Shown here: one piece after another, positions 1 through 55,862 of the stretch
How positions within the stretch are numbered: position 1 is the stretch's first letter
Layout of the letters: every line of letters starts with the position of its first letter
NCBI GenBank assembly: GCA_022823365.1
Contig: JAJDXG010000006.1
Coordinates: forward strand, 1-55,862
From: Gemmatimonadota bacterium
GTDB taxonomy: Bacteria; Gemmatimonadota; Gemmatimonadetes; Longimicrobiales; Gaopeijiaceae
Direction of reading: 5' to 3'
Length of the DNA stretch: 55,862 nucleotides
The notes under the pieces: model-generated
Database searches by the model: none
Told to the model about the DNA's origin: nothing
What the model saw: only the letters and a program-made list of their open reading frames with translations
Position numbers and translations under genes: made by a program

Positions 1-1817
1 AGGATGTCGTCCTCGACCCACATGTTGTGGGTGCCGAACTCGGACACCTCGTAGCGCGCCACCATCTCGGGCGCCTCGGGATCGGTGAAGTCCACGATCT
101 GGATGTACCCTGCGGTCGCGCGCGGATACCCGCCCCTGCCCGTCTCGGGGTCGTACTGGATTCGGTGGTCGGGGCCGGTTCCCGCCCAGGCGAGCCCCTC
201 GCGGCCGACGATCTCGTCGCCGGCGATGAGGTAGAACTTGCCGGTGGACTCCTGCAGGTACGGGAACACCGCGTGCGTCTGACCCGACGGAAGCGGGATG
301 TTGGTCACGAAGACGGGGTTCTCGGGCGAGCCGCCCCAGCGGCCGTTGCCGACGTCGACGACGACGATGCCGTTCTCCCACTCCGCCGAGTAGGCGATGC
401 CGTCGTGCACCCAGACGTCGTGCACGCGGCTGTCCGGATGATCGTACTCGCCCACGTAGCGCGGATTGTAGATGTCCGCCATGTCCAGGATGACGTACTT
501 GTCGCCCGCGGACAGGACGAAGAGGTGCTCGTTGGTGGCGAACATGTTGTGTACGCCGCCGGTCACGCCCTCGTCCCAGGTGGAGGCGATGGTGGGATGT
601 GCGGGATTGGCCAGGTCGAGGATCACCACCCCGTTGCGCCGGTTGGAGGCGCCCTCCCGCGAGATCACGCCGTAGCGGCCGTCGGGGGACGCCTTAACGT
701 CGTTGGTGGTGCGCGCGTCGACGATGATGGAATCGGTCTTGACGATGTTGGCCGGGTCGGTGACGTCCCACACGAAGGTGACCCCGTTCCCCATCTTGGA
801 GCCCGTGAGCGCGTAGTCGCGCCCGTCGACCCCTTCCCAGATCCACAGGTCGGTGGTGAAGACGCGTGACTCGCGCCCCTGCCCCACGATCTCGAGTTCC
901 TGCACGGCGGCCCGCCGGCTGACCCGCACCGATTCGCGCGCCGACAGATGGCCAGCGGTCGCGACCACCGTGTAGAGCCCCGGCCAGTCGGCCACGAAAC
1001 GGCCGTCGTCGACCTGCCCCGGCCCGGCGGGCGCCACGATGCTGTCGTCGGGCATGTAGGCGAGCGACCAGGTGACCGGCGCGCCCGGCACCTCGTTGCC
1101 GGCGTCGTCCAGCACGGAGGCGGCGAACTGCACCACGTCGCCGGTGAGCAGGTCGCCCCCGCCGCCGGTAAGCTGGACGGCCGTGGCCGGGAAGGCCTCA
1201 ACGGTGCGCTCCACCGAACCCCGCACCCCCTCCACCATGGCCGTCACGGTGACGGGACCGGGGCGGTGGGCGGTGACGTTGCCGAATGCGTCGACCGAGG
1301 CCACCTCGGTGTCTGAGACCGACCAGGCCACCTCGGCGGTCGGGCGCGCCGACCCGTCCGCGTGGAGCGCGGTCGCCGAGTAGCGCACGGTCGTGCCGGC
1401 GTACAGCAGGTCGCCGCCCGCCTCCACCTCGACGGTCGCAACCTCCGGCCAGTCGACCACCACCGGAATGGTGAGCTGCGCCACCGGCGCTCCGCTGGCG
1501 GGCATCACCACCATCGCCTGCACGTCGTACTGGCCGGCCTCGAAGGCCTCGATGTTCCCGTCACGAATGCGGAGCGCCCGCCGCGGCGCGCTCACCCGGA
1601 TCGGAATGTCCACCGCCGCACCCGCGGCGTCGTAGGCGGTCACCACCAGCGGCACGACATCCCCCACCCTGAGCGAAAGCTCGGCGGGCTCGGCCTCCAG
1701 CCGGGCGACCACGGTGGGATCGGGTTCCGGAGTCTGGGCGGCCAACTCCGCCGCCGACGGAAGCGCGAGCGCCGTCAGGACGACGGCTGCCGGGAGAATG
1801 AGCCTGTAAGAACGCAT
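1..1817 (-). CDS. Secreted Ig-like (BIG2) / LVIVD-repeat protein, 3' end outside window
   Basis: The frame is open from an ATG at 1817 to the window edge, about 605 residues with no stop. The ATG has a strong AGGAGG a few bases upstream. The N-terminus is a signal peptide (MRSYRLILPAAVVLTALALP). Next come Ig-like beta domains, including a BIG2-type stretch (VAWSVSDTEVASVDAFGNVT). The rest is repeats of the LVIVD type (VILDLANPAHPTIAS, YVILDMADIYNPRYVGEYD, YIQIVDFTDPEAPEMV), which form a beta-propeller. Such proteins are exported and of unknown ligand; a surface or periplasmic binding role is inference. The start overlaps the end of the upstream lipoprotein gene by 43 bases, so the two may be coupled. 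Confidence 0.85.
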   Translation of the reverse strand, partial: MRSYRLILPAAVVLTALALPSAAELAAQTPEPDPTVVARLEAEPAELSLRVGDVVPLVVTAYDAAGAAVDIPIRVSAPRRALRIRDGNIEAFEAGQYDVQAMVVMPASGAPVAQLTIPVVVDWPEVATVEVEAGGDLLYAGTTVRYSATALHADGSARPTAEVAWSVSDTEVASVDAFGNVTAHRPGPVTVTAMVEGVRGSVERTVEAFPATAVQLTGGGGDLLTGDVVQFAASVLDDAGNEVPGAPVTWSLAYMPDDSIVAPAGPGQVDDGRFVADWPGLYTVVATAGHLSARESVRVSRRAAVQELEIVGQGRESRVFTTDLWIWEGVDGRDYALTGSKMGNGVTFVWDVTDPANIVKTDSIIVDARTTNDVKASPDGRYGVISREGASNRRNGVVILDLANPAHPTIASTWDEGVTGGVHNMFATNEHLFVLSAGDKYVILDMADIYNPRYVGEYDHPDSRVHDVWVHDGIAYSAEWENGIVVVDVGNGRWGGSPENPVFVTNIPLPSGQTHAVFPYLQESTGKFYLIAGDEIVGREGLAWAGTGPDHRIQYDPETGRGGYPRATAGYIQIVDFTDPEAPEMVARYEVSEFGTHNMWVEDDI

Positions 1818-2224
1818 GGGACCTCCTTGCTGCGGGCACGACATCCATCAGCCTCCACAATAGCGCGGGCGGGCGAGTCGTCGAAAGACGCGAGGGCCGA
1901 TCGGGGATTTCGCTCCGCCGCCGCGCCCGCCGTCATCGACAGGACGATCGGCGTGTATCTGATGACCCCTCGATCGTCGATCGTCGCCAGGAGCCTGCCC
2001 TCGTGCCAGAACTCGACTGTGTCGGTCTCGCTGACGAACGCGTGATAGCGCATGAACGCGCCGGCGTAGATGGTGCGTCCCCGGATCGCCGCCGCCTCGT
2101 CCGGCGTGACCTCGACACGCTGCACCGCCGCGGCCGGGACGATGCGCCCGGGCCCTTCGCCGCGAGGCGACGTTGACGGCGCGCAGCCGGCCAGGACCAT
2201 CATCAGGCACAAACACCTGGTCAA
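1775..2224 (-). CDS. Small hypothetical lipoprotein
   Basis: 149 residues from a TTG start preceded by GGAGGG at good distance. The N-terminus (MTRCLCLMMVLAGCAPS) is a short lipoprotein signal with an LAGC lipobox, so it is probably lipid-anchored and periplasmic. The body (DTVEFWHEGRLLATIDDRG and around) looks like a small beta-rich domain; I recognise no family. It lies directly upstream of the Ig/LVIVD gene on the same strand and its last 43 bases overlap that gene's start, an overlap long enough that the 3' portion could be non-conserved. The true start or end could differ. Confidence 0.55.
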   Translation of the reverse strand: MTRCLCLMMVLAGCAPSTSPRGEGPGRIVPAAAVQRVEVTPDEAAAIRGRTIYAGAFMRYHAFVSETDTVEFWHEGRLLATIDDRGVIRYTPIVLSMTAGAAAERNPRSALASFDDSPARAIVEADGCRARSKEVPCVLTGSFSRQPSS

Positions 2225-2320
2225 TCCGTTCCCTCCGGCAGTGCGGCATCGGCAGCCCCTGGCTCGGGGTAGCGTCTTACCTTACATACTGACCCCCTTG
2301 GATCTCCAGACCAAAACTCC

Positions 2321-3640
2321 ATGACCCAACCCACCCCCGACCTCACCCCCACCGAAGCCCGCGTGCTCGCCGCCATCGACATGGACGGCCTGCTCGACAC
2401 CATCTCGCGGCTGGTGGCGATCCCCACCGACCAGGGCCGGGAGACGCCCGCCCAGGAACGGATGGCGGAGTGGATGGCCCAGGCGGGCATGAACGTGGAT
2501 GTCTGGGAGATCGACTTCGACGAGCTGGCCGCACATCCCCGCTTCAGCATCGAGATCGAGCGCGGGCGGTCGCTGGGGGTGGTGGGGTCGCTCGGGGGCG
2601 GGGACGGCTCGCTCGGCGGCACCGGCCGGCAGGGCGGCCGAAGCCCCGCCCGCTCGCTCATCCTCAACGGGCACATCGACGTCGTTCCCGCGGGCGATGT
2701 GTCCAGGTGGACGGTCCCTCCCTGGCAGGGCACCATCCGCGACGGCAACCTGGTGGGCCGGGGAGCGCTGGACATGAAGGGGGCGCTCTGCTGCGGGCTT
2801 TACGCGGCCCGCGCGATCGCGGACGCCGGGGTGGAACTGGACGGGCAGCTTCTGCTCCAGAGCGTGATCGCCGAGGAAGACGGAGGCGCGGGTACCCTGG
2901 CCGCCATCGAGCGCGGCTACACGGCCGACGGCGCAGTGGTCATCGAACCCACCTGCCTGTCGCTCGCCCCCGCCCAGGGTGGTGCCCTCAACTTCCGCAT
3001 CCACGTGAAGGGACGCTCCGCACACGGCGCCCTGCGTACCGAGGGCGTCAGCGCCATCGACGGCTTCCTCCCCATCTACCGGGCGCTGCAGGCGCTCGAG
3101 GCGCGGCGCAACGCGGGCGTCTCGGACCCGCTCTTCGCCCACTACGAGGTGCCCTTTCCCCTTTGCGTGGGAACCGTGCGCGCAGGGGAGTGGGCCTCGA
3201 ACGTGCCGGAGAGCCTCTGCTTCGAGGGCCGTTACGGCGTGGCCGTGGGCGAGAAACCCGCCGAGGCGCAGGCGATGTTCGAGGACGCGGTCGCCGCCGC
3301 GGCGCGATCCGATCCCTGGCTGGAACGGTACCCGCCGACGGTGGAGTGGTGGGGCGGGCAGTTCCACCCGGCGGCCACGGACCCGTCCGACCCGATCGTG
3401 CGCACGGTCGCGGACGCCTTCCGGGACATCGAGGGACGCGAGCCCCGTGTCGAGGGGATGCCCTACGGGGCCGACATGCAGTTGCTGGTGAACGTGGGCC
3501 ACACCCCTACGGTGATGTTCGGCCCCGGGGACGTGCGCAACGCCCATCGTCCCGACGAATGGGTGCCCATCGGCGAACTGGAGACCGTCACGCGAACCCT
3601 CGCCCTGACGGCACTGCGTTTCTGCGGGTACGGGGGCTAG
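2321..3640 (+). CDS. M20-family metallopeptidase / N-deacylase (ArgE/DapE-like)
   Basis: 439 residues, usual for ArgE/DapE/carboxypeptidase G2-type enzymes, which use two zinc ions to hydrolyse N-acyl-amino acids or dipeptides. Zinc-site motifs are visible: NGHIDVVPAG (H118, D120), GRGALDMKG with its metal-bridging Asp, and the catalytic/metal Glu pair in IAEEDGGAG. A lid/dimerisation domain follows (FRIHVKGRSAHGALRTEGVS). Residues 85-108 form a Gly/Ser-rich insertion before the first zinc motif. No signal peptide, so cytoplasmic. It stands alone between divergent and convergent neighbours. Substrate cannot be read from sequence; peptide or N-acyl-amino-acid turnover fits the surrounding genes. 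Confidence 0.9.
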   Translation: MTQPTPDLTPTEARVLAAIDMDGLLDTISRLVAIPTDQGRETPAQERMAEWMAQAGMNVDVWEIDFDELAAHPRFSIEIERGRSLGVVGSLGGGDGSLGGTGRQGGRSPARSLILNGHIDVVPAGDVSRWTVPPWQGTIRDGNLVGRGALDMKGALCCGLYAARAIADAGVELDGQLLLQSVIAEEDGGAGTLAAIERGYTADGAVVIEPTCLSLAPAQGGALNFRIHVKGRSAHGALRTEGVSAIDGFLPIYRALQALEARRNAGVSDPLFAHYEVPFPLCVGTVRAGEWASNVPESLCFEGRYGVAVGEKPAEAQAMFEDAVAAAARSDPWLERYPPTVEWWGGQFHPAATDPSDPIVRTVADAFRDIEGREPRVEGMPYGADMQLLVNVGHTPTVMFGPGDVRNAHRPDEWVPIGELETVTRTLALTALRFCGYGG

Positions 3641-3687
3641 CACCTCGTGCGCCGACGCTCTTCTCGGGCCGGCGCCGCTCGATCCGC

Positions 3688-4260
3688 TCAGCCCTCCTCC
3701 CCGTCCATCGCCGCCCCGATCGCCCTCGCATACCATTCGAGGGTATCGATGAAGCGCGCGAACCCCTTCTCGTACCTCTCCTCCCGCGGCTCCCCGTCGT
3801 CGTCGAAGCTGCGCCCCACGGTCGTTACGGCCATGTGTGCCACCGGGAGGGCCTTGAGTCGCAGGAAGAGAAGCTGCAGGTGGTTGTGGACCTGGACACC
3901 CCCGAAGGCGCCGGCCGAGAGCGTGACGATCCCCACCGGCTTCCGCTCCCACTCGCCATAGATGTAGTCGAGCGCGTTCTTGAGCACGCCCGGGATGGAG
4001 CCATTGTACTCCGGGCTGACGATCACGACGGCGTCGGCCCCGCGAATCGCTTCCGAGAACGGGACCAGTCCGGGCGGAGGATCGTCTCGGCGGTAGAGGC
4101 GCTCCTCCATGATCGGGAGGTCGAAGTCGGCAAGGTCGAGAAGCGGGGACTCGCCCCCGGCGCGCCGCAGCCGGTCGCTGGCGAATCGGGCCACCTTGAT
4201 CGACTGGCGGCCCCTGCGCACGGAGCCCACGAGCACGGGGATTCGCAGCGGGTCGTTCAT
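3688..4260 (-). CDS. NADPH-dependent FMN reductase family protein
   Basis: 190 residues, flavodoxin-like. The FMN phosphate-binding loop is LVGSVRRGRQSIKVA near the N-terminus, and the family signature VSPEYNGSIPGVLKNALDY is in the middle, as in YieF/ArsH/chromate-reductase-like quinone or FMN reductases. It is cytoplasmic and probably dimeric, passing electrons from NAD(P)H to flavin, quinone or xenobiotics. It follows the proline-racemase-family gene on the same strand with a 43-base gap, so co-transcription is possible. No substrate is implied. Confidence 0.88.
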   Translation of the reverse strand: MNDPLRIPVLVGSVRRGRQSIKVARFASDRLRRAGGESPLLDLADFDLPIMEERLYRRDDPPPGLVPFSEAIRGADAVVIVSPEYNGSIPGVLKNALDYIYGEWERKPVGIVTLSAGAFGGVQVHNHLQLLFLRLKALPVAHMAVTTVGRSFDDDGEPREERYEKGFARFIDTLEWYARAIGAAMDGEEG

Positions 4261-4303
4261 GAAGCGGCCTCCGGCCGGATGAAGGATTCCGGGGTCGAGT
4301 GCG

Positions 4304-5359
4304 TCACTCCGCCCAGATGTCTCCCACCGTGAACCCTTCCGGGAAGGGGTCGGTGTCGTCGACCACGTACTGGGCGATCCCGGTGATCCACGCGGTGCCG
4401 GTGAGCGTGGGCACGACTGCGGGCACGCCGCCCACTTCCGTCTCCTCGATCAGCTCGCCGGTCCACACCGTGCCTACGATGCTCTCGTGGCGAAACTCCT
4501 CGCCCAGGCCGAGCTCTCCCCTGGCGTGCATCACGGCCATCTTCGCGCATGTGCCGGTCCCGCACGGAGAACGATCCAGGCACCCCTTCCAGCTCTCCGG
4601 CCTATCCCAGCTCGGGCGGCCCGTGGAGACGGTGACCGCGTTGCGGCGATGGGCGTCCCCCAGAGGCGGCCCGGAGAGTTGTGAAATCGATACGCCCCCG
4701 ATCTCCGGGGTCAGAGGATGGGCGACGGAGAGCTGCTCGGCGGCGGCCACGCGCAACATCTCGCCCACCCGCGTGATCTGCCCGCCGTTTTCGGGCAGGA
4801 GTTCGATGCCGAGCTGCTCGGCGTCCGCGATGACGTAGAACATCCCGCCGTACCCCACGTCCACGGTCGCTTTGCCGAGCCCGGGCACGTCCACGACGGC
4901 GTCCAGGTGCACCGCGAAGGCGGGCACGTTGCGGAAGGTGACGCTGGTGACCTTGCCGCCATGCACCTCCGCCCGCACCCGGATGAGCCCTGCGGGCGCC
5001 TCCAGCAGCAGCTCCGTCACCGGCTCCTGCGAGGGCACCATGCCCGTCTCGATGAGGACGGTGGCCACGCAGATGGTGTTGCTGCCCGACATGGCCGGGT
5101 ACTCGGTGTGCTCCATGATGACGTAGCCGGCGGCTGCCTCGGGGTGCGTGGGCGGCAGGATCACGTTGCAGCAGAGGGCGGGATAGCCGCGGGGCTCGCG
5201 CAGCATGCGCCGCCGCAGGCCATCGCCGTGGCGGGCCAGCCACTGCGCCTTTTCGAACATCGACGTGCCAGGAACGTCCATCACGCCGCCGACGATGACC
5301 CTGCCGGGTTCACCGCCGGCGTGGGCGTCGACCGCGGTGACCATTTTCGATACGCGCAT
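4304..5359 (-). CDS. Proline racemase family enzyme (hydroxyproline epimerase/dehydratase-like), Ser-Cys active-site type
   Basis: 351 residues, typical length. Members epimerise proline or 4-hydroxyproline, or dehydrate trans-3-hydroxyproline, using two opposed thiols or substitutes. Here the first catalytic position is Ser (MSGSNTICV, S91) where racemases have MCGH; the second is the normal Cys (DRSPCGTGTC, C266). The Ser-Cys pair is a known subgroup linked to hydroxyproline epimerase activity, so proline racemase proper is unlikely. Start ATG at 5359. An inverted-repeat operator cluster lies about 85-137 bases upstream. The dipeptidase/symporter operon lies further upstream on the same strand and could supply hydroxyproline from peptides (inference). 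Confidence 0.85.
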   Translation of the reverse strand: MRVSKMVTAVDAHAGGEPGRVIVGGVMDVPGTSMFEKAQWLARHGDGLRRRMLREPRGYPALCCNVILPPTHPEAAAGYVIMEHTEYPAMSGSNTICVATVLIETGMVPSQEPVTELLLEAPAGLIRVRAEVHGGKVTSVTFRNVPAFAVHLDAVVDVPGLGKATVDVGYGGMFYVIADAEQLGIELLPENGGQITRVGEMLRVAAAEQLSVAHPLTPEIGGVSISQLSGPPLGDAHRRNAVTVSTGRPSWDRPESWKGCLDRSPCGTGTCAKMAVMHARGELGLGEEFRHESIVGTVWTGELIEETEVGGVPAVVPTLTGTAWITGIAQYVVDDTDPFPEGFTVGDIWAE

Positions 5360-5444
5360 CAGCTCACTCCAGTGACGAGGGGCAGCCCGGGACCGGTTGC
5401 GGTCGAGGGCCCGTTGCCTGTAATGGGCGCCACCCTCTGCAGGA

Positions 5445-5496
5445 TGTTGCCAATTGTCAAAGGCAACACAGTGTTGCCTTCGCGGTTTTGCAACAC
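5445..5496 (-). promoter_or_regulatory. Four-half-site operator cluster upstream of the proline-racemase-family gene
   Basis: TGTTGCC half-sites alternate in orientation: TGTTGCC 5445-5451, GGCAACA 5462-5468, TGTTGCC 5472-5478 and GCAACA ending at 5495. Centre spacings are 17, 10 and 17 bp. The two middle half-sites extend into a perfect 10-bp inverted repeat (AAGGCAACAC / GTGTTGCCTT) around a single A at 5470, too tight a loop for an RNA hairpin, so a DNA-binding dyad is the better reading. A TTGACA reads on the minus strand just 3' of the dyad. It fits a dimeric or tetrameric repressor controlling the hydroxyproline-type gene; the regulator is not evident nearby. Confidence 0.55.
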
Positions 5497-5630
5497 GGGA
5501 CAGAGGGGTTTGGCAAGAGATACTTCACCGGCGGCTCGCCTCTGCCTGGCCACGTCGGTGACCATCTCTCGGCCCAGCTGCTCGCGCGGGGAGGCGGCCT
5601 CCCGCTGGCGGCAGGCGTTGTACCGCCGTC

Positions 5631-7061
5631 TCACGGCTTCCGGGGCGAAGGCATGTAGGGATCGGTCGCGCTCGCGGGCGGAGGAGGCGTGAGCAGGCTC
5701 ACCACCACCATCAGGAACGCCGACACGAGGAAGCCCGGCAGCACCGGGTCGATCGCGTCCGCCGGCCCCCACCCCTCCCAGGCGAGCGCGGTGGTCACGC
5801 CCCCCACCATGGCGGCGGCCGCCCCTTCCCGGGTCGCCCGCCGCCAATAGACCCCGACCACGACCGGGATGAAGAAGCTCGACGCCATGAGCGCGGTGAA
5901 GAGCAGCACGATGAACTGGACCAGCTCGCCCTCCCCCACCCCGCTCAGGAGCAGCACCACCGGGATGGTCCCAACCACCACAATGCCCGCCCGGTCCACC
6001 CACAGCCGGCGGCCCGGCGGGGCATCGGGCCGAAAGAGCTGGTAGATGTCGACCGAGAGCGCCGACCCCGCGACCAGCAGAAGCGAGTCCACCGTGGACA
6101 TCATGGCCGCCGTGATGGCCGCCAGCAGGATCGCGCCCAGCGTCGCCGGAAGCACCGCCGTGGCGAGCATCGGCATGGCCAGGTCGCCGGTCGGCAGGTT
6201 GGGAAAGAGCACCACCGCCGCCAGCGAGAGCACGAAGACCAGCAGGTTCAGGGTGGTCACCGCGATGATGGTGAGCAGAATGCCCCGGCGGATGGTGCGC
6301 ATGTCGCGCATGGCGTAGAGGCGGATGAGCTTCTCGGGGGTGGCCACCCCGCCCAGCAGGAACGAGAGCCCCATGGTGAAGAGCAGCAGGGCGGGCATCG
6401 CCTCCCAGCTGAAGGTCAGCGGGTTCACCGCCTCCACGTAGGTGAAGAGCGGCTCCACCCCGCCCACTTGCCTGATCGCCAGCGGCACCGCGCAGATCGC
6501 GCCCAGCACCATGATGATGAGCTGCAGCAGGTCCGTGTACACGACCGCGATCATCCCGCCGATCACCGTGTAGGCCAGCAGGATCGCCGTGAACCCCACC
6601 ATCCCCCAGCTCACGGGCACGCCGAAGACGATGTTGGCGATCAGCCCGCCAGCGACGATCTGCGCCTGGACGTACACCACCGTGGCGATGAGGATGATGA
6701 CCGCCGCCAGCGCGCGCACGCCCTTCGAGTAGTAGCGCGTCTCGATGAAGGCGGGCAGGGTGAGCTGCTTCACGCGCGTGAAGCGCGGCGCGAGCACCGC
6801 CGCCATGAACCAGTAGGCGAGCGGGAGGGCCAGGACCAGCCACCCGAACGACCACCCCGCCACGTACATCACCCCGATGGTGCCCACGAAGGTGCCGGCG
6901 CTGGTGTGGGTGGCGGCCATGGTCGCCCCGCCCACCAGCCAGCCCAGCTTCCCCCCGGCGATCCAGTAGTCGGCCTCGCTGCGGGTGGCCCTGAGCGCGT
7001 ACCACCCGATCGCGAACACGACCACGAAGTAGAGCAGGAAGGTGGAGAGCTGGACGTTCAC
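5631..7061 (-). CDS. Sodium:solute symporter (SSS family)
   Basis: 476 residues with about 13 hydrophobic segments, the standard size for SSS transporters (PutP/PanF/SglT). Family landmarks include the early EADYWIAGGKLGW loop and the AATHTSAGTFVGTIGV segment of TM2, near the Na+ site. It moves a small solute inward with Na+. Start is GTG at 7061, overlapping the stop of the 39-aa gene as GTGA. As last gene of the dipeptidase operon it probably imports the product or a related amino acid or peptide; proline or hydroxyproline is possible given the next gene, but unproven. Confidence 0.9.
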   Translation of the reverse strand: MNVQLSTFLLYFVVVFAIGWYALRATRSEADYWIAGGKLGWLVGGATMAATHTSAGTFVGTIGVMYVAGWSFGWLVLALPLAYWFMAAVLAPRFTRVKQLTLPAFIETRYYSKGVRALAAVIILIATVVYVQAQIVAGGLIANIVFGVPVSWGMVGFTAILLAYTVIGGMIAVVYTDLLQLIIMVLGAICAVPLAIRQVGGVEPLFTYVEAVNPLTFSWEAMPALLLFTMGLSFLLGGVATPEKLIRLYAMRDMRTIRRGILLTIIAVTTLNLLVFVLSLAAVVLFPNLPTGDLAMPMLATAVLPATLGAILLAAITAAMMSTVDSLLLVAGSALSVDIYQLFRPDAPPGRRLWVDRAGIVVVGTIPVVLLLSGVGEGELVQFIVLLFTALMASSFFIPVVVGVYWRRATREGAAAAMVGGVTTALAWEGWGPADAIDPVLPGFLVSAFLMVVVSLLTPPPPASATDPYMPSPRKP

Positions 7062-7177
7062 CGGCGCCTCTCCTTCCGGTCCTCCCGGTACATCCAGGCC
7101 AGATACGCCACCACGATCAGCGCGGAGACCAGGAAGAGCCCCCAGAAGACGAAGCCCGCGTCCAGGATCGCCCTCAC
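7058..7177 (-). CDS. 39-aa single-pass membrane protein, probable symporter small accessory protein
   Basis: A GTG start at 7177 follows AGGAGG, and the frame ends with TGA at 7058. The peptide has one hydrophobic helix (FVFWGLFLVSALIVVAYLAW) then a basic tail (YREDRKERRR), so N-out/C-in topology is expected. It overlaps the upstream 257-aa gene's stop as GTGA and the symporter start as GTGA, so all are translationally coupled. Tiny one-helix proteins directly upstream of SSS symporters are a recurring arrangement and usually annotated as accessory subunits. Function here is inferred from position and topology only. Confidence 0.7.
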   Translation of the reverse strand: MRAILDAGFVFWGLFLVSALIVVAYLAWMYREDRKERRR

Positions 7178-7947
7178 CGGGCCCTCCTGACGAAGCGCAG
7201 CCCGGCCATCCCGCACGCGATCACGACGACCAGCACCAGCAGCTCCAGAACCCCCGGCAGGGACAGCCCGAGACTCCCTTCCGGACGAGCGCGCACCTGC
7301 ACGACCGCCGGAAGCACCTGAAGGCTCGCCCGCGCCACCCCCGGCGTCGTCCCCCCGGTTGGGGTCACCGGAAAGATCTCGCGCGCCACCATCCCCTCGG
7401 GGAGCGTCACATCAGCCTGAAACATCCCTGGGGTGGCTTCCGCCGGCGCCCAGTCGACCGCAAGCATGGGCAGGCCGACGCGCACGCCCGCGCCGTCCTC
7501 GCGCACCGCATCCGTTACGCGGTACGCCACGTCCAGCGACACCTGTCCCGAGGACGCCAGTGCGGCCGGAAGCTCGATTTCGCCCTCCAGCCGGGGCACC
7601 GCCGCGCCCGTCAGACGAACCGGCAGGACTTCCCCGTCCACCTGCGCCGAGATCTCCTCCACGTTCGCGGGAGCAAACAGCAGCAGCGTGAACGGGACGG
7701 CACTCGTCCCGGGAGCCAACTCCAGCCGGTAGTTCATCGAGACGAGCGCGGCTCCGGCCTCGCGCGCATCGGCCGACACCGCCACCCGGATCACCTGCCC
7801 GCCTGCGCCGGCTGCCCCGGCCTCCTGGTCGCCTCCGACGCCGTCCCAACCGGACATCGAGCCGCCCGCGCCGGACAAGGCCGCCGGCCCCGCGCACAGG
7901 GCCGCCGCCAGCACCGCGGCCGCCACCGCCTTCCCCCTCAGGGCCAT
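7174..7947 (-). CDS. Hypothetical secreted, C-terminally membrane-anchored beta-rich protein
   Basis: 257 residues from the ATG at 7947, which overlaps the dipeptidase stop by 10 bases. An N-terminal signal peptide (ALRGKAVAAAVLAAALCAG) is followed by a beta-sandwich-like body (VSMNYRLELAPGTSAVPFTL, IELPAALASSGQVSLDVAYR). A C-terminal transmembrane segment (VLELLVLVVVIACGMAGLRF) ends in RRAR, so the domain should sit outside the cytoplasmic membrane. No family recognised. Its place between dipeptidase and symporter suggests a role in peptide capture or processing at the membrane (inference). A longer overlapping open frame continues upstream to 8697, but that part is out of frame with the dipeptidase and is discarded. 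Confidence 0.7.
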   Translation of the reverse strand: MALRGKAVAAAVLAAALCAGPAALSGAGGSMSGWDGVGGDQEAGAAGAGGQVIRVAVSADAREAGAALVSMNYRLELAPGTSAVPFTLLLFAPANVEEISAQVDGEVLPVRLTGAAVPRLEGEIELPAALASSGQVSLDVAYRVTDAVREDGAGVRVGLPMLAVDWAPAEATPGMFQADVTLPEGMVAREIFPVTPTGGTTPGVARASLQVLPAVVQVRARPEGSLGLSLPGVLELLVLVVVIACGMAGLRFVRRAR

Positions 7948-9167
7948 ACCTCCCTCAGCACCCGCAGGGTGTTGCCCCCCATCACCTTGCCGATGTCCCC
8001 GTCCGAGTATCCCTCCCGCACCAGCCAGCGCAGGATGTTGTGCGACGCCTCCGTGGGGTTCTCCACCCCCTTCACGTACTCCACCTCGTCGAAGGGCGGA
8101 TTCTTCTTCGGGCCCTCGTCGGCCGCCGCCGAGCGCGACTCCTTGATGGACAGGTTGGCCGCGTAGACGTGGTGCAGCCCCACATGGTCCCCGTAGACGG
8201 AATCGGGGCCGAAACTCACATGGTCGATGCCCACCAGCGCCTTCACGTACTCGAAGTGCTCCATGAAGGCCTCGATTCCGTGCACCGTGTTGTTGCGCGT
8301 GAGGGTAGTGTGCGGCGCGGCTTCGATCCCGATCACGCCCCCCTTGTCCGCGCACGCCTCGAGCACGTCGTCGGGCGCCAGCCGGTTCGACTCCCACAGC
8401 GCCCGCGCGCCGATGTGCGAGAGCACGATGGGATGCTCGCTCCACTCGATGGTGTCCAGCGTCGTGCGGTCTCCGCAGTGCGAGCAGTCGATCAGCATCC
8501 CCAGCTTGTTCATGCGCCCGACCGCGCGCCGCCCGAACATCGTCAGACCCCCGTCGCCGGGTTCCTTCAGCCCCGACCCCAGCGCGTTGGCCTCGCTGTA
8601 GGTGATCCCGAGCGCCCGCACCCCGAACCCGAAGAGCAGGTCGATGCGGTCGAGTTCGTTCTCGATCATGGCCGCACCCTCCATCGACGCGACCCACGCC
8701 ACTTTACCTTCCCGGTGGGCCCGCAGGATGTCGCCCACCCCCCGGCAGTGGATCAGGAAGTCCTGGTGCGCCAGGTCGCACAGCCGCATCCCGAAGTCGT
8801 GCAGGACGTCGTTCCACTTCCACCCCCCGTGCGACAGGATTGTGCAGATGCCGTCGAGCAGGTTGTCGAAGACCGCATCCCAGCACGAGTGCCTCAGGCC
8901 CTCGAACGCGGTCGCCATCCGCCCCGCGCGCACGTACGCCGGGGTCTCGCCCACATCCCGCGGAAACACGCCCGCGTGCTCGTGCAGTGAAATCATCACC
9001 AGTTCGGTGGCCAGCCTCGCGGCCCGCGCCTCCTCTTCCCGCGAAAGCGCCACCAGATGCGGCTCCACGCGCCCCACCTGAGCGGCAAGCTCGAAGGGCT
9101 CGTAGTCGAGGCCGGGCTCGAGGTAGGAAAAGGACTCGTAGCCATCGTGTGCCTTGTTGGCGCCCAT
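7938..9167 (-). CDS. Membrane-dipeptidase-like peptidase (M19 / renal dipeptidase family)
   Basis: 409 residues from the ATG at 9167; an extension in the same frame to 9299 is Arg/Pro-rich and unlikely. The family core is clear: VASMEGAAMIENELDRID, then GMLIDCSHCGDRT and HPIVLSHIGARALWESNR, which match the M19 zinc-ligand region, and a helical C-terminus ending KVMGGNTLRVL. M19 enzymes hydrolyse dipeptides, including those with a D-residue at the C-terminal side, using two zinc ions. The usual first zinc motif (DGHND) is replaced by a LHEHAGVFPRD stretch. No signal peptide is seen. It heads a four-gene overlapping operon ending in the SSS symporter. Confidence 0.8.
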   Translation of the reverse strand: MGANKAHDGYESFSYLEPGLDYEPFELAAQVGRVEPHLVALSREEEARAARLATELVMISLHEHAGVFPRDVGETPAYVRAGRMATAFEGLRHSCWDAVFDNLLDGICTILSHGGWKWNDVLHDFGMRLCDLAHQDFLIHCRGVGDILRAHREGKVAWVASMEGAAMIENELDRIDLLFGFGVRALGITYSEANALGSGLKEPGDGGLTMFGRRAVGRMNKLGMLIDCSHCGDRTTLDTIEWSEHPIVLSHIGARALWESNRLAPDDVLEACADKGGVIGIEAAPHTTLTRNNTVHGIEAFMEHFEYVKALVGIDHVSFGPDSVYGDHVGLHHVYAANLSIKESRSAAADEGPKKNPPFDEVEYVKGVENPTEASHNILRWLVREGYSDGDIGKVMGGNTLRVLREVWP

Positions 9168-9320
9168 AAGCGCTCCCGGGGGTTGGGTCGGAACAGTGGA
9201 GTGTGGTTGCCGGGACCGTGGCCGGCGAGGTCGACGCGTCCGTCGGTACGGAATTGCGAGCCCACAACATGGAGCCTGCACGGACAACGGGCCAGCCATT
9301 CCCGAAGGCGCGGCCAGCTA

Positions 9321-9349
9321 TTGCGAACACCCTGCGCAGGGCGTATTTC
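9321..9349 (+). promoter_or_regulatory. Candidate promoter with internal palindrome, upstream of TRAP genes
   Basis: TTGCGA (9321-9326) and TATTTC (9344-9349) are separated by 17 bp, a weak sigma-70-type arrangement facing dctQ. The spacer contains a perfect 12-bp palindrome, CCCTGCGCAGGG (9330-9341), placed where a repressor would block RNA polymerase. The element lies in the 245-bp divergent gap between the dipeptidase and dctQ genes. Confidence 0.35.
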
Positions 9350-9412
9350 AAGCGCGCGATGCCGCGCGCCCGCGGGCCACCAAATCCCACTCGCCCCTGG
9401 AATCCCTCCGAA

Positions 9413-9997
9413 GTGACTCGCTGGACCCGCCTCTCCCGCGCCATCGACCGGGTTAACAACCGCATCGGTCGATGGACCTCCTGGCTGTGCCTGCTGATGG
9501 TGCTCGTCACGGCGTACAACACGGCCGTGCGCTACATCGGCGGCTATCTGGGCTTCAGGCTGAGCTCGAACCTGTATCTCGAACTGCAGTGGTACCTGTT
9601 CAGCCTGCTCTTCCTGCTTGCCGCCGCGTCGGCGCTCTGCAAGGGCGAGCACGTGCGGGTCGACATCCTCTACAGCCGGCTCTCGGCCAGGGCCCGGGCC
9701 TGGATCGATCTCCTCGGCACCATCGTGCTCATGATCCCCTTTTCGGCGGTTACGCTCTGGCTGTCCTGGCCCTCCATCCGGAACTCGTGGGCGGTGCGCG
9801 AGATCTCCTCCGATCCCGGGGGCCTCCCGCGCTATCCGCTCAGAACCTTCATCCTCGTATGCTTCCTGCTCCTCATCGTCCAAGGGATCTCGGAGATCAT
9901 CAAGAAGCTGCGTGTCCTGCGCGGACTGCGAATGGCCGGAAACGGTTCACCCGAGGATGATGCCGACAGCCCCCGGGTCACCGGAGGAATCGCCTAG
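9413..9997 (+). CDS. dctQ: TRAP transporter small permease (DctQ)
   Basis: 194 residues from a GTG at 9413; an upstream ATG at 9359 in the same frame would add Pro/Arg-rich sequence, so I prefer the GTG, although its ribosome site is weak. Four membrane helices are visible (WLCLLMVLVTAYNTAV, YLFSLLFLLAAASALC, DLLGTIVLMIPFSAVTLWL, FILVCFLLLIVQGISEII), and KGEHVRVDILYSRLS is the family's conserved loop. With DctM it forms the Na+-driven permease for a substrate delivered by DctP. The stop TAG abuts the dctM ATG with no gap. Confidence 0.9.
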   Translation: MTRWTRLSRAIDRVNNRIGRWTSWLCLLMVLVTAYNTAVRYIGGYLGFRLSSNLYLELQWYLFSLLFLLAAASALCKGEHVRVDILYSRLSARARAWIDLLGTIVLMIPFSAVTLWLSWPSIRNSWAVREISSDPGGLPRYPLRTFILVCFLLLIVQGISEIIKKLRVLRGLRMAGNGSPEDDADSPRVTGGIA

Positions 9998-11320
<1,323 letters not shown>

Positions 11321-11350
11321 CTACTGGTATCTACTGTCGATTACTGGTAA
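11321..11350. repeat. Three 10-bp tandem direct repeats between dctM and dctP
   Basis: Immediately after the dctM stop the sequence reads CTACTGGTAT, CTACTGTCGA, TTACTGGTAA: three consecutive copies of a YTACTG-type decamer, one per helical turn. The 78-bp gap lies between convergent genes, so this is not an obvious promoter. It could be a protein-binding array, part of a transcript end, or simple slippage. Confidence 0.45.
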
Positions 11351-11398
11351 ATATCGGTCCCCGATCGCGCCGCTCCCCCCCTGCGCACCGCCGTCGGG

Positions 11399-12628
<1,230 letters not shown>

Positions 12629-12666
12629 GGGTACTCGATCCTTTGTGGGTTCTGCGTGTTTCAACT

Positions 12667-12702
12667 GCGTGCTCCGGGCGGCCTCTCGCCTCCGGAGCAC
12701 GC
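12667..12702 (-). terminator. Strong stem-loop between serine hydrolase and dctP genes
   Basis: An 11-bp perfect inverted repeat (GCGTGCTCCGG 12667-12677; CCGGAGCACGC 12692-12702) encloses a 14-base loop, and AACT/AGTT just outside can extend it. It lies 88 bases past the stop of the upstream serine hydrolase gene and 39 bases before the dctP ATG. No T-run follows on the minus strand, so it is not a textbook intrinsic terminator; it may be a Rho-assisted end or a structured dctP leader. Confidence 0.5.
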
Positions 12703-12789
12703 GCAAGTTAGCCAGAAGTCATGCGGGACGCACCGCTTGCGCGAGCCCCGCGGCTTGCGACCGCCTCGTCTTTGTCCTCAGCTCTCTCC

Positions 12790-14058
12790 TCAGCGCCGCT
12801 CTTCGGCGACGACCGACGACGCGATCACCATCCCCAGGAACTCGTCGATGGCGCCTCCCTGGATCCAGCGCGCCACCACCACCAAGTCGTTCTCGCGATC
12901 CACGTAGACCAGGTTCGTACCCGCGCCCCGGTGGCTGAACGACGACTCCGGCGTGCTGGAGTACGAGCGCTGGCCGGTGTTCAGGAAGAAGTTCATGAAG
13001 CCGTACATCTCGTTGATCTCGCCGGGCGTTTCGGCCATGTCCAGCCATTCCTCCGAGAGCAACTGTTCGCCGTCCCAGTTGCCCTTGTGGAGGGTGAAGT
13101 AGCCGAAGCGGGCCTGATCCTCGGCGCTCAGGTTCATCCCGCCGCCCCAATGGGTTCCGCCGCTCACCGACTGCATCATCTCGCCGTCGACGTTCACCCA
13201 CGAGTTCTCGTAGCCGTACCAGCGCCAGGTGTTGGAGGCGCCGATGGGATCCATGATGTGCTCGCGCAGCACCTGAGGCAGCGGCCGGCGCCAGACCTGG
13301 AGCGCCGCCAGCGCCAGCAGGTTCACGCGCACGTCGTTGTACTTGTAGGCCGTGCCGGGCTCGTTGCGCGGGCGGTTGCGGTTGGCCGCGACATCGCGGC
13401 CAGGCCGGTCGCCCCAGTCGGGCTTGCCCCAGAGCGTGCCCTCCCAGTCGCTGGTCTGCCGCAGCAGATGATCCCAGGTGATCCTCCGGTTGTGCTCGGA
13501 GTCGAAGAGCGACACCGGGGTCGGCACGCCGCGGCCGTCCGCCTCCATGCCGGGCTCGCCGTCGCCCACCGGCAGGATCAGCGGCGGCATGTACTCGTGC
13601 ACCGGATCGTTGACGTCGCGGATGAGCTTGCGGTCCCACGCCAGGCCCACGGTCGACGAGAGAAAGCTCTTCGCGACGCTGAACGTCGGATCGACGCGCT
13701 TCGTCTCGCCCCATTCGGCGACTATGTAGCCGTCCTTGACGACGATGCCGCTCTGCGGACCCCGCACCTTGAGCGGGCCGATGGCTTCGTCGAAGGGCTC
13801 GGTGTTCCAGCTGAGCGCGTGCGCCACCTCCAGGTCGCGCGGCGCGGTGCTCTCGCTCGCGATCGCGAAATCGACCGCCTGCTGCAGGAGTTCCGGGTTC
13901 ATGCCCATCGACTCCGGGGATCTGCGCTCCCAATCGCCCGGCGGGGGGAAGTAGGCGTCCTGCGCCTGCAGGCCGGCCGCGCCGAGCAGCAGGATCGCGC
14001 CGGCGATGGCCGTGAGAAGGGTGGACGTGACCGGCAGGGGCCGCTGTGATGACTTCAT
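12790..14058 (-). CDS. Secreted serine hydrolase, beta-lactamase/class C family
   Basis: 422 residues from the ATG at 14058, which has GAGGTGA at correct spacing. A signal peptide (LLTAIAGAILLLGAAGLQAQ) precedes a class C beta-lactamase/DD-peptidase fold. Catalytic features: SVAK (S127-x-x-K130), the Tyr-Asn element in AYKYNDVRVN, and an HRG in place of the KTG triad near the end (FSHRGAGTNLVYVD). It is exported, acting on peptidoglycan peptides, D-amino-acid amides or esters; family members are rarely true antibiotic resistance enzymes. Monocistronic by context. Confidence 0.88.
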   Translation of the reverse strand: MKSSQRPLPVTSTLLTAIAGAILLLGAAGLQAQDAYFPPPGDWERRSPESMGMNPELLQQAVDFAIASESTAPRDLEVAHALSWNTEPFDEAIGPLKVRGPQSGIVVKDGYIVAEWGETKRVDPTFSVAKSFLSSTVGLAWDRKLIRDVNDPVHEYMPPLILPVGDGEPGMEADGRGVPTPVSLFDSEHNRRITWDHLLRQTSDWEGTLWGKPDWGDRPGRDVAANRNRPRNEPGTAYKYNDVRVNLLALAALQVWRRPLPQVLREHIMDPIGASNTWRWYGYENSWVNVDGEMMQSVSGGTHWGGGMNLSAEDQARFGYFTLHKGNWDGEQLLSEEWLDMAETPGEINEMYGFMNFFLNTGQRSYSSTPESSFSHRGAGTNLVYVDRENDLVVVARWIQGGAIDEFLGMVIASSVVAEERR

Positions 14059-14182
14059 GGGAATCACCTCGTTGGGGGGCGAGAGATCGATGGAGGGCAC
14101 CGGGGAGACGTTCGCTCGTTGGTGACGATATGATACGTCCCCGCGCGCGAGATGCGACAGGTGGGAGGAAGAACGAGCGGGG

Positions 14183-15394
14183 TCACGCCACCTCGCCCAC
14201 CTGGTGCCCCAGCTCCCGCAGTTCGGCGACGATGCCCGCCACGTGCGCCCGCCCGCGCGTCTCGATCTCCATCTCGATGCTGACGTGGCCGACGGAGATG
14301 TCGCCGAAGGCCCGGGTGTGTTCGATGTGGAGCACGTTGGCCCCGTGGATGGCGACCACTGCCGTGACCTCGTTCAGGTAGCCGGGCCGGTCGCGCACCA
14401 CCACCGAGAGGCGCGCAAGGCGACCGTCCGCCCACAACCCCCGGTCGATGATCTTCGAGGCCACGTTCATGTCGATGTTCCCCCCGGAGAGGACGCACAC
14501 GGTGACGTCGGCGGGGCCCAGGCCGACCTTCCCGCCCAGAATCGCCGCGACGCCCACCGCCCCCCCTCCCTCGACCACCATCTTCTCCGCCTCCATGAGG
14601 AAGAAGATGGCGCGCACGATCTCCTCCTCGTCGACCACCACCACGTCGTCCACGAGAGCCTGGATGTGGGGAAAGGTGAGGTCGCCGATGCGCTTCACCG
14701 CGATGCCGTCGGCGAGGGTGTCCGAGCTTTCCAGGTGGACCGGCCGCCCGGCCTCCAGCGATGCGGCCGCGCCCGGCGAGGCCGCCGCCTCCACCCCGAT
14801 TACGCGGGCGCCCGGCCGGCGCGCCTTCACCACCGTGGCGACCCCGGAGATCATCCCGCCGCCCCCGATGGGAACCACCAGCGTGTTGACCCCGGGCACC
14901 TGCTCCAGAATCTCGAGCGCCATGGTCCCCTGCCCCGCCATAACCGCGGGATCGTCGAAAGCGTGGACCACGGTGAGGCCCTCTTCCTCGACCAGCTTCT
15001 CGACGCGGGCCATGCCGTCGGTAAGGGTCGCGCCGGTCTGGATGACGCGGGCCCCGTAGCCGCGGGTCTTGGTCACCTTGATCAGCGGCGCGGCGTCGGG
15101 CATGACGATGGTGCACGGGATTCCCAGCCGCGCGGAGTGGTACGCGAGCGCCTGCGCGTGGTTGCCGGCGCTGGCCGCGACCACCCCGGCCTCCCGCTGC
15201 GCCGGCTCCAGCAGGAGCAGGCGGTTCAGCGACCCCCGGTCCTTGAACGAGCCCGTCCGCTGCCGGAACTCGGCCTTGAAGTGAACGCGCCCCAGCCGGG
15301 ACCGGTCGAGCCCGAGGGAGCGCGGGCAACCGGTCTCGACAACTCCGTCCCCGATGCGCCCGCGGGCCGCGATGATGTCGTTATGGGAGAGCAT
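14183..15394 (-). CDS. ilvA: Threonine ammonia-lyase with ACT domain
   Basis: 403 residues. It deaminates L-threonine to 2-oxobutanoate with pyridoxal phosphate, feeding isoleucine synthesis or threonine catabolism. The PLP lysine is K51 in QRTGSFKDRGS, and the phosphate-binding tetraglycine loop is VPIGGGGMISGVA. After the catalytic domain (to about 320) comes one ACT regulatory domain (RLSVVVRDRPGYLNEVTAVV), as in the about 400-aa single-ACT forms; the biosynthetic E. coli type is longer with two ACT-like modules. The symbol is therefore approximate (tdcB-like is possible). Divergent from lepB. Confidence 0.9.
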   Translation of the reverse strand: MLSHNDIIAARGRIGDGVVETGCPRSLGLDRSRLGRVHFKAEFRQRTGSFKDRGSLNRLLLLEPAQREAGVVAASAGNHAQALAYHSARLGIPCTIVMPDAAPLIKVTKTRGYGARVIQTGATLTDGMARVEKLVEEEGLTVVHAFDDPAVMAGQGTMALEILEQVPGVNTLVVPIGGGGMISGVATVVKARRPGARVIGVEAAASPGAAASLEAGRPVHLESSDTLADGIAVKRIGDLTFPHIQALVDDVVVVDEEEIVRAIFFLMEAEKMVVEGGGAVGVAAILGGKVGLGPADVTVCVLSGGNIDMNVASKIIDRGLWADGRLARLSVVVRDRPGYLNEVTAVVAIHGANVLHIEHTRAFGDISVGHVSIEMEIETRGRAHVAGIVAELRELGHQVGEVA

Positions 15395-15472
15395 GTTCAG
15401 TGTCCCATGCTTTGATACATTGATCGCTGCTGCTTGCGACGGAGTTGTTCAACCCACCAGGATCGTGCTGCC

Positions 15473-16180
15473 ATGCAACAGAACAGGTCAAAACCCGGGA
15501 ACCAGAGGCCGTCCTGGAAGAGTTCGCTCCTCAGGGGTGCGTGCTTGCTGTTGAGCGTCCTGACCGTCCGCGTCGTGGCGCTCCAAGCCTATACCATAAC
15601 GTCCGGATCCATGGAGCCCACGTTGCTGGTGGGCGACTTTGTGTTCGTCAACAAGGCCGCGTTGGGAGCGCGAATCCCGTTTTCGGACCTCCGCATACCA
15701 GGCTACTCGGAGCCCGGACGGGGAGAGATTCTGGTGTTCGATCCTCCGCACGAGGAAACCCTGATCCTCGTCAAGCGGCTCATCGGCATGCCCGGCGACA
15801 CGCTGGAGATGCGGGACAAGGTTCTGTACCGAAACGGTGCGGCGCAGCATAAGCCCTATGTGATGTACAAGCCAGAGATTGCTGACCACGCCGCACCCGC
15901 GATGCTGTGGCAGCGATCTGCACTCGTAGGCGGACCCAGAGCGGACTACTTGCCCACGCGCGACACATGGGGTCCCATTGTGATACCTGCAGATCGCTAC
16001 TTCATGCTTGGTGACAGTCGAGACGATAGCCTGGACTCGCGCACCTGGGGACTGCTTGAGCGCTGGCGCTTCGAAGGGCGAGTCGTGTTCCGCCATTTTT
16101 CCTACAACCGGGACTCGTACAGGCCATTCCCGTTCATCCGGGAGATTCGATGGAACCGGATCGGAACGCGACTCAAGTAA
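15473..16180 (+). CDS. lepB: Signal peptidase I
   Basis: 235 residues from the ATG at 15473; a TTG 39 bases upstream is in frame but unnecessary. One N-terminal membrane helix (ACLLLSVLTVRVVALQAY) precedes the catalytic serine S46 in TSGSMEPTLL. The general-base lysine K101 is in LVKRLIGMPGD, and the conserved box E motif is MLGDSRDDSLDSR. It cleaves Sec and Tat signal peptides on the outer face of the cytoplasmic membrane. Many exported proteins in this window would be substrates, though genomes often carry more than one paralogue. Confidence 0.94.
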   Translation: MQQNRSKPGNQRPSWKSSLLRGACLLLSVLTVRVVALQAYTITSGSMEPTLLVGDFVFVNKAALGARIPFSDLRIPGYSEPGRGEILVFDPPHEETLILVKRLIGMPGDTLEMRDKVLYRNGAAQHKPYVMYKPEIADHAAPAMLWQRSALVGGPRADYLPTRDTWGPIVIPADRYFMLGDSRDDSLDSRTWGLLERWRFEGRVVFRHFSYNRDSYRPFPFIREIRWNRIGTRLK

Positions 16181-16232
16181 GCGCCTGATGGTGACCCTCG
16201 GTGTTGATCTCGCGTCGCGGCGATCAGGCGCT
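16180..16232 (+). terminator. Inverted repeat just after lepB
   Basis: A perfect 10-bp inverted repeat (AGCGCCTGAT 16180-16189; ATCAGGCGCT 16223-16232) starts at the last base of the lepB stop codon and encloses 33 bases. It could fold in the lepB transcript 3' end. There is no T-run, so termination is a guess. Confidence 0.35.
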
Positions 16233-16405
16233 GCCCACGGAGGAAGGATGGATCGCTTTGCCGCGATCTGGAAGCCTCGCGGAACTGGCGTGAGGCCGTC
16301 CCCGCCCCGCCCGTCGCCGTTGGTTCCCGGATTCGTTACCTTCCTGACGAACCTTGCCAAGAGCGTTGCGCCAAGCCGCGCGATCCCTACCGGAGGCTGC
16401 GAACA

Positions 16406-16702
16406 GTGACAAGCATCGAATGGATCATTCCGTTCGCTCTCTATCCCACCCTGGCCGCTCTCTACTACGGCGGCGCCCCCATCCGCTTCGAGGGTCCCGA
16501 CAACGCGCGCCAGCTTCTGGGCGTGTTCCTCGGACTGGTCATCTTCCTGGCCGTGTGGGGCGTGCTCAAGACGGTCCTCCAGCCCATGACCGGGCAGATA
16601 ATCGGCCTCGCGTTCGCGTCCCTCCTCGCGTCATTCGCGCTGCGCCCGGGCTGCAGGCTGGGATGCCGGCTGGTGGGCGTTCGCGTCGTCGACGACCAGT
16701 AG
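16406..16702 (+). CDS. Hypothetical small membrane protein
   Basis: 98 residues from a GTG at 16406. Three hydrophobic stretches are visible (IIPFALYPTLAALYYGG, LLGVFLGLVIFLAVWGVL, IIGLAFASLLASFALRPG), so it should be an integral cytoplasmic-membrane protein. No family recognised. It follows lepB after a 225-base gap holding an inverted repeat and ends four bases before the convergent Tsx-like gene. Confidence 0.6.
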   Translation: MTSIEWIIPFALYPTLAALYYGGAPIRFEGPDNARQLLGVFLGLVIFLAVWGVLKTVLQPMTGQIIGLAFASLLASFALRPGCRLGCRLVGVRVVDDQ

Positions 16703-16706
16703 TCTT

Positions 16707-17495
16707 CTAGTCCAGCTGCCAGACGACGAGCAACTGCACCACGCTCTCGTCGCGGGTCGTCCCCAGCTTGTTCGTCCATAGCTGGTATTCCACGCCCACG
16801 TGGAGGACATTCTCGGCCCCGGTCAACGCTTGCCCCACATCCCATCTCAATTGAGGCTGGGCAAGGATGCTGTCGGGGTAGTCGTCCCCAACCTCGTTTG
16901 TAACGGCGCCCATGTACTCGGCGTGCCCGGTGAACGAGAACGATTGACTGCCCACCTGGAAGACCGAGAGCCAGCTTACGTCGAAGTTGAAGCTGTCTCC
17001 CGTGCTCGGCGCGCCGCCGCCGTCAAGCCCGCTGCTGGCGTCGATGAAGCCCCCAAGAATCGTGTTCACGAAGATGAACCCGGGTACGTTCCAGCCCAAC
17101 TCCACCCCCGGCACGTACTTCACGACCTTGGACTGGATGCCGAGGTTGACGCCCGCGACCAGCCGCACATCGCTCACCGGCCCGAAGCCCACGCCTCCCT
17201 CCGCCAGTGAACCCAGGCTCAGCGTCGGATACCATTCTCCATACAGATCCCGGTCGTTGAACCCGTCCGCGATCCCATCGGTGGAATAGTCCAGGAAGAA
17301 GAAGGAGCCTCCCGCGCGCCATCCTCCGGCGTGTTGCAGCGTGAAGATGTGGGTCGGCTCGCTGGCGGCGGAGAACGGGTTCAGGATGCTGCCGCGCTGA
17401 TAGTGGAGCTCCAGCTGCGCCGACGCGGGTATGGGCGCAAGGCAGAACGCGGCGGCGACTGCCGCGGACGCGAGCGTTGAGAATCGACGACTCAT
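16707..17495 (-). CDS. Tsx/OmpK-like outer-membrane channel (DUF5020-like)
   Basis: 262 residues from the ATG at 17495; an open extension upstream to 18344 lies antisense to the nuclease gene and is rejected. Signal peptide (STLASAAVAAAFCLAPIPASAQ), then alternating beta-strands with aromatic girdles typical of a 12-strand barrel: THIFTLQHAGGWRAGGSFFF, FSFTGHAEYMGAV, VLHVGVEYQLWTNKLGTTRD. It ends in hydrophobic LLVVWQLD, a barrel-assembly signal. Relatives are nucleoside-type diffusion channels (Tsx). Substrate here is unknown. A candidate promoter lies 66 bases upstream of the ATG. Confidence 0.75.
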   Translation of the reverse strand: MSRRFSTLASAAVAAAFCLAPIPASAQLELHYQRGSILNPFSAASEPTHIFTLQHAGGWRAGGSFFFLDYSTDGIADGFNDRDLYGEWYPTLSLGSLAEGGVGFGPVSDVRLVAGVNLGIQSKVVKYVPGVELGWNVPGFIFVNTILGGFIDASSGLDGGGAPSTGDSFNFDVSWLSVFQVGSQSFSFTGHAEYMGAVTNEVGDDYPDSILAQPQLRWDVGQALTGAENVLHVGVEYQLWTNKLGTTRDESVVQLLVVWQLD

Positions 17496-17560
17496 GGCGG
17501 ACTGGCCCTTTCCGGAATTCGCTCTCTGCCTGAGTTCCTTCCCCACGTCATGGACGCGAA

Positions 17561-17590
17561 ATTGTACGGGCCGGGACCGCATTCTGCCAG
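17561..17590 (-). promoter_or_regulatory. Candidate sigma-70 promoter for the Tsx-like gene
   Basis: On the minus strand CTGGCA (17590-17585) and TACAAT (17566-17561) are 18 bp apart: 4/6 and 5/6 matches to the -35 and -10 consensus. The expected transcript start is about 60 bases before the ATG at 17495. Confidence 0.4.
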
Positions 17591-17708
17591 CGATCGGGCG
17601 AGCCCGGTTGAAAGATTGTATCCTGATGTGATGCCCTGGTACGGCTCGCCCAGCCGCTTCGGCTGACGCTCTCAAGGCGTCGAGAGACGTTTTCGCCACG
17701 GACACGTC

Positions 17709-18752
17709 ATGTACTTCCCGGAAAGCAGCCCGGTCTCTGCGCCGCGCCGGTACATCTCCGCTTTCGCCGCGCCCGCATTCTTCTTCCTGCCCGCGCTGAT
17801 TCCGGCCCTGATCGCGTGCGGCGCGGACGCCGTCGCGCCGTCTCCGCCACCGGTCGAGCCCGATCCCGTCGAGCCACAGCCCCCGCCGGATCCACCGGCG
17901 ATCCAGATTCCTGCCCAGGGAACATCCGCGACGCTCGACGTCGCCACCTGGAACCTCCTCTACTTCGGAGCCGCGAACCAGGGCCCCGGTGACGAGCCCC
18001 TGCAGATGGCGCGCGTGCGCGACGTGATCCTGGGAACCGACGCGGACCTGTGGGGGGTGCAGGAGGTGACCGACGCGGATGCGTTCGCCGCCCTGGTGGA
18101 TCGGTTGCCCGGGTATCGGGGATTTCTGGCCAGCGACGCGTCGGTGTCCGGCGGATCCGACAGCTACGACCGCGGGGAACTCAAGGTCGGCCTCATCTAC
18201 AAGTCGTCCGTCGCCGAGGTCGCCGGCGCGCGCGTCATCCTGACCGATCTGGACTACGAGTTCGCGGGCCGCCCGCCGCTGGAGGTGCAGTTGCGCGTGA
18301 CGTTGGGGGGCGCGAGCCGGGACGTCGTCCTGATCGTCCTGCACGCCAAGGCCATCGCCGACGAGACCTCATGGGAGCGGCGCATGGCGGCGGGGGAGGG
18401 CCTGCGCGAGTATCTCGACACCACATGGCCGGACCGTGCGGTGCTCGTACCCGGGGACTGGAACGACGATGTGGACGAGTCGATCACGCGCGGGCGCGAC
18501 ACCCCCTATCGCGTCTTCGTGGATGCGGCCCCGGAGTGGGTGTTTCCCACCGCCAGCCTGAGCGCCGCGCGGGCGCGGTCGATGCCGCGCTACACCGAGG
18601 TGATCGATCACATCCTGGCGTCGGACGAGGCGATGGCGTGGTATGAGGAGGGATCGGCCATGGTGTACCAGGTGGACGAGTTCATCGACGCCTACCTGGA
18701 CACTACCAGCGACCATCTGCCCGTGATGGCACGATTTGCGCCGGGGGGATGA
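17709..18752 (+). CDS. Secreted endonuclease/exonuclease/phosphatase-family lipoprotein
   Basis: 347 residues. The N-terminus is a long hydrophobic export signal ending in an LIACG lipobox, then a Pro-rich linker (residues about 45-75). The EEP (DNase I-like) fold follows: VATWNLLYFGA, the metal-binding Glu in WGVQEVTDAD, PGDWNDDVDE, and the terminal SDHLPVMARF with catalytic Asp-His. Such metal-dependent enzymes cleave phosphodiesters or phosphomonoesters; export suggests extracellular DNA or phosphate scavenging. Divergent from the Tsx-like gene; joint use in nucleotide salvage is conceivable but unproven. Confidence 0.88.
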   Translation: MYFPESSPVSAPRRYISAFAAPAFFFLPALIPALIACGADAVAPSPPPVEPDPVEPQPPPDPPAIQIPAQGTSATLDVATWNLLYFGAANQGPGDEPLQMARVRDVILGTDADLWGVQEVTDADAFAALVDRLPGYRGFLASDASVSGGSDSYDRGELKVGLIYKSSVAEVAGARVILTDLDYEFAGRPPLEVQLRVTLGGASRDVVLIVLHAKAIADETSWERRMAAGEGLREYLDTTWPDRAVLVPGDWNDDVDESITRGRDTPYRVFVDAAPEWVFPTASLSAARARSMPRYTEVIDHILASDEAMAWYEEGSAMVYQVDEFIDAYLDTTSDHLPVMARFAPGG

Positions 18753-18830
18753 GCGGCAGTCGGATCTCGGGACCCGGCCCCGGCCTGTCGCGAAACCCGG
18801 GAAGGGACCGCGGGAGAAACGCCGGTGGGT

Positions 18831-19100
18831 CTACTCGTCGATCAGGCGGCGGTTGCGGACGTCGCTGGCGCCCATCGAGACCCCGGAGCCGACTCCGGCA
18901 CCCACCAACAGTCCGGCTCCGACGCCCAACACGGGCAGCCACGATACGGCAACGGCGGTAAGAGCACCGGCAACGATGCCCAGCCAGCGCTTCTCGACCC
19001 ACGACGTGTAGCGAAGGCGCCGCCGGACGAAACTCCGCGACTTCATGTGTGCGTAGATCCCGACGGCAGCCGCGATCCCCAATCCGATCAGTTCAAACAT
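18831..19100 (-). CDS. Hypothetical small membrane protein
   Basis: 89 residues from the ATG at 19100, with AAAGGAG at ideal spacing. An N-terminal helix (LIGLGIAAAVGIYAHM) is followed by an Arg-rich cytosolic loop (KSRSFVRRRLRY). A second hydrophobic, Gly-rich segment (WLPVLGVGAGLLVGAGVG) resembles a glycine-zipper. No family recognised. Divergent from the serine protease gene. A much longer open frame on this strand runs to 20432, but it is antisense to the protease and is discarded. Confidence 0.65.
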   Translation of the reverse strand: MFELIGLGIAAAVGIYAHMKSRSFVRRRLRYTSWVEKRWLGIVAGALTAVAVSWLPVLGVGAGLLVGAGVGSGVSMGASDVRNRRLIDE

Positions 19101-19292
19101 CACGACACTCCTTTGACAGGCATCCCGGCCCCCCGGGGCTCTGCGCCTTACGCGTGAGCGGGGGATCCGTTTCGCGCCAGAGCGGGTTCGAATAAGTATG
19201 GTACAGGTTCCGGCAAGTACAAGGTTCGCCGCGCAGGAAACGCAGGCCACCGGAAGAGCGAGGTCCATGACGGATTGCAGGTTCGACGTCGG

Positions 19293-20393
19293 ATGACACG
19301 GGCGAGATGGTGGGCTCCCGCGGGAGCTGGGACAGGCGCGATGGCTCCGTCGCTGGGGCGGCTCCTGCTCCTGCTGGTGGTGGAGGCGCTCTGGCTCACG
19401 CCCGCAGGCGGGCCTCGCCTTCCCTTGCCCGGCTTCGGCGGGGACGGGTTGTCGCAGGAGGCGCTGGCGGCCGCCTTCGCCGCGCAGGAGGATATCAGCC
19501 CGGATCTGATGGGCATTCCGGGGGTGGTGGGAACCGCGGTCGGGCTGGGCGCCGGTGGCCGTCCGGTGGTGATGGTCTACCTGGAGTACGCCGCCGTGGA
19601 CGGGCTTCCCGCCAGCTTCGCGGGCCACCCGCTGGTGCGCGAGGTGACCGGGCGCATCACCGCGCTCGGCGATCTGCCGCTGCCGGCCGCGGCCGCCGGC
19701 CCCATCGATCCCAGAGGCCCGTTCCCGCGCCCGGTGCCCATCGGCGTGTCCACGGGGCGGACGGGGGTCACCGCGGGCACCATCGGCGCGCGCGTCACGG
19801 ACGGGCGCCGGACGTACGCGCTGTCCAATAACCACGTCTTCGCCAACCGCAACGAGGCCAACGTGGGCGACAACGTGATCCAGCCGGGGGTCGCCGATGG
19901 GGGGAGCGACCCGGAGCACGCCTTCGGGACGCTGGCCGACTTCGAGGAGATCGGCTTCTGCCGCGCCCTTGCCTGCCCCGAGAATCATGTCGACGGCGCC
20001 ATCGCCGAAACGTCGCCCGACCAACTGGCGGCGGCGACCCCCTCCAACGGCTATGGCGCTCCCCGGACCGGCACGGAGGAGGCATCGCTCATGCTCGCGG
20101 TACAGAAGTACGGCCGCACCACCGGGCACACACGCGGCAAGGTGACCGGGATCAACGCCATCCTCGACGTCAACTACCGCACCGGCAGGGCGCGCTTCGT
20201 CGATCAGATCGTCATCACCGGCCAGGGGTTCAGCGCCGGTGGCGACTCCGGCTCGCTGATCGTGACCGAGGGGCGGGGGCGCAAGGACCGCCGGCCGGTC
20301 GGGCTGCTCTTCGCCGGCAGCCCGAACACCACCATCGCCAACCCCATCGATGTCGTTCTGGACCGCTTCGGGGTGACCGTCGACCCAGGGTAG
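19293..20393 (+). CDS. Secreted trypsin-fold serine peptidase, NAL1-like, with N-terminal GVVGT domain
   Basis: 366 residues from the ATG at 19293 (a TTG 18 bases earlier is also in frame). The signal region is LLLLLVVEALW. Residues 70-128 form a small alpha/beta domain (MGIPGVVGTAVGLGAGGRPV). The protease domain has His181 in ALSNNHVFA, Asp234 in NHVDGAIAE and Ser319 in SAGGDSGSL. The pattern, including NVGDNVIQPGVADGG, resembles the plant NAL1/bacterial trypsin-like peptidase group. It is exported and hydrolyses peptide bonds of unknown targets. A small gene encoding a copy of the N-terminal domain follows after 6 bases, suggesting a paired regulator or chaperone. Confidence 0.82.
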   Translation: MTRARWWAPAGAGTGAMAPSLGRLLLLLVVEALWLTPAGGPRLPLPGFGGDGLSQEALAAAFAAQEDISPDLMGIPGVVGTAVGLGAGGRPVVMVYLEYAAVDGLPASFAGHPLVREVTGRITALGDLPLPAAAAGPIDPRGPFPRPVPIGVSTGRTGVTAGTIGARVTDGRRTYALSNNHVFANRNEANVGDNVIQPGVADGGSDPEHAFGTLADFEEIGFCRALACPENHVDGAIAETSPDQLAAATPSNGYGAPRTGTEEASLMLAVQKYGRTTGHTRGKVTGINAILDVNYRTGRARFVDQIVITGQGFSAGGDSGSLIVTEGRGRKDRRPVGLLFAGSPNTTIANPIDVVLDRFGVTVDPG

Positions 20394-20399
20394 GACGAC

Positions 20400-20618
20400 A
20401 TGGCGGCGAGCATCGAGGACGCGCACCGGCAACTCTCGCGAAAGGTCATGGGACGCCCCGGCGTGGTGGGTACCGCGATCGGAGTGGCCGCCGGGAAGCC
20501 CTGCCTCAAGGTGTATCTCGCAAGCGGAGGAGGCGGAGAAGTCCGCATTCCTCGTAGTTGTGGGGGCTACCGGGTGGTGGTCGAAAAGACCGGCACCATT
20601 CGCCGCCTGTCTTCGTGA
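20400..20618 (+). CDS. Free-standing copy of the protease N-terminal domain
   Basis: 72 residues, ATG six bases after the protease stop, so co-transcribed. MGRPGVVGTAIGVAAGKP followed by KVYLA parallels MGIPGVVGTAVGLGAGGRP plus MVYLE in the upstream protease. Both finish with a beta-strand before an RRL/TAL end (TGTIRRLSS versus GRITALG). It lacks a signal peptide, whereas the protease is exported. The fold is probably a compact ferredoxin-like propeptide/inhibitor-type domain (inference). A role in binding or silencing the protease in the cytoplasm, or in its folding, is possible; no family is known to me for the solitary form. Confidence 0.7.
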   Translation: MAASIEDAHRQLSRKVMGRPGVVGTAIGVAAGKPCLKVYLASGGGGEVRIPRSCGGYRVVVEKTGTIRRLSS

Positions 20619-20695
20619 CGAGGCAACCCTGACGCAGGGGCGCGCAGTCGAACCGCTGTGGATCGCTACGGCCCGCCCCTACCCACGTGTGATCG

Positions 20696-20724
20696 TTGAC
20701 ACAAGCCCCGGTAACTGCTACCGG
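20696..20724 (+). promoter_or_regulatory. Candidate promoter with overlapping dyad upstream of the propeller lipoprotein
   Basis: A perfect TTGACA (20696-20701) lies 17 bp before TACCGG (20719-20724), a poor -10. A perfect dyad CCGGTA/TACCGG (20708-20713, 20719-20724, 5-base centre) covers the spacer and -10. This suits a repressor- or MerR-like-controlled promoter whose start would be about 70 bases before the ATG at 20800. Confidence 0.35.
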
Positions 20725-20799
20725 TAAGCTACGACATCTTTCGTCGCATGATGGGACCAGCCCCACAGGCCCCGCCTCCAACGAAGAACGGAAAGCGCG

Positions 20800-22050
20800 A
20801 TGAGAAACCGAACCGCCCTGAGTCACCGCTCTGCGCCCTTCCCCTTCATCCTGGCCCTCGGGCTGTCCGGGTGCGCGGAGGATGATGCTGCGGCTCCGGC
20901 CGGCGAAGTCCCCGGATACGAACTCGGCGAGCCGGAGGCGGTTTCCGCGGACTTCGGGTCCGTGGACGACATCCGCGTGCTTCGCGACGGCAGCCTCCTG
21001 GTCGCCGACAGGACGAGCGGGGAGCTGGTGCTCCTGGACCTTGACCGCGAAATGCGGACGGTGGTTGGAGGCCGGGGCGAGGGTCCGGGCGAGTATCAGT
21101 CGCCGAGCGGCATCTGGCCGCTTGCCGGGGATTCGACGCTGCTGTTGGACGTGGCCAACAACCGCCTCACCGTGCTTACCCCCGATCTCTCCTTCGGCGC
21201 GACCCGGCCGATGCTCGAGATCGACCCCGCAGGCGGAGTCCTGGTGTTGAACCCCCAGGCGACCGATGACTCCGGGCGCATGTACACCACGAACGGGTTC
21301 TCGATGAACCTCCCCGGTACGGGTGCGGGAGGCGGATCCGGCTCCGATTCCATCCCCGTCGTGCGGGCAACGCTCGACGACCTGAGCCCGGACACGGTGG
21401 CCACACTCGCGCCCCGATCCACCTCGCGAATCGAGATGAGAAGCAACCAGGGCAACAGAATGGTGACGATGCAACAAACGCCCTATTCGGCTTCCGACAG
21501 CTGGGGCGTCGCGCCGGACGGAAGCGTGGTCGTCGCCCGGGCGGCGGACTATCGCCTGGAATGGATCTCATCCGACGGATCGATGCGCATCGGAGCGCCC
21601 GTGGCATGGGACGCGGTCCCCGTGGGCCAGGCGGAAAGGGAAGCCTGGGTCGCCGAGCAGAGTAGCCGAACGGTCCAGACGGCGACCTTCGTGACGGGCG
21701 GCGGGGGCGGAGCCTCCCCGGGCGCCGGGATGGCGGGTGCCGCTGCCCGTACCATGACCTTGGGGGGCGCGAGCGAAGACGTGGACGACTACGAATGGCC
21801 GGAGACGCTGCCGCCCTTCACGGGGAGCATCCTGATCGACCCGGAGGGCCGCGCCTGGCTGCGCCGTCTCCAGCCCGTCGGCGCGCCGTTCCTGTACGAC
21901 GTCTTCACGCCCGACGCCGAGCACTCCGGCACGGTGGAGATCGCCGAAGGGCATACCGTCATGGGGTTCGACGATGGCGTCGTCTACGCGACCTTCAGGG
22001 ACGAGGTCGACCTGGTGTACATTGCACGGTATCGTCTGCCGGAGATGTAG
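20800..22050 (+). CDS. 6-bladed beta-propeller lipoprotein
   Basis: 416 residues. Lipoprotein signal FPFILALGLSGCAEDD, then NHL-like propeller repeats: VDDIRVLRDGSLLVADRTSG, then GRGEGPGEYQSPSGIWPLAG, then DSTLLLDVANNRLTVL, then later DSWGVAPDGSVVVARAADYR. The GEGPGEY motif is typical of the 6-bladed-propeller lipoproteins abundant in Bacteroidota and Gemmatimonadota. A Gly/Ala-rich insertion lies around residues 300-325. Anchored in the periplasm or outer membrane; ligand and role unknown. A candidate operator-containing promoter is upstream. Confidence 0.78.
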   Translation: MRNRTALSHRSAPFPFILALGLSGCAEDDAAAPAGEVPGYELGEPEAVSADFGSVDDIRVLRDGSLLVADRTSGELVLLDLDREMRTVVGGRGEGPGEYQSPSGIWPLAGDSTLLLDVANNRLTVLTPDLSFGATRPMLEIDPAGGVLVLNPQATDDSGRMYTTNGFSMNLPGTGAGGGSGSDSIPVVRATLDDLSPDTVATLAPRSTSRIEMRSNQGNRMVTMQQTPYSASDSWGVAPDGSVVVARAADYRLEWISSDGSMRIGAPVAWDAVPVGQAEREAWVAEQSSRTVQTATFVTGGGGGASPGAGMAGAAARTMTLGGASEDVDDYEWPETLPPFTGSILIDPEGRAWLRRLQPVGAPFLYDVFTPDAEHSGTVEIAEGHTVMGFDDGVVYATFRDEVDLVYIARYRLPEM

Positions 22051-22119
22051 CACCGGCGACCCCGGTACTTTGCCGGATCCGTCCCGCGGGCACCTGCCTG
22101 CCCCCAACCCGATGCCGAC

Positions 22120-22692
22120 ATGTCCGACCCGACCTCCCTCGCGGAGTTGATTTCCCGCCGCCGCTCCATCAAGCAGTTCACCGACCGCGACCCCACCCGC
22201 GAGGAAATCGAACGCCTCCTCGAGCTGGTCGCGCAGGCGCCCAACCATCGCATGACCCAGCCCTGGCGCTTCTACGTGCTGGGCCCGGGCGCCCGGCGCG
22301 CCTACGGGGCGGCGCTGGGGGCGCGCAAGGCCAAGCGGGTCGCCGACCCGGACGCGGCCCGGGAGGTCGTCGACAGCGTGGCCGCCCGCCACGAGGCGCT
22401 TCCCGCCATGATTGCGGTGGCAGTGGTGGTGCACGACAACCCGGAGATCCGGGAAGAAGACTACGCCGCGACCTGGATGGGCATTCAGAACCTGGGGCTG
22501 GCCGCCGAAGCGGCGGGACTGGGCACGCACATCAAGACCGGCGCCGTCATGGACGATCCCCGCTCGCGGGCGGCGGTCGGCCTCCCCGACGGGGAACGCA
22601 TCGTGGCCATCGTCAACCTGGGCGAACCGGCGGCCGTGCCCGACCCGAAGCCCCGCGTCCCGGCCCGCGACCTGACCACCTGGGTGGACTGA
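22120..22692 (+). CDS. Nitroreductase family protein (FMN oxidoreductase)
   Basis: 190 residues, typical of short nitroreductases such as YdjA. The FMN-phosphate motif is SRRRSIKQFTDRDPTREEIE, followed by LVAQAPNHRMTQPWRFYVLG. The central DYAATWMGIQNLGLAAEAAG is the dimer/cofactor region. It reduces nitro-compounds, quinones or related electrophiles using NAD(P)H; the physiological substrate is not deducible. Cytoplasmic. It sits between the propeller lipoprotein and the histidine kinase, 69 bases after the former's stop. Confidence 0.9.
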   Translation: MSDPTSLAELISRRRSIKQFTDRDPTREEIERLLELVAQAPNHRMTQPWRFYVLGPGARRAYGAALGARKAKRVADPDAAREVVDSVAARHEALPAMIAVAVVVHDNPEIREEDYAATWMGIQNLGLAAEAAGLGTHIKTGAVMDDPRSRAAVGLPDGERIVAIVNLGEPAAVPDPKPRVPARDLTTWVD

Positions 22693-22734
22693 TCGGCCGA
22701 CTGCAGTCCTGACAATTCCCTTGCACCCGGCTCG

Positions 22735-22762
22735 TTGAGCGGAGCCGCGCGGCCGATACCTT
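22735..22762 (+). promoter_or_regulatory. Candidate promoter for the two-component operon
   Basis: TTGAGC (22735-22740) and TACCTT (22757-22762) are 16 bp apart. The -10 ends only 7 bases before the kinase ATG at 22770, so any transcript from it would be leaderless or nearly so; an AAAGGT also precedes the ATG, leaving the true start of transcription open. Confidence 0.3.
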
Positions 22763-22769
22763 CAAAGGT

Positions 22770-24404
22770 ATGGCAAGGCATCGCACGACCCGTCCGCGCT
22801 GGACGGTCACGCTCATACTCCTTGGCCTCACGGGGCTCCTGACCGCCGTTCTCGGCTATGAGGCCTGGGAGGCCAGTCGCTCGAGCGTGCAACTCGCCGA
22901 GGAGATCGTTCGGGACCAGGCCCTGTTCGCAGCCTCCAACTTCGCGATCGAGGCTCGCGGCGAGGTGACGTTCGAACTGCTCGAGGAAGGCATCGAGGTC
23001 ATCGCCTGGAGCGCGGGGCGCCGTGGAGACCGTCCGCTCACTCCGGACCGCCTGCGCGAGGCGGCGAGGAGTCAGCGATGGGACGCGATGGATCAGGCAT
23101 CGCTCTTCTTCCGTCTCGACCCCGAAGAGGGCGAACTCTCGGTCGCTGGAGAGGCGGATTCCGTCCAGGCGGCCTGGGCCGTGCACGCGGCGCGGGAGCA
23201 CAGCCGCCGCAACCCGGATGATTTCGAGGTGCGGACGCTGTTCACCCCGGAGGGACACAGCGCGCTCGTTCACAAGCTCACCTACGAAGGCCGGGGGCGA
23301 TACGCGCTGGAGGGAATGATCCTGTCGCGGGAGGCATTTGCGCCCGCGTTTGCGCGCGCGTTCACGGAGGAGCCCCTGCTTCCGGAGACCTTCACTGGCG
23401 GGCGCACCAACGGGGACATCTTCGTGGCGCGCGTCCACGATCCCTACGGCAGCGTCATCTACGAATCGTCCGCCGATGCCAATTCGGGAACCTCGGTGGA
23501 GTACGACCTCGACGAGCGTCTCGGCGGCATGGTGCTGGAACTCGGCGTACGGCCCGAAGCCGTCGATCGGATGGTGAGCGGCGGCGTCCCGGGGTCCCGC
23601 ATGCCTTACATCGTCGCCCTCTTCCTCCTCACTGCCGGTCTTCTGTTTACGGCGGTGTGGCAACTCCGCCGCGAGGCGGAACTGGCCGATCTGCGCGAAG
23701 ACTTCGTGTCCAGCGTCTCACATCAGCTGCGAACACCCCTGACCCAGATCAGGATGTTCGGCGAGACCCTGATGCTCGGCCGGGTGAGGAACGAGGCGGA
23801 GCGGTCGCGGGCGACCGAGATCATTGTCGACGAGTCGAACCGGCTGACCCACCAGGTCGAGAACGTGCTGCTCTTCTCGCGGGGCGAGCGGGACGCGCTC
23901 AACCTGAACCTCGTCGCCGAGGACGTGGGCGCTCTGGTGGAGAGCGTGGCCGAAGGCTTCGAGCCGCTCGCGCGGGCTGCGGACGCCGGCATCGAGCGAC
24001 GCATCGAGACCGGCATCGTCTGCACGATGGACGTCGAAGCGACGCGCCAGGCCGTGCTCAACCTGCTCGACAACGCGGTCAAGTACGGACCTGCGGGCCA
24101 GACGATCGAGATCGGCGTGCGGGGTACGCCCGGGGAGCAGAATGGCCTGGCGACGATCTGGGTCGAGGACGAGGGGCCGGGCGTACCGTCGGCACAGCGG
24201 GATCGGGTGTGGGATGCCTACGTGCGCCTCGACCGTGACCGCGCCTCGGCGAGCGCGGGCTCCGGGATCGGCCTGGCGGTGGTTCGGAGGGTGATCGAGG
24301 CCCAGGGGGGGCGGGTTCGCGTCGAAGCAAGCGACAGAGGCCCCGGTCCCGGCGCCCGGTTCATCATCGAGTTGCCGCTGGCCGGCGCGCCCCGGGAGGC
24401 GTGA
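22770..24404 (+). CDS. Sensor histidine kinase
   Basis: 544 residues. TM1 (VTLILLGLTGLLTAVLGY), a roughly 245-residue extracytoplasmic sensor domain, TM2 (YIVALFLLTAGLLFTAVW), then the dimerisation/phosphoacceptor helix with H318 in SSVSHQLRTPLTQIRMF. The ATP-binding domain shows N-box AVLNLLDNAVKYGP, G1 IWVEDEGPGVP and G2 SGIGLAVVRRVIEAQGG. It phosphorylates the OmpR-type regulator whose GTG start follows one base after its stop. The sensor domain resembles no family I can name. The dioxygenase operon downstream is a likely target. Confidence 0.93.
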   Translation: MARHRTTRPRWTVTLILLGLTGLLTAVLGYEAWEASRSSVQLAEEIVRDQALFAASNFAIEARGEVTFELLEEGIEVIAWSAGRRGDRPLTPDRLREAARSQRWDAMDQASLFFRLDPEEGELSVAGEADSVQAAWAVHAAREHSRRNPDDFEVRTLFTPEGHSALVHKLTYEGRGRYALEGMILSREAFAPAFARAFTEEPLLPETFTGGRTNGDIFVARVHDPYGSVIYESSADANSGTSVEYDLDERLGGMVLELGVRPEAVDRMVSGGVPGSRMPYIVALFLLTAGLLFTAVWQLRREAELADLREDFVSSVSHQLRTPLTQIRMFGETLMLGRVRNEAERSRATEIIVDESNRLTHQVENVLLFSRGERDALNLNLVAEDVGALVESVAEGFEPLARAADAGIERRIETGIVCTMDVEATRQAVLNLLDNAVKYGPAGQTIEIGVRGTPGEQNGLATIWVEDEGPGVPSAQRDRVWDAYVRLDRDRASASAGSGIGLAVVRRVIEAQGGRVRVEASDRGPGPGARFIIELPLAGAPREA

Positions 24405-24405
24405 C

Positions 24406-25119
24406 GTGGCCCGGATCCTGATCGTCGAAGACAACGCCCGGCTGGCCTACGGTCTTCGGAACAACCTCGAGATCGACGGTCACGTGGTCGATGTGGCCGA
24501 GGACGGCGCGCGGGGCCTGGAGGCAGTGGTTTCCGGGGAGCCCGACCTCGTGATCCTGGACCTGATGCTGCCGGAAATGAACGGCTACCAGGTACTCCGG
24601 TCCCTCCGCGACAAGGGCATCGGCGTCCCCGTGCTGATCCTTACCGCCAGGGGCGAAGAGGCGGACAAGGTGATGGGGTTTCGCCTTGGAGCCGACGACT
24701 ACGTCACCAAGCCCTTCGGAGTGCTGGAGCTCCTCGCCCGGGTCTCCGCGATCCTGCGAAGAGCGGGGCAGGACGGACAGGCGCAAGCCGTGGAGGCGTT
24801 CGGCGACATCGAGATTCGCGTCGAGCAGCGATCGGTCCTGCGTGACGGCCGGGAGGTGCCGCTCACGCCCAAGGAGTTCGACCTGCTGGTGGCGCTGGTT
24901 CGCCGCCGCGGCGCGGTGGCGACCCGGGTCGCGCTCATGAAGGAGGTCTGGGGTCACCGCGCCGCCATCCTCAGCCGAACCGTCGACACCCACATCGCGG
25001 AGCTTCGCCGAAAGCTCGAGCAGGATCCGGGGGCGCCTCGTCACATCCTGACCGTTCATCGCTCCGGATACCGGCTGCGCAGTTCTACTGACATCTCTCT
25101 GACATCTACTGACATTTGA
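24406..25119 (+). CDS. OmpR/PhoB-family response regulator
   Basis: 237 residues from a GTG. Receiver domain 1-115 with acidic pocket EDN and phosphoacceptor D52 in LVILDLMLPEMNGY, plus the conserved Lys in DDYVTKPFG. A winged-helix DNA-binding domain spans about 130-228 (PLTPKEFDLLVALVRRRGAV, VDTHIAELRRKLEQDPGAPR). The last residues (SSTDISLTSTDI) are encoded by phased TGACA repeats that look like a binding site, so the C-terminal tail is likely a by-product of that DNA element. Coupled to the upstream kinase gene. Confidence 0.94.
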   Translation: MARILIVEDNARLAYGLRNNLEIDGHVVDVAEDGARGLEAVVSGEPDLVILDLMLPEMNGYQVLRSLRDKGIGVPVLILTARGEEADKVMGFRLGADDYVTKPFGVLELLARVSAILRRAGQDGQAQAVEAFGDIEIRVEQRSVLRDGREVPLTPKEFDLLVALVRRRGAVATRVALMKEVWGHRAAILSRTVDTHIAELRRKLEQDPGAPRHILTVHRSGYRLRSSTDISLTSTDI

Positions 25120-25125
25120 CTGACA
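25088..25125 (+). promoter_or_regulatory. Four phased CTGACA direct repeats, candidate OmpR/PhoB-type operator
   Basis: CTGACA occurs at 25088, 25099, 25109 and 25120, spacings 11, 10 and 11 bp, each followed by an AT-rich triplet (TCT, TCT, TTT, AAT). Direct repeats one helical turn apart are the classic binding mode of PhoB/OmpR regulators (the Pho box uses CTGTCA every 11 bp). The array overlaps the end of the response-regulator gene and lies 111 bases before the dioxygenase ATG. A small dyad CCTCGC/GCGAGG (25154-25166) follows. Confidence 0.6.
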
Positions 25126-25235
25126 AATTGCTCACCCGGCATCCACCACTTCGCCTCGCCGCGAGGAGATCTTTCGATACCTGGCGAGCGCCAGGCCCCG
25201 TGTGAGCGGGGATGCCGACAGCCTGGAGGTACAGC

Positions 25236-26063
25236 ATGAAGCACGACGACGATTCGGTGGGACGGATACTGACGCGGCGCGAGGCGCTGGCCGCCCTCGG
25301 TGTGGGCGGTGGGGCGCTGGCCGTCGGCCGGTGGGCGCTTGGGACGGGTACGGACGCGGGCTCCATTGCGCAGGGGCGCCAGATCGGCGGCACCCTGCCG
25401 GCCTGTGTGGTGCGTCCGGAGCAGACCGAGGGGCCTTTTTTCGTCGACACGGGGCTCGAGCGCTCCGACATCCGGTCCGACCCTTCGACCGGAGCGGTGA
25501 GCGAGGGCGCACCGCTGACGCTCAGGTTCAACGTGTCGCAGATCGCGGGCGGCGCCTGCACGGTGCTGGCCGGTGCGATGGTCGACGTGTGGCAGTGCGA
25601 CGCCGAGGGCGTGTACTGGGGCGTCGAGGACGACGGAGCTCCTCCCGGGGCGAGGGAACGGCAGTTCCTGCGCGGCCACCAGCGCACCGACGAGAACGGC
25701 GTGGCCCGCTTCACCACGATCTTCCCGGGCTGGTACCGCGGCCGGGCCGTCCACGTGCACTTCAAGGTGCGCACCGACGTGGCAGGGCGGCCGTACGAGT
25801 TCACCTCGCAGATCTACTTCGACGAGGCGCTCATCGACCAGGTGCATGCGCAGGCGCCCTATGCGGCGCGGGGGCGGCGCCAGACGACCAACGCGGACGA
25901 CGGGACCTTCCGCCGCGACGGTGGCGAGAGCCTGATGGTCCAAGTGAGCGAGGCGGGCGCCGGATACGCCGCGGCCTTCGACATCGGGCTCGATCTCACC
26001 GATGCCGAGGCCGGCCGCCCCGACGGCGGCGGAGGCAGGCGCCGGAGACCCGTGCGCATCTGA
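25236..26063 (+). CDS. Tat-exported intradiol ring-cleavage dioxygenase-like protein
   Basis: 275 residues from the ATG at 25236 (GGAGG upstream). A twin-arginine signal (TRREALAALGVGGGALAVG) implies a folded, metal-loaded periplasmic protein. The non-haem Fe(III) ligands of protocatechuate/catechol dioxygenases are all present: Y127 in GVYWGVEDD, Y167 in PGWYRGRAVHVHF, H173 and H175. TEGPFFV near residue 64 is a family motif. It should open aromatic diols between the hydroxyls. The C-terminus is Gly/Arg-rich. The phased operator upstream and the barrel protein downstream suggest a regulated envelope function in aromatic breakdown or detoxification. Confidence 0.85.
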   Translation: MKHDDDSVGRILTRREALAALGVGGGALAVGRWALGTGTDAGSIAQGRQIGGTLPACVVRPEQTEGPFFVDTGLERSDIRSDPSTGAVSEGAPLTLRFNVSQIAGGACTVLAGAMVDVWQCDAEGVYWGVEDDGAPPGARERQFLRGHQRTDENGVARFTTIFPGWYRGRAVHVHFKVRTDVAGRPYEFTSQIYFDEALIDQVHAQAPYAARGRRQTTNADDGTFRRDGGESLMVQVSEAGAGYAAAFDIGLDLTDAEAGRPDGGGGRRRRPVRI

Positions 26064-26068
26064 TAACC

Positions 26069-27487
26069 ATGGGGCCCGGCCGCGGGGGACCGCACGGGCG
26101 GGGGGGGTGGAAGGTGGACGCTCGAAAACAATTCGACGGGGTGGAGAGGTGTCCCTCGTGGCCGGGCCGGCCACGTCACGGCCCACGGTGGCTCGTCACC
26201 GCGGGGCTGCTGATGATAGCGGCTGCCGCATCGCTGATTCCTTCGCGGGGAAGCGCGCAGGAGGAGATCGCCGATCCGGGTCCCGACGATTCGCTCCTGC
26301 GCGTCTTTCTGGATTGCGAGCGACGGATGTGCGACTTCGATCACTTCCGGCGCGAGGTGTCGTTCGTGAACTACGTCCGGGACCGGACCGATGCGGATCT
26401 GCACGTGCTGGTTACTTCGCAGGAAACCGCGGCCGGCGGCGAAGCCTACGAGATGTACTTCATGGGGCTCGAGGAGCGGGCCGGACAGCAGGACACGCTC
26501 TACTTCGTCTCGCAGGAGAGTGACTCGGACGAAGAGGAGCGGGCCGGTCTGACCCAGGCATTCACGCTCGGCCTCGTCCGGTACGCGGCGTCCACTTCCG
26601 CCGGCCCCTTGCTCGACATCCGCTACGAGGCGCCGGAACAGGTGCAGCAGCAGGCCTCCGCCGAGACGGATCCCTGGAACCTGTGGGTGTTCAACATCCG
26701 GGCCGGCGCTGAGCTGGACGGCGAGAGCCGCGAGAGTTCTCAGGCATTCGACGGGTCGTTTTCGGCCAGCCGCACGACCGAGGACCTCAAGATCGACATC
26801 AGTTCGTACGCCGAATACGAGGAAGAGAGGTTCGAGCTGAACGACGAAGAGGTGCTCGTGAGCACCTCGCGCAACATCAACCACGAAGGCCTGATCGTAT
26901 GGAGCCTGGGGCCGCACTGGTCCGCAGGTGTGCGCGCGTCGGCTCTGACCTCGACCAGGGTCAACCAGGACCTGGCCATTCGGGCGGCTCCCGCGCTCCA
27001 GTACAGCATCTTCCCCTACGCCGAGTCGACCCGGAGACAGATCACGTTCCTCTACTCCCTGGGATTGGCATCCTTCGACTACGAGGAGGTGACGCTCTTC
27101 GACAAGGCGAAGGAGAGCCACGCGGAGCAGCGCATGGAGGTAGCGGCTGAATTCCAGCAGCCCTGGGGAGACATCAACAGCGGGCTCGAGGCCTCCATGT
27201 TCCTCCACGACCCTTCGCTGCACCGGATCGACCTGTACGCGCGCGTGGAGTACCGGATCGTCCGAGGGCTGAACCTGGACCTGGAGGGAAGCGTGGCCCG
27301 GGTAAAGGACCAGATCTACCTGAGCCGGGAGGGTATTCCCGATGAGGAAATCCTCCTGGAACGCCGCCAGCTGGGAACCGATTTCGAGTACGAGCTGGAA
27401 CTCGGCTTCAGCTTCACCTTCGGCTCGGTCTTCAACAACGTGGTCAACCCGCGCATGGGGTCGAACCGGGGAGGCAGATTCTTCTAG
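26069..27487 (+). CDS. Outer-membrane beta-barrel protein, unknown family
   Basis: 472 residues from the ATG at 26069; GTGs at 26114 and 26141 are in-frame alternatives and leave the signal peptide (WLVTAGLLMIAAAASLIPSR) nearer the start. After a periplasmic N-terminal part (FLDCERRMCDFDHFRREVSF), residues from about 210 alternate polar/aromatic strands (LIVWSLGPHWSAGVRASAL, RQITFLYSLGLASFDYEEV, IDLYARVEYRIVRGLNLDLE). It ends with ELELGFSFTFGSVFNNVV and a final Phe, a barrel signature. The initial part resembles TonB/DUF481-like outer-membrane proteins only loosely. Starts 5 bases after the dioxygenase stop, so same operon. Confidence 0.7.
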   Translation: MGPGRGGPHGRGGWKVDARKQFDGVERCPSWPGRPRHGPRWLVTAGLLMIAAAASLIPSRGSAQEEIADPGPDDSLLRVFLDCERRMCDFDHFRREVSFVNYVRDRTDADLHVLVTSQETAAGGEAYEMYFMGLEERAGQQDTLYFVSQESDSDEEERAGLTQAFTLGLVRYAASTSAGPLLDIRYEAPEQVQQQASAETDPWNLWVFNIRAGAELDGESRESSQAFDGSFSASRTTEDLKIDISSYAEYEEERFELNDEEVLVSTSRNINHEGLIVWSLGPHWSAGVRASALTSTRVNQDLAIRAAPALQYSIFPYAESTRRQITFLYSLGLASFDYEEVTLFDKAKESHAEQRMEVAAEFQQPWGDINSGLEASMFLHDPSLHRIDLYARVEYRIVRGLNLDLEGSVARVKDQIYLSREGIPDEEILLERRQLGTDFEYELELGFSFTFGSVFNNVVNPRMGSNRGGRFF

Positions 27488-27548
27488 GCGATCCTTCTTC
27501 CAGGTGATCCGATTCCCGAGATGTGAACCCAAAACAGGAAGGACAGCC

Positions 27549-28568
27549 ATGAATGCGCGTGTAACGAGTGTACTTCCGATTGTCCTGCTGTTCGCCGGGA
27601 CGATTCCGGCCGGCAGCAGCCACGACGTCTCATCCGAACAGGAGGCAGCGACTGCCGCCGCAGCCGCCAATCGATTCCTCGCAACCCTCGACCAGGCCGG
27701 CCGGGAAGAGGCGCTGCTCCCGCCGGACAGCCCGCTGAAGTCCAACTGGTCGAACCTGCCGGCGGGCATTCTCGACTTCGAGCGCAACGGAGCTCGAGTG
27801 GGAGACATGACCGCCGAGCAGCGGACGGCAATGCACGCGTTCCTCTCCACGGCGATGAGTCCCTTCGGAGCAGAGCTGGTTGAAGGCGTCATGGCTGCCG
27901 AAGGCATCCTCAGCCGGTCGCCGCGGGCCGCTCGATTCGCCTGGAGTTCGGACAACTACTGGCTGGCGTTCTTTGGCGAACCTTCCGCGGAGGACGACTG
28001 GAGCTGGCAGTTCGGCGGACACCATCTGGCCGTCAACGTGGCGGTCCGCGACGGCGTCCTCAGCATGTCGCCCACCTTCATCGGCATCGAACCGGCCAAC
28101 TTCGAGATGAACGGATCGTCCGCTGCTCCGCTTGAAGACCAGGTCGCGCGCGGAATCGACCTGATGAGGTCGCTGCCGGAAGGCCTTCGGCAGTCGTCGC
28201 TTGTCGACGCCCGTCCGGGCGAAGTATACGCCGGCGCCGGAGAGGACGGCGTGATTCCGCCGCTGGAGGGAAGCCGGGTTTCCGACTGGCCCGCGGAGGG
28301 GAAGGCGCAACTTCTGGACATCATCGGCCTGTGGGTGCGCATCATGCCCGAAGCGGCCGCCGAGCGCAGGCTTGCGGAAATCAGAGACGGATTGGACCAG
28401 CTTCGCTTCGCCTGGAACGGTCCCTACGACGGGTCGGGGTCCATCTACTACCGCGTGCAGGGTCCCGAGCTGATCCTCGAATTCTCGACACAGGGCGCGG
28501 TCGGCAGCGACGAAGGCCACTACCACTCCGTCTACAGGAATCCCGCCAACGAGTACGGCGGCGGCTGA
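27549..28568 (+). CDS. DUF3500 family secreted protein
   Basis: 339 residues from the ATG at 27549 (AGGAAGGA upstream). Signal peptide (SVLPIVLLFAGTIPAGSS). The sequence follows DUF3500: LKSNWSNLPAGILDFERNGA, then MTAEQRTAMHAFLSTAMSPF, then FAWSSDNYWLAFFGEP, WQFGGHHLAVNVAVRDG, and FAWNGPYDGSGSIYYRVQGP near the end. The conserved GGHH and acidic residues hint at metal binding, but no activity is established for the family. It lies 61 bases after the barrel gene and probably belongs to the same regulated operon. Confidence 0.88.
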   Translation: MNARVTSVLPIVLLFAGTIPAGSSHDVSSEQEAATAAAAANRFLATLDQAGREEALLPPDSPLKSNWSNLPAGILDFERNGARVGDMTAEQRTAMHAFLSTAMSPFGAELVEGVMAAEGILSRSPRAARFAWSSDNYWLAFFGEPSAEDDWSWQFGGHHLAVNVAVRDGVLSMSPTFIGIEPANFEMNGSSAAPLEDQVARGIDLMRSLPEGLRQSSLVDARPGEVYAGAGEDGVIPPLEGSRVSDWPAEGKAQLLDIIGLWVRIMPEAAAERRLAEIRDGLDQLRFAWNGPYDGSGSIYYRVQGPELILEFSTQGAVGSDEGHYHSVYRNPANEYGGG

Positions 28569-28654
28569 TTCGCGAGGACACCCGGGGCGGCCACACCCTA
28601 CCGGCGCACGGGAGGGCCGGTCAGGCGGCTCGTCGTCCTGCGTGAGGCCAGCCG

Positions 28655-30178
28655 CTAACGCAGCACCGGCCTCCCCGCGCGGGTGCCCAGGTACTCGCCG
28701 TCCTCGATGGTGAGGACGCCGTTGACAAACACGTATTCCATGCCGTCAGAGGGCACCGCCGCGTTGGTGTAGTCACCGCGGTCCCTCACCGTCGCCGGGT
28801 CGAACACGGTGATGTCGGCGTCCGCTCCCACCCGGATGCGCCCCTTGTTCGCCATCATGGGCACGTACGCTTCCAGTCGGCGGGCCGGTTCGATGGTCAT
28901 CTTGCGGAGCGCTTCCATCAGGGTCAGGACGCCGTCCTCGCGCACGTACTTGCCCAGCACCTTGGAGAACGAGCCGGTCGAGCGCGGATGGCTCACCTGC
29001 GCGCCCCCGTCGCTCGCCACCATGGTGAGGGGGCTCGCCACCGCGGCGAGCGTCATCTCCTCGGTTCGCACGTGGCTGATCACGCTGCCCCCCTGCGCCC
29101 GGTAGCGGGCGAAGCTCTCGCGGGTCAGGCGCTCGCCGGTTGCACCCCACTGGAAGACGGTGAAGCGCTGGTCGTCCCATCCCTCCCAGTCATCGTAGAG
29201 CGCCGACTCGATGCGGCTCTGGCTGGCCCCGTAGGGATAGGCCTCGGTGGTCACGTCCCGCCCGGCGTCGACGGCGTCCTGCACCACCGCCAGGAACTCC
29301 GCGGTGGCGGCGCCGCCGGTGGAATTGGCATGGACGATATGGAGCGGCGCTCCGGCCTGCGCAGCCAGGTCGATGACGTACTGGGCGCCGTCGGGCCATC
29401 CGTAGGTGTGCACGTGCGCCGACGCCCCCGCCTCGCCCGCGACGGACATCGCGGCGAGGAGTTCCTCGTCGGTGGCGGCCGGCGTGTACGGGAAGCCGAA
29501 TCCCACCGCGGGCGCCCCCTGGTCCAGTCCTTCGCGGATGCGGCGCGCGATCTCCTCGATCTGTTCGGGTGTGGCAAGGTCGTCCTTGCCGGCGTCCGCG
29601 GGCAGGAAGTCGCCCGTGTCGCCCATCACGCGCATGCGCACGGGAATGTGGCCGATGCTGGCGCCGTAGTTCACGGGCTGGCCGCCTTCGCGCTCGGCGT
29701 AGAACGCCGCGACGTCGCCGGTGCCGACCTCGAGTTCCAGTCCGGTGGTCACGCCGTCATGGGCCATGAAGCGATAGGTCTCGTCGGTCTGGCCGTGCTG
29801 GTGCAGGTCGACGAAGCCGGGGGCAACCACCAGGCCTGAGGCGTCGATCACCCGGGTGCCGGTCAGCGGCTCCTCCGAGACCGCCTCGATGCGGTCGCCC
29901 GTGATGCCGACGTTGAGCGTCGCGTCGGTCCCCGATTCGGGGTCCATGACCCGGCCCCCGGAAAGCACCACATCATGGACGGGGGCGTCATTCGCGCATG
30001 CCGCCGCCCCCAGGGCCAGGATGAGGGCGAGGGGTGCGAGCGATGGCTGTCCGAGACCGAGGCGTGCAGGCGACGGCCGTGCGAGACCCGGGGATACAGG
30101 AGACGGCCTGACCGGCATCCGTGCGAAGCCGGTGCGATGGTCCGTGGACGATCGTGGTTGTGGGCTTGGGTGCGTCAT
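28655..30178 (-). CDS. Secreted N-acyl-D-amino-acid deacylase-like amidohydrolase
   Basis: 507 residues from the ATG at 30178 (GGAGGAG upstream); the frame continues to 30415 but without support. After an atypical Pro/Arg-rich N-terminus and a hydrophobic stretch, a lipobox (LGAAACAND) suggests lipid anchoring. Amidohydrolase features: VVAPGFVDLHQHGQTDE with the HxH zinc pair, LHIVHANSTGG, and the D-aminoacylase C-terminal signature HPRSTGSFSKVLGKYVRE, then RVGADADITVFDP. The family removes acyl groups from N-acyl-D-amino acids. Export is unusual for classical D-aminoacylases. It is divergent from a serine hydrolase/amidase set with which it may act on modified amino acids. Confidence 0.88.
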   Translation of the reverse strand: MTHPSPQPRSSTDHRTGFARMPVRPSPVSPGLARPSPARLGLGQPSLAPLALILALGAAACANDAPVHDVVLSGGRVMDPESGTDATLNVGITGDRIEAVSEEPLTGTRVIDASGLVVAPGFVDLHQHGQTDETYRFMAHDGVTTGLELEVGTGDVAAFYAEREGGQPVNYGASIGHIPVRMRVMGDTGDFLPADAGKDDLATPEQIEEIARRIREGLDQGAPAVGFGFPYTPAATDEELLAAMSVAGEAGASAHVHTYGWPDGAQYVIDLAAQAGAPLHIVHANSTGGAATAEFLAVVQDAVDAGRDVTTEAYPYGASQSRIESALYDDWEGWDDQRFTVFQWGATGERLTRESFARYRAQGGSVISHVRTEEMTLAAVASPLTMVASDGGAQVSHPRSTGSFSKVLGKYVREDGVLTLMEALRKMTIEPARRLEAYVPMMANKGRIRVGADADITVFDPATVRDRGDYTNAAVPSDGMEYVFVNGVLTIEDGEYLGTRAGRPVLR

Positions 30179-30322
30179 CCGGCAACTCCTCCAGGGGCCT
30201 GCGGACTCGGGTCGCGGTGCAGCATCGGGCTGGAGATCGGCTCGCGGCACCTCCCTGGCAATCTTGTATCCGACGGACGAGACGGCCAGCCGCCGGAGGG
30301 GTGTCTGCCCCCACGGCGCACT

Positions 30323-30351
30323 TTGACGCAGCGCGCGCCTTTCGGCACTAT
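30323..30351 (+). promoter_or_regulatory. Sigma-70-type promoter for the serine hydrolase/amidase operon
   Basis: TTGACG (30323-30328) and CACTAT (30346-30351) are separated by 17 bp: 5/6 and 4/6 consensus matches. A transcript would begin near 30358, giving a 5' leader of about 30 bases that contains GGAGGAG ahead of the ATG at 30390. Confidence 0.55.
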
Positions 30352-30389
30352 CCCGGGCAGATGGCGCGTCCAGCCGGAGGAGTTCGACG

Positions 30390-32054
30390 ATGAGAGCACC
30401 GCCCCCCCTTCCCATCCTTGCATCGCTGCTCTACGCGGCCGGAATGGCTGCCGCGTGCGCGGAGCCGCCGTCGGACGCGACCGCCCGCGTCGACGAGATC
30501 TTCGCGCAATGGGCCTCCTCCGCGAGCCCGGGATGCGCGCTCTCCGTGTCCCGGGGAGGGAGCTCCGTGCTTTCGCGGGCTTGGGGCATGGCGGATCTGG
30601 AGCACGACATCCCCAACACGCCGTCCACCATCTTCGAGGGGGGTTCGCTGGCCAAGCAGTTCACCTCGGCGGCGGTGGTCCTGCTGGCGCTGGACGGGAA
30701 GCTCTCCCTCGATGACGACGTGCGCACGTACATCCCGGAGGTGCGCGACTACGGCACGCCGGTCACCCTGCGCCGCCTCATGACCCACACCAGCGGGATG
30801 CGCGACTGGGGCTCGGTGGCGTCGATCTCCGGCTGGGGGCGCGGTGCGCGCTCGCACCGGCACGCGCACGTGCTCGACATCGTGAGCCGCCAGAGCGCGC
30901 TCAACTTCGAGCCCGGCCATGAATACTCGTACAGCAACACCGGCTACAACCTGCTCGCAGTGGTCGTGGACCGCGTGAGCGGGATGCCCTTCGCGCAGTT
31001 TTCCCGCGAGCGCATCTTCGAGCCCCTGGGGATGAGCGATACGCAGTGGCGCGACGACTACCGGCGCCTGGTTCCGCGGCGCAGCACGGCCTACTCCGCG
31101 TCCGACGACGGCTTCCTCATCAACCGGCCCATCGAGTACGTGCATGGAAACGGGGGCATCCTGAGCACGGTGGGCGACCTGCAGACCTGGAACGCGGCGC
31201 TCAACGACGGGCGCCTGGGCGGAGACGAGTTCGTGCGCATGATGCACGACCGCGCCGTCCTGAACGATGGTCGTACGATCTCCTACGCCGGGGGTCTCCA
31301 GCTGCGGGATTTCGCGGGCGTGCCCTCGATCACCCACACCGGGTCGACCGCCGGGTATCGTGGCTTCATCGGCCGGTACCCCGACCAGCAGCTCTCCATC
31401 GCGATCCTGTGCAACGTGGGCAACGCCAACCCCGGGGCGCTGGGCGGGCAGGTGGCCCGCGTGTTCCTGGGTGACGCGGCCTCGCCGGACCCGGAGCCGG
31501 GCGAGGGGATGGCGCTGGCGGAGGAGGAGCTGGCGGCGAAGGCCGGGCTCTACCGCGAAGTGGACACCGGCGATCCGTTGCGGGTCACCCTGGAGGACGG
31601 CGCGCTGCGGATCGGGAACCAGCGCCTGGTCGCGCACTCTGCGAGCGAGTTTCAGGTGGGGGCGAGCGAGCGCCGTCTCGTCTTCGGGACCGCGGCGGAC
31701 GGTGGGCGGGCCGCTATCGACGAGTACACCGGGGAGTACTACGACAACACGTACGAGCCGGTGGACGAATTCGCACCTGCGGCCGGGCAGCTTGATGCGT
31801 ATGTGGGCACCTTCCACAGCGACGACGCCGAGACGACTCTGGTGGTGGCGGTGGAGGGTGACCACCTGGTGGCGAAGCGGAGACCCGACGCCGTCTTCGA
31901 ACTGGAGCCGGTCTACCAGGATGCGTTCAACGCGGGCGGCCTGGGGCGCATCCGCTTCGATCTGGGCGCCGACGGACGCGCGGCAGCCTTCAGCATCCGG
32001 CAGGGGCGCGTCTACGACATGCGATTCCAGCGAGTCGCCGACTCTGGAGAATGA
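30390..32054 (+). CDS. Secreted serine hydrolase, beta-lactamase/class C family with C-terminal domain
   Basis: 554 residues. Lipoprotein signal (LLYAAGMAAACAEPP, C23). Catalytic set: S86-x-x-K89 in FEGGSLAKQFT, YSN in EYSYSNTGYNLL and HTG in ITHTGSTAGYRG, with the family's RLMTHTSGM and NGGILSTVGDLQTW blocks. After about residue 370 comes a DUF3471-type beta-rich C-terminal module (LDAYVGTFHSDDAETTLVVA). It is a periplasmic or surface esterase/peptidase, not necessarily active on beta-lactams. Its stop overlaps the next gene's ATG as ATGA, and the amidase gene follows, so a three-gene operon under the promoter at 30323-30351. Confidence 0.9.
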   Translation: MRAPPPLPILASLLYAAGMAAACAEPPSDATARVDEIFAQWASSASPGCALSVSRGGSSVLSRAWGMADLEHDIPNTPSTIFEGGSLAKQFTSAAVVLLALDGKLSLDDDVRTYIPEVRDYGTPVTLRRLMTHTSGMRDWGSVASISGWGRGARSHRHAHVLDIVSRQSALNFEPGHEYSYSNTGYNLLAVVVDRVSGMPFAQFSRERIFEPLGMSDTQWRDDYRRLVPRRSTAYSASDDGFLINRPIEYVHGNGGILSTVGDLQTWNAALNDGRLGGDEFVRMMHDRAVLNDGRTISYAGGLQLRDFAGVPSITHTGSTAGYRGFIGRYPDQQLSIAILCNVGNANPGALGGQVARVFLGDAASPDPEPGEGMALAEEELAAKAGLYREVDTGDPLRVTLEDGALRIGNQRLVAHSASEFQVGASERRLVFGTAADGGRAAIDEYTGEYYDNTYEPVDEFAPAAGQLDAYVGTFHSDDAETTLVVAVEGDHLVAKRRPDAVFELEPVYQDAFNAGGLGRIRFDLGADGRAAAFSIRQGRVYDMRFQRVADSGE

Positions 32055-32569
32055 TGATGGAGCGAACCAGGATGAGTCAGGAACGTCGTCCCGAAGCGGT
32101 GCCCGCCGCGGCCCGCCCCGGTGAGGAAGTGACCGTTTCGATGGACCGGCTTCCCTACGCGGCCGTCTACATCGGCTTCGGGGCGCTGGGCGGCAACCAC
32201 CAGCTGCTCACGCAGGAAGAGACGGATGCGAACGGGCTGCTCTCGGCGACCGTGCGCCTGCCGGACTGGGCCACGCCCGACCTCAAGCACTTCTTCTTTC
32301 TGGCGGGCTTCGACCAGCGGCCCTTTGCGACCTCGCACGAGTTTCACGTGGCCGACGAAGACGGGGTGTTCCGGGTCGACGGAGAGATCACCGACGAAGG
32401 ACTGGCCTGCCCCACTATGCGCAACGGCGACGATCGCCTCTACACCCTGGAGGGGAACACCGACGGGATTGCGGCGGGCGATCGGGTGGTTTTACGGGCA
32501 ACCCTCGTGGCGGACCCCCTGTGCGCGGAGGGCGTGTCGATCGAGGTGCGCGATGCGCGGGTTCGGTAG
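32051..32569 (+). CDS. Hypothetical protein with DUF5818-like C-terminal domain
   Basis: 172 residues, start ATG overlapping the upstream stop (ATGA); a second ATG nearby (MSQERRP) is possible. N-terminal half: an Ig/FN3-like strand pattern (AAYIGFGALGG-type region and TDANGLLSATVRLPDW). C-terminal half: FRVDGEITDEGLACPTMRN, then LYTLEGNTDGIAAGDRVVLR, then CAEGVSIEVRDARV, the OB-like pattern of DUF5818 where paired cysteines (C in ACPT and LCAEG) are conserved. No signal peptide. Function unknown; its coupling to exported hydrolases is notable. Confidence 0.65.
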   Translation: MMMERTRMSQERRPEAVPAAARPGEEVTVSMDRLPYAAVYIGFGALGGNHQLLTQEETDANGLLSATVRLPDWATPDLKHFFFLAGFDQRPFATSHEFHVADEDGVFRVDGEITDEGLACPTMRNGDDRLYTLEGNTDGIAAGDRVVLRATLVADPLCAEGVSIEVRDARVR

Positions 32570-34205
32570 GGTGACGACGAAGTTCGCCAACCGCGGGCGC
32601 CGCGATGTCAGTACGCGACGCCGGCTGGCGGCCATCGGGCTGCTGTTCCTCTCGACGGCCTGTGAAGCCCCCGAAGCCGCGCCCGTCGTGGAGGAAGCGC
32701 CCGACATCGACGTCGTCGAACTCACCGCCGAGCAGATCCAGGCCGACTACGCCGAGGGCCGCTACACAGCCGTTCAACTCGCGCAGGCGTTCCTTGACCG
32801 AACAGAGCGCTACGAAGACCTCTACAACGCGTTCATCTCGATGAACCCCGATGCGCTGGCGACCGCCGCCGCCCTGGACCGCGAGTACGCCTCCACCGGC
32901 CCTCGCGGCCCGCTGCACGGGGTGCCGGTGGTGATCAAGGACAACATCGACCAGGCGGGCCAGGTCACCACCGCCGGCTACGACGGCTTCAGCGCGGCCA
33001 CCGGCGGCGTGGACATGATCCCCGACGACGATGCCGCGGTCGTAACCCGCCTGCGCGAAGCCGGCGCCGTCATTCTCGGAAAGACGAACCTGCCTGACTT
33101 CGCCGGACACGGCACGCGCACCGAGAGCTCGGTGGCCGGGGTCACCCTGAACGCCTACGACGTCAACCGCGTCCCCGGGGGGTCGAGCGGCGGCACGGCC
33201 ACGGCCGTCAACGCCAGCTTTGCCGTGCTCGGGCTGGGAACCGAGACCGGCGGATCGATCCAGAACCCTTCTGCGGCGCAGGCCCTCGTGGGGGTGAAGC
33301 CCACCTACGGGCTGGTCCCACTCGAGGGTGTGGTGCCGCTGAACGGCAGCTACGCCGACGTGGTCGGGCCCATGGCGAAGACCGTGCAGGACGCCGCAGC
33401 AGCCCTGGACGCGCTCGCCGGGCCCACCCCGGAGGACTTGGCCACCTACGCCGCGTCGGGCAACATGCCGGAGGACGGCTATGCCGCCGCCCTCGACCCG
33501 GCCGCCCTGGCCGGCGCGCGCTTCGGACTGGTGGGCGAGGGCTGGCGCGACACCTGGCTGCCGCTCGCCGAGGAAACCGAGGCGATATACCGCGAGGCGA
33601 TCGCTACCATCGAAGAACGGGGTGCCGCGACCGTGGAGGATCCATTCGCGGGCACCGGCTTCGTCGAACTCTACGCGGAGCGCCCGCGCGTCCCGTCCGC
33701 CTCCGCCTACGACATGCTCAACTACTTCCGGGGCCTCGGTCCCGGGGCTGCGTTCCACAGCGTCGAGGAGTGGGAGGCGCTGTCGGGCAGGCCCTTCCGC
33801 GACCGCGAGGACAGCGAGCGCCCACCCCCGGCGCGCCCCAGCGCCACCGAAGAAGGGGACGCCTTCCAAGGCTGGCGGGCGGAGATCCGTGCGCTGTTCC
33901 GCAGTGTGCTCGAAGACAGCGATCTGGACGGCCTGTTCTTTCCCCAGGCCGGCGCGCCCATCGGCGACCTGGTCGAGGATCCAGAGCGTCCCGACTTCAA
34001 TCCCAACAATCATCCCGAACTGCCCAGCAATGTCATCAACGATATTGGACTACCCGTGGTGACCGTGCCTTTCGGCTATTACGCGGACGGAACGCCTTTC
34101 GTGCTCGCCTTCATCGGAGACCTCTGGACCGAGGCGGCGCTACTGGGCTACGCCTACGACCTGGAACAGGCCACGAAGGCGCGAGTCCCACCCCAACTGA
34201 GGTAG
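32553..34205 (+). CDS. Amidase signature-family lipoprotein
   Basis: 550 residues from the ATG at 32553 (GAGGTG upstream), overlapping the previous gene by 17 bases; a GTG at 32571 is an alternative. Lipobox LLFLSTACEAP. The Ser-cisSer-Lys triad is complete: Lys in VPVVIKDNIDQ, cis-Ser in GGSSGGTATAVNA and nucleophile Ser in LGTETGGSIQNPS. Amidase-signature enzymes hydrolyse C-terminal or small amides, including peptide amides and N-acyl compounds. It is probably extracytoplasmic, working with the upstream serine hydrolase. It ends convergently to the radical SAM gene, 45 bases away. Confidence 0.9.
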   Translation: MRGFGRVTTKFANRGRRDVSTRRRLAAIGLLFLSTACEAPEAAPVVEEAPDIDVVELTAEQIQADYAEGRYTAVQLAQAFLDRTERYEDLYNAFISMNPDALATAAALDREYASTGPRGPLHGVPVVIKDNIDQAGQVTTAGYDGFSAATGGVDMIPDDDAAVVTRLREAGAVILGKTNLPDFAGHGTRTESSVAGVTLNAYDVNRVPGGSSGGTATAVNASFAVLGLGTETGGSIQNPSAAQALVGVKPTYGLVPLEGVVPLNGSYADVVGPMAKTVQDAAAALDALAGPTPEDLATYAASGNMPEDGYAAALDPAALAGARFGLVGEGWRDTWLPLAEETEAIYREAIATIEERGAATVEDPFAGTGFVELYAERPRVPSASAYDMLNYFRGLGPGAAFHSVEEWEALSGRPFRDREDSERPPPARPSATEEGDAFQGWRAEIRALFRSVLEDSDLDGLFFPQAGAPIGDLVEDPERPDFNPNNHPELPSNVINDIGLPVVTVPFGYYADGTPFVLAFIGDLWTEAALLGYAYDLEQATKARVPPQLR

Positions 34206-34250
34206 GCGAACGAGGAAGCGTACGCCTGCGAAGGAAGCGGAATCCTCCAC

Positions 34251-36050
34251 CTAGTTTCGGCGGGGATGCTTCCCAACCACCGGCAGCGCGCCGGATCGCG
34301 ACCCCGTGCCGCGGGTGCTGTCGGCAGGCGTCGTCCAATCGGTATCCTCGACGGCGGACCGGAAGGACGCCACGGCATCGTCGATACCGTCCGCATCGAA
34401 GCGAAAGTCGGCGGGTATCGACCGATGGCGTGAGTTCACGCGGGCCAGAAGCGCCTTCCTCCGGCCGTCAACGGTGTCCTCATTCGTCCCGGAACGCGAA
34501 GCGGCCTCGCGGAACGCCCTCAACTCGGCTTCCATGAAGTCCTCGAACCCCTGAAGCACCTTCTGCTGACGGGTGAACTTCTCGAAGTGATGGCCCAGCG
34601 CTGCCAGACGGATCGCCTCCGGCAGCATGGAAGGATGGTCCTTCGACACCTTCGCGATGTACCTGCTGTAGGCGGGGATCTGGCTCGGCGAAAGCCGCCG
34701 GCGCACCGTCATCAGCCCCAGATAAAGCGCGCTCCTGCTCACGGCCGGGGTCAGGTGGGGCAGCGGCTTCAGGTGCTTCAGCAAGGTCAGGCAGCGCTCG
34801 AAGTAGTTCTCGAGGGACGGGTCGTAAACCGTGGAGATCACGCGCAGGTAGCCCTTGAGCAATGTGTCGGCATCCATCTCCGGCACGAAGTTCAGGGCCG
34901 TTGCGCTGGTGCCGACGGGGACGTCCAGGAGCCGGCCTTCCGACTGCAGCCGCGTGTAGAGATCCGTTCCCTTCAGCGCAGTCAGCAACCCGACCAGCGC
35001 CATGGGAATGCCGGCGTCCTGAATGAACTGGATCTGGGCGTCGAAGACCTGCTCATCGTCTCCGTCGAGCCCGAGGATGAACCCGCCCATCACCTGCATT
35101 CCCCTGCGCTGGATCTTTCGGACGGCGTTCAGCAGATAGTCCTGTTCGCGCTTGCTGATGTTCTGCGGTTTCTTCGTGATGGCGAGCGCCTTCGGGTTCG
35201 GAGTCTCGATGCCCAGGAAGACGCCGTTGAAGCCGGCCTCGATCATTGCGTCCATCACCGAGTCCATTCGGGCCAGGTTCACGCTCGCTTCGGTGAACAG
35301 CTGGAAGGGATACCGGTGCGCCCGCTGCCACTCCGCGATCGCCGGCAGCATGTTCAGGGCGTCGCGCTTGTTGCCGATGAAGTTGTCGTCGACCAGAAAC
35401 ACATAGCCTCGCCAGCCCAGCCGATAGAGAGCCTCGAATTCCTCGACCATCTGTTCCGGCGACTTGGTCCGGGGCACGCGGCCATAGAGCTTGGTAATGT
35501 CGCAGAACTCACAGTCGAACGGGCAGCCGCGCGAGAACTGCACGCACATCGCGTGATAGGCCCCGAGGTCGATGAGGTCGAAGCGCGGGACGGGCGTCCG
35601 CGTGACATCGGGCTTTCGCGGCTCGCGATAGATGGTTCGTGCCCTGCCTTCCTCGAGATCCCGCAGGAACCGGGGGAAGGTTTCCTCCGCTTCGTCGAGC
35701 ACGAAGTAGTCGACTCCCGCGATCTCCTGATGGAATGATGTCGGATAGGGCCCTCCCGCGACCACGGGAACGCCGGCGCGGTTGCAGCGCTCGATCACCT
35801 TCCGCAGGGACTCCCTCTGCACGATCATGGTCGACGTAAACACCATGTCGGCCCAATCCAGATCGGAGTCCCTCAGGTCCGACACATTCATGTCGACGAC
35901 CCGAAGATCGTATTCCGGGGGAAACATCGACGCGACGGTCAGGAGTCCGAGCGGGGGAAAGGCCGCCTTCACGCCGAGCATCTCCAGGGCGTAGTTGATT
36001 CCCCAGTAGGAGGGCGGATAGTCGGGGTAGACCAGCAGGGCATTGCGCAT
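34251..36050 (-). CDS. Cobalamin-binding radical SAM protein with DUF4070-like domain
   Basis: 599 residues from the ATG at 36050. Residues 1-140 are a B12-binding Rossmann domain (FPPLGLLTVASMFPPEYDL, PVVAGGPYPTSFHQEIAGVD) without a DxHxxG motif. The radical SAM core begins at 165 with the cluster cysteines C176, C180 and C183 in SRGCPFDCEFCDI. The part after about 385 (LVGLLTALKGTDLYTRLQSE, ALNFVPEMDADTLLKGYLRV) matches DUF4070. That architecture is shared by hopanoid C-2 methylase HpnP and other lipid-modifying radical SAM enzymes, so C-methylation or C-C bond chemistry on an alkyl chain is the leading guess. Last gene of the PKS operon, two bases after the upstream stop. Confidence 0.87.
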   Translation of the reverse strand: MRNALLVYPDYPPSYWGINYALEMLGVKAAFPPLGLLTVASMFPPEYDLRVVDMNVSDLRDSDLDWADMVFTSTMIVQRESLRKVIERCNRAGVPVVAGGPYPTSFHQEIAGVDYFVLDEAEETFPRFLRDLEEGRARTIYREPRKPDVTRTPVPRFDLIDLGAYHAMCVQFSRGCPFDCEFCDITKLYGRVPRTKSPEQMVEEFEALYRLGWRGYVFLVDDNFIGNKRDALNMLPAIAEWQRAHRYPFQLFTEASVNLARMDSVMDAMIEAGFNGVFLGIETPNPKALAITKKPQNISKREQDYLLNAVRKIQRRGMQVMGGFILGLDGDDEQVFDAQIQFIQDAGIPMALVGLLTALKGTDLYTRLQSEGRLLDVPVGTSATALNFVPEMDADTLLKGYLRVISTVYDPSLENYFERCLTLLKHLKPLPHLTPAVSRSALYLGLMTVRRRLSPSQIPAYSRYIAKVSKDHPSMLPEAIRLAALGHHFEKFTRQQKVLQGFEDFMEAELRAFREAASRSGTNEDTVDGRRKALLARVNSRHRSIPADFRFDADGIDDAVASFRSAVEDTDWTTPADSTRGTGSRSGALPVVGKHPRRN

Positions 36051-36052
36051 GA

Positions 36053-38572
36053 TCAAACCCCCGACTCCCGGAGTCCTCTCTCCGAGACGAAATCGCGATA
36101 CCGGGCGAATGCGTCGTCGATCTGCTCGCGCGTCAGCCCGAAGTCCGCGATGTCGTACCGGTGACGCTTCTCGGTGCGGCGCCTCTCCGCCTGTTCCGCC
36201 AGCCAGACGTCCATCGCGGTCACGGCCGCGGGCTCGAGCGTCCATCCGAAATAGTCGTAGATGCGGCCCACGACCGCCAGCGGGTCCTGGACCAGATCGT
36301 AGTAGCTGACATCCATCCAGCGGTGCTCGAGCTCCGGGTGCGAGTTCCGAAAGCTCACCGCCCGATCGAGAAGGTGGCTCATCGCGCGCAGCTGCTCGGC
36401 CCCAAGTACCTCCGCCGGGCGCGGCTCGCTGATGTTGGCGCGGATCCGTTCGACCAGGCTGCACCAGGATCCCATGAACTGAACGGGTTCCCGGTGCGTC
36501 TGGATGAAGAGGGCGTCCGGATAGGTCTCAAACAGAGCTTCGAGTTCCCTGAGATGAGTCGGCATCTTGAAAAGCCATTGGCCCTGCATGCCGGGATGGC
36601 TTTGCCTGCGCTGATAGTGGTAGTGCTGCATGACCCGGCGATGGTGCCGGTAGGCCTCCCGCGAGCCGTTTTCCTCCAGCCAGCTATCGTACTGCGGGAT
36701 GTGATATCGGGCTCCGAACACCCTGGCTTTGAACGACAGCCGAAGGATCGGGATATCCTCCTCCGGCTCGTCGGTAGAGATCTGGTGGACCCCGGAAAAG
36801 GAGTCGATGATGCCGGAGGCCTCGAACACGTCGGCGGCCAGCGCGCGCCGAGGATCTGCCGTCGTGCCCGCGACCCTCGCATAGTCGCCGCTGGGGATCA
36901 CCGGTTCCACGTACTCGAAGGCTCGCAGCGCCCAGAATCTGCTGTCCCGGGCCATGAGGCGGTGGAGGTAGGTTGTCCCGGTGCGGTTGATTCCCGCGAT
37001 GAAAACAGGTTGAACGACGTTCTGTCGGCCGATCTCCGGGTACCGCTGCCGTTCGGCGGCCAGCTCGGCGTTGTTGCGCAGCATCCGGCACATGTCGAAG
37101 GTGACGTGACCGATCCGGGTCTCGAGCAAACCCGCTTCCGGTGATTTCAATGCCTCCACAAGCCGCCCCAGTCCTTCGAGCATCCACTCCGGGTAGGTCG
37201 AATCGAAGCACAGGCCGCGATCGTCCGCGTAACGCCTTGCCTGCCTGAGCAGGTGCTCAAGCTTCAGGCGCCGGCGGGGAGTGGGGTGCGGCCATGCCTC
37301 TGGATGTTCCCTGACCCATCGGTTGTGACGAACGTACCTCGTGAGGGGACCGGGCCAATCGATGGTGACCGGACAGTCTTCACGAATCGCGCGGTCGCTC
37401 ACGGGCAAGGAGGTGGCCGAGTCGCTGCCCTGCAACCAGTAGGGGCCGAATTGATCGAACAGTGCCCAGTATCGGGCGAGGGGCGAGGCGGCACCCCGAG
37501 CCTGGCAGGCCCGCTTGAAGGCCTGATAGGAAACCTCCGGATAGTCCAGACCGAGTTCTTCAACGCGAACGGTGGTGTATGACGGGGTTGGATTGCAGCA
37601 GTTGTAGATCGTGGAGCGACGCTCCGGGTTGAACGAGATCTCGGTGCAGATACGGCTCAGTGTGTCGACGGGGTCGCTGTTTGACTGCAACGTGAATCCC
37701 CGTGGAATCATCCCCACATCCACCACCGCCGCGAAGAGGCGCTGGGTGATGTTGGCTGGCTCCGCGTACCCGGTCGAAGCCATGCTCGTCTGGGCCAATC
37801 GGAAGATCCCGACAGGAAGACCGACGACATTGCCGAAGAGGATCGCCTGTTCGGCTACGAGCTTGCTCCATGGATACCCGAGGAGGCCAAGCGGAAACGT
37901 TCGCTTCATGCTCGAGAGGTCCGGCTGCACCTGGTCGCCAATGCGGCTGTCCCGGTACTCGCGCGCAAAGAAGCAGAAGTACTCGGGGAAGATCCCCATC
38001 GTCGAAGCGTAGAAGAGATGCTTGTAGCGCGTATGCAGACACAGATCCAGCACGTTTCGGATGCTGAACGCGTTGACGCGGCGAATGGCGCGGTAGGACG
38101 AGGAGAGACTCAGGGTCGCTGCGAGATGGTATACGGCGTCGATCTCCTCGCAGAGTACGCGAAACCGGGAGTCCGACAGCCCGAAGCGCGGTTCGGCAAC
38201 ATCCCCGGCGTGCACGCGAATCCGTGGAGCGAAGCCGTCGTCCCAGACTTCCGCGTGCTCCATGTTCGCCCTCAGCCGCTCGAAACCCTGCTCGGGACGG
38301 TCGCCGCGCACGATGCAATGCACGGTGAGCCGCGAATCCCGCGAGAGCAGGTCGCGCACCAGGAAACGACCGAGGAAGCCGGTCGCACCGGTGACGAGGA
38401 CGTGGCGGAAGTCGTTGGGCGAAACAGCCTTGGCGAGCGGCGCACGGGTGACCGCCTCGCGGACGAAGCCGCGCAGCGCAGTCAGATCGATTTGACAGTG
38501 GGGCGGCAGGCTGCCCGTCAGCGGCGGTATGCGCCGCCGGGTTGCCGTCGCCGGACCGCCGCCCTGGTTCAA
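36053..38572 (-). CDS. Thioester reductase–sulfotransferase fusion protein
   Basis: 839 residues. Residues about 50-420 form an NAD(P)-dependent thioester-reductase (NRPS/PKS R-domain, SDR) unit with TGATGFLG (61-68), the catalytic Ser/Thr in FYASTMG, and Y233-x3-K237 in GYPWSKLVAEQ. Residues about 450-830 form a sulfotransferase with the PAPS 5'-phosphosulfate loop GINRTGTTYLH (527-537) and the 3'-phosphate region THREPVQFMGSW. It should release an ACP-bound chain as aldehyde or alcohol and sulfate a hydroxyl. Its ATG overlaps the PKS stop as ATGA. I know no characterised protein with exactly this fusion; it could also act as two independent tailoring steps. Confidence 0.88.
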   Translation of the reverse strand: MNQGGGPATATRRRIPPLTGSLPPHCQIDLTALRGFVREAVTRAPLAKAVSPNDFRHVLVTGATGFLGRFLVRDLLSRDSRLTVHCIVRGDRPEQGFERLRANMEHAEVWDDGFAPRIRVHAGDVAEPRFGLSDSRFRVLCEEIDAVYHLAATLSLSSSYRAIRRVNAFSIRNVLDLCLHTRYKHLFYASTMGIFPEYFCFFAREYRDSRIGDQVQPDLSSMKRTFPLGLLGYPWSKLVAEQAILFGNVVGLPVGIFRLAQTSMASTGYAEPANITQRLFAAVVDVGMIPRGFTLQSNSDPVDTLSRICTEISFNPERRSTIYNCCNPTPSYTTVRVEELGLDYPEVSYQAFKRACQARGAASPLARYWALFDQFGPYWLQGSDSATSLPVSDRAIREDCPVTIDWPGPLTRYVRHNRWVREHPEAWPHPTPRRRLKLEHLLRQARRYADDRGLCFDSTYPEWMLEGLGRLVEALKSPEAGLLETRIGHVTFDMCRMLRNNAELAAERQRYPEIGRQNVVQPVFIAGINRTGTTYLHRLMARDSRFWALRAFEYVEPVIPSGDYARVAGTTADPRRALAADVFEASGIIDSFSGVHQISTDEPEEDIPILRLSFKARVFGARYHIPQYDSWLEENGSREAYRHHRRVMQHYHYQRRQSHPGMQGQWLFKMPTHLRELEALFETYPDALFIQTHREPVQFMGSWCSLVERIRANISEPRPAEVLGAEQLRAMSHLLDRAVSFRNSHPELEHRWMDVSYYDLVQDPLAVVGRIYDYFGWTLEPAAVTAMDVWLAEQAERRRTEKRHRYDIADFGLTREQIDDAFARYRDFVSERGLRESGV

Positions 38573-41500
38573 CGGCTGCTGGCGGGCACCACTCCCGCTC
38601 CGCCGGCTGTCTGTGAAGCTCCTCTCCCACCGGCCGATGGCATTCCGGAACCGGCCATCCGGCCGCCGTCGACCGTTGCGCGCTCACCGTTGGGGAAGTG
38701 ATCCTCGGGCTGGTTCGCGAAGGGTGAGCGGCGCCTGCGCACCCGCTGCCGGAACTCATCGCCAGCACCCGCTCCTTCATCTCCCCCGCCTGCGATCTCT
38801 TCCTCGGCGTCCGAGTCGGCTCCGTGCACGATGGCGTGCGCGAGGGAGAGCGCTGACGCCGTGGTCATAAGCTCGAGCGCACTGACCTGGTGGTTGAACT
38901 GCGTCTGAACGAACGCGCCCAGTTCGGCGACCGAGATCGAGGTGAGCCCGAAGCTCGAGAGCGGTTCGGAGACATCGCCCTCGTCGTGACCGCACAACTC
39001 CGCGACCTTGGCGGAGATCTGCGCCATGACACCCTCAACGGTCAACTCGCCGCCGGCGTCCACCTGGAACGCCGCCTGATTGGACAACAGGCGTCCGTTG
39101 CGCATGTAATCGGGAGAACGGACCGTCCACGGAGGGGCCGCGAACAGTGCGGTCACGAGATGATCGTGGTCCGCCATGGTGCGCATGGCGTAGTCGAGGT
39201 TCGCGATCGCGAAGTTGGCGCTGACGGTGGTCATGCCGGCAGCCCGCATCATGCGCATGACGTGGAGGCTCCGAGCGGCCATCCCGACCTCGGTCACCGG
39301 GCCCAGATTGTACGAAAAACCCGGGAGGCCGCGCCTGCGTCGCCACGCAGCCAGCCCGTCGAGGAAGCCGCTGGCGCCGCTGTAGTTGACCTGTCCCAGG
39401 TTTCCGAAGGTCGATGCGATCGAGGAGAACAGCACGAAGTAGTCGAGATCCCGGTCGATGGTGGCGTGATGAAGGTTGAGCGCGCCCATGGCCTTGGGCG
39501 CGAACACCCTGGCCAACGAATCGGGCGACGTGTCCAGGAAAGACCGGTCCTCCAGCGTTCCGGCGAGGTGGAACACGCCCTTGAGGGGTCGCTCGAGGCC
39601 CGCGATACAGCGGTTGACATCCGCCGCGTTCCTCACGTCCCCCGGTACGATGTCGATCTCGTAGTCGTGGGCCATCTTGGACAGCGTCGTGATCTGGCGG
39701 ATCCACTCGACGTCGCGGCGCCGCGCGGGGTCACGGTCCATCAGGGTCAGATGGCGCGCACCGGCAGCGATCAGGTAGGGCACGAAGCGCAGGCCGAAGC
39801 CACCCAGGCCGCCAGTGACCAGATAGGTCGCGTCCGGATCCAGGAAGGGACGGGTGTCCGCGATGCCGAATCCCCGGTCCGCGGGATCGGCCGGAGCCTG
39901 AAGAACCAGCTTGCCCTGGTGCTGTCCGGTCGTCATCAGGCGAAGCGCCTTCGCGTAGTCGCGGTATGGAAAAACCGTCAGCGCTGGGGGCGCGACCGCC
40001 CCTTCGTCCATGAGGTCGATGCAGGCCTGGGAGAGAACGTGCGACAGTACCGGGTCGTCGAGCATCAGACGGTCCACATCGATCGCGGCAAAGCGCAGAT
40101 TCTTGCGGAAGACGCGCATGCTGAGAGAGTTGTCGGTGTAGATGTCGACCTTTCCGATCTCGCAGTGCCACCCGGAAGGACGCAGCGACTCGAGGCAGAG
40201 CGCGATGTGGTGGCCGGCGAGAGAATTCAATACGACATCGACGCCCTCGCCGCCCGTCGCCTGCATGAGATCGTCGTACCACTGGTGGCTGTGCGAATCG
40301 AACGCTCCGCGCACGCCCATCTCGAGCAGCCGGGCACGTTTGCTGTCGTTGCCGGCCGTCGCGAAAACCTCCGCCCCGACGTGCCTGGCCAGCGCGATGG
40401 CAGCCTGTCCGACACCTCCCATCGCCGAGTGAATGAGGACTCGCTGGCCCTTTCTCAGACGTGCGAGATGAATCAGCGAATAGTATGCGGTCACGTAGAC
40501 GGAGAGCGCCGAGGCGGCCTCTTCCATGCTCAGCCCGGCTGGCTTCCGGAATGCGAGGTGCTCGTTTACCACCACGCGGTTCGCGATGCAGCCGCCCACC
40601 GTAAGCGCCACCTCATCCCCGACCTTCAGGCGCGCGACCCCGGAGCCAGCGCGCCGAACCACCCCGCTGGCCTCGATGCCGACCTCACGCCCCAGCGCCG
40701 AGCGCTCGTAGGCCATGGCCGGCAGGAGCCCAAGCGTGACCATGACGTCGCGAAAGTTGAGCGCGGCCGCGCCGACCTCGACTTCCACATCCGACGGCCC
40801 CAGCCGCGGAAGCTCGTATGTGGTCATCCGGAGCCCGCTCACCTGGCCGGGATTGTCCAGGCGAAGCCGATAGGGCGGTTCCTCACCATCGGGCACGAGC
40901 GGCGAGCGCTGCCGGACGCTGACGATGCGCGGAACCCATGGGCGCGCCTCTCTGATGGCCAGTTCGCGCTCGCGCAGATCGCAGCGGCTGAGACGGGCCA
41001 GGACCTCCAGGTCATCCTTCGAGCCGATGTCCACAAGCCTGAAGTCGATCCGCGTGTCCTCGGCGAGGAGTTCCAGGGCGATGCTGCGCACCGCCCCCCA
41101 GAGCGCGCTGCCGCGCGGATCGTCCACGTCGCAGACGGCGCCGCGCGTCACCACCGTCAGGCGGCAGTCACGGGTCGCGCTCTCCAGCCGGAACGGCGCC
41201 AGGGCCTGAAGAAACGCCACGAACTCCCAGATGGCGCGCTCGCCCGTGGGGTCTATCGGATCCGTACCGACAAAGAAGTCGATCGCTTCCAGATCGGCCG
41301 CTCCCGGCGATTCGTCCAGCCAACTGAAATCGGTTGTCTGGATGGTCGACCAGGGGACGTGGTCAACCGCCGGCGAGTCGAGGAGGTCGAGCCAGTTCGC
41401 CACCAGGCTGCCCGGTTCGCCGATCACCCAGCGGGAGCCCGGAGTGGCGGCTGCTCGTCTGGCTTCGGGCTCGTCCGCAGTCTCACCCTCGCCACCGGCG

Positions 41501-44500
41501 CCGCTTCCCCCGGTCGCGTCGAAGAGGTCGGGGGGGGCCTGCAGCAACGTCGCGCGTGACCCTGCGTGGATCGTAGACCAGCCGGCGCCGGCTTCGACTG
41601 CATCCCCTTCGCCATGGCGGACGAGCGCCAGACCGCCGCCGACCACGAGCCGATGAACGAGCGCCCACTGCTCGGGCCCATAACCGCAGGCTTCCTCATG
41701 CAGGAGCACGAGCTCGGCGGCGGCGGGTCGCAACAGCCCTGAATCCATTTCGAGTTCGCGGGCCCCGGTGGAACACGCATCGAGCGAGTCGAACCGAATC
41801 GCGGCGTCCTGGTGGTTGAAGGCGTCGTGGAGCGCGCGGGTGTGCTCCTCGTCCGCGCCGAGGATCCAATACTCGGTCTGGGCGTCCTGGTCCGACAAGC
41901 GTGACAGACACCGGTTCAGAATCGCCTCGGTGGGCTCACGCCGGCCCGCGATCTCGATCACGCGGCAGGCGTACCGGTGGCCGAAGGCACCCTCTTCAAG
42001 CGCCGCAATCAGCGCGGCGGGATCGACTTCGCCCTCCCGGACCGCGTCCTCGACCGGCGCCGCCGGCGACACGAACTTGGGTTGCCAGCGAATCAGGTGC
42101 TTGCTGTCCGGGACATCGCTCCAGCGGGGGTTGCTGTTGAAGGAGTGGTATTCTCCGATGTGGGCGATCAACTGTCCGGTGGCGTGATCGTAGAAGCTGA
42201 GGCGGCCGATATAGAGCTCGCCGAGCGGTTTGTTGTACTGGCCGCGCTCATCCACGTCGAACCAGTCCCCGGTGTCGACCAGGAAGCAGCTGATGCGCGG
42301 CCCCGTCGGGGGGCGCAGGAAGGTGATGTCACAAGCCCGCTGCGGCATCGAAAAGAAATCCGGCAGCCGCATCAGGTAGCGCAGGAAGATCTGCAGCCCG
42401 CCGTCGGTCAACGGGGGATACAGCAGATAGCCTTCCTCCCGGCCGGAGGCCCACAGTTCGCCGTCCACTTCGATATCCAGTAGGAGGTCCGTCGAACCGG
42501 AGTCCATGTCGATCTGGCGGACGCTGCGGAATTCGGGCCCGAACTCGAAGGCATCGCCCACGACCGCTTCGATGTGGTCGTAGAACTCCTCGCCCGTCGC
42601 GAGGGGTTGGGGATCGAAGTCGGAAGCCAGAACATCGTCGAGCGTCGGGAGGGTGTCGATGGCGTAGTCTTCGTCCACCCGGCGCACCCTGCCACGGCAG
42701 TGCAGGGTGCCCTCGTCGTCGTTCTCGAAGGAACGCGTGGAGATGGTGAAGGTGAACTGGTCGGGAGCATTCGGAACCGGGAACAGGGCCGTCTGTAGCC
42801 GCACCGGCGTCTTTCCGACGGGCGTATGCTGCAGGAACTCGATCTCATCGATGTGGACGGGATCCCCGGCGAACGCCTGCAGCAGCAACTCGATGTAGCC
42901 GGCGGCGGGAATGATCGGCGCCCGGTGGACGCGATGGTCGGTCAGCCAGGGGAAGTCGCTTTCGGATAGCCGCGACTCGAACAGAATGTGGTCGCAGGCG
43001 ACCCGGTGCCCGACGAGCGGGCCGTGCGAGTACTCTCCGCGCTGGACGAACATCTCGTCGTCGACCAGATCGTCGTGGTTCGTCGTCTGTTCCTGCGGGT
43101 GTCCGGGGAGGAGGTGGGCGATGGGCTCCGGCTTCGGGTACTGGGACGCGAAGTCCAGCTCGACGCCGGCGCGGTACAGCGCCCCCAGCGTCCCCTGGAA
43201 GCCGAGGCACACGTCCTGGCCCTTCATGAGTGTGGGGATGCAGGCCGGAACGGACGCGCCGCCCTCCAGGCACTGCCGGATGAGCGGCTGCAGAGGGCCG
43301 TGCGGCGCGATCTCCAGGACGGCGTCGGGTCGGTGATCCCGTTTCACCGTCTCCACCGCGGCCGCGAAGCGAACCGGCTCCCGGATGTTGGACCACCAGT
43401 ATGCGGCATCCAGACGGTGCTCCGCATCGCCGGTGACCGACGACACCATGGGAACATCGGCTTCGAAGGCGCATTCATTCAGGAAGGACAGCGAAGCGAT
43501 GACATCGCCGTGCAGCGGATCCATGGCCGTGGAGTGGAACGCGATGTTCCCGGGGATCAGGCGATTCTGAAGGTCGCGGCGGTCCAGCTCCGCCATGACG
43601 GGCTTCAGCGCGGACTCCTTGCCGCATATTACCGTGTTGGCGGGCGAATTCTCGCAGGCGATCTCAACCCGGGCGGGTCGGTGGTTTCCGGACTGGAATG
43701 AAACGCCGAGCTCGCTCAGCACGTCCTCCACGCCCGGGCGGTCGAGGCCGATCGCCAGCATGCGTCCGGAGCCGGCCACCCGTTGCTGCAAAGTCGCGCG
43801 GTGGTAGACCAGACGCGTAGCCTCGGCAAGCGAAAGCGCCCCGCAGGCGTAGGCGGCGGCTACCTCGCCGGAGCTGTGTCCGACAACGCAAGCCGGCTGT
43901 ACGCCCCAGGTGGAGAGCAGTTCCACCAGTGCGCACTGAATCATGAAGATCGAGGGCTGCGCCAGGCGGACTTCGTTCAATTCCTCCTGGCTCGCCTTGA
44001 AGCAGGCCTCCCGCAGCGACACTTCCGAATGCTTGCGCCACTCCTCCTCGATGGCGTCGACCACACGGCGGAAGACCGGGTCGGCGTCGTAGAGCGCCCG
44101 CCCGCATCCCGCCCATTGCGTACCCTGCCCGGAGAACACCATGGCCACACGGCGCTCGCCCTCCTCGATGGTGGACACCGGAGACGGCTCTTCCGCGAAC
44201 GCGTCCAGCACCTCGGCGAGGTTGGCCCGGTCTCGCACGGCGAACGCAGCTCTCACCGCAAACTGGCTGCGGCGCCGACCGAGATTGCCCGCCAGCGTGT
44301 AGAGGTCGACCTCGCGCTCGTCGAGAACCTTCCGCAGGCTCCGTGCACTCTCCACCAGAGCGTTCGTGGTGCGCGCGGACATCGGTATCATGTACCCGGC
44401 GTCGGGGGCCAACGGTACCGACCACACACTGGGTCGCTGCGGGCGGTACTCCCTCACTACGCAGTGCCCGTTGGCGCCGCCGAACCCGAAGGAGTTGATC

Positions 44501-45768
44501 CCGACCACGACCGGTTGGTCGGGAAAGGGCTCGCAGGCGGTCTGCACCTGCATCGGGCAGCTGTCGAAGTCGATCTCGAGGTTCGGCGCCAGGAAATTCT
44601 TCGAAATCGGGGCATAGGTACGGTGCTGCATCATCAGGATGACCTTGAGAAGCGCGGCGCTGAACGCCGCCGCTTCCAGGTGCCCCACGTTGCTCTTCAC
44701 ACTTGCTACGCGTAGCGGGACCTCGCGCTCGACGCCCCCGAACGCCTCGGCGATCGCGTTGCCCTCGATGCGGTCGCCGACAACGGTGCCGGTCGCGTGC
44801 GCTTCGATATAGTCGAAATCCTCCGGTCCCAGGCCCGCTCGCCGGCAGGCCGTGCGCATCAGTTCGACCTGCGAGTGGCGGGTCGGCGCGGTGATATAGC
44901 GCCCCTGGGCCAGACCCACCGCGTCGTCTGCCGTCCCTGCGGTGTTGACCGCCGTGGCCTCGATCACCGCAAAGATGTGGTCCCCATCCCTTTCGGCCGC
45001 TTCCAGTGGCTTGATCGCGAAGACGAATGCCCCTTCCGCGCGCACATATCCGTTGGCGTCGGCATCGAAGGAATGACACCTGCCGTCCGGACTGATCACG
45101 CCCAGGGCATTGAACGAAGCGCTGCACCGGGCCGAACCAAGGTAGGTGGCGGCCCCGACCAATGCCTGATCACAGTCGCCCTGCCGTATCGCGTTCACCG
45201 CCGTGTGCAGTGCGGTGAGGGACGCCGAGCAGGCCGTGGAGCACGCGACCGACGGCCCCATGAGGTTGAGGTGGTAGGATATGCGGTTCGCCAGCATCGA
45301 GGCGTCGATGCTGAGGATGGAGAACTCGTTGGTGCCGTAGAGCGCCCGCCAGTTGGCCGTGGACGCGACCTGGGCGCCGATGAAGACGCCGGTCGCGCTG
45401 TTGCGCAGCGCGTTCAGATCCCACCCGGCGTGCTCGCAGCTCTCCCATGAGCAGCCGAGCAGCATCCGGATCTGCGGATCCATGTAGGCCATCTCATTGC
45501 GCGAGACCCCGAAGAGGCTGGGATCCATCCGCTGCTCCCCGTCGTCGCGTATCAGACCCTCGTACGCGCTCCCGAACCGTCCCGGGCCCGAGAATCCGCC
45601 GATCGGCTGATAGCCCCGGCCGTAGCGGTCGATGACCGGCTCCCGAACGATCTCGCGCCTGCTCAGGAGATCCCAGAAGTCGTCATCGGTGCGGATACCC
45701 CCCGGCATCCGGTAGGCGTATCCGACGATGGCGACGGGTTCTCTCGACCTGTCACTGCCTGAGTTCAT
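38569..45768 (-). CDS. Type I polyketide/fatty-acid synthase, KS-AT-DH-(degenerate MT)-ER-KR-ACP
   Basis: 2399 residues from the ATG at 45768 (GGGAG upstream); an extension to 45864 is possible. KS 10-440: C180 in CSTACSASL, H324 in EAHATGT, H363 in KSNVGHLEA. AT 545-850: S632 in GHSSGEV, and IAFH at 742-745, which favours malonyl-CoA. DH 905-1210: H945 and D1122. Degenerate methyltransferase about 1225-1400. ER 1640-1955 with the NADPH loop SAMGGVGQAA. KR 1980-2200 with TGGLGGFG and Y2129. ACP about 2245-2315 with phosphopantetheine Ser2277 in GLTSIS. A low-complexity tail follows. Full reductive loop implies a saturated, possibly iteratively built alkyl chain. No thioesterase; the next gene supplies reductive release. 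Confidence 0.95.
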   Translation of the reverse strand: MNSGSDRSREPVAIVGYAYRMPGGIRTDDDFWDLLSRREIVREPVIDRYGRGYQPIGGFSGPGRFGSAYEGLIRDDGEQRMDPSLFGVSRNEMAYMDPQIRMLLGCSWESCEHAGWDLNALRNSATGVFIGAQVASTANWRALYGTNEFSILSIDASMLANRISYHLNLMGPSVACSTACSASLTALHTAVNAIRQGDCDQALVGAATYLGSARCSASFNALGVISPDGRCHSFDADANGYVRAEGAFVFAIKPLEAAERDGDHIFAVIEATAVNTAGTADDAVGLAQGRYITAPTRHSQVELMRTACRRAGLGPEDFDYIEAHATGTVVGDRIEGNAIAEAFGGVEREVPLRVASVKSNVGHLEAAAFSAALLKVILMMQHRTYAPISKNFLAPNLEIDFDSCPMQVQTACEPFPDQPVVVGINSFGFGGANGHCVVREYRPQRPSVWSVPLAPDAGYMIPMSARTTNALVESARSLRKVLDEREVDLYTLAGNLGRRRSQFAVRAAFAVRDRANLAEVLDAFAEEPSPVSTIEEGERRVAMVFSGQGTQWAGCGRALYDADPVFRRVVDAIEEEWRKHSEVSLREACFKASQEELNEVRLAQPSIFMIQCALVELLSTWGVQPACVVGHSSGEVAAAYACGALSLAEATRLVYHRATLQQRVAGSGRMLAIGLDRPGVEDVLSELGVSFQSGNHRPARVEIACENSPANTVICGKESALKPVMAELDRRDLQNRLIPGNIAFHSTAMDPLHGDVIASLSFLNECAFEADVPMVSSVTGDAEHRLDAAYWWSNIREPVRFAAAVETVKRDHRPDAVLEIAPHGPLQPLIRQCLEGGASVPACIPTLMKGQDVCLGFQGTLGALYRAGVELDFASQYPKPEPIAHLLPGHPQEQTTNHDDLVDDEMFVQRGEYSHGPLVGHRVACDHILFESRLSESDFPWLTDHRVHRAPIIPAAGYIELLLQAFAGDPVHIDEIEFLQHTPVGKTPVRLQTALFPVPNAPDQFTFTISTRSFENDDEGTLHCRGRVRRVDEDYAIDTLPTLDDVLASDFDPQPLATGEEFYDHIEAVVGDAFEFGPEFRSVRQIDMDSGSTDLLLDIEVDGELWASGREEGYLLYPPLTDGGLQIFLRYLMRLPDFFSMPQRACDITFLRPPTGPRISCFLVDTGDWFDVDERGQYNKPLGELYIGRLSFYDHATGQLIAHIGEYHSFNSNPRWSDVPDSKHLIRWQPKFVSPAAPVEDAVREGEVDPAALIAALEEGAFGHRYACRVIEIAGRREPTEAILNRCLSRLSDQDAQTEYWILGADEEHTRALHDAFNHQDAAIRFDSLDACSTGARELEMDSGLLRPAAAELVLLHEEACGYGPEQWALVHRLVVGGGLALVRHGEGDAVEAGAGWSTIHAGSRATLLQAPPDLFDATGGSGAGGEGETADEPEARRAAATPGSRWVIGEPGSLVANWLDLLDSPAVDHVPWSTIQTTDFSWLDESPGAADLEAIDFFVGTDPIDPTGERAIWEFVAFLQALAPFRLESATRDCRLTVVTRGAVCDVDDPRGSALWGAVRSIALELLAEDTRIDFRLVDIGSKDDLEVLARLSRCDLRERELAIREARPWVPRIVSVRQRSPLVPDGEEPPYRLRLDNPGQVSGLRMTTYELPRLGPSDVEVEVGAAALNFRDVMVTLGLLPAMAYERSALGREVGIEASGVVRRAGSGVARLKVGDEVALTVGGCIANRVVVNEHLAFRKPAGLSMEEAASALSVYVTAYYSLIHLARLRKGQRVLIHSAMGGVGQAAIALARHVGAEVFATAGNDSKRARLLEMGVRGAFDSHSHQWYDDLMQATGGEGVDVVLNSLAGHHIALCLESLRPSGWHCEIGKVDIYTDNSLSMRVFRKNLRFAAIDVDRLMLDDPVLSHVLSQACIDLMDEGAVAPPALTVFPYRDYAKALRLMTTGQHQGKLVLQAPADPADRGFGIADTRPFLDPDATYLVTGGLGGFGLRFVPYLIAAGARHLTLMDRDPARRRDVEWIRQITTLSKMAHDYEIDIVPGDVRNAADVNRCIAGLERPLKGVFHLAGTLEDRSFLDTSPDSLARVFAPKAMGALNLHHATIDRDLDYFVLFSSIASTFGNLGQVNYSGASGFLDGLAAWRRRRGLPGFSYNLGPVTEVGMAARSLHVMRMMRAAGMTTVSANFAIANLDYAMRTMADHDHLVTALFAAPPWTVRSPDYMRNGRLLSNQAAFQVDAGGELTVEGVMAQISAKVAELCGHDEGDVSEPLSSFGLTSISVAELGAFVQTQFNHQVSALELMTTASALSLAHAIVHGADSDAEEEIAGGGDEGAGAGDEFRQRVRRRRSPFANQPEDHFPNGERATVDGGRMAGSGMPSAGGRGASQTAGGAGVVPASSR

Positions 45769-45863
45769 TGTGGCTCCCGCCGCTCGCGATTCCCTGTACC
45801 TGTCGCTGGCCGCCGCGCGTGGCTTGATCTCTTCGCGGTCGCCCGTCGCTGCCATCCACGGCA

Positions 45864-45913
45864 TTGATATGAGGATCGCGTGGAATGTCGCAAAACTACA
45901 AGATAATGTCGCA
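45864..45913 (-). promoter_or_regulatory. PKS promoter with paired 9-bp direct repeats
   Basis: Minus strand: TTGCGA (45893-45888) and TATCAA (45869-45864), 18 bp apart, form a candidate promoter about 90 bases before the PKS ATG. The 9-mer TGCGACATT occurs twice on this strand (45913-45905 and 45892-45884), start-to-start 21 bp, i.e. two helical turns; the promoter-proximal copy overlaps the -35. This is the geometry of an activator or repressor bound on one DNA face. A near-identical pair lies at 47786-47815. Confidence 0.5.
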
Positions 45914-45998
45914 GCCGCGGTCGGAAACCGACAGGCGCGGAACTCATCGAAGGCGACCGATCCTGCTCCGTCGGGCCTCGGTTCTGTATGTTCCGAGC

Positions 45999-47060
45999 AT
46001 GTCGACCCAGGTATCCGTCCGGCGTCGCCGCCCGGTTCTCGTCACGGGCGGAAACGGCTACGTCGCATCCTGGCTGGTCAGGAGGCTGCTCGAACGCGGT
46101 TTCGACGTCCACGCGACGGTGCGCGACACGGGGGATCCCGCCAGGACCGGCCACCTGAGAGCCGTCGCGCGGCGGCGTCCCGGAAAGCTGAGCCTGTTCG
46201 ACGCCGATCTCCTGGACGCCGGCGGGTTCGACCGCGCAATGGCGGGCTGCCGCATCGTCTTCCACACGGCCTCGCCGCTGATCGTGCGCGACGTGGTGGA
46301 TCCCGAAGGCGACCTGGTGCAGCCGGCTGTCCGCGGCACCCGCCACGTCCTGGAAGCCGCGAACCGGACTCGCTCCGTCCGGCGCGTGGTGCTCACCTCA
46401 AGTATCGTGGCCGTCTACGGCGACGCAGCGGATCTCGAGGGAACCGGGGCCGACCGATTCGACGAGAGCCATTGGAACTCAACCAGCAATGTGCGCCACC
46501 AGCCCTATTCCTACTCCAAGACGCTGGCGGAGCGGCTGGCATGGGAGATGGCGGACGGGCAGGACCGGTGGGATCTGGTAGCCGTGAACCCCGGCCTCGT
46601 GCTCGGACCGGGCCTTGGCCGCAACACGAGCGCCGAGGGCGTCCTGATCATGCGCGACCTCGGCAACGGCTACTATCGCTTCGGCGCCCCCGAACTCGAA
46701 TACGCCATCGTGGATGTGCGCGATGTCGCGGAGGGTCACCTGCGCGCCGGATTGATCCCGGAGGCCCGAGGCCGCCACATCCTGGTCAGTGAGACGCTGA
46801 GGCTGATCGAAATCGCTTCGATTCTGCGCCGTCACTTCGGCGACGCCTATCCATTCCCGCGTCAAACCGTGTCCAAAGTGGCTGCGCTGATGCTCGCGCC
46901 CCGACGGCGAATCCCGCAGGCCGTGGCGAGGCGCAACGTCGGCTATCCGCTGAGGTTCGACAACCGATACGCGCGAGACGCTCTTGGAATGACCTTCCGC
47001 CCGGCGGCGGAATCAATCGTCGACCACTTCCGGCAATTGCTCGACGACGGCCTGGTCTAA
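45999..47060 (+). CDS. NAD(P)-dependent epimerase/dihydroflavonol-reductase-like SDR
   Basis: 353 residues from the ATG at 45999; an in-frame start at 45885 would lie inside the repeat element and is less likely. Extended SDR: nucleotide loop VTGGNGYVASWLVRR, catalytic Ser in VVLTSSIVAVYG, Y-x3-K in YSYSKTLAER, with VNPGLVLGPGLG after it, as in dihydroflavonol/cinnamoyl-CoA reductases and 3-beta-HSD-like enzymes. It reduces or oxidises a carbonyl/hydroxyl of an unknown substrate. Divergent from the PKS with a shared 230-bp regulatory region, so involvement in the same pathway is plausible but unproven. Confidence 0.88.
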   Translation: MSTQVSVRRRRPVLVTGGNGYVASWLVRRLLERGFDVHATVRDTGDPARTGHLRAVARRRPGKLSLFDADLLDAGGFDRAMAGCRIVFHTASPLIVRDVVDPEGDLVQPAVRGTRHVLEAANRTRSVRRVVLTSSIVAVYGDAADLEGTGADRFDESHWNSTSNVRHQPYSYSKTLAERLAWEMADGQDRWDLVAVNPGLVLGPGLGRNTSAEGVLIMRDLGNGYYRFGAPELEYAIVDVRDVAEGHLRAGLIPEARGRHILVSETLRLIEIASILRRHFGDAYPFPRQTVSKVAALMLAPRRRIPQAVARRNVGYPLRFDNRYARDALGMTFRPAAESIVDHFRQLLDDGLV

Positions 47061-47335
47061 CCGCCCTCCACGACCCGCTTTGCGGTTTCGTCGGCCAACT
47101 CGAACATGCCGGCCAGAATCTGCTTGCGCTTGAGCTTCAGTTCTTCGACTCGTGCCCAGAGAGCCGCGCGGATCGCCTCGGCCGCGGCCTTGCGCACCTC
47201 CGGGGCCAGATTGGTGTCGTTCCGGAACTCATATTTCTCGACCGCGAAATCCGCGATGTCAAGGATGTTTTCGCCCACGATGTTGAAGTCGACGTCGACG
47301 GAGCGCTTGATGGTGATCGCCCTCTGTTCGCTCAT
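47057..47335 (-). CDS. Hypothetical 92-aa protein downstream of STAS gene
   Basis: 92 residues from the ATG at 47335 (GGGAGA upstream; an extension to 47371 is possible). Predicted alpha/beta start (ITIKRSVDVDFNIVGENILD) then a mostly helical, charged C-terminal half (RAALWARVEELKLKRKQIL) that could form a coiled coil. No family recognised. It follows the STAS gene after 57 bases on the same strand, so it may be a partner in the same signalling circuit. Its stop overlaps the convergent SDR stop. Confidence 0.6.
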   Translation of the reverse strand: MSEQRAITIKRSVDVDFNIVGENILDIADFAVEKYEFRNDTNLAPEVRKAAAEAIRAALWARVEELKLKRKQILAGMFELADETAKRVVEGG

Positions 47336-47392
47336 TGCTTGGTTCTCCCTGGAACGCGTGAAAACATTCATGGGGTCGGTTCAGACGCCCGG

Positions 47393-47734
47393 TCAGGAGC
47401 CGCCGGCTGCCTCGATGGCAGTGGCCTGTGACTCGTGCACGGGGATCAACTGGTCGAATCCGCTGATGGCCACGACCTCGCGATTCAACTGGGTGAGGGA
47501 GCAAAGGGCGAACTTCCCGCGCCCGACCCTCCTGGCCAGGATCAGGCATGCCCTGAGGCCGGCGCTGCTCATGAACGCGACCTTCTCCATGTCCACAATC
47601 AGGAAATCGTCGTCCGTGCTCAGGCCTTCCTCGACAAGACTCCGGAACTCGTCCGCGCTCGCGTTGTCGATTCGGCCAAGCACCGAAGCGATCGCAACGC
47701 CTCCCTCGCGTCGCCACTTCACGTCGATTCTCAT
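47393..47734 (-). CDS. STAS-domain anti-sigma factor antagonist-like protein
   Basis: 113 residues, a single STAS domain (SpoIIAA/RsbV type). The phosphorylatable serine region is VAFMSSAGLRACLIL, preceded by the typical strand FLIVDMEKV and first strands VAIASVLGRIDNASADEF. Such proteins bind and sequester an anti-sigma kinase when unphosphorylated, freeing a sigma factor, or act in partner-switching toward c-di-GMP or other outputs. No RsbW-type kinase or sigma factor is in the window. Upstream lies a 21-bp-spaced repeat pair like the one at the PKS promoter. Confidence 0.88.
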   Translation of the reverse strand: MRIDVKWRREGGVAIASVLGRIDNASADEFRSLVEEGLSTDDDFLIVDMEKVAFMSSAGLRACLILARRVGRGKFALCSLTQLNREVVAISGFDQLIPVHESQATAIEAAGGS

Positions 47735-47785
47735 CCTCTCTCTCCCTGCAGGGGAAACCCGGTCACTTGCGTGATGATGTCTGAA

Positions 47786-47815
47786 ACTGTCGCACCCGGC
47801 TCAGGAAATGTCGTA
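47786..47815 (-). promoter_or_regulatory. Direct-repeat pair upstream of STAS gene, matching the PKS promoter element
   Basis: Plus-strand ACTGTCGCA (47786-47794) and AATGTCGTA (47807-47815) are 21 bp apart start-to-start, each one mismatch from AATGTCGCA, the 9-mer duplicated at 45884/45905. Orientation relative to the downstream minus-strand gene is the same at both loci. A related ATGTCTGA sits 9 bases before. Position: 52-81 bases upstream of the STAS start. I see no convincing -10 box here. Confidence 0.45.
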
Positions 47816-47923
47816 CGCTTCCTGATCATCGGTCCGGCACGCAACATAGCAATCCGTGAGCAACGCGCCAGCCCCGGCCGCGTGGACCAGGAACGACACG
47901 ATGCGATGCCGGCTCGCGTCGCG

Positions 47924-48637
47924 TCAGGCTCCCCGCGTCGGCACCTCGCGGAACGGCAGCGACGGCGAACCGAAGGTGATCTCCTGGACTGCCTTCACGC
48001 TGCGGCCCCCGTAACGGAACGGGATCACCAGACGGAACGGAGCGCCGTTCACGGGGGGCAGCGGCTCGTCGTTGAGCATCCATACGAGCATCGTCTGGCG
48101 ATGACGCATGGTGGGGACTTCCTCGTCCGTGTAGTAGCCGTCGTGCGAGATGATGCGGCAGTAGTGCGCCGTGGGCGCCAGGCCGATCATGTCCAGGACG
48201 TCGTTGAAACGGACGCCGGTCCACTTGGCGATGCCGGTGGGCCGCGGCGCGCCGCACTGGAGCAACGTCACCATGGAGTGCCGGGGCAGGTCCGCCAGGT
48301 CGTCGTAGCGCAGGGTGCCGTGCAACCGGGACAGCCGGCTCGCGGCTATGCGGATGCTGGCGGTGCGGTAGTCGAGGTCGGTGTCGGGCGCCTCCCCCCC
48401 GGTATAGCGGTAGATGACGCCGTCGATGGGGCCGGCGGATCCCGGGGGATGCTCGGGCGCCGAGCCGTCGGCATTCAGCGGCAGATCGGCGCGCGTCCGG
48501 ATCTCGCCCTCCACCAGTCGATCCGGGAACTCCTGGGCTTCCTGCGCCAGCACCCGGTCGGGCTTCACCACCCCCATGGAAAGGCCGGCGACGGCCGTCC
48601 CCGATACCTTGATCGCGTCGCGTCGTGTGAGCTTCAT
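47924..48637 (-). CDS. Tat-exported molybdopterin-dependent oxidoreductase (sulfite oxidase/YedY-like)
   Basis: 237 residues from the ATG at 48637 (GGGAGG upstream). Twin-arginine signal (LTRRDAIKVSGTAVAGLSMG). The molybdenum-ligating cysteine is C128 in LLQCGAPRPTGIAKWTGVRF, a sulfite-oxidase-family motif; PFRLVIPFRYGGRSVKAVQE near the C-terminus is the family's cofactor-contacting end. It is a periplasmic oxidoreductase acting on an oxyanion, sulfoxide or methionine sulfoxide; substrate not deducible. Shorter than plant or animal sulfite oxidases because heme and dimerisation domains are absent. It lies downstream of the porin gene, 98 bases apart on the same strand. Confidence 0.88.
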   Translation of the reverse strand: MKLTRRDAIKVSGTAVAGLSMGVVKPDRVLAQEAQEFPDRLVEGEIRTRADLPLNADGSAPEHPPGSAGPIDGVIYRYTGGEAPDTDLDYRTASIRIAASRLSRLHGTLRYDDLADLPRHSMVTLLQCGAPRPTGIAKWTGVRFNDVLDMIGLAPTAHYCRIISHDGYYTDEEVPTMRHRQTMLVWMLNDEPLPPVNGAPFRLVIPFRYGGRSVKAVQEITFGSPSLPFREVPTRGA

Positions 48638-48735
48638 GCGTGCCTCCCGGGCATAGCGTTGGTGAGCCTGTCGGACAGGGTCAACGTAGATGGCGGGAGA
48701 CGGGTCCACAAGCGAGTTCCCGGGCTCGCGTGGCG

Positions 48736-50103
48736 TCAGAACGAGACTGTCGTCTGCGCGTAGAAGTAGGTAGGGTCGCTCTTGTCCGCGCTCGCCGGCA
48801 GAGCTCCCGCGAACAGGTGTGCTCCACCGGCCTGGAACCGGAGGCGGCCCGGCCGCACGTCCCAGCGCACCCGGAACTCCACCTGGTTGCCGATGTGGCT
48901 TTGCGGCTGGCCCGCGGGACTCGAGATGTCCGCGACCAGCCAGGCGTCGCTGACCGTGGCCAGCCAGTAGGCGCGAAATGCCACGAACGTGCTCACGCCG
49001 TCGCCGGGCTGCATGCTCAGGTGCGCACCGGGTGAACTGATGTTGGTCCGGGGAACCAGACCGTAGATGCCGCTGGGTCCGAAATCGCCGCTGCGGGAGC
49101 CGAACAGGCCGCTGAAGCGGTTGTTCTGGCCGTCCGTGGGATCCTTGTCCCCGCTGGCGTAGTCGTACTGGAACTTCAGCCGTGGAGAGCCCGCGGCGGC
49201 GAAGGTGTAGCCTGCCTCGACATGGTAGTACTGAGCGCGATGATCCAGGTCTGTCGTCGCCGACTTGGACATGCGTGACTGTCCCAGCTGGAAGATCGAC
49301 TCGAACTGATAGTCGAAGCCGGCCTCCTCCGGGGAACGATAGAGTCGTACGCCGAGCGTGTGGAAGTCGCGATCGGCGGTTCGCCGTCCCGGACTGTCAC
49401 TCTCGTCGAGGCCGAAGTAGTAGAACTCGCCCTCGTCGCCCCAGGGAAGGCCGGCCGGCGAGTAGTGGACGCCCCAGAACCGCACGTTGCCGGACTCGGT
49501 GTCGAACTTGGGCCGGTTCTCCAGGATGTCTCCGGACACCTGGCGCTGCACCGGGAAGGTGAAGAACGTGCGCAGTCTGCTGTCGTCGGAACCCGTCCAC
49601 TGCCAGTCGACGCCGGTAAAGGCGTACGAGACGTTGGTGAAGTTGTCGCGCGCGATCAGGCGGCGGCTGCCGATGTCCATGGTGACGCGCCCGCCCCGCA
49701 GCACGCTGCTGCTCCCTTCCGCGAGGAGGTTGTCGACCGGAACCTCCACATAGGCCTGCAGCAGGTCCACGGGGTTGACGATGCTGGTCGACAGCGGCGT
49801 CTCCGCGTCCGCCAGCCCCGTGCGCGCGTCCTGGAACTCCGTGCTCACCCGGAATCGGCCAGCGTCCAGTTCCACCGCCGCCAGGGTGCGGAAGACGAGC
49901 AGCCGGTCATCGCCGCCCCGGCCGGCCCGGAACTGGTTGTTCAGGTGCTCGTAGCGGGTCCGGTGCTCCACCGAGAACGAGACGGCAGGTGTCAACTCCG
50001 GCTGCTGCTGCCCGCTGACGGGTTCCTCGGCAGCCTCTCCGTTGGTCCCGCCGCCCGGAACGGCCTGAAGCGCGATCGCCAGTATTGCGGCAAAGGGTGT
50101 CAA
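48736..50103 (-). CDS. Alginate-export-type outer-membrane porin (AlgE-like)
   Basis: 455 residues from a TTG at 50103, chosen because AGGAGG precedes it by a normal distance. Signal sequence, then an 18-strand-type barrel: VSFSVEHRTRYEHLNNQFRA, RFRVSTEFQDARTGLADAE, VTMDIGSRRLIARDNFTNVS, then LKFQYDYASGDKDPTDGQNN, and closing QTTVSF with terminal Phe. The pattern is that of the alginate_exp family, which covers porins well beyond alginate secretion. No other alginate genes are near, so the substrate is open. A 13-bp direct repeat lies upstream. Confidence 0.85.
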   Translation of the reverse strand: MTPFAAILAIALQAVPGGGTNGEAAEEPVSGQQQPELTPAVSFSVEHRTRYEHLNNQFRAGRGGDDRLLVFRTLAAVELDAGRFRVSTEFQDARTGLADAETPLSTSIVNPVDLLQAYVEVPVDNLLAEGSSSVLRGGRVTMDIGSRRLIARDNFTNVSYAFTGVDWQWTGSDDSRLRTFFTFPVQRQVSGDILENRPKFDTESGNVRFWGVHYSPAGLPWGDEGEFYYFGLDESDSPGRRTADRDFHTLGVRLYRSPEEAGFDYQFESIFQLGQSRMSKSATTDLDHRAQYYHVEAGYTFAAAGSPRLKFQYDYASGDKDPTDGQNNRFSGLFGSRSGDFGPSGIYGLVPRTNISSPGAHLSMQPGDGVSTFVAFRAYWLATVSDAWLVADISSPAGQPQSHIGNQVEFRVRWDVRPGRLRFQAGGAHLFAGALPASADKSDPTYFYAQTTVSF

Positions 50104-50243
50104 GGTGTCCCACCTCCTCGCAACGACGTAGCCCGGAATGTGCTATCATCCGGTTTTTCAACGGGTTAGCAGCCACCAACAAGAATCCTGTCGTCGGTGG
50201 TGCCCAGATCCTCAACGAAGCTCGCTCCCAAGCCGCACCCGGG

Positions 50244-51695
50244 TCAATGACGTCCGGCGCCCGTTCTGTAACGATGCAGACACGGTGTGACTGCCTGTCT
50301 GTAACGATGCGGAAACAAGCCAACTCGGAGGCACTGGCCGCGCAGCGGTTGTGGGACGATGGCGCGCCTACCGCCGGTCCCGGTCAGGGTCGCGGCCAGC
50401 GCTCGGGCCCGCGCAAATCGTCCCGTCAGGCCCGGGCGGCTCTCCCAGTTGGCAGTGACGTGCAGACCCGGCGGCAGCCGGAGCTCGGGGAGGGCCGACC
50501 ACGACGTGTCCCATGCGGGCATGGACGGACGCGCGACTCCCAGTGGCTCGGCGCCGTACCCGGTGCAGCGCTCGAATTCGGAGGCGGCCCGGACGCGCAG
50601 CGCCTCGTTCGTGCGGGCCTGCATCAACCTTCCGCGTGTGGCGGCGGAGTTGCTCATCGAGCCGGATGGCGCGCCACGCGGGTGGGCCGGATGGGCAAGA
50701 TAGGCGGTGTACACCCCGTTGCGGTCGGGTCGCCCCCCTTCCCCACCGAACAGGCAGTGGCTGAAGGTCACGCCGCGCAGGGCGCGCGGCTCCGCCAGCG
50801 ATACCTGGAAGCCGATCCCGTGAAGGTCGGTGTCCGCGCGCAGGTGCACGACCGCGAGCGGATTGTAGCGGAGGCTGGCGATGCGGGTGGACGCGTCCGG
50901 TGCGATCCCGCGGAGCAGCCGGGCCGCCACCGGAGCCGGGACCGCGAGCACCACCTGCTCCGCCGGCAGCGTCTCGCCGTCGAGCACGACCGACCAGCCG
51001 CCGGTTCGTGGTTCGATCGAGCGGACCGGGGCGTTCAGGCGCACCCGGTCTCCGAGGGCACGGGCAAGCGCGCGGGGCAGGCTATCCATCCCGTCGGCGA
51101 AGGAGCAGATGCGGGGCGCGCGCGGGGCGCGGCGGAAGAGGCGGGAGAGCACCAGGCTCCGCCCGATCCCCATATCGCGCAACAGTCCGCCCAGCGACAG
51201 TCCCACGACCATTTCCCCGGGGTCGGTCCCGTAGAGACCTCCATAGAGTGGACCCACGACATGCTCGTACAGCTCGCGCCCCAGCTTGCGGGAGAAGAAC
51301 CCGGCCACTCGCTCGCCTTCGCGTGCTCCGGACGTGAGGGGCTCGAGCATCGCGCGGAGTTTCCCGCGCCAGCTTACGGCATCGGACCCCAGCAGACCCC
51401 CCATGGAAAGAGGTACACGGCGCAGCCTGCCGTCCCGGTAGATGAAGAAGTCGAGGTCCCGGGGCGCCAGGATGAGCGAGTCGCCGAGACCCAGCTCGTC
51501 CACCAGAGCAGCGAACGGCGCGGTGAGGCGGGCCCGCTGGGGGCCGTTCTCAAGGAGCAGCCCGGCCACGCGCTTGCTGCTGACGATTCCGCCGGGACGG
51601 TCCTTGGCCTCGAACACGACGCATTCGCGCCCCCTCCGGACCAGCTCGCGGCCCAGGGCGAGACCGCTCATGCCGCCGCCGACGATCGCGATCAA
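50244..51695 (-). CDS. hemY: Protoporphyrinogen/coproporphyrinogen oxidase, FAD-dependent (HemY type)
   Basis: 483 residues from a TTG at 51695 that overlaps the hemH stop as TTGA, so translation is coupled; the frame upstream belongs to hemH's region. FAD-binding loop IAIVGGGMSGLALGRELVRR and following Glu in VVFEAKDRPGGIV; LYGGLYGTDPGEMVVGLSLG is the PPO signature. It oxidises protoporphyrinogen IX, or coproporphyrinogen III in the coproporphyrin-dependent route, using O2. The last 35-40 residues (after ALAATLTGT) are Arg-rich and unlike the family, including a repeated HRYR encoded by a 13-bp DNA repeat. Confidence 0.9.
   Translation of the reverse strand: MIAIVGGGMSGLALGRELVRRGRECVVFEAKDRPGGIVSSKRVAGLLLENGPQRARLTAPFAALVDELGLGDSLILAPRDLDFFIYRDGRLRRVPLSMGGLLGSDAVSWRGKLRAMLEPLTSGAREGERVAGFFSRKLGRELYEHVVGPLYGGLYGTDPGEMVVGLSLGGLLRDMGIGRSLVLSRLFRRAPRAPRICSFADGMDSLPRALARALGDRVRLNAPVRSIEPRTGGWSVVLDGETLPAEQVVLAVPAPVAARLLRGIAPDASTRIASLRYNPLAVVHLRADTDLHGIGFQVSLAEPRALRGVTFSHCLFGGEGGRPDRNGVYTAYLAHPAHPRGAPSGSMSNSAATRGRLMQARTNEALRVRAASEFERCTGYGAEPLGVARPSMPAWDTSWSALPELRLPPGLHVTANWESRPGLTGRFARARALAATLTGTGGRRAIVPQPLRGQCLRVGLFPHRYRQAVTPCLHRYRTGAGRH
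50265..50310. repeat. 13-bp direct repeat at the hemY 3' end / upstream of porin gene
   Basis: TCTGTAACGATGC occurs exactly at 50265-50277 and 50298-50310, 33 bp apart start-to-start (about three helical turns). It lies in the non-conserved tail of hemY and 160-210 bases upstream of the porin start on the same strand, so it may be an operator for the porin gene rather than coding sequence under selection. Confidence 0.5.
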
Positions 51696-52831
51696 GGAGG
51701 GTGATGGGCGGTGGGCGGGCGGGCCGAGCCGTGATCGGGCCGGGAGCCTGATGCGGCCCTGGAGTCCGGCCTGATGTACGGGCTCGGGGCGAGGTCGCGC
51801 GCGCCATTCGTGCACCAGGTGCCCGGTACCGGCCGGCAGCGGCAGGGCGCCAGCGCCAGATCCTCCGCCGAGGACTGGCCCAGCGCGTGACCCACGAGAT
51901 CCGCGAGCACGCCTGCGAAGCGGGGATCGTCGTGGGGCACCGGCACGCGGTACATCTCCTTGCCCATCGCCTCCACCGCTTCACGCAGCTCGCGGTCCAG
52001 TTCGTCGAGGGTCTCCGACTGCTCGTGGATGAAACTGACCGCGTCCACCACCAGGCGCCGCTCCGCCAGCGCCTCGATGCGCTCCTCGTTGTCCGGCCAA
52101 GTCCAGGCAATGCGGCGGTTGGTGTGGTTCTGGAAGCCGACGGCGAATCGTTCGCCGACACCCAGCGCTTCGGCGATCTCCCCGCAGTGCTCTTCGACGT
52201 AACGGTCGTAGCGGTTGACGTCGAGGATGTATTTGACGGGCGTCCCGTGGGCGGAGAAATAGAGAATCGTGTCCGGATCCGAGAGGTCGAGCGCGTTCTC
52301 GCGGACGAAGTCGCGGATATGTTCGGCTCTGAGCGCCCGATATCCCGGATGCCGGTGCCAGCCGCCGACGCCGATGAAGGGCACGTCCCAGTCCAGTTCG
52401 TCGAGGGCGGCGCGAACCGAGTCGAGGGCGGCGACGGTCGTGGAATGACCGCACATGGGGTAGACCGGGAGTCCCACCAGCACATCCGCCCGCCCCTCAC
52501 GCACGCTGGCAACGCCGTCGCGGATGAAGGGCGGCGTGAACTGGAAGACGGCCTCGACGCGGGCATCCATGCCGCGCGCGGTCAACGTTGCCCCCAGTGC
52601 ATCGGCCTGGGCGCGGGCCTGAGTGTCCAGGGGCGAACCGCCGATGGCGCGGTAGGCTTCCACGAGGTGGGGCGCCCGGGCGGCGGCGAGCTGGGCGGCG
52701 CGGGCGCGCGCGGAGCGGTCGCTTTCCAGATCGGCATTCTGAAGGAAGATGCGCTCGAGGAAGGGGGTAACCTCTTCCAGCACCGGTTCGGCGGGTTCGC
52801 CGAAGTTGATCAGAAGGACCGCGATTCTCAG
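51692..52831 (-). CDS. hemH: Ferrochelatase, probable CTG start
   Basis: 379 residues if translation begins at CTG 52831, which has GGAGG seven bases upstream and places RIAVLLINFGEPAEP at the N-terminus as in the family (normally M-x-VLLVNFG). The only ATG in frame (52930) overlaps hemE and adds Gly/Ala filler. Core motifs: QFTPPFIRDGVA, the active-site His region LVGLPVYPMCGHSTT, and YFSAHGTPVKYI; substrate chelation uses that His and a Glu near HEQSETLDELD. It inserts Fe2+ into porphyrin. The last 45 residues are a Pro/Arg-rich tail. Stop overlaps hemY start (TTGA). Confidence 0.9.
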   Translation of the reverse strand: MRIAVLLINFGEPAEPVLEEVTPFLERIFLQNADLESDRSARARAAQLAAARAPHLVEAYRAIGGSPLDTQARAQADALGATLTARGMDARVEAVFQFTPPFIRDGVASVREGRADVLVGLPVYPMCGHSTTVAALDSVRAALDELDWDVPFIGVGGWHRHPGYRALRAEHIRDFVRENALDLSDPDTILYFSAHGTPVKYILDVNRYDRYVEEHCGEIAEALGVGERFAVGFQNHTNRRIAWTWPDNEERIEALAERRLVVDAVSFIHEQSETLDELDRELREAVEAMGKEMYRVPVPHDDPRFAGVLADLVGHALGQSSAEDLALAPCRCRPVPGTWCTNGARDLAPSPYIRPDSRAASGSRPDHGSARPPTAHHPP

Positions 52832-52895
52832 GGCGTCACCTCCGGTTGCCTGCCCGGGGCCTGCTGCCCGGGCCCCTCCATCCGTCCCATGGGAA

Positions 52896-53945
52896 CTAGT
52901 CGGCGCCCGTCCGGCCGCGCTCGTGGACATGGTCAACCAGGCGGGCGACCTGGTCGGGGTCGGTGCGCCGGTCGATCCCATGCCCCAGGCTGAAGATGTG
53001 CCCCGCCAGACCCTCGGCTTCCGCGAGCACGGCATCCGCCGCGCGCCTGAGCGCATCCGGGCGCCCGAAGAGTTCGGCGGGATCGAGGTTGCCCTGCAGG
53101 GCGCGCCCGCCACCCAGCAGCCGGTCGGCTTTCGAGAGCGGCAGGGTCCAGTCGATGGCGACCACATCGACGTCGAGTCCCCGCATCGAGCGCAGCAGCG
53201 GCCCGCCGCGATTGGGAAAGTAGATGATCGGGCGATCCGTCGCGGCCCGGACGGCCGCGAACGCCCGCGTCAGCACGGGGTGGATGAAGCGCATGTAGGT
53301 GTCCGGGCCGAGCAGGCCGATCCAGGAATCGAAAAGCATGACCGCGTTCGCGCCGGCCTCCGCCTGGGCAACCAGATAGCGGGCCATCGAGCGTCCGAGC
53401 GTGTGGAGCAGCGCTCGCGAGGCCTCCGGCTCGCGGCGCAGGAAGCTGCGGGCGGTCATGAAGTCCTTGGAGCCGCCTCCTTCGACCAGGTAGCAGAAGA
53501 GGGTGAACGGAGCTCCGGCGAAGCCGATGAGCGCGGCCTCCGGGCGGAGTTCGGCGCGTACCGCGCGGATCGCCTCCAGCACGAACGGAACCCCCTCCTC
53601 CGGGACCAGTGCGCGCACGGCGCGCGCAGCTTCGGGCGTGCGCACGGGATGAGAGAGCACGGGACCCGGCGCGAACTTCACCTCGACGCCCATCGGATCG
53701 AGCGGCGTCATGATGTCGCTGAAGAGGATGGACGCGTCCATCGCAAAGCGCTCCATCGGTTGCAGCGTGATGCGCGCCGCGATTTCCGGAGTGCGTGTCG
53801 CCGTTATGAAGTCGACCTCGCGGCGTAGCTTCCGGTATTCCGGCAGGTAGCGCCCCGCCTGGCGCATGATCCAGATGGGCGTATGGGGTACCGGCCGGCC
53901 GCGCGCGGCACGCTCGAAGATTGTGGCGTTGTCGGATCCGTTCAT
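52896..53945 (-). CDS. hemE: Uroporphyrinogen decarboxylase
   Basis: 349 residues, normal length. It decarboxylates the four acetate side chains of uroporphyrinogen III to give coproporphyrinogen III, in the cytoplasm. Signatures: PIWIMRQAGRYLPEYRKLR with the substrate-binding Arg residues, ILFSDIMTPLDPMGVEV containing the catalytic Asp, GFAGAPFTLFCYLVEGGGSK, and C-terminal IFSLGHGIDRRTDPDQV with the conserved His. ATG overlaps the hemL stop as ATGA. Followed by hemH after a 64-base gap with the chosen CTG start. Confidence 0.96.
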   Translation of the reverse strand: MNGSDNATIFERAARGRPVPHTPIWIMRQAGRYLPEYRKLRREVDFITATRTPEIAARITLQPMERFAMDASILFSDIMTPLDPMGVEVKFAPGPVLSHPVRTPEAARAVRALVPEEGVPFVLEAIRAVRAELRPEAALIGFAGAPFTLFCYLVEGGGSKDFMTARSFLRREPEASRALLHTLGRSMARYLVAQAEAGANAVMLFDSWIGLLGPDTYMRFIHPVLTRAFAAVRAATDRPIIYFPNRGGPLLRSMRGLDVDVVAIDWTLPLSKADRLLGGGRALQGNLDPAELFGRPDALRRAADAVLAEAEGLAGHIFSLGHGIDRRTDPDQVARLVDHVHERGRTGAD

Positions 53946-55240
53946 CCTGCCTGGGCGTCCATCCGATGGATGATCTCGGCGGCCGCTTCCAGCGCGCGCG
54001 CGACCTCGGACTCCTCGTGCGCCGCCGACCAGAACCAGGCCTCGAAGGAGCTGGGGGGAAGATAGGTGCCGCGATCGAGCATGCCGTGGAAGAGCCGGTT
54101 GAAGCGGTCGCTCGATGACGCTTCCGAGGACGGCCAGTCCACGACCGGCGACTCGGAGAAAAAGAGGGACCCCATCGCGCCGACACGGTTCCAGTGGATG
54201 GGCACCCGGGCATGCGCGGCGATCTCGGCGAAACCGCGGTCGAGGAGCCGGCCCAGGTGTTCGGTGTGGTCGTAGATTTCGGGATGCGCCGCGAGGTGGC
54301 GCACCGCCGCCAGTCCCGCGGCCATGGCCAGCGGGTTGCCGGAAAGGGTGCCGGCCTGGTAGACCGGCCCGTCGGGGGCGATCTCGCGCATCAGCTCCTC
54401 GCGGCCCCCGTACGCGCCCACCGGCAGCCCGCCGCCGATGACCTTGCCGAGGGTGGTGAGGTCAGGGACGACATCGTAGCGCCCCTGCGCGCCGGTGAGC
54501 CCCACGCGGAAGCCCGTCATCACCTCGTCGAAGATCAGCAGGGCGCCGTGCCGGGTGCACAGGTCACGCAGACCGGGCAGGAACCCGTCAGCGGGGGGAA
54601 CGCATCCCATGTTGCCCGCGACGGGTTCCACGATGACGGCGGCAACGCCCTCCTCCGAGGCGGAGAAGCAGTCCTCAACCGATGCGAGGTCGTTGAATTG
54701 GGCGATGGAGGTGTGCCGGGCGGTTGCCGCAGGCACCCCGGGACTCGAGGGCACGCCCAGGGTGGCCGCCCCCGACCCCGCAGCCACGAGGAAGGCGTCG
54801 GCATGCCCGTGGTAGCCGCCCCTGAACTTGACGATCCGGCTGCGGCCGGTGACCGCGCGCGCCAGGCGGATGGCGCTCATGGTTGCCTCGGTGCCGGAGT
54901 TGACAAAGCGCACCACTTCGATGCCGGGCACGAGCTCGGCGATCAGTTCGGCGATCTCGACCTCGCCGGGCGAGGGTGCCCCGAAGGAAGTGCCGCGGGT
55001 GAGGGCGCGCGCAGCAGCATCGCGCACTTCGGGGTGGTCGTGTCCCAGGATCGCCACCCCCCACGACCCCATGAAGTCGAGGTAGCGGTTCCCGTCGGCG
55101 TCCTCGAGGTACGCGCCCCGGGCGGAACGGATGAAGCGGGGCACCCCCCCGACCGACTTGAAGGCGCGCACCGGGCTGTTGACCCCGCCCGGCAGCACCC
55201 GGCGGGCGCGACCGAAAAGCTCCTCGCTGCGGGAGGTCAC
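53942..55240 (-). CDS. hemL: Glutamate-1-semialdehyde 2,1-aminomutase
   Basis: 432 residues from a GTG at 55240 that overlaps the hemD stop (GTGA); this matches the usual family length, whereas the open frame to 55399 runs antisense-like through hemD. It makes 5-aminolevulinate from glutamate-1-semialdehyde with PLP. Motifs: PGGVNSPVRAFKSVGG, NSGTEATMSAIRLARA, KFRGGYHGHADAFLV, and PLP lysine in TLGKVIGGGLPVGAYGG. Its presence shows the C5 (glutamate) route of tetrapyrrole synthesis. Part of hemD-L-E-H-Y. Confidence 0.96.
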   Translation of the reverse strand: MTSRSEELFGRARRVLPGGVNSPVRAFKSVGGVPRFIRSARGAYLEDADGNRYLDFMGSWGVAILGHDHPEVRDAAARALTRGTSFGAPSPGEVEIAELIAELVPGIEVVRFVNSGTEATMSAIRLARAVTGRSRIVKFRGGYHGHADAFLVAAGSGAATLGVPSSPGVPAATARHTSIAQFNDLASVEDCFSASEEGVAAVIVEPVAGNMGCVPPADGFLPGLRDLCTRHGALLIFDEVMTGFRVGLTGAQGRYDVVPDLTTLGKVIGGGLPVGAYGGREELMREIAPDGPVYQAGTLSGNPLAMAAGLAAVRHLAAHPEIYDHTEHLGRLLDRGFAEIAAHARVPIHWNRVGAMGSLFFSESPVVDWPSSEASSSDRFNRLFHGMLDRGTYLPPSSFEAWFWSAAHEESEVARALEAAAEIIHRMDAQAG

Positions 55241-55862
55241 GGGCGTGCGCCCGGGTTGGGAGCGGTGGTGGCGCCGAGGGTATGCGCAGCGCGTCCCAAA
55301 TCCGCATCCGGGCGCCCGGCCTCGCGCAACTGGACCGCCGCCCGCGACGGGCCATGTCCCAAATCGGCATCCCCGCGCCCCGAGCCGGGGTTCCCGCACG
55401 AATCCACCACCGCCTCGACCATGCCCTCCAGTGTGGCGGTGGCCGCCACCCGCACATCACTGATTCCCCGGCGCTCCAGCGCCGTGGCGGTGGTGGGACC
55501 GATGCACACGATCGTCAACCCCGCGAGGCCGCCGGCCATCTCCCCGCCCAGAGCGCGGTCCACCGCCTCCACCGCCGACGGGCTGGCAAAGGTGACCGAG
55601 TCCACCCCGGCGGCCAGGTCGCCGCGCATTTGTTCGGTCGGGGGTGGGGTCACCACTGTGCGGTAGGCGTCCACCCGGGTGACGCGGGCCCCCAACCCGG
55701 TGAACTCCTCCGCCACGGTGGGCGCGGCCCCCGAGGCGGCCGGAAAGAGCACGCGCGCGCCCGCGAGCGAGAAGGTCGCGTCCACCTGGGCGGCCAGGCC
55801 GCGCGCGCCCGGCCCGCGCCCTTCCACCGCGACCGCCCAGCCCGCCTCGGCGGCGGCGCGGG
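55237..55862 (-). CDS. hemD: Uroporphyrinogen-III synthase, 5' end outside window
   Basis: 208 codons plus stop are visible; the frame remains open to the window edge, so the N-terminal half is missing. Recognisable C-terminal features: RVLFPAASGAAPTVAEEFTG, then VDAYRTVVTP, DSVTFASPSAVEAVDRALGG, and IVCIGPTTATALERRGISDV, all typical HemD second-domain elements. It closes hydroxymethylbilane with inversion of ring D. After the expected end (TLEGMVEAVVDSC) there is an extra tail of about 55 residues containing an internal 21-residue-offset repeat (PDADLGRA / GDADLGHG). Stop overlaps hemL start. Confidence 0.85.
   Translation of the reverse strand, partial: RAAAEAGWAVAVEGRGPGARGLAAQVDATFSLAGARVLFPAASGAAPTVAEEFTGLGARVTRVDAYRTVVTPPPTEQMRGDLAAGVDSVTFASPSAVEAVDRALGGEMAGGLAGLTIVCIGPTTATALERRGISDVRVAATATLEGMVEAVVDSCGNPGSGRGDADLGHGPSRAAVQLREAGRPDADLGRAAHTLGATTAPNPGARP
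55293..55372. repeat. Imperfect direct repeat in the hemD 3' tail
   Basis: GTCCCAAATCCGCATCC (55293-55309) and GTCCCAAATCGGCATCC (55356-55372) differ at one base and are offset by 63 bp, i.e. 21 codons in frame, followed in both by a GCGCCC. The tail of HemD thus contains a small in-frame duplication. Confidence 0.6.

Follow-up and report, generated by a model that had tools for sequence, protein, structure and literature searches.

The swf gene cluster of marine sponge bacteria in a Gemmatimonadota genome, with an accompanying small protein family and evidence for exchange of single genes

The window analyzed here, i.e., a stretch of 55,862 nucleotides of Gemmatimonadota DNA, carries three consecutive genes which, on the evidence of their sequences, almost certainly constitute a Gemmatimonadota copy of the swf cluster (swfA-swfB-swfC) of marine sponge bacteria. 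The cluster is not new, having first been described and named in 2013 by Della Sala et al. from sponge symbionts (PMC3908369), and the window represents a further copy. What is new is the set of swf loci from approximately 65 genomes, together with the swapping of genes between them, a family of small proteins (protein E) that is locked to swf, and sulfate-supply genes nearby; the interest of the locus lies in these last three aspects.

Identification of the swf cluster

The positions and minus-strand orientation that an earlier note had given for the three open reading frames were borne out, from the ATG of the PKS gene at 45768 to the stop codon of the radical SAM gene at 34251 (Table 1). 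The overlap between swfA and swfB had been described as ATGA and is here corrected to TTGA, swfB starting with TTG, and the spacing of two bases between swfB and swfC (TGA-TC-ATG) was found as described. Pfam searches also agreed with the gene contents initially read from the sequence, returning a complete reducing PKS module without a thioesterase for SwfA (ketoacyl-synt N and C, Acyl_transf_1, PKS_DH_N, ADH_N/ADH_zinc_N representing the ER, KR and PP-binding), a reductase-sulfotransferase fusion in a single protein for SwfB (NAD_binding_4, residues 60-307; Sulfotransfer_3, residues 522-780), and B12-binding, Radical_SAM and DUF4070 domains for SwfC. No C-methyltransferase domain was found in SwfA by Pfam, and a thioesterase domain is absent from all three Swf proteins.

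Table 1. Features of the swf locus and its upstream region, in window coordinates
Feature	Position	Strand	Basis
swfA: single-module reducing PKS/FAS, KS-AT-DH-ER-KR-ACP, 2399 aa	38569..45768	-	Pfam, Swf motifs
swfB: thioester reductase and PAPS sulfotransferase fusion, 839 aa, TTG start	36053..38572	-	Pfam, NCBIfam
Thioester reductase (R) domain of SwfB	37484..38404	-	TIGR01746, residues 57-363; motifs; fold
Sulfotransferase (ST) domain of SwfB	36233..37009	-	PF13469 above cut-off; motifs; fold
swfC: B12-binding radical SAM enzyme with DUF4070, 599 aa	34251..36050	-	Pfam
Protein D: STAS-domain protein, 113 aa, upstream of swfA	47393..47734	-	PF01740, 2.8e-12
Protein E ('SwfE', POR_0546-like), 92 aa, upstream of swfA	47057..47335	-	without known family
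NAD-dependent epimerase/reductase (SDR), between E and swfA, opposite direction	45885..47060	+	PF01370

At the level of the genes, the window has the features by which a swf cluster is recognized, namely a swfA of one module, a swfB whose R and ST domains are contiguous, and a swfC, optional in the family, with the CX3CX2C motif. The proteins of 2399, 839 and 599 residues are encoded in the same order as in cluster PS11G3, where SwfA, SwfB and SwfC comprise 2349, 839 and 585 residues (PMC3908369). Furthermore, the SwfA signature motifs listed in that study, DPQ(I/V)R, HATGT, IAFH, GHSSGE and QCALVEL (PMC3908369), are each found in the window protein, the first as DPQIR. The earlier note knew of no described pathway with such a three-part set and regarded the locus as a novel, undescribed lipid pathway, a reading whose sole argument is that the product is not known. 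It retains next to no probability, since swf has been published and named (PMC3908369) and was recognized in later surveys, in Nitrospirota, Latescibacterota and Acidobacteriota (PMC9426513) and in 'Thalassonella' (PMC10227082). In the literature searched, which excludes most subscription journals, no report of swf in Gemmatimonadota was encountered.

Two other candidate identities were rejected using NCBIfam models: the MAS/Pks2 mycobacterial-sulfolipid system, for which SwfA scores 909.5 bits against an equivalog cut-off of 2400 bits, and a hopanoid-modifying system, for which SwfC scores 54.9 bits against the HpnR cut-off of 650 and has no match to HpnP. With respect to the surroundings of the locus, homologues of the SDR gene accompany swf in 11 of the fetched loci, all of the checked ones belonging to Gemmatimonadota, and this gene is considered accessory to the cluster. 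Overlapping open frames on the minus strand (window 50244-53167) encode a flavin amine-oxidase family protein and a ferrochelatase, possibly a heme biosynthesis pair, which is near swf but apparently unrelated to it.

Distribution and gene order

A search of 84,980 species genomes with the SwfB fusion returned approximately 65 near relatives, 49-99% identical, the titles of which name Gemmatimonadota, Nitrospirota, Acidobacteriota, Latescibacterota, Pseudomonadota, Rhodothermota and Verrucomicrobiota. Nearly all of these derive from bins whose names we take to denote marine sponge metagenomes; sponge microbiomes harbor two widespread PKS families, one of which is swf. Within the genus of the window, swf is present in ten of eleven genomes, the exception being a genome that is 67% complete, while none of the other genera sampled among the 59 nearest relatives has it. 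A wider sample of 395 Gemmatimonadota genomes placed it in additional genera of this family, as well as in a single genus belonging to another. Three loci titled Gammaproteobacteria (L064, L113 and L116) match, in their swf genes, the window's genus-mates G010, G009 and G008, respectively, which shows that the titles given by submitters can be wrong. Carriage of swf on plasmids was considered and rejected, as none of the plasmid records spans the fusion.

Sixty-five loci were fetched, and in each of the 53 from other genomes in which both SwfA and SwfB are largely covered the two are adjacent, indicating that the arrangement did not arise by chance. The position of SwfC is variable: it follows SwfB in most Gemmatimonadota loci, separates A from B in Nitrospirota, Latescibacterota and Acidobacteriota, and has been moved, inverted or lost in many Pseudomonadota. 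Among 13 genomes without SwfC beside swf, it was located elsewhere in five and not found anywhere in eight. Since SwfA and SwfB are always neighbors wherever the contig permits a view while SwfC is moved or missing, SwfA-SwfB makes up the core, with SwfC as an optional tailoring enzyme.

One genus-mate (L027, G006:C180, 842-14856) carries a swf copy that is complete, with the order A-C-B, but has diverged to 55-65% identity. Just upstream of it lies part of a second swfA, spanning 622 residues, which shares 88% identity with that of the window and is delimited by the contig edge at one side and a stop codon at the other.

Exchange of single genes between lineages

The trees of the three proteins conflict. 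In the SwfA tree the window's genus falls inside the Gemmatimonadota with the order A-B-C (support 99-100), grouping with 11 other A-B-C loci with a support of 100, whereas for SwfC a grouping of the genus with the same 11 loci is rejected (AU p = 0.0003). A SwfC grouping that holds the Gemmatimonadota together with the Rhodothermota row L095 is not rejected by the AU test. In the SwfB tree, L064, a member of the window's genus, sits with another group, and monophyly of the genus is rejected (AU p ~2e-77). That all three genes share one vertical history was therefore rejected for SwfC and SwfB, and single genes have been replaced within an otherwise conserved layout. Individual swf genes have thus been swapped between lineages, with binning errors and the use of quick trees as caveats to this reading. 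Such swapping points to exchange of the cluster between unrelated bacteria that share one host.

Upstream proteins D and E

Proteins D and E are encoded directly upstream of swfA on the same strand, so that the cluster extends beyond the coordinates initially assigned to it. Protein D is conserved upstream of swfA in other lineages, and in 28 loci of several phyla E shares the strand of swfA and precedes it by 36-1500 nt; D and E are joined into a single open frame in three Acidobacteriota loci. The association of E with swf is very strict: among 390 Gemmatimonadota genomes E was found in 39, all of them swf carriers, of which 38 are exactly the 38 that possess the SwfB fusion, while in the other one (G298) the start of a swfA lies next to E at a contig end. 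Similarly, among 16 Latescibacterota genomes E and SwfB are found in the same three. In the Pseudomonadota swf genomes searched, no E was found. D and E belong to the swf cluster in most non-pseudomonadotal lineages.

No credible match to E was found in Pfam, NCBIfam, PHROGs or the PDB; its weak matches (best E-value about 0.005) are scattered and were dismissed as chance. In several loci a Xan_ur_permease gene precedes the D-E pair, like ORF17 in PS11G3, and a STAS protein beside a transporter of such a fold class recalls, by analogy, the SLC26/SulP anion transporters. We tentatively propose, at slightly below even confidence, that outside the Pseudomonadota the full cluster reads permease-STAS-E-SwfA-SwfB-SwfC and may act as a self-contained sulfated-lipid island with its own anion-transport/sulfate-supply module, E being the founder of a new swf-only family and the parts being exchanged singly across phyla.

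Additional copies of these genes were also observed. The window's genome contains a second STAS and protein E pair (G000:C38:173527-173781; L167:9525-9788), which adjoins genes for a short-chain dehydrogenase and a protein of the prolyl oligopeptidase type; the 14 kb analyzed there contain no PKS. Five copies of E are present in a Verrucomicrobiae chromosome (OX638380.1; L115 and G414:C1), three before swfA and two at 2.12 Mb.

Sulfate-activation genes

A gene of the CysN-CysC type (ATP-sulfurylase/APS-kinase) occurs near swf in six loci (L057, L063, L065, L066, L068 and L097), against a chance expectation, by our own estimate, of ~0.3 of 60 windows of 22 kb, which assumes about one such gene per ~4 Mb genome; the four Nitrospirota loci among the six are not independent of one another. 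The presence of these genes beside swf supports real sulfation. Furthermore, genome G112 possesses a second D-E pair followed in a row by CysD and CysNC.

This set is located on contig C67 of G112 (L168/L181), ~35 kb from swfB on one contig, is followed by a sterol-methyltransferase-like gene and GMC-type oxidoreductase genes, and possibly represents a second sulfated-lipid cluster. In the window's genome there is no sulfate-activation gene beside swf, and the genome does encode an APS kinase: the only one found (G000:C21:7824-10591) lies ~1.6 kb from a second Sulfotransfer_3 gene.

Proposed functions of the Swf proteins

The closest solved relative of SwfA is mycocerosic acid synthase. Its AT domain bears the IAFH motif, which has been read as malonyl type (PMC3908369), and the unusual motif GHSSGE. 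The ACP of PS11G3 has been shown to be phosphopantetheinylated by an Sfp-type PPTase (PMC3908369), and the host genome of the window encodes a PPTase of Sfp size (243 aa). SwfA would act iteratively with malonyl-CoA to build a mostly reduced acyl chain on its own ACP, and the lack of a thioesterase fits with reductive release of this chain.

Such release would be provided by the R domain of SwfB, in which the motifs TGATGFLG, T191 and YxxxK were identified, the Rossmann loop being kept in 56 of 62 SwfB homologues and the Tyr/Lys pair in 61. The ST domain displays GINRTGTT, KxPxHL and THRxP-x5-SW, and at least 58 of the 62 sequences retain its PAPS loop, its conserved His and an Arg-Ser pair spaced by eight residues (R694/S702). 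In an AlphaFold2 model of SwfB (mean pLDDT 86), the fold of the R domain matches that of MxaA (4w4t, TMt 0.80) and the fold of the ST domain matches STF1 (2zq5, TMt 0.84). The R domain is thus predicted to release the chain as an aldehyde and then as an alcohol, although R domains may stop at the aldehyde, and the ST domain would transfer sulfate from PAPS to the chain hydroxyl, generating a long-chain primary alkyl sulfate.

The two domains might also act on different molecules, the sulfated group then being a sugar, a sterol or a second hydroxyl rather than the chain end, while R would release, for instance, a long-chain aldehyde destined for further processing. The ST family indeed has many acceptors, and a sterol-methyltransferase-like gene follows D-E-CysD-CysNC in G112, yet all lineages retain the R-ST fusion, even at ~50% identity, which favors consecutive steps on one substrate and leaves separate substrates unlikely. 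A second alternative, raised in the original description of swf (PMC3908369), is that the sulfate serves as a leaving group, so that the ST-activated hydroxyl is eliminated to yield a terminal alkene or another product, as in the curacin and olefin synthase systems. PKS-linked sulfotransferases are known, and one, from Planktothrix, was among the plasmid matches. However, those systems pair the sulfotransferase with a thioesterase and a beta-hydroxyacyl chain, whereas swf is devoid of a thioesterase and has its ST fused to a reductase, and the DH and ER domains of the module render a retained beta-hydroxyl less likely; this route is accordingly judged quite improbable.

For SwfC, the CxxxCxxC motif is present in all 40 homologues inspected. 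The enzyme grouped with methyltransferases in the 2013 tree (PMC3908369), and we consider a methylase to be an even call. The structural data leave room for another type of B12 radical SAM enzyme, such as a dehydratase or one catalyzing C-C coupling, as the solved structures nearest to the model (mean pLDDT 61.5, i.e., of low confidence) are AprD4, a diol dehydratase, and the methylases MgmA and TsrM, with no clear winner, and the predicted fold does not separate methylase from dehydratase. Set against the published tree, a non-methylase appears a somewhat less likely option, albeit one to be taken seriously. Where present, SwfC would accordingly contribute an optional radical modification, probably C-methylation.

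We infer the catalytic steps and the product alongside what was directly observed, namely cluster identity, intact motifs, conservation and the association with sulfate genes. The mechanism as a whole, i.e., chain synthesis by SwfA, alcohol formation and sulfation by SwfB and optional modification by SwfC, is reasonably probable. D and E, joined in some lineages by the permease and the sulfate-activation genes, would be accessory, most likely in anion transport, sulfate supply or control. That the product is sulfated is rather probable, and we lean, by a lesser degree, towards the terminal alcohol as the site of the sulfate; a long-chain alkyl sulfate is the most likely product. The 2013 authors proposed conversion of the terminal carboxylate into a primary sulphate (PMC3908369), and the intact R and ST motifs, the fold matches and the sulfate genes agree with this idea and strengthen it, without proving it. 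The sulfated alcohol suggested in the earlier note gains from the same evidence, although precedence for the idea belongs to the 2013 study. When the complete PS11G3 cluster was expressed in E. coli BAP1, no new compound appeared (PMC3908369), and parts missing from an expression of swfA, swfB and swfC only may be a reason for this. The sulfate-activation genes and the swf-specific small protein together offer a testable prediction, that of a sulfated long-chain lipid.

Comparison with known systems

Mycocerosic acid synthase and Pks2 share the KS-AT-DH-ER-KR-ACP layout of SwfA, but the AT motif of SwfA is the malonyl-like IAFH and the mycobacterial partner genes are absent from swf. The terminal R domain of myxalamid MxaA resembles the N-terminal half of SwfB in fold and catalytic motifs, yet it ends a PKS-NRPS assembly line and is not fused to a sulfotransferase. 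Mycobacterial STF1 and STF9 share the fold and sequence family of the C-terminal half of SwfB, but are stand-alone enzymes. The sulfotransferase-thioesterase arrangement of curacin and olefin synthase differs in that no thioesterase follows the swf ST.

The closest counterpart of the locus is PS11G3 from the Plakortis simplex metagenome (PMC3908369), with which it shares a KS-AT-DH-ER-KR-ACP SwfA, an 839-residue R-ST SwfB, a B12 radical SAM SwfC and their order. Homologues of D and E, i.e., a STAS protein (ORF18) and a 92-residue POR_0546-like protein (ORF19), also lie directly upstream of swfA in PS11G3, outside the operon as defined at that time (PMC3908369). PS11G3 differs in having a permease gene before the STAS gene, which is not seen in the window, and in that ORF19 directly adjoins swfA, whereas in the window the reductase gene of opposite direction intervenes. 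Two further swf clusters of the same study likewise possess SwfA and SwfB: PSA11D7, which is without SwfC, and POR_0547-0550, which has the order A-C-B and a swfA divided into two parts (PMC3908369).

Follow-up and report, generated by a model that had tools for sequence, protein, structure and literature searches.

The coding region at 36053-38572 on the minus strand of the window (the whole 55,862-nucleotide stretch analysed, which is the entire contig C36 of a 63-contig, 3.82-Mb genome that is 98% complete) is, as judged from its sequence and gene context, swfB of an swf operon. Its product, SwfB, consists of a thioester reductase (R) fused to a sulfotransferase (ST), and probably releases the polyketide chain reductively as a fatty alcohol that it then sulfates to an alkyl sulfate. 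This reading draws on the intact fusion, the folds of both halves and the catalytic and cofactor residues kept in them, purifying selection, operon membership, genes for PAPS formation and carrier activation in the same genome, and the linked inheritance of SwfB with the ACP of the adjacent PKS. From these, we infer each catalytic step, substrate and product of the SwfB pathway as follows. SwfA, a single fully reducing PKS module, would build an acyl chain on its own ACP. The R domain of SwfB would dock on that ACP and, to go by its residues, free the chain as a primary fatty alcohol using two NADPH, and the abutting ST half would use PAPS to sulfate the new hydroxyl, yielding a long-chain alkyl sulfate. 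SwfC, where present, would methylate the chain by B12/radical SAM chemistry. A preliminary description of this DNA had proposed a reduced and sulfated chain end, or else sulfation of another hydroxyl, with this protein as the off-loading enzyme; the evidence favours the first outcome as likely and agrees with the off-loading role.

The swf (sponge symbiont widespread FAS) operon was described by Della Sala et al. in 2013 from sponge metagenomes, and comprises swfA (PKS), swfB (R and ST) and swfC (radical SAM) (PMC3908369). The published SwfB lengths are 832 and 839 aa (PMC3908369 Tables 1-2). Novelty of the fusion is not supported, as the 2013 authors had already reported it and proposed conversion of the terminal carboxylate to a primary sulfate; their swf cluster gave no new compound in E. 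coli (PMC3908369). A later study of SwfB was not found in a literature search. What is added here is the Gemmatimonadota hosts, a residue-level prediction of alcohol release, and the exchange of swfB. The features of the operon in the window are as follows.

38569..45864, minus strand: swfA, a KS-AT-DH-ER-KR-ACP PKS, assigned from Pfam domains and swfA signature motifs.
38815..39039, minus strand: ACP of SwfA, residues about 2276-2350, co-inherited with swfB (PP-binding match at 2282-2345; distance comparisons).
38569..38572, minus strand: TTGA, in which the swfA stop (TGA) overlaps the swfB start (TTG).
36053..38572, minus strand: swfB, thioester reductase-sulfotransferase fusion of 839 aa, an uninterrupted open reading frame with a TTG start; swf membership after PMC3908369.
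34251..36050, minus strand: swfC, a 599-aa B12-binding radical SAM protein with DUF4070, assigned from Pfam domains and sequence identity; likely ATG at 36050.
45885..47060, plus strand: gene for an extended SDR/epimerase-like protein, oriented divergently from swfA; it may be a fourth swf-linked gene.

The preliminary description had given the extent of swfB correctly and left the strand unstated; read on the plus strand, 36053-38572 contains stops. All three swf genes lie on one strand, and the unit they form (45864-34251, minus strand) is bounded by plus-strand genes for an amidase (32226-34205) and the SDR. SwfA has the domain order of the published swf PKS, KS-AT-DH-ER-KR-ACP by Pfam, and contains all five published motifs, DPQ(I/V)R, HATGT, GHSSGE, IAFH and QCALVEL. 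Across 23 SwfA proteins these were found in 22, 23, 22, 23 and 19, respectively, with slightly loosened patterns used for IAFH and QCALVEL. The window copy of SwfB also resembles the published one in length (839 aa in the PS11G3 copy), in having R followed by ST, in the same SwfA motifs, and in the location of swfB between the KS-AT-DH-ER-KR-ACP gene and a B12 radical SAM gene (PMC3908369). The likely swfC ATG is two bases past the swfB stop, and CPFDCEFC (CX3CX2C) is present in 21 of 21 SwfC.

Gene order was compared in 24 distinct loci. Twelve have A-B-C, four A-C-B and four C-A-B; in one, A-B is followed by C about 1.7 kb further on, two have A-B without C in the fetched stretch, and one is cut by a contig end. 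Direct coupling to the PKS gene, which the preliminary description had used to argue for off-loading, is thus seen in 20 of the 24 loci, where swfB directly follows swfA, and fails in the other four, where swfC intervenes. Of 8 loci examined, 6 have TTGA where swfB begins, the TGA being verified as the swfA stop in the window only. A homologue of the SDR at 45885-47060, with 70-94% identity, adjoins swf in 11 of 23 other loci from two families with varied gene orders, and an epimerase is listed near swfA on fosmid PSA11D7 from 2013 (PMC3908369). Separately, a run of genes near swf (50244-55399, minus strand) for a flavin amine oxidoreductase, ferrochelatase and class-III aminotransferase suggests that a heme biosynthesis cluster adjoins the operon.

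A thioester reductase and a PAPS sulfotransferase in one chain, as the preliminary description had proposed, are recovered by Pfam, with NAD_binding_4 at residues 60-307 (E=2.2e-46) and Sulfotransfer_3 at 522-780 (E=8e-35). Its three motifs are where it had placed them, with TGATGFLG at 61-68, GYPWSK (including its YPWSK) at 232-237 and GINRTGTTYLH at 527-537. The structure prediction it had called for gave an AlphaFold2 model of the whole protein from 44 alignment rows (pLDDT 87.8, pTM 0.87); an earlier model from 9 rows (pLDDT 47.5) was discarded. The domains and sites of SwfB are as follows.

37268..38512, minus strand: R (thioester reductase) domain, residues 21-435, from VIA-align to 4w4t/4u7w (Z 38.7) and NAD_binding_4.
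36098..37267, minus strand: ST (PAPS sulfotransferase) domain, residues about 436-825, from VIA-align to 2zq5 (Stf1; model range 433..825) and Sulfotransfer_3.
37862..37876, minus strand: catalytic YPWSK of R (Y233 and K237, with T191 upstream).
37793..37795, minus strand: Ala260, the equivalent of NiCAR Asp984 and SrCAR Asp998 in sequence alignments.
36962..36994, minus strand: 5'-phosphosulfate loop GINRTGTTYLH (527-537).
36467..36496, minus strand: 3'-phosphate loop HREPVQFMGS (693-702).

Residues 21-435 of the model match the MxaA terminal reductase over 383-384 residues (VIA-align Z 38.7, rmsd 2.9-3.0), the second-best R-domain structure entry being 8v1x, which we take to be CpkC (Z 37.4). 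SwfB and MxaA (4u7w/4w4t) share this fold, YxxxK, and Gly or Ala in place of the CAR Asp; however, the MxaA reductase is the terminal domain of a PKS-NRPS, whereas SwfB stands as a protein of its own with a sulfotransferase attached. Residues 433-825 match Mycobacterium tuberculosis Stf1 (2zq5) with Z 38.2 over 354 residues (rmsd 2.6), and the ST half matches Stf9 (2z6v) with Z 37.0. The mycobacterial enzymes share with SwfB both the fold and the 5'-PSB and 3'-PB PAPS loops, but stand alone. The R and ST domains abut in the model with no spacer. Contiguous R and ST are also described at the C-terminus of the coccidian type I FAS, though there they are part of a multimodular megasynthase (PMC3908369).

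The active-site residues T191, Y233 and K237 are present in 25 of 25 SwfB, as is R89. In the 5'-phosphosulfate loop, G527, R530, G532, T533 and T534 are found in 25 of 25 and T531 and H537 in 24, and H693, R694 and S702 of the 3'-phosphate loop are in 25 of 25; the loss of PAPS-binding residues, named in the preliminary description as grounds for doubt, is therefore not what is seen. Over seven pairs, dN/dS is 0.05-0.29 for the R half and 0.14-0.32 for the ST half, and both are under purifying selection. An APS kinase domain, within a 619-aa frame, and a PPTase are encoded in the same genome. A second sulfotransferase (387-aa frame) lies about 1.6 kb from that APS kinase domain (G000:C21:7824-10591; L001, L036), which places the PAPS supply with another sulfation system. 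Stand-alone sulfotransferases with around 30-38% identity to the SwfB ST, in frames of about 424-485 aa, occur in the swf-bearing genera g61 and g25 (L089-L098). On a Planktothrix agardhii plasmid (L088 4247-11764), a type I PKS with a terminal sulfotransferase domain precedes an alcohol dehydrogenase gene; the domain has a 30.6% match to the ST half of SwfB, and none to the R half.

Position 260 bears on how far the reduction would go. A change of the equivalent Asp998 in SrCAR permits over-reduction. Across 25 SwfB, this position is Ala in 7, Gly in 10, Ser in 2 and Pro in 6, and Asp in none. The aligned residue is Gly in MxaA and Mtb NRP, whose R domains give alcohols, and Asp in MmCAR, in CpkC (8v1x), whose R domain releases an aldehyde, and in NiCAR, which aligned with a gap one place off and whose placement rests on an FRxD context common with MmCAR. 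Replacement of Asp in all 25 copies predicts four-electron release, and we infer from the alignment that SwfB can carry the reduction through to the alcohol, which would also provide the hydroxyl acceptor that ST needs. The equivalent of NiCAR D984 is likewise Gly in fungal CARs (PMC5826065), and the title of the MxaA paper, cited there, speaks of primary alcohols. The R domain of the fungal NcCAR reduces octanal to the alcohol; the bacterial MmCAR reduces aldehydes too (PMC10168641), making the Asp rule a tendency and not a switch. Pro at position 260 in 6 of 25 copies also speaks against deriving four-electron release from one residue.

It is conceivable, though unlikely, that R gives an alcohol or aldehyde while ST sulfates another hydroxyl of the chain, such as one at the beta or a mid-chain position that incomplete iterative reduction has left in place, since Sulfotransfer_3 enzymes use varied acceptors. 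A mono-modular SwfA may skip reductions, as argued in PMC3908369. However, every reducing domain is recognised in SwfA by Pfam, and the spacer-free contact of ST and R in the model would favour a shared substrate end without proving it. Rather less probable is a two-electron release in which R stops at the aldehyde, this being used by another enzyme in amine, acid or epimerase-type chemistry with ST acting later. CpkC, the second-best R entry, carries Asp at the position in question and releases an aldehyde, and the SDR gene that adjoins swf in 11 of 23 other loci might be such an enzyme. Nevertheless, the CAR-type Asp is in none of the 25 SwfB, and an aldehyde offers no hydroxyl to the fused ST. 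That R lacks redox activity and serves just to cyclise the chain or pass it on is very improbable; such R* domains exist (cited in PMC3908369), but T191, Y233, K237 and R89 are invariant and dN/dS is low in the R half.

The preliminary description had compared SwfB with the cyanobacterial olefin synthases. CurM is an ST-TE protein, and it and the olefin synthases resemble swf in closing a PKS line with a sulfotransferase, but the partner is a thioesterase in CurM and a reductase in SwfB. The comparison proved weak, as the ST half matches the mycobacterial Stf1 and Stf9. No chain named CurM or olefin synthase was seen among the best 60 of 66 sequence matches or the structure matches listed, though kinship may exist all the same. 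The lack of a thioesterase partner, by contrast, was borne out: none is among the Pfam matches of SwfA, SwfB and SwfC at E up to 1. Sulfation of a beta-hydroxyl as leaving group, with decarboxylative release to a terminal alkene, is hardly credible for SwfB despite the sulfotransferase that also ends the PKS line in curacin biosynthesis (PMC3908369), given the missing thioesterase, the Stf1/Stf9 match and an R domain that, if active, would remove the carboxyl required for decarboxylation. The preferred reading is reductive release followed by sulfation of the terminal hydroxyl.

SwfB is matched at E<=1e-40 in 40 of 395 Gemmatimonadota genomes. Thirty, from four genera in two families, have one full-length fused copy each in an open frame, and the other 10 comprise ST-only proteins and fragments, of which many lie at contig ends. 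An assembly artefact joining two genes is excluded by the same 30 genomes, by the full-length fusions in the Gemmatimonadota MAG contigs L003, L004 and L005, and by the published SwfB proteins. L004, a relative with 87% identity, derives from the sponge Aplysina aerophoba (bin43, listed as BD2-11). A gammaproteobacterial MAG relative (L006) has swfB at 9950-12520 with one in-frame stop in the R half, which is either a MAG error or a broken allele. In G171, an open frame of 2040 aa suggested a PKS-R-ST megaprotein, which was rejected, as the swfA and swfB alignments end in different frames. None of 163 matching plasmid records aligns to 80% of the query at a single place, and the matches listed, ten of the 163, are to the R half only or the ST half only.

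The 2013 swf sequences had no sure host (PMC3908369), and the source organism was called unresolved in 2014 (PMC4245539), whereas the host here is assigned to Gemmatimonadota by MAG relatives. Nitrospirota, Latescibacterota and Acidobacteriota have been named as swf hosts (PMC9426513), as has Tectomicrobia (PMC10227082). No paper naming Gemmatimonadota was found by literature search or in the available sections of PMC9426513, PMC9864124, PMC10227082 and PMC4245539, and the sponge source of MAGs jk18x34bins.3 and jk18x7bins.3 was not found in those of PMC8941161.

The swf operon and its flanks differ in their identity to related genomes. Between the window and G003, the operon (34-45 kb) has 95-99% DNA identity and the right flank (46-55 kb), where one kilobase has no match, 80-92%; swf is not unique in this, as 97-99% stretches also occur at 6-8 and 10 kb. 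In the comparison with G010 and G004, identity is 91-96% in the flanks (30-34 and 46-55 kb), whereas swf falls to 68-92% with the minimum in swfB. From these alignments, species of one genus exchange alleles at the swf locus (34000-46000 of the window against L148-L157). The signal with G003 might equally stem from a chimeric MAG; this is less probable for G010 and G004, since both genomes carry one and the same allele within matching flanks.

The stretch of divergence extends from about 36.0 to 39.2 kb and includes swfB and the tail and ACP of swfA. In the SwfB tree, the G010 copy (L070) clusters with rows of genus g25 (support 100/100), and constraining the four genus-g1 copies together, a group chosen post hoc from the tree, was rejected (p-AU 1.4e-50), whereas SwfA and SwfC of L070 cluster with g1 (SH-aLRT 100 each). 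L070 and the window share 96.9% identity in KR but 85.3% in ACP, whereas the L070 ACP shares 93.3% identity with L085 and 92.0% with L005. L084, which has another PKS background, follows the same pattern, with an ACP 97.3% identical to L085 and a KR at 82.1%. In a set of 18 loci, the correlation of ACP distance with the distances of SwfB R and ST is 0.71 and 0.75, compared with 0.44 and 0.41 for KR, and the partial correlations of ACP given KR are 0.63 and 0.69 (0 of 2000 permutations). A weaker partial correlation (0.36, 1 of 2000) of KS-AT with R given ACP indicates that the PKS body is not wholly independent of SwfB.

These are signs, at the level of sequence, that swfB and the ACP-bearing tail of swfA have passed from genus to genus apart from the PKS body. 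Because the genes touch, linkage must contribute to their co-inheritance; however, swfC, which adjoins swfB on the other side, did not move with it in L070. The linked inheritance supports action of SwfB on the SwfA ACP. More tentatively, the carrier end of SwfA and SwfB may form a natural, exchangeable release cassette, which sponge symbionts of different genera would recombine near the KR-ACP junction, joining it to varying PKS bodies at one constant place in the chromosome, a reading held with somewhat less confidence than that of alcohol release and sulfation.

The swf clusters are widespread sponge PKS clusters, and the host of the first ones sequenced was disputed. The hosts, the predicted sequence of alcohol release then sulfation, and the cognate ACP-SwfB pair can guide a search for alkyl sulfates by negative-ion MS and the choice of a protein pair. 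Alkyl sulfates would escape the usual fatty-acid analysis (PMC3908369), and a common sponge lipid may therefore have been missed. If the cassette reading is true, chain-end chemistry evolves separately from chain building, and swf would show an iterative, alkyl sulfate-producing PKS whose carrier and off-loader are swapped together in nature.
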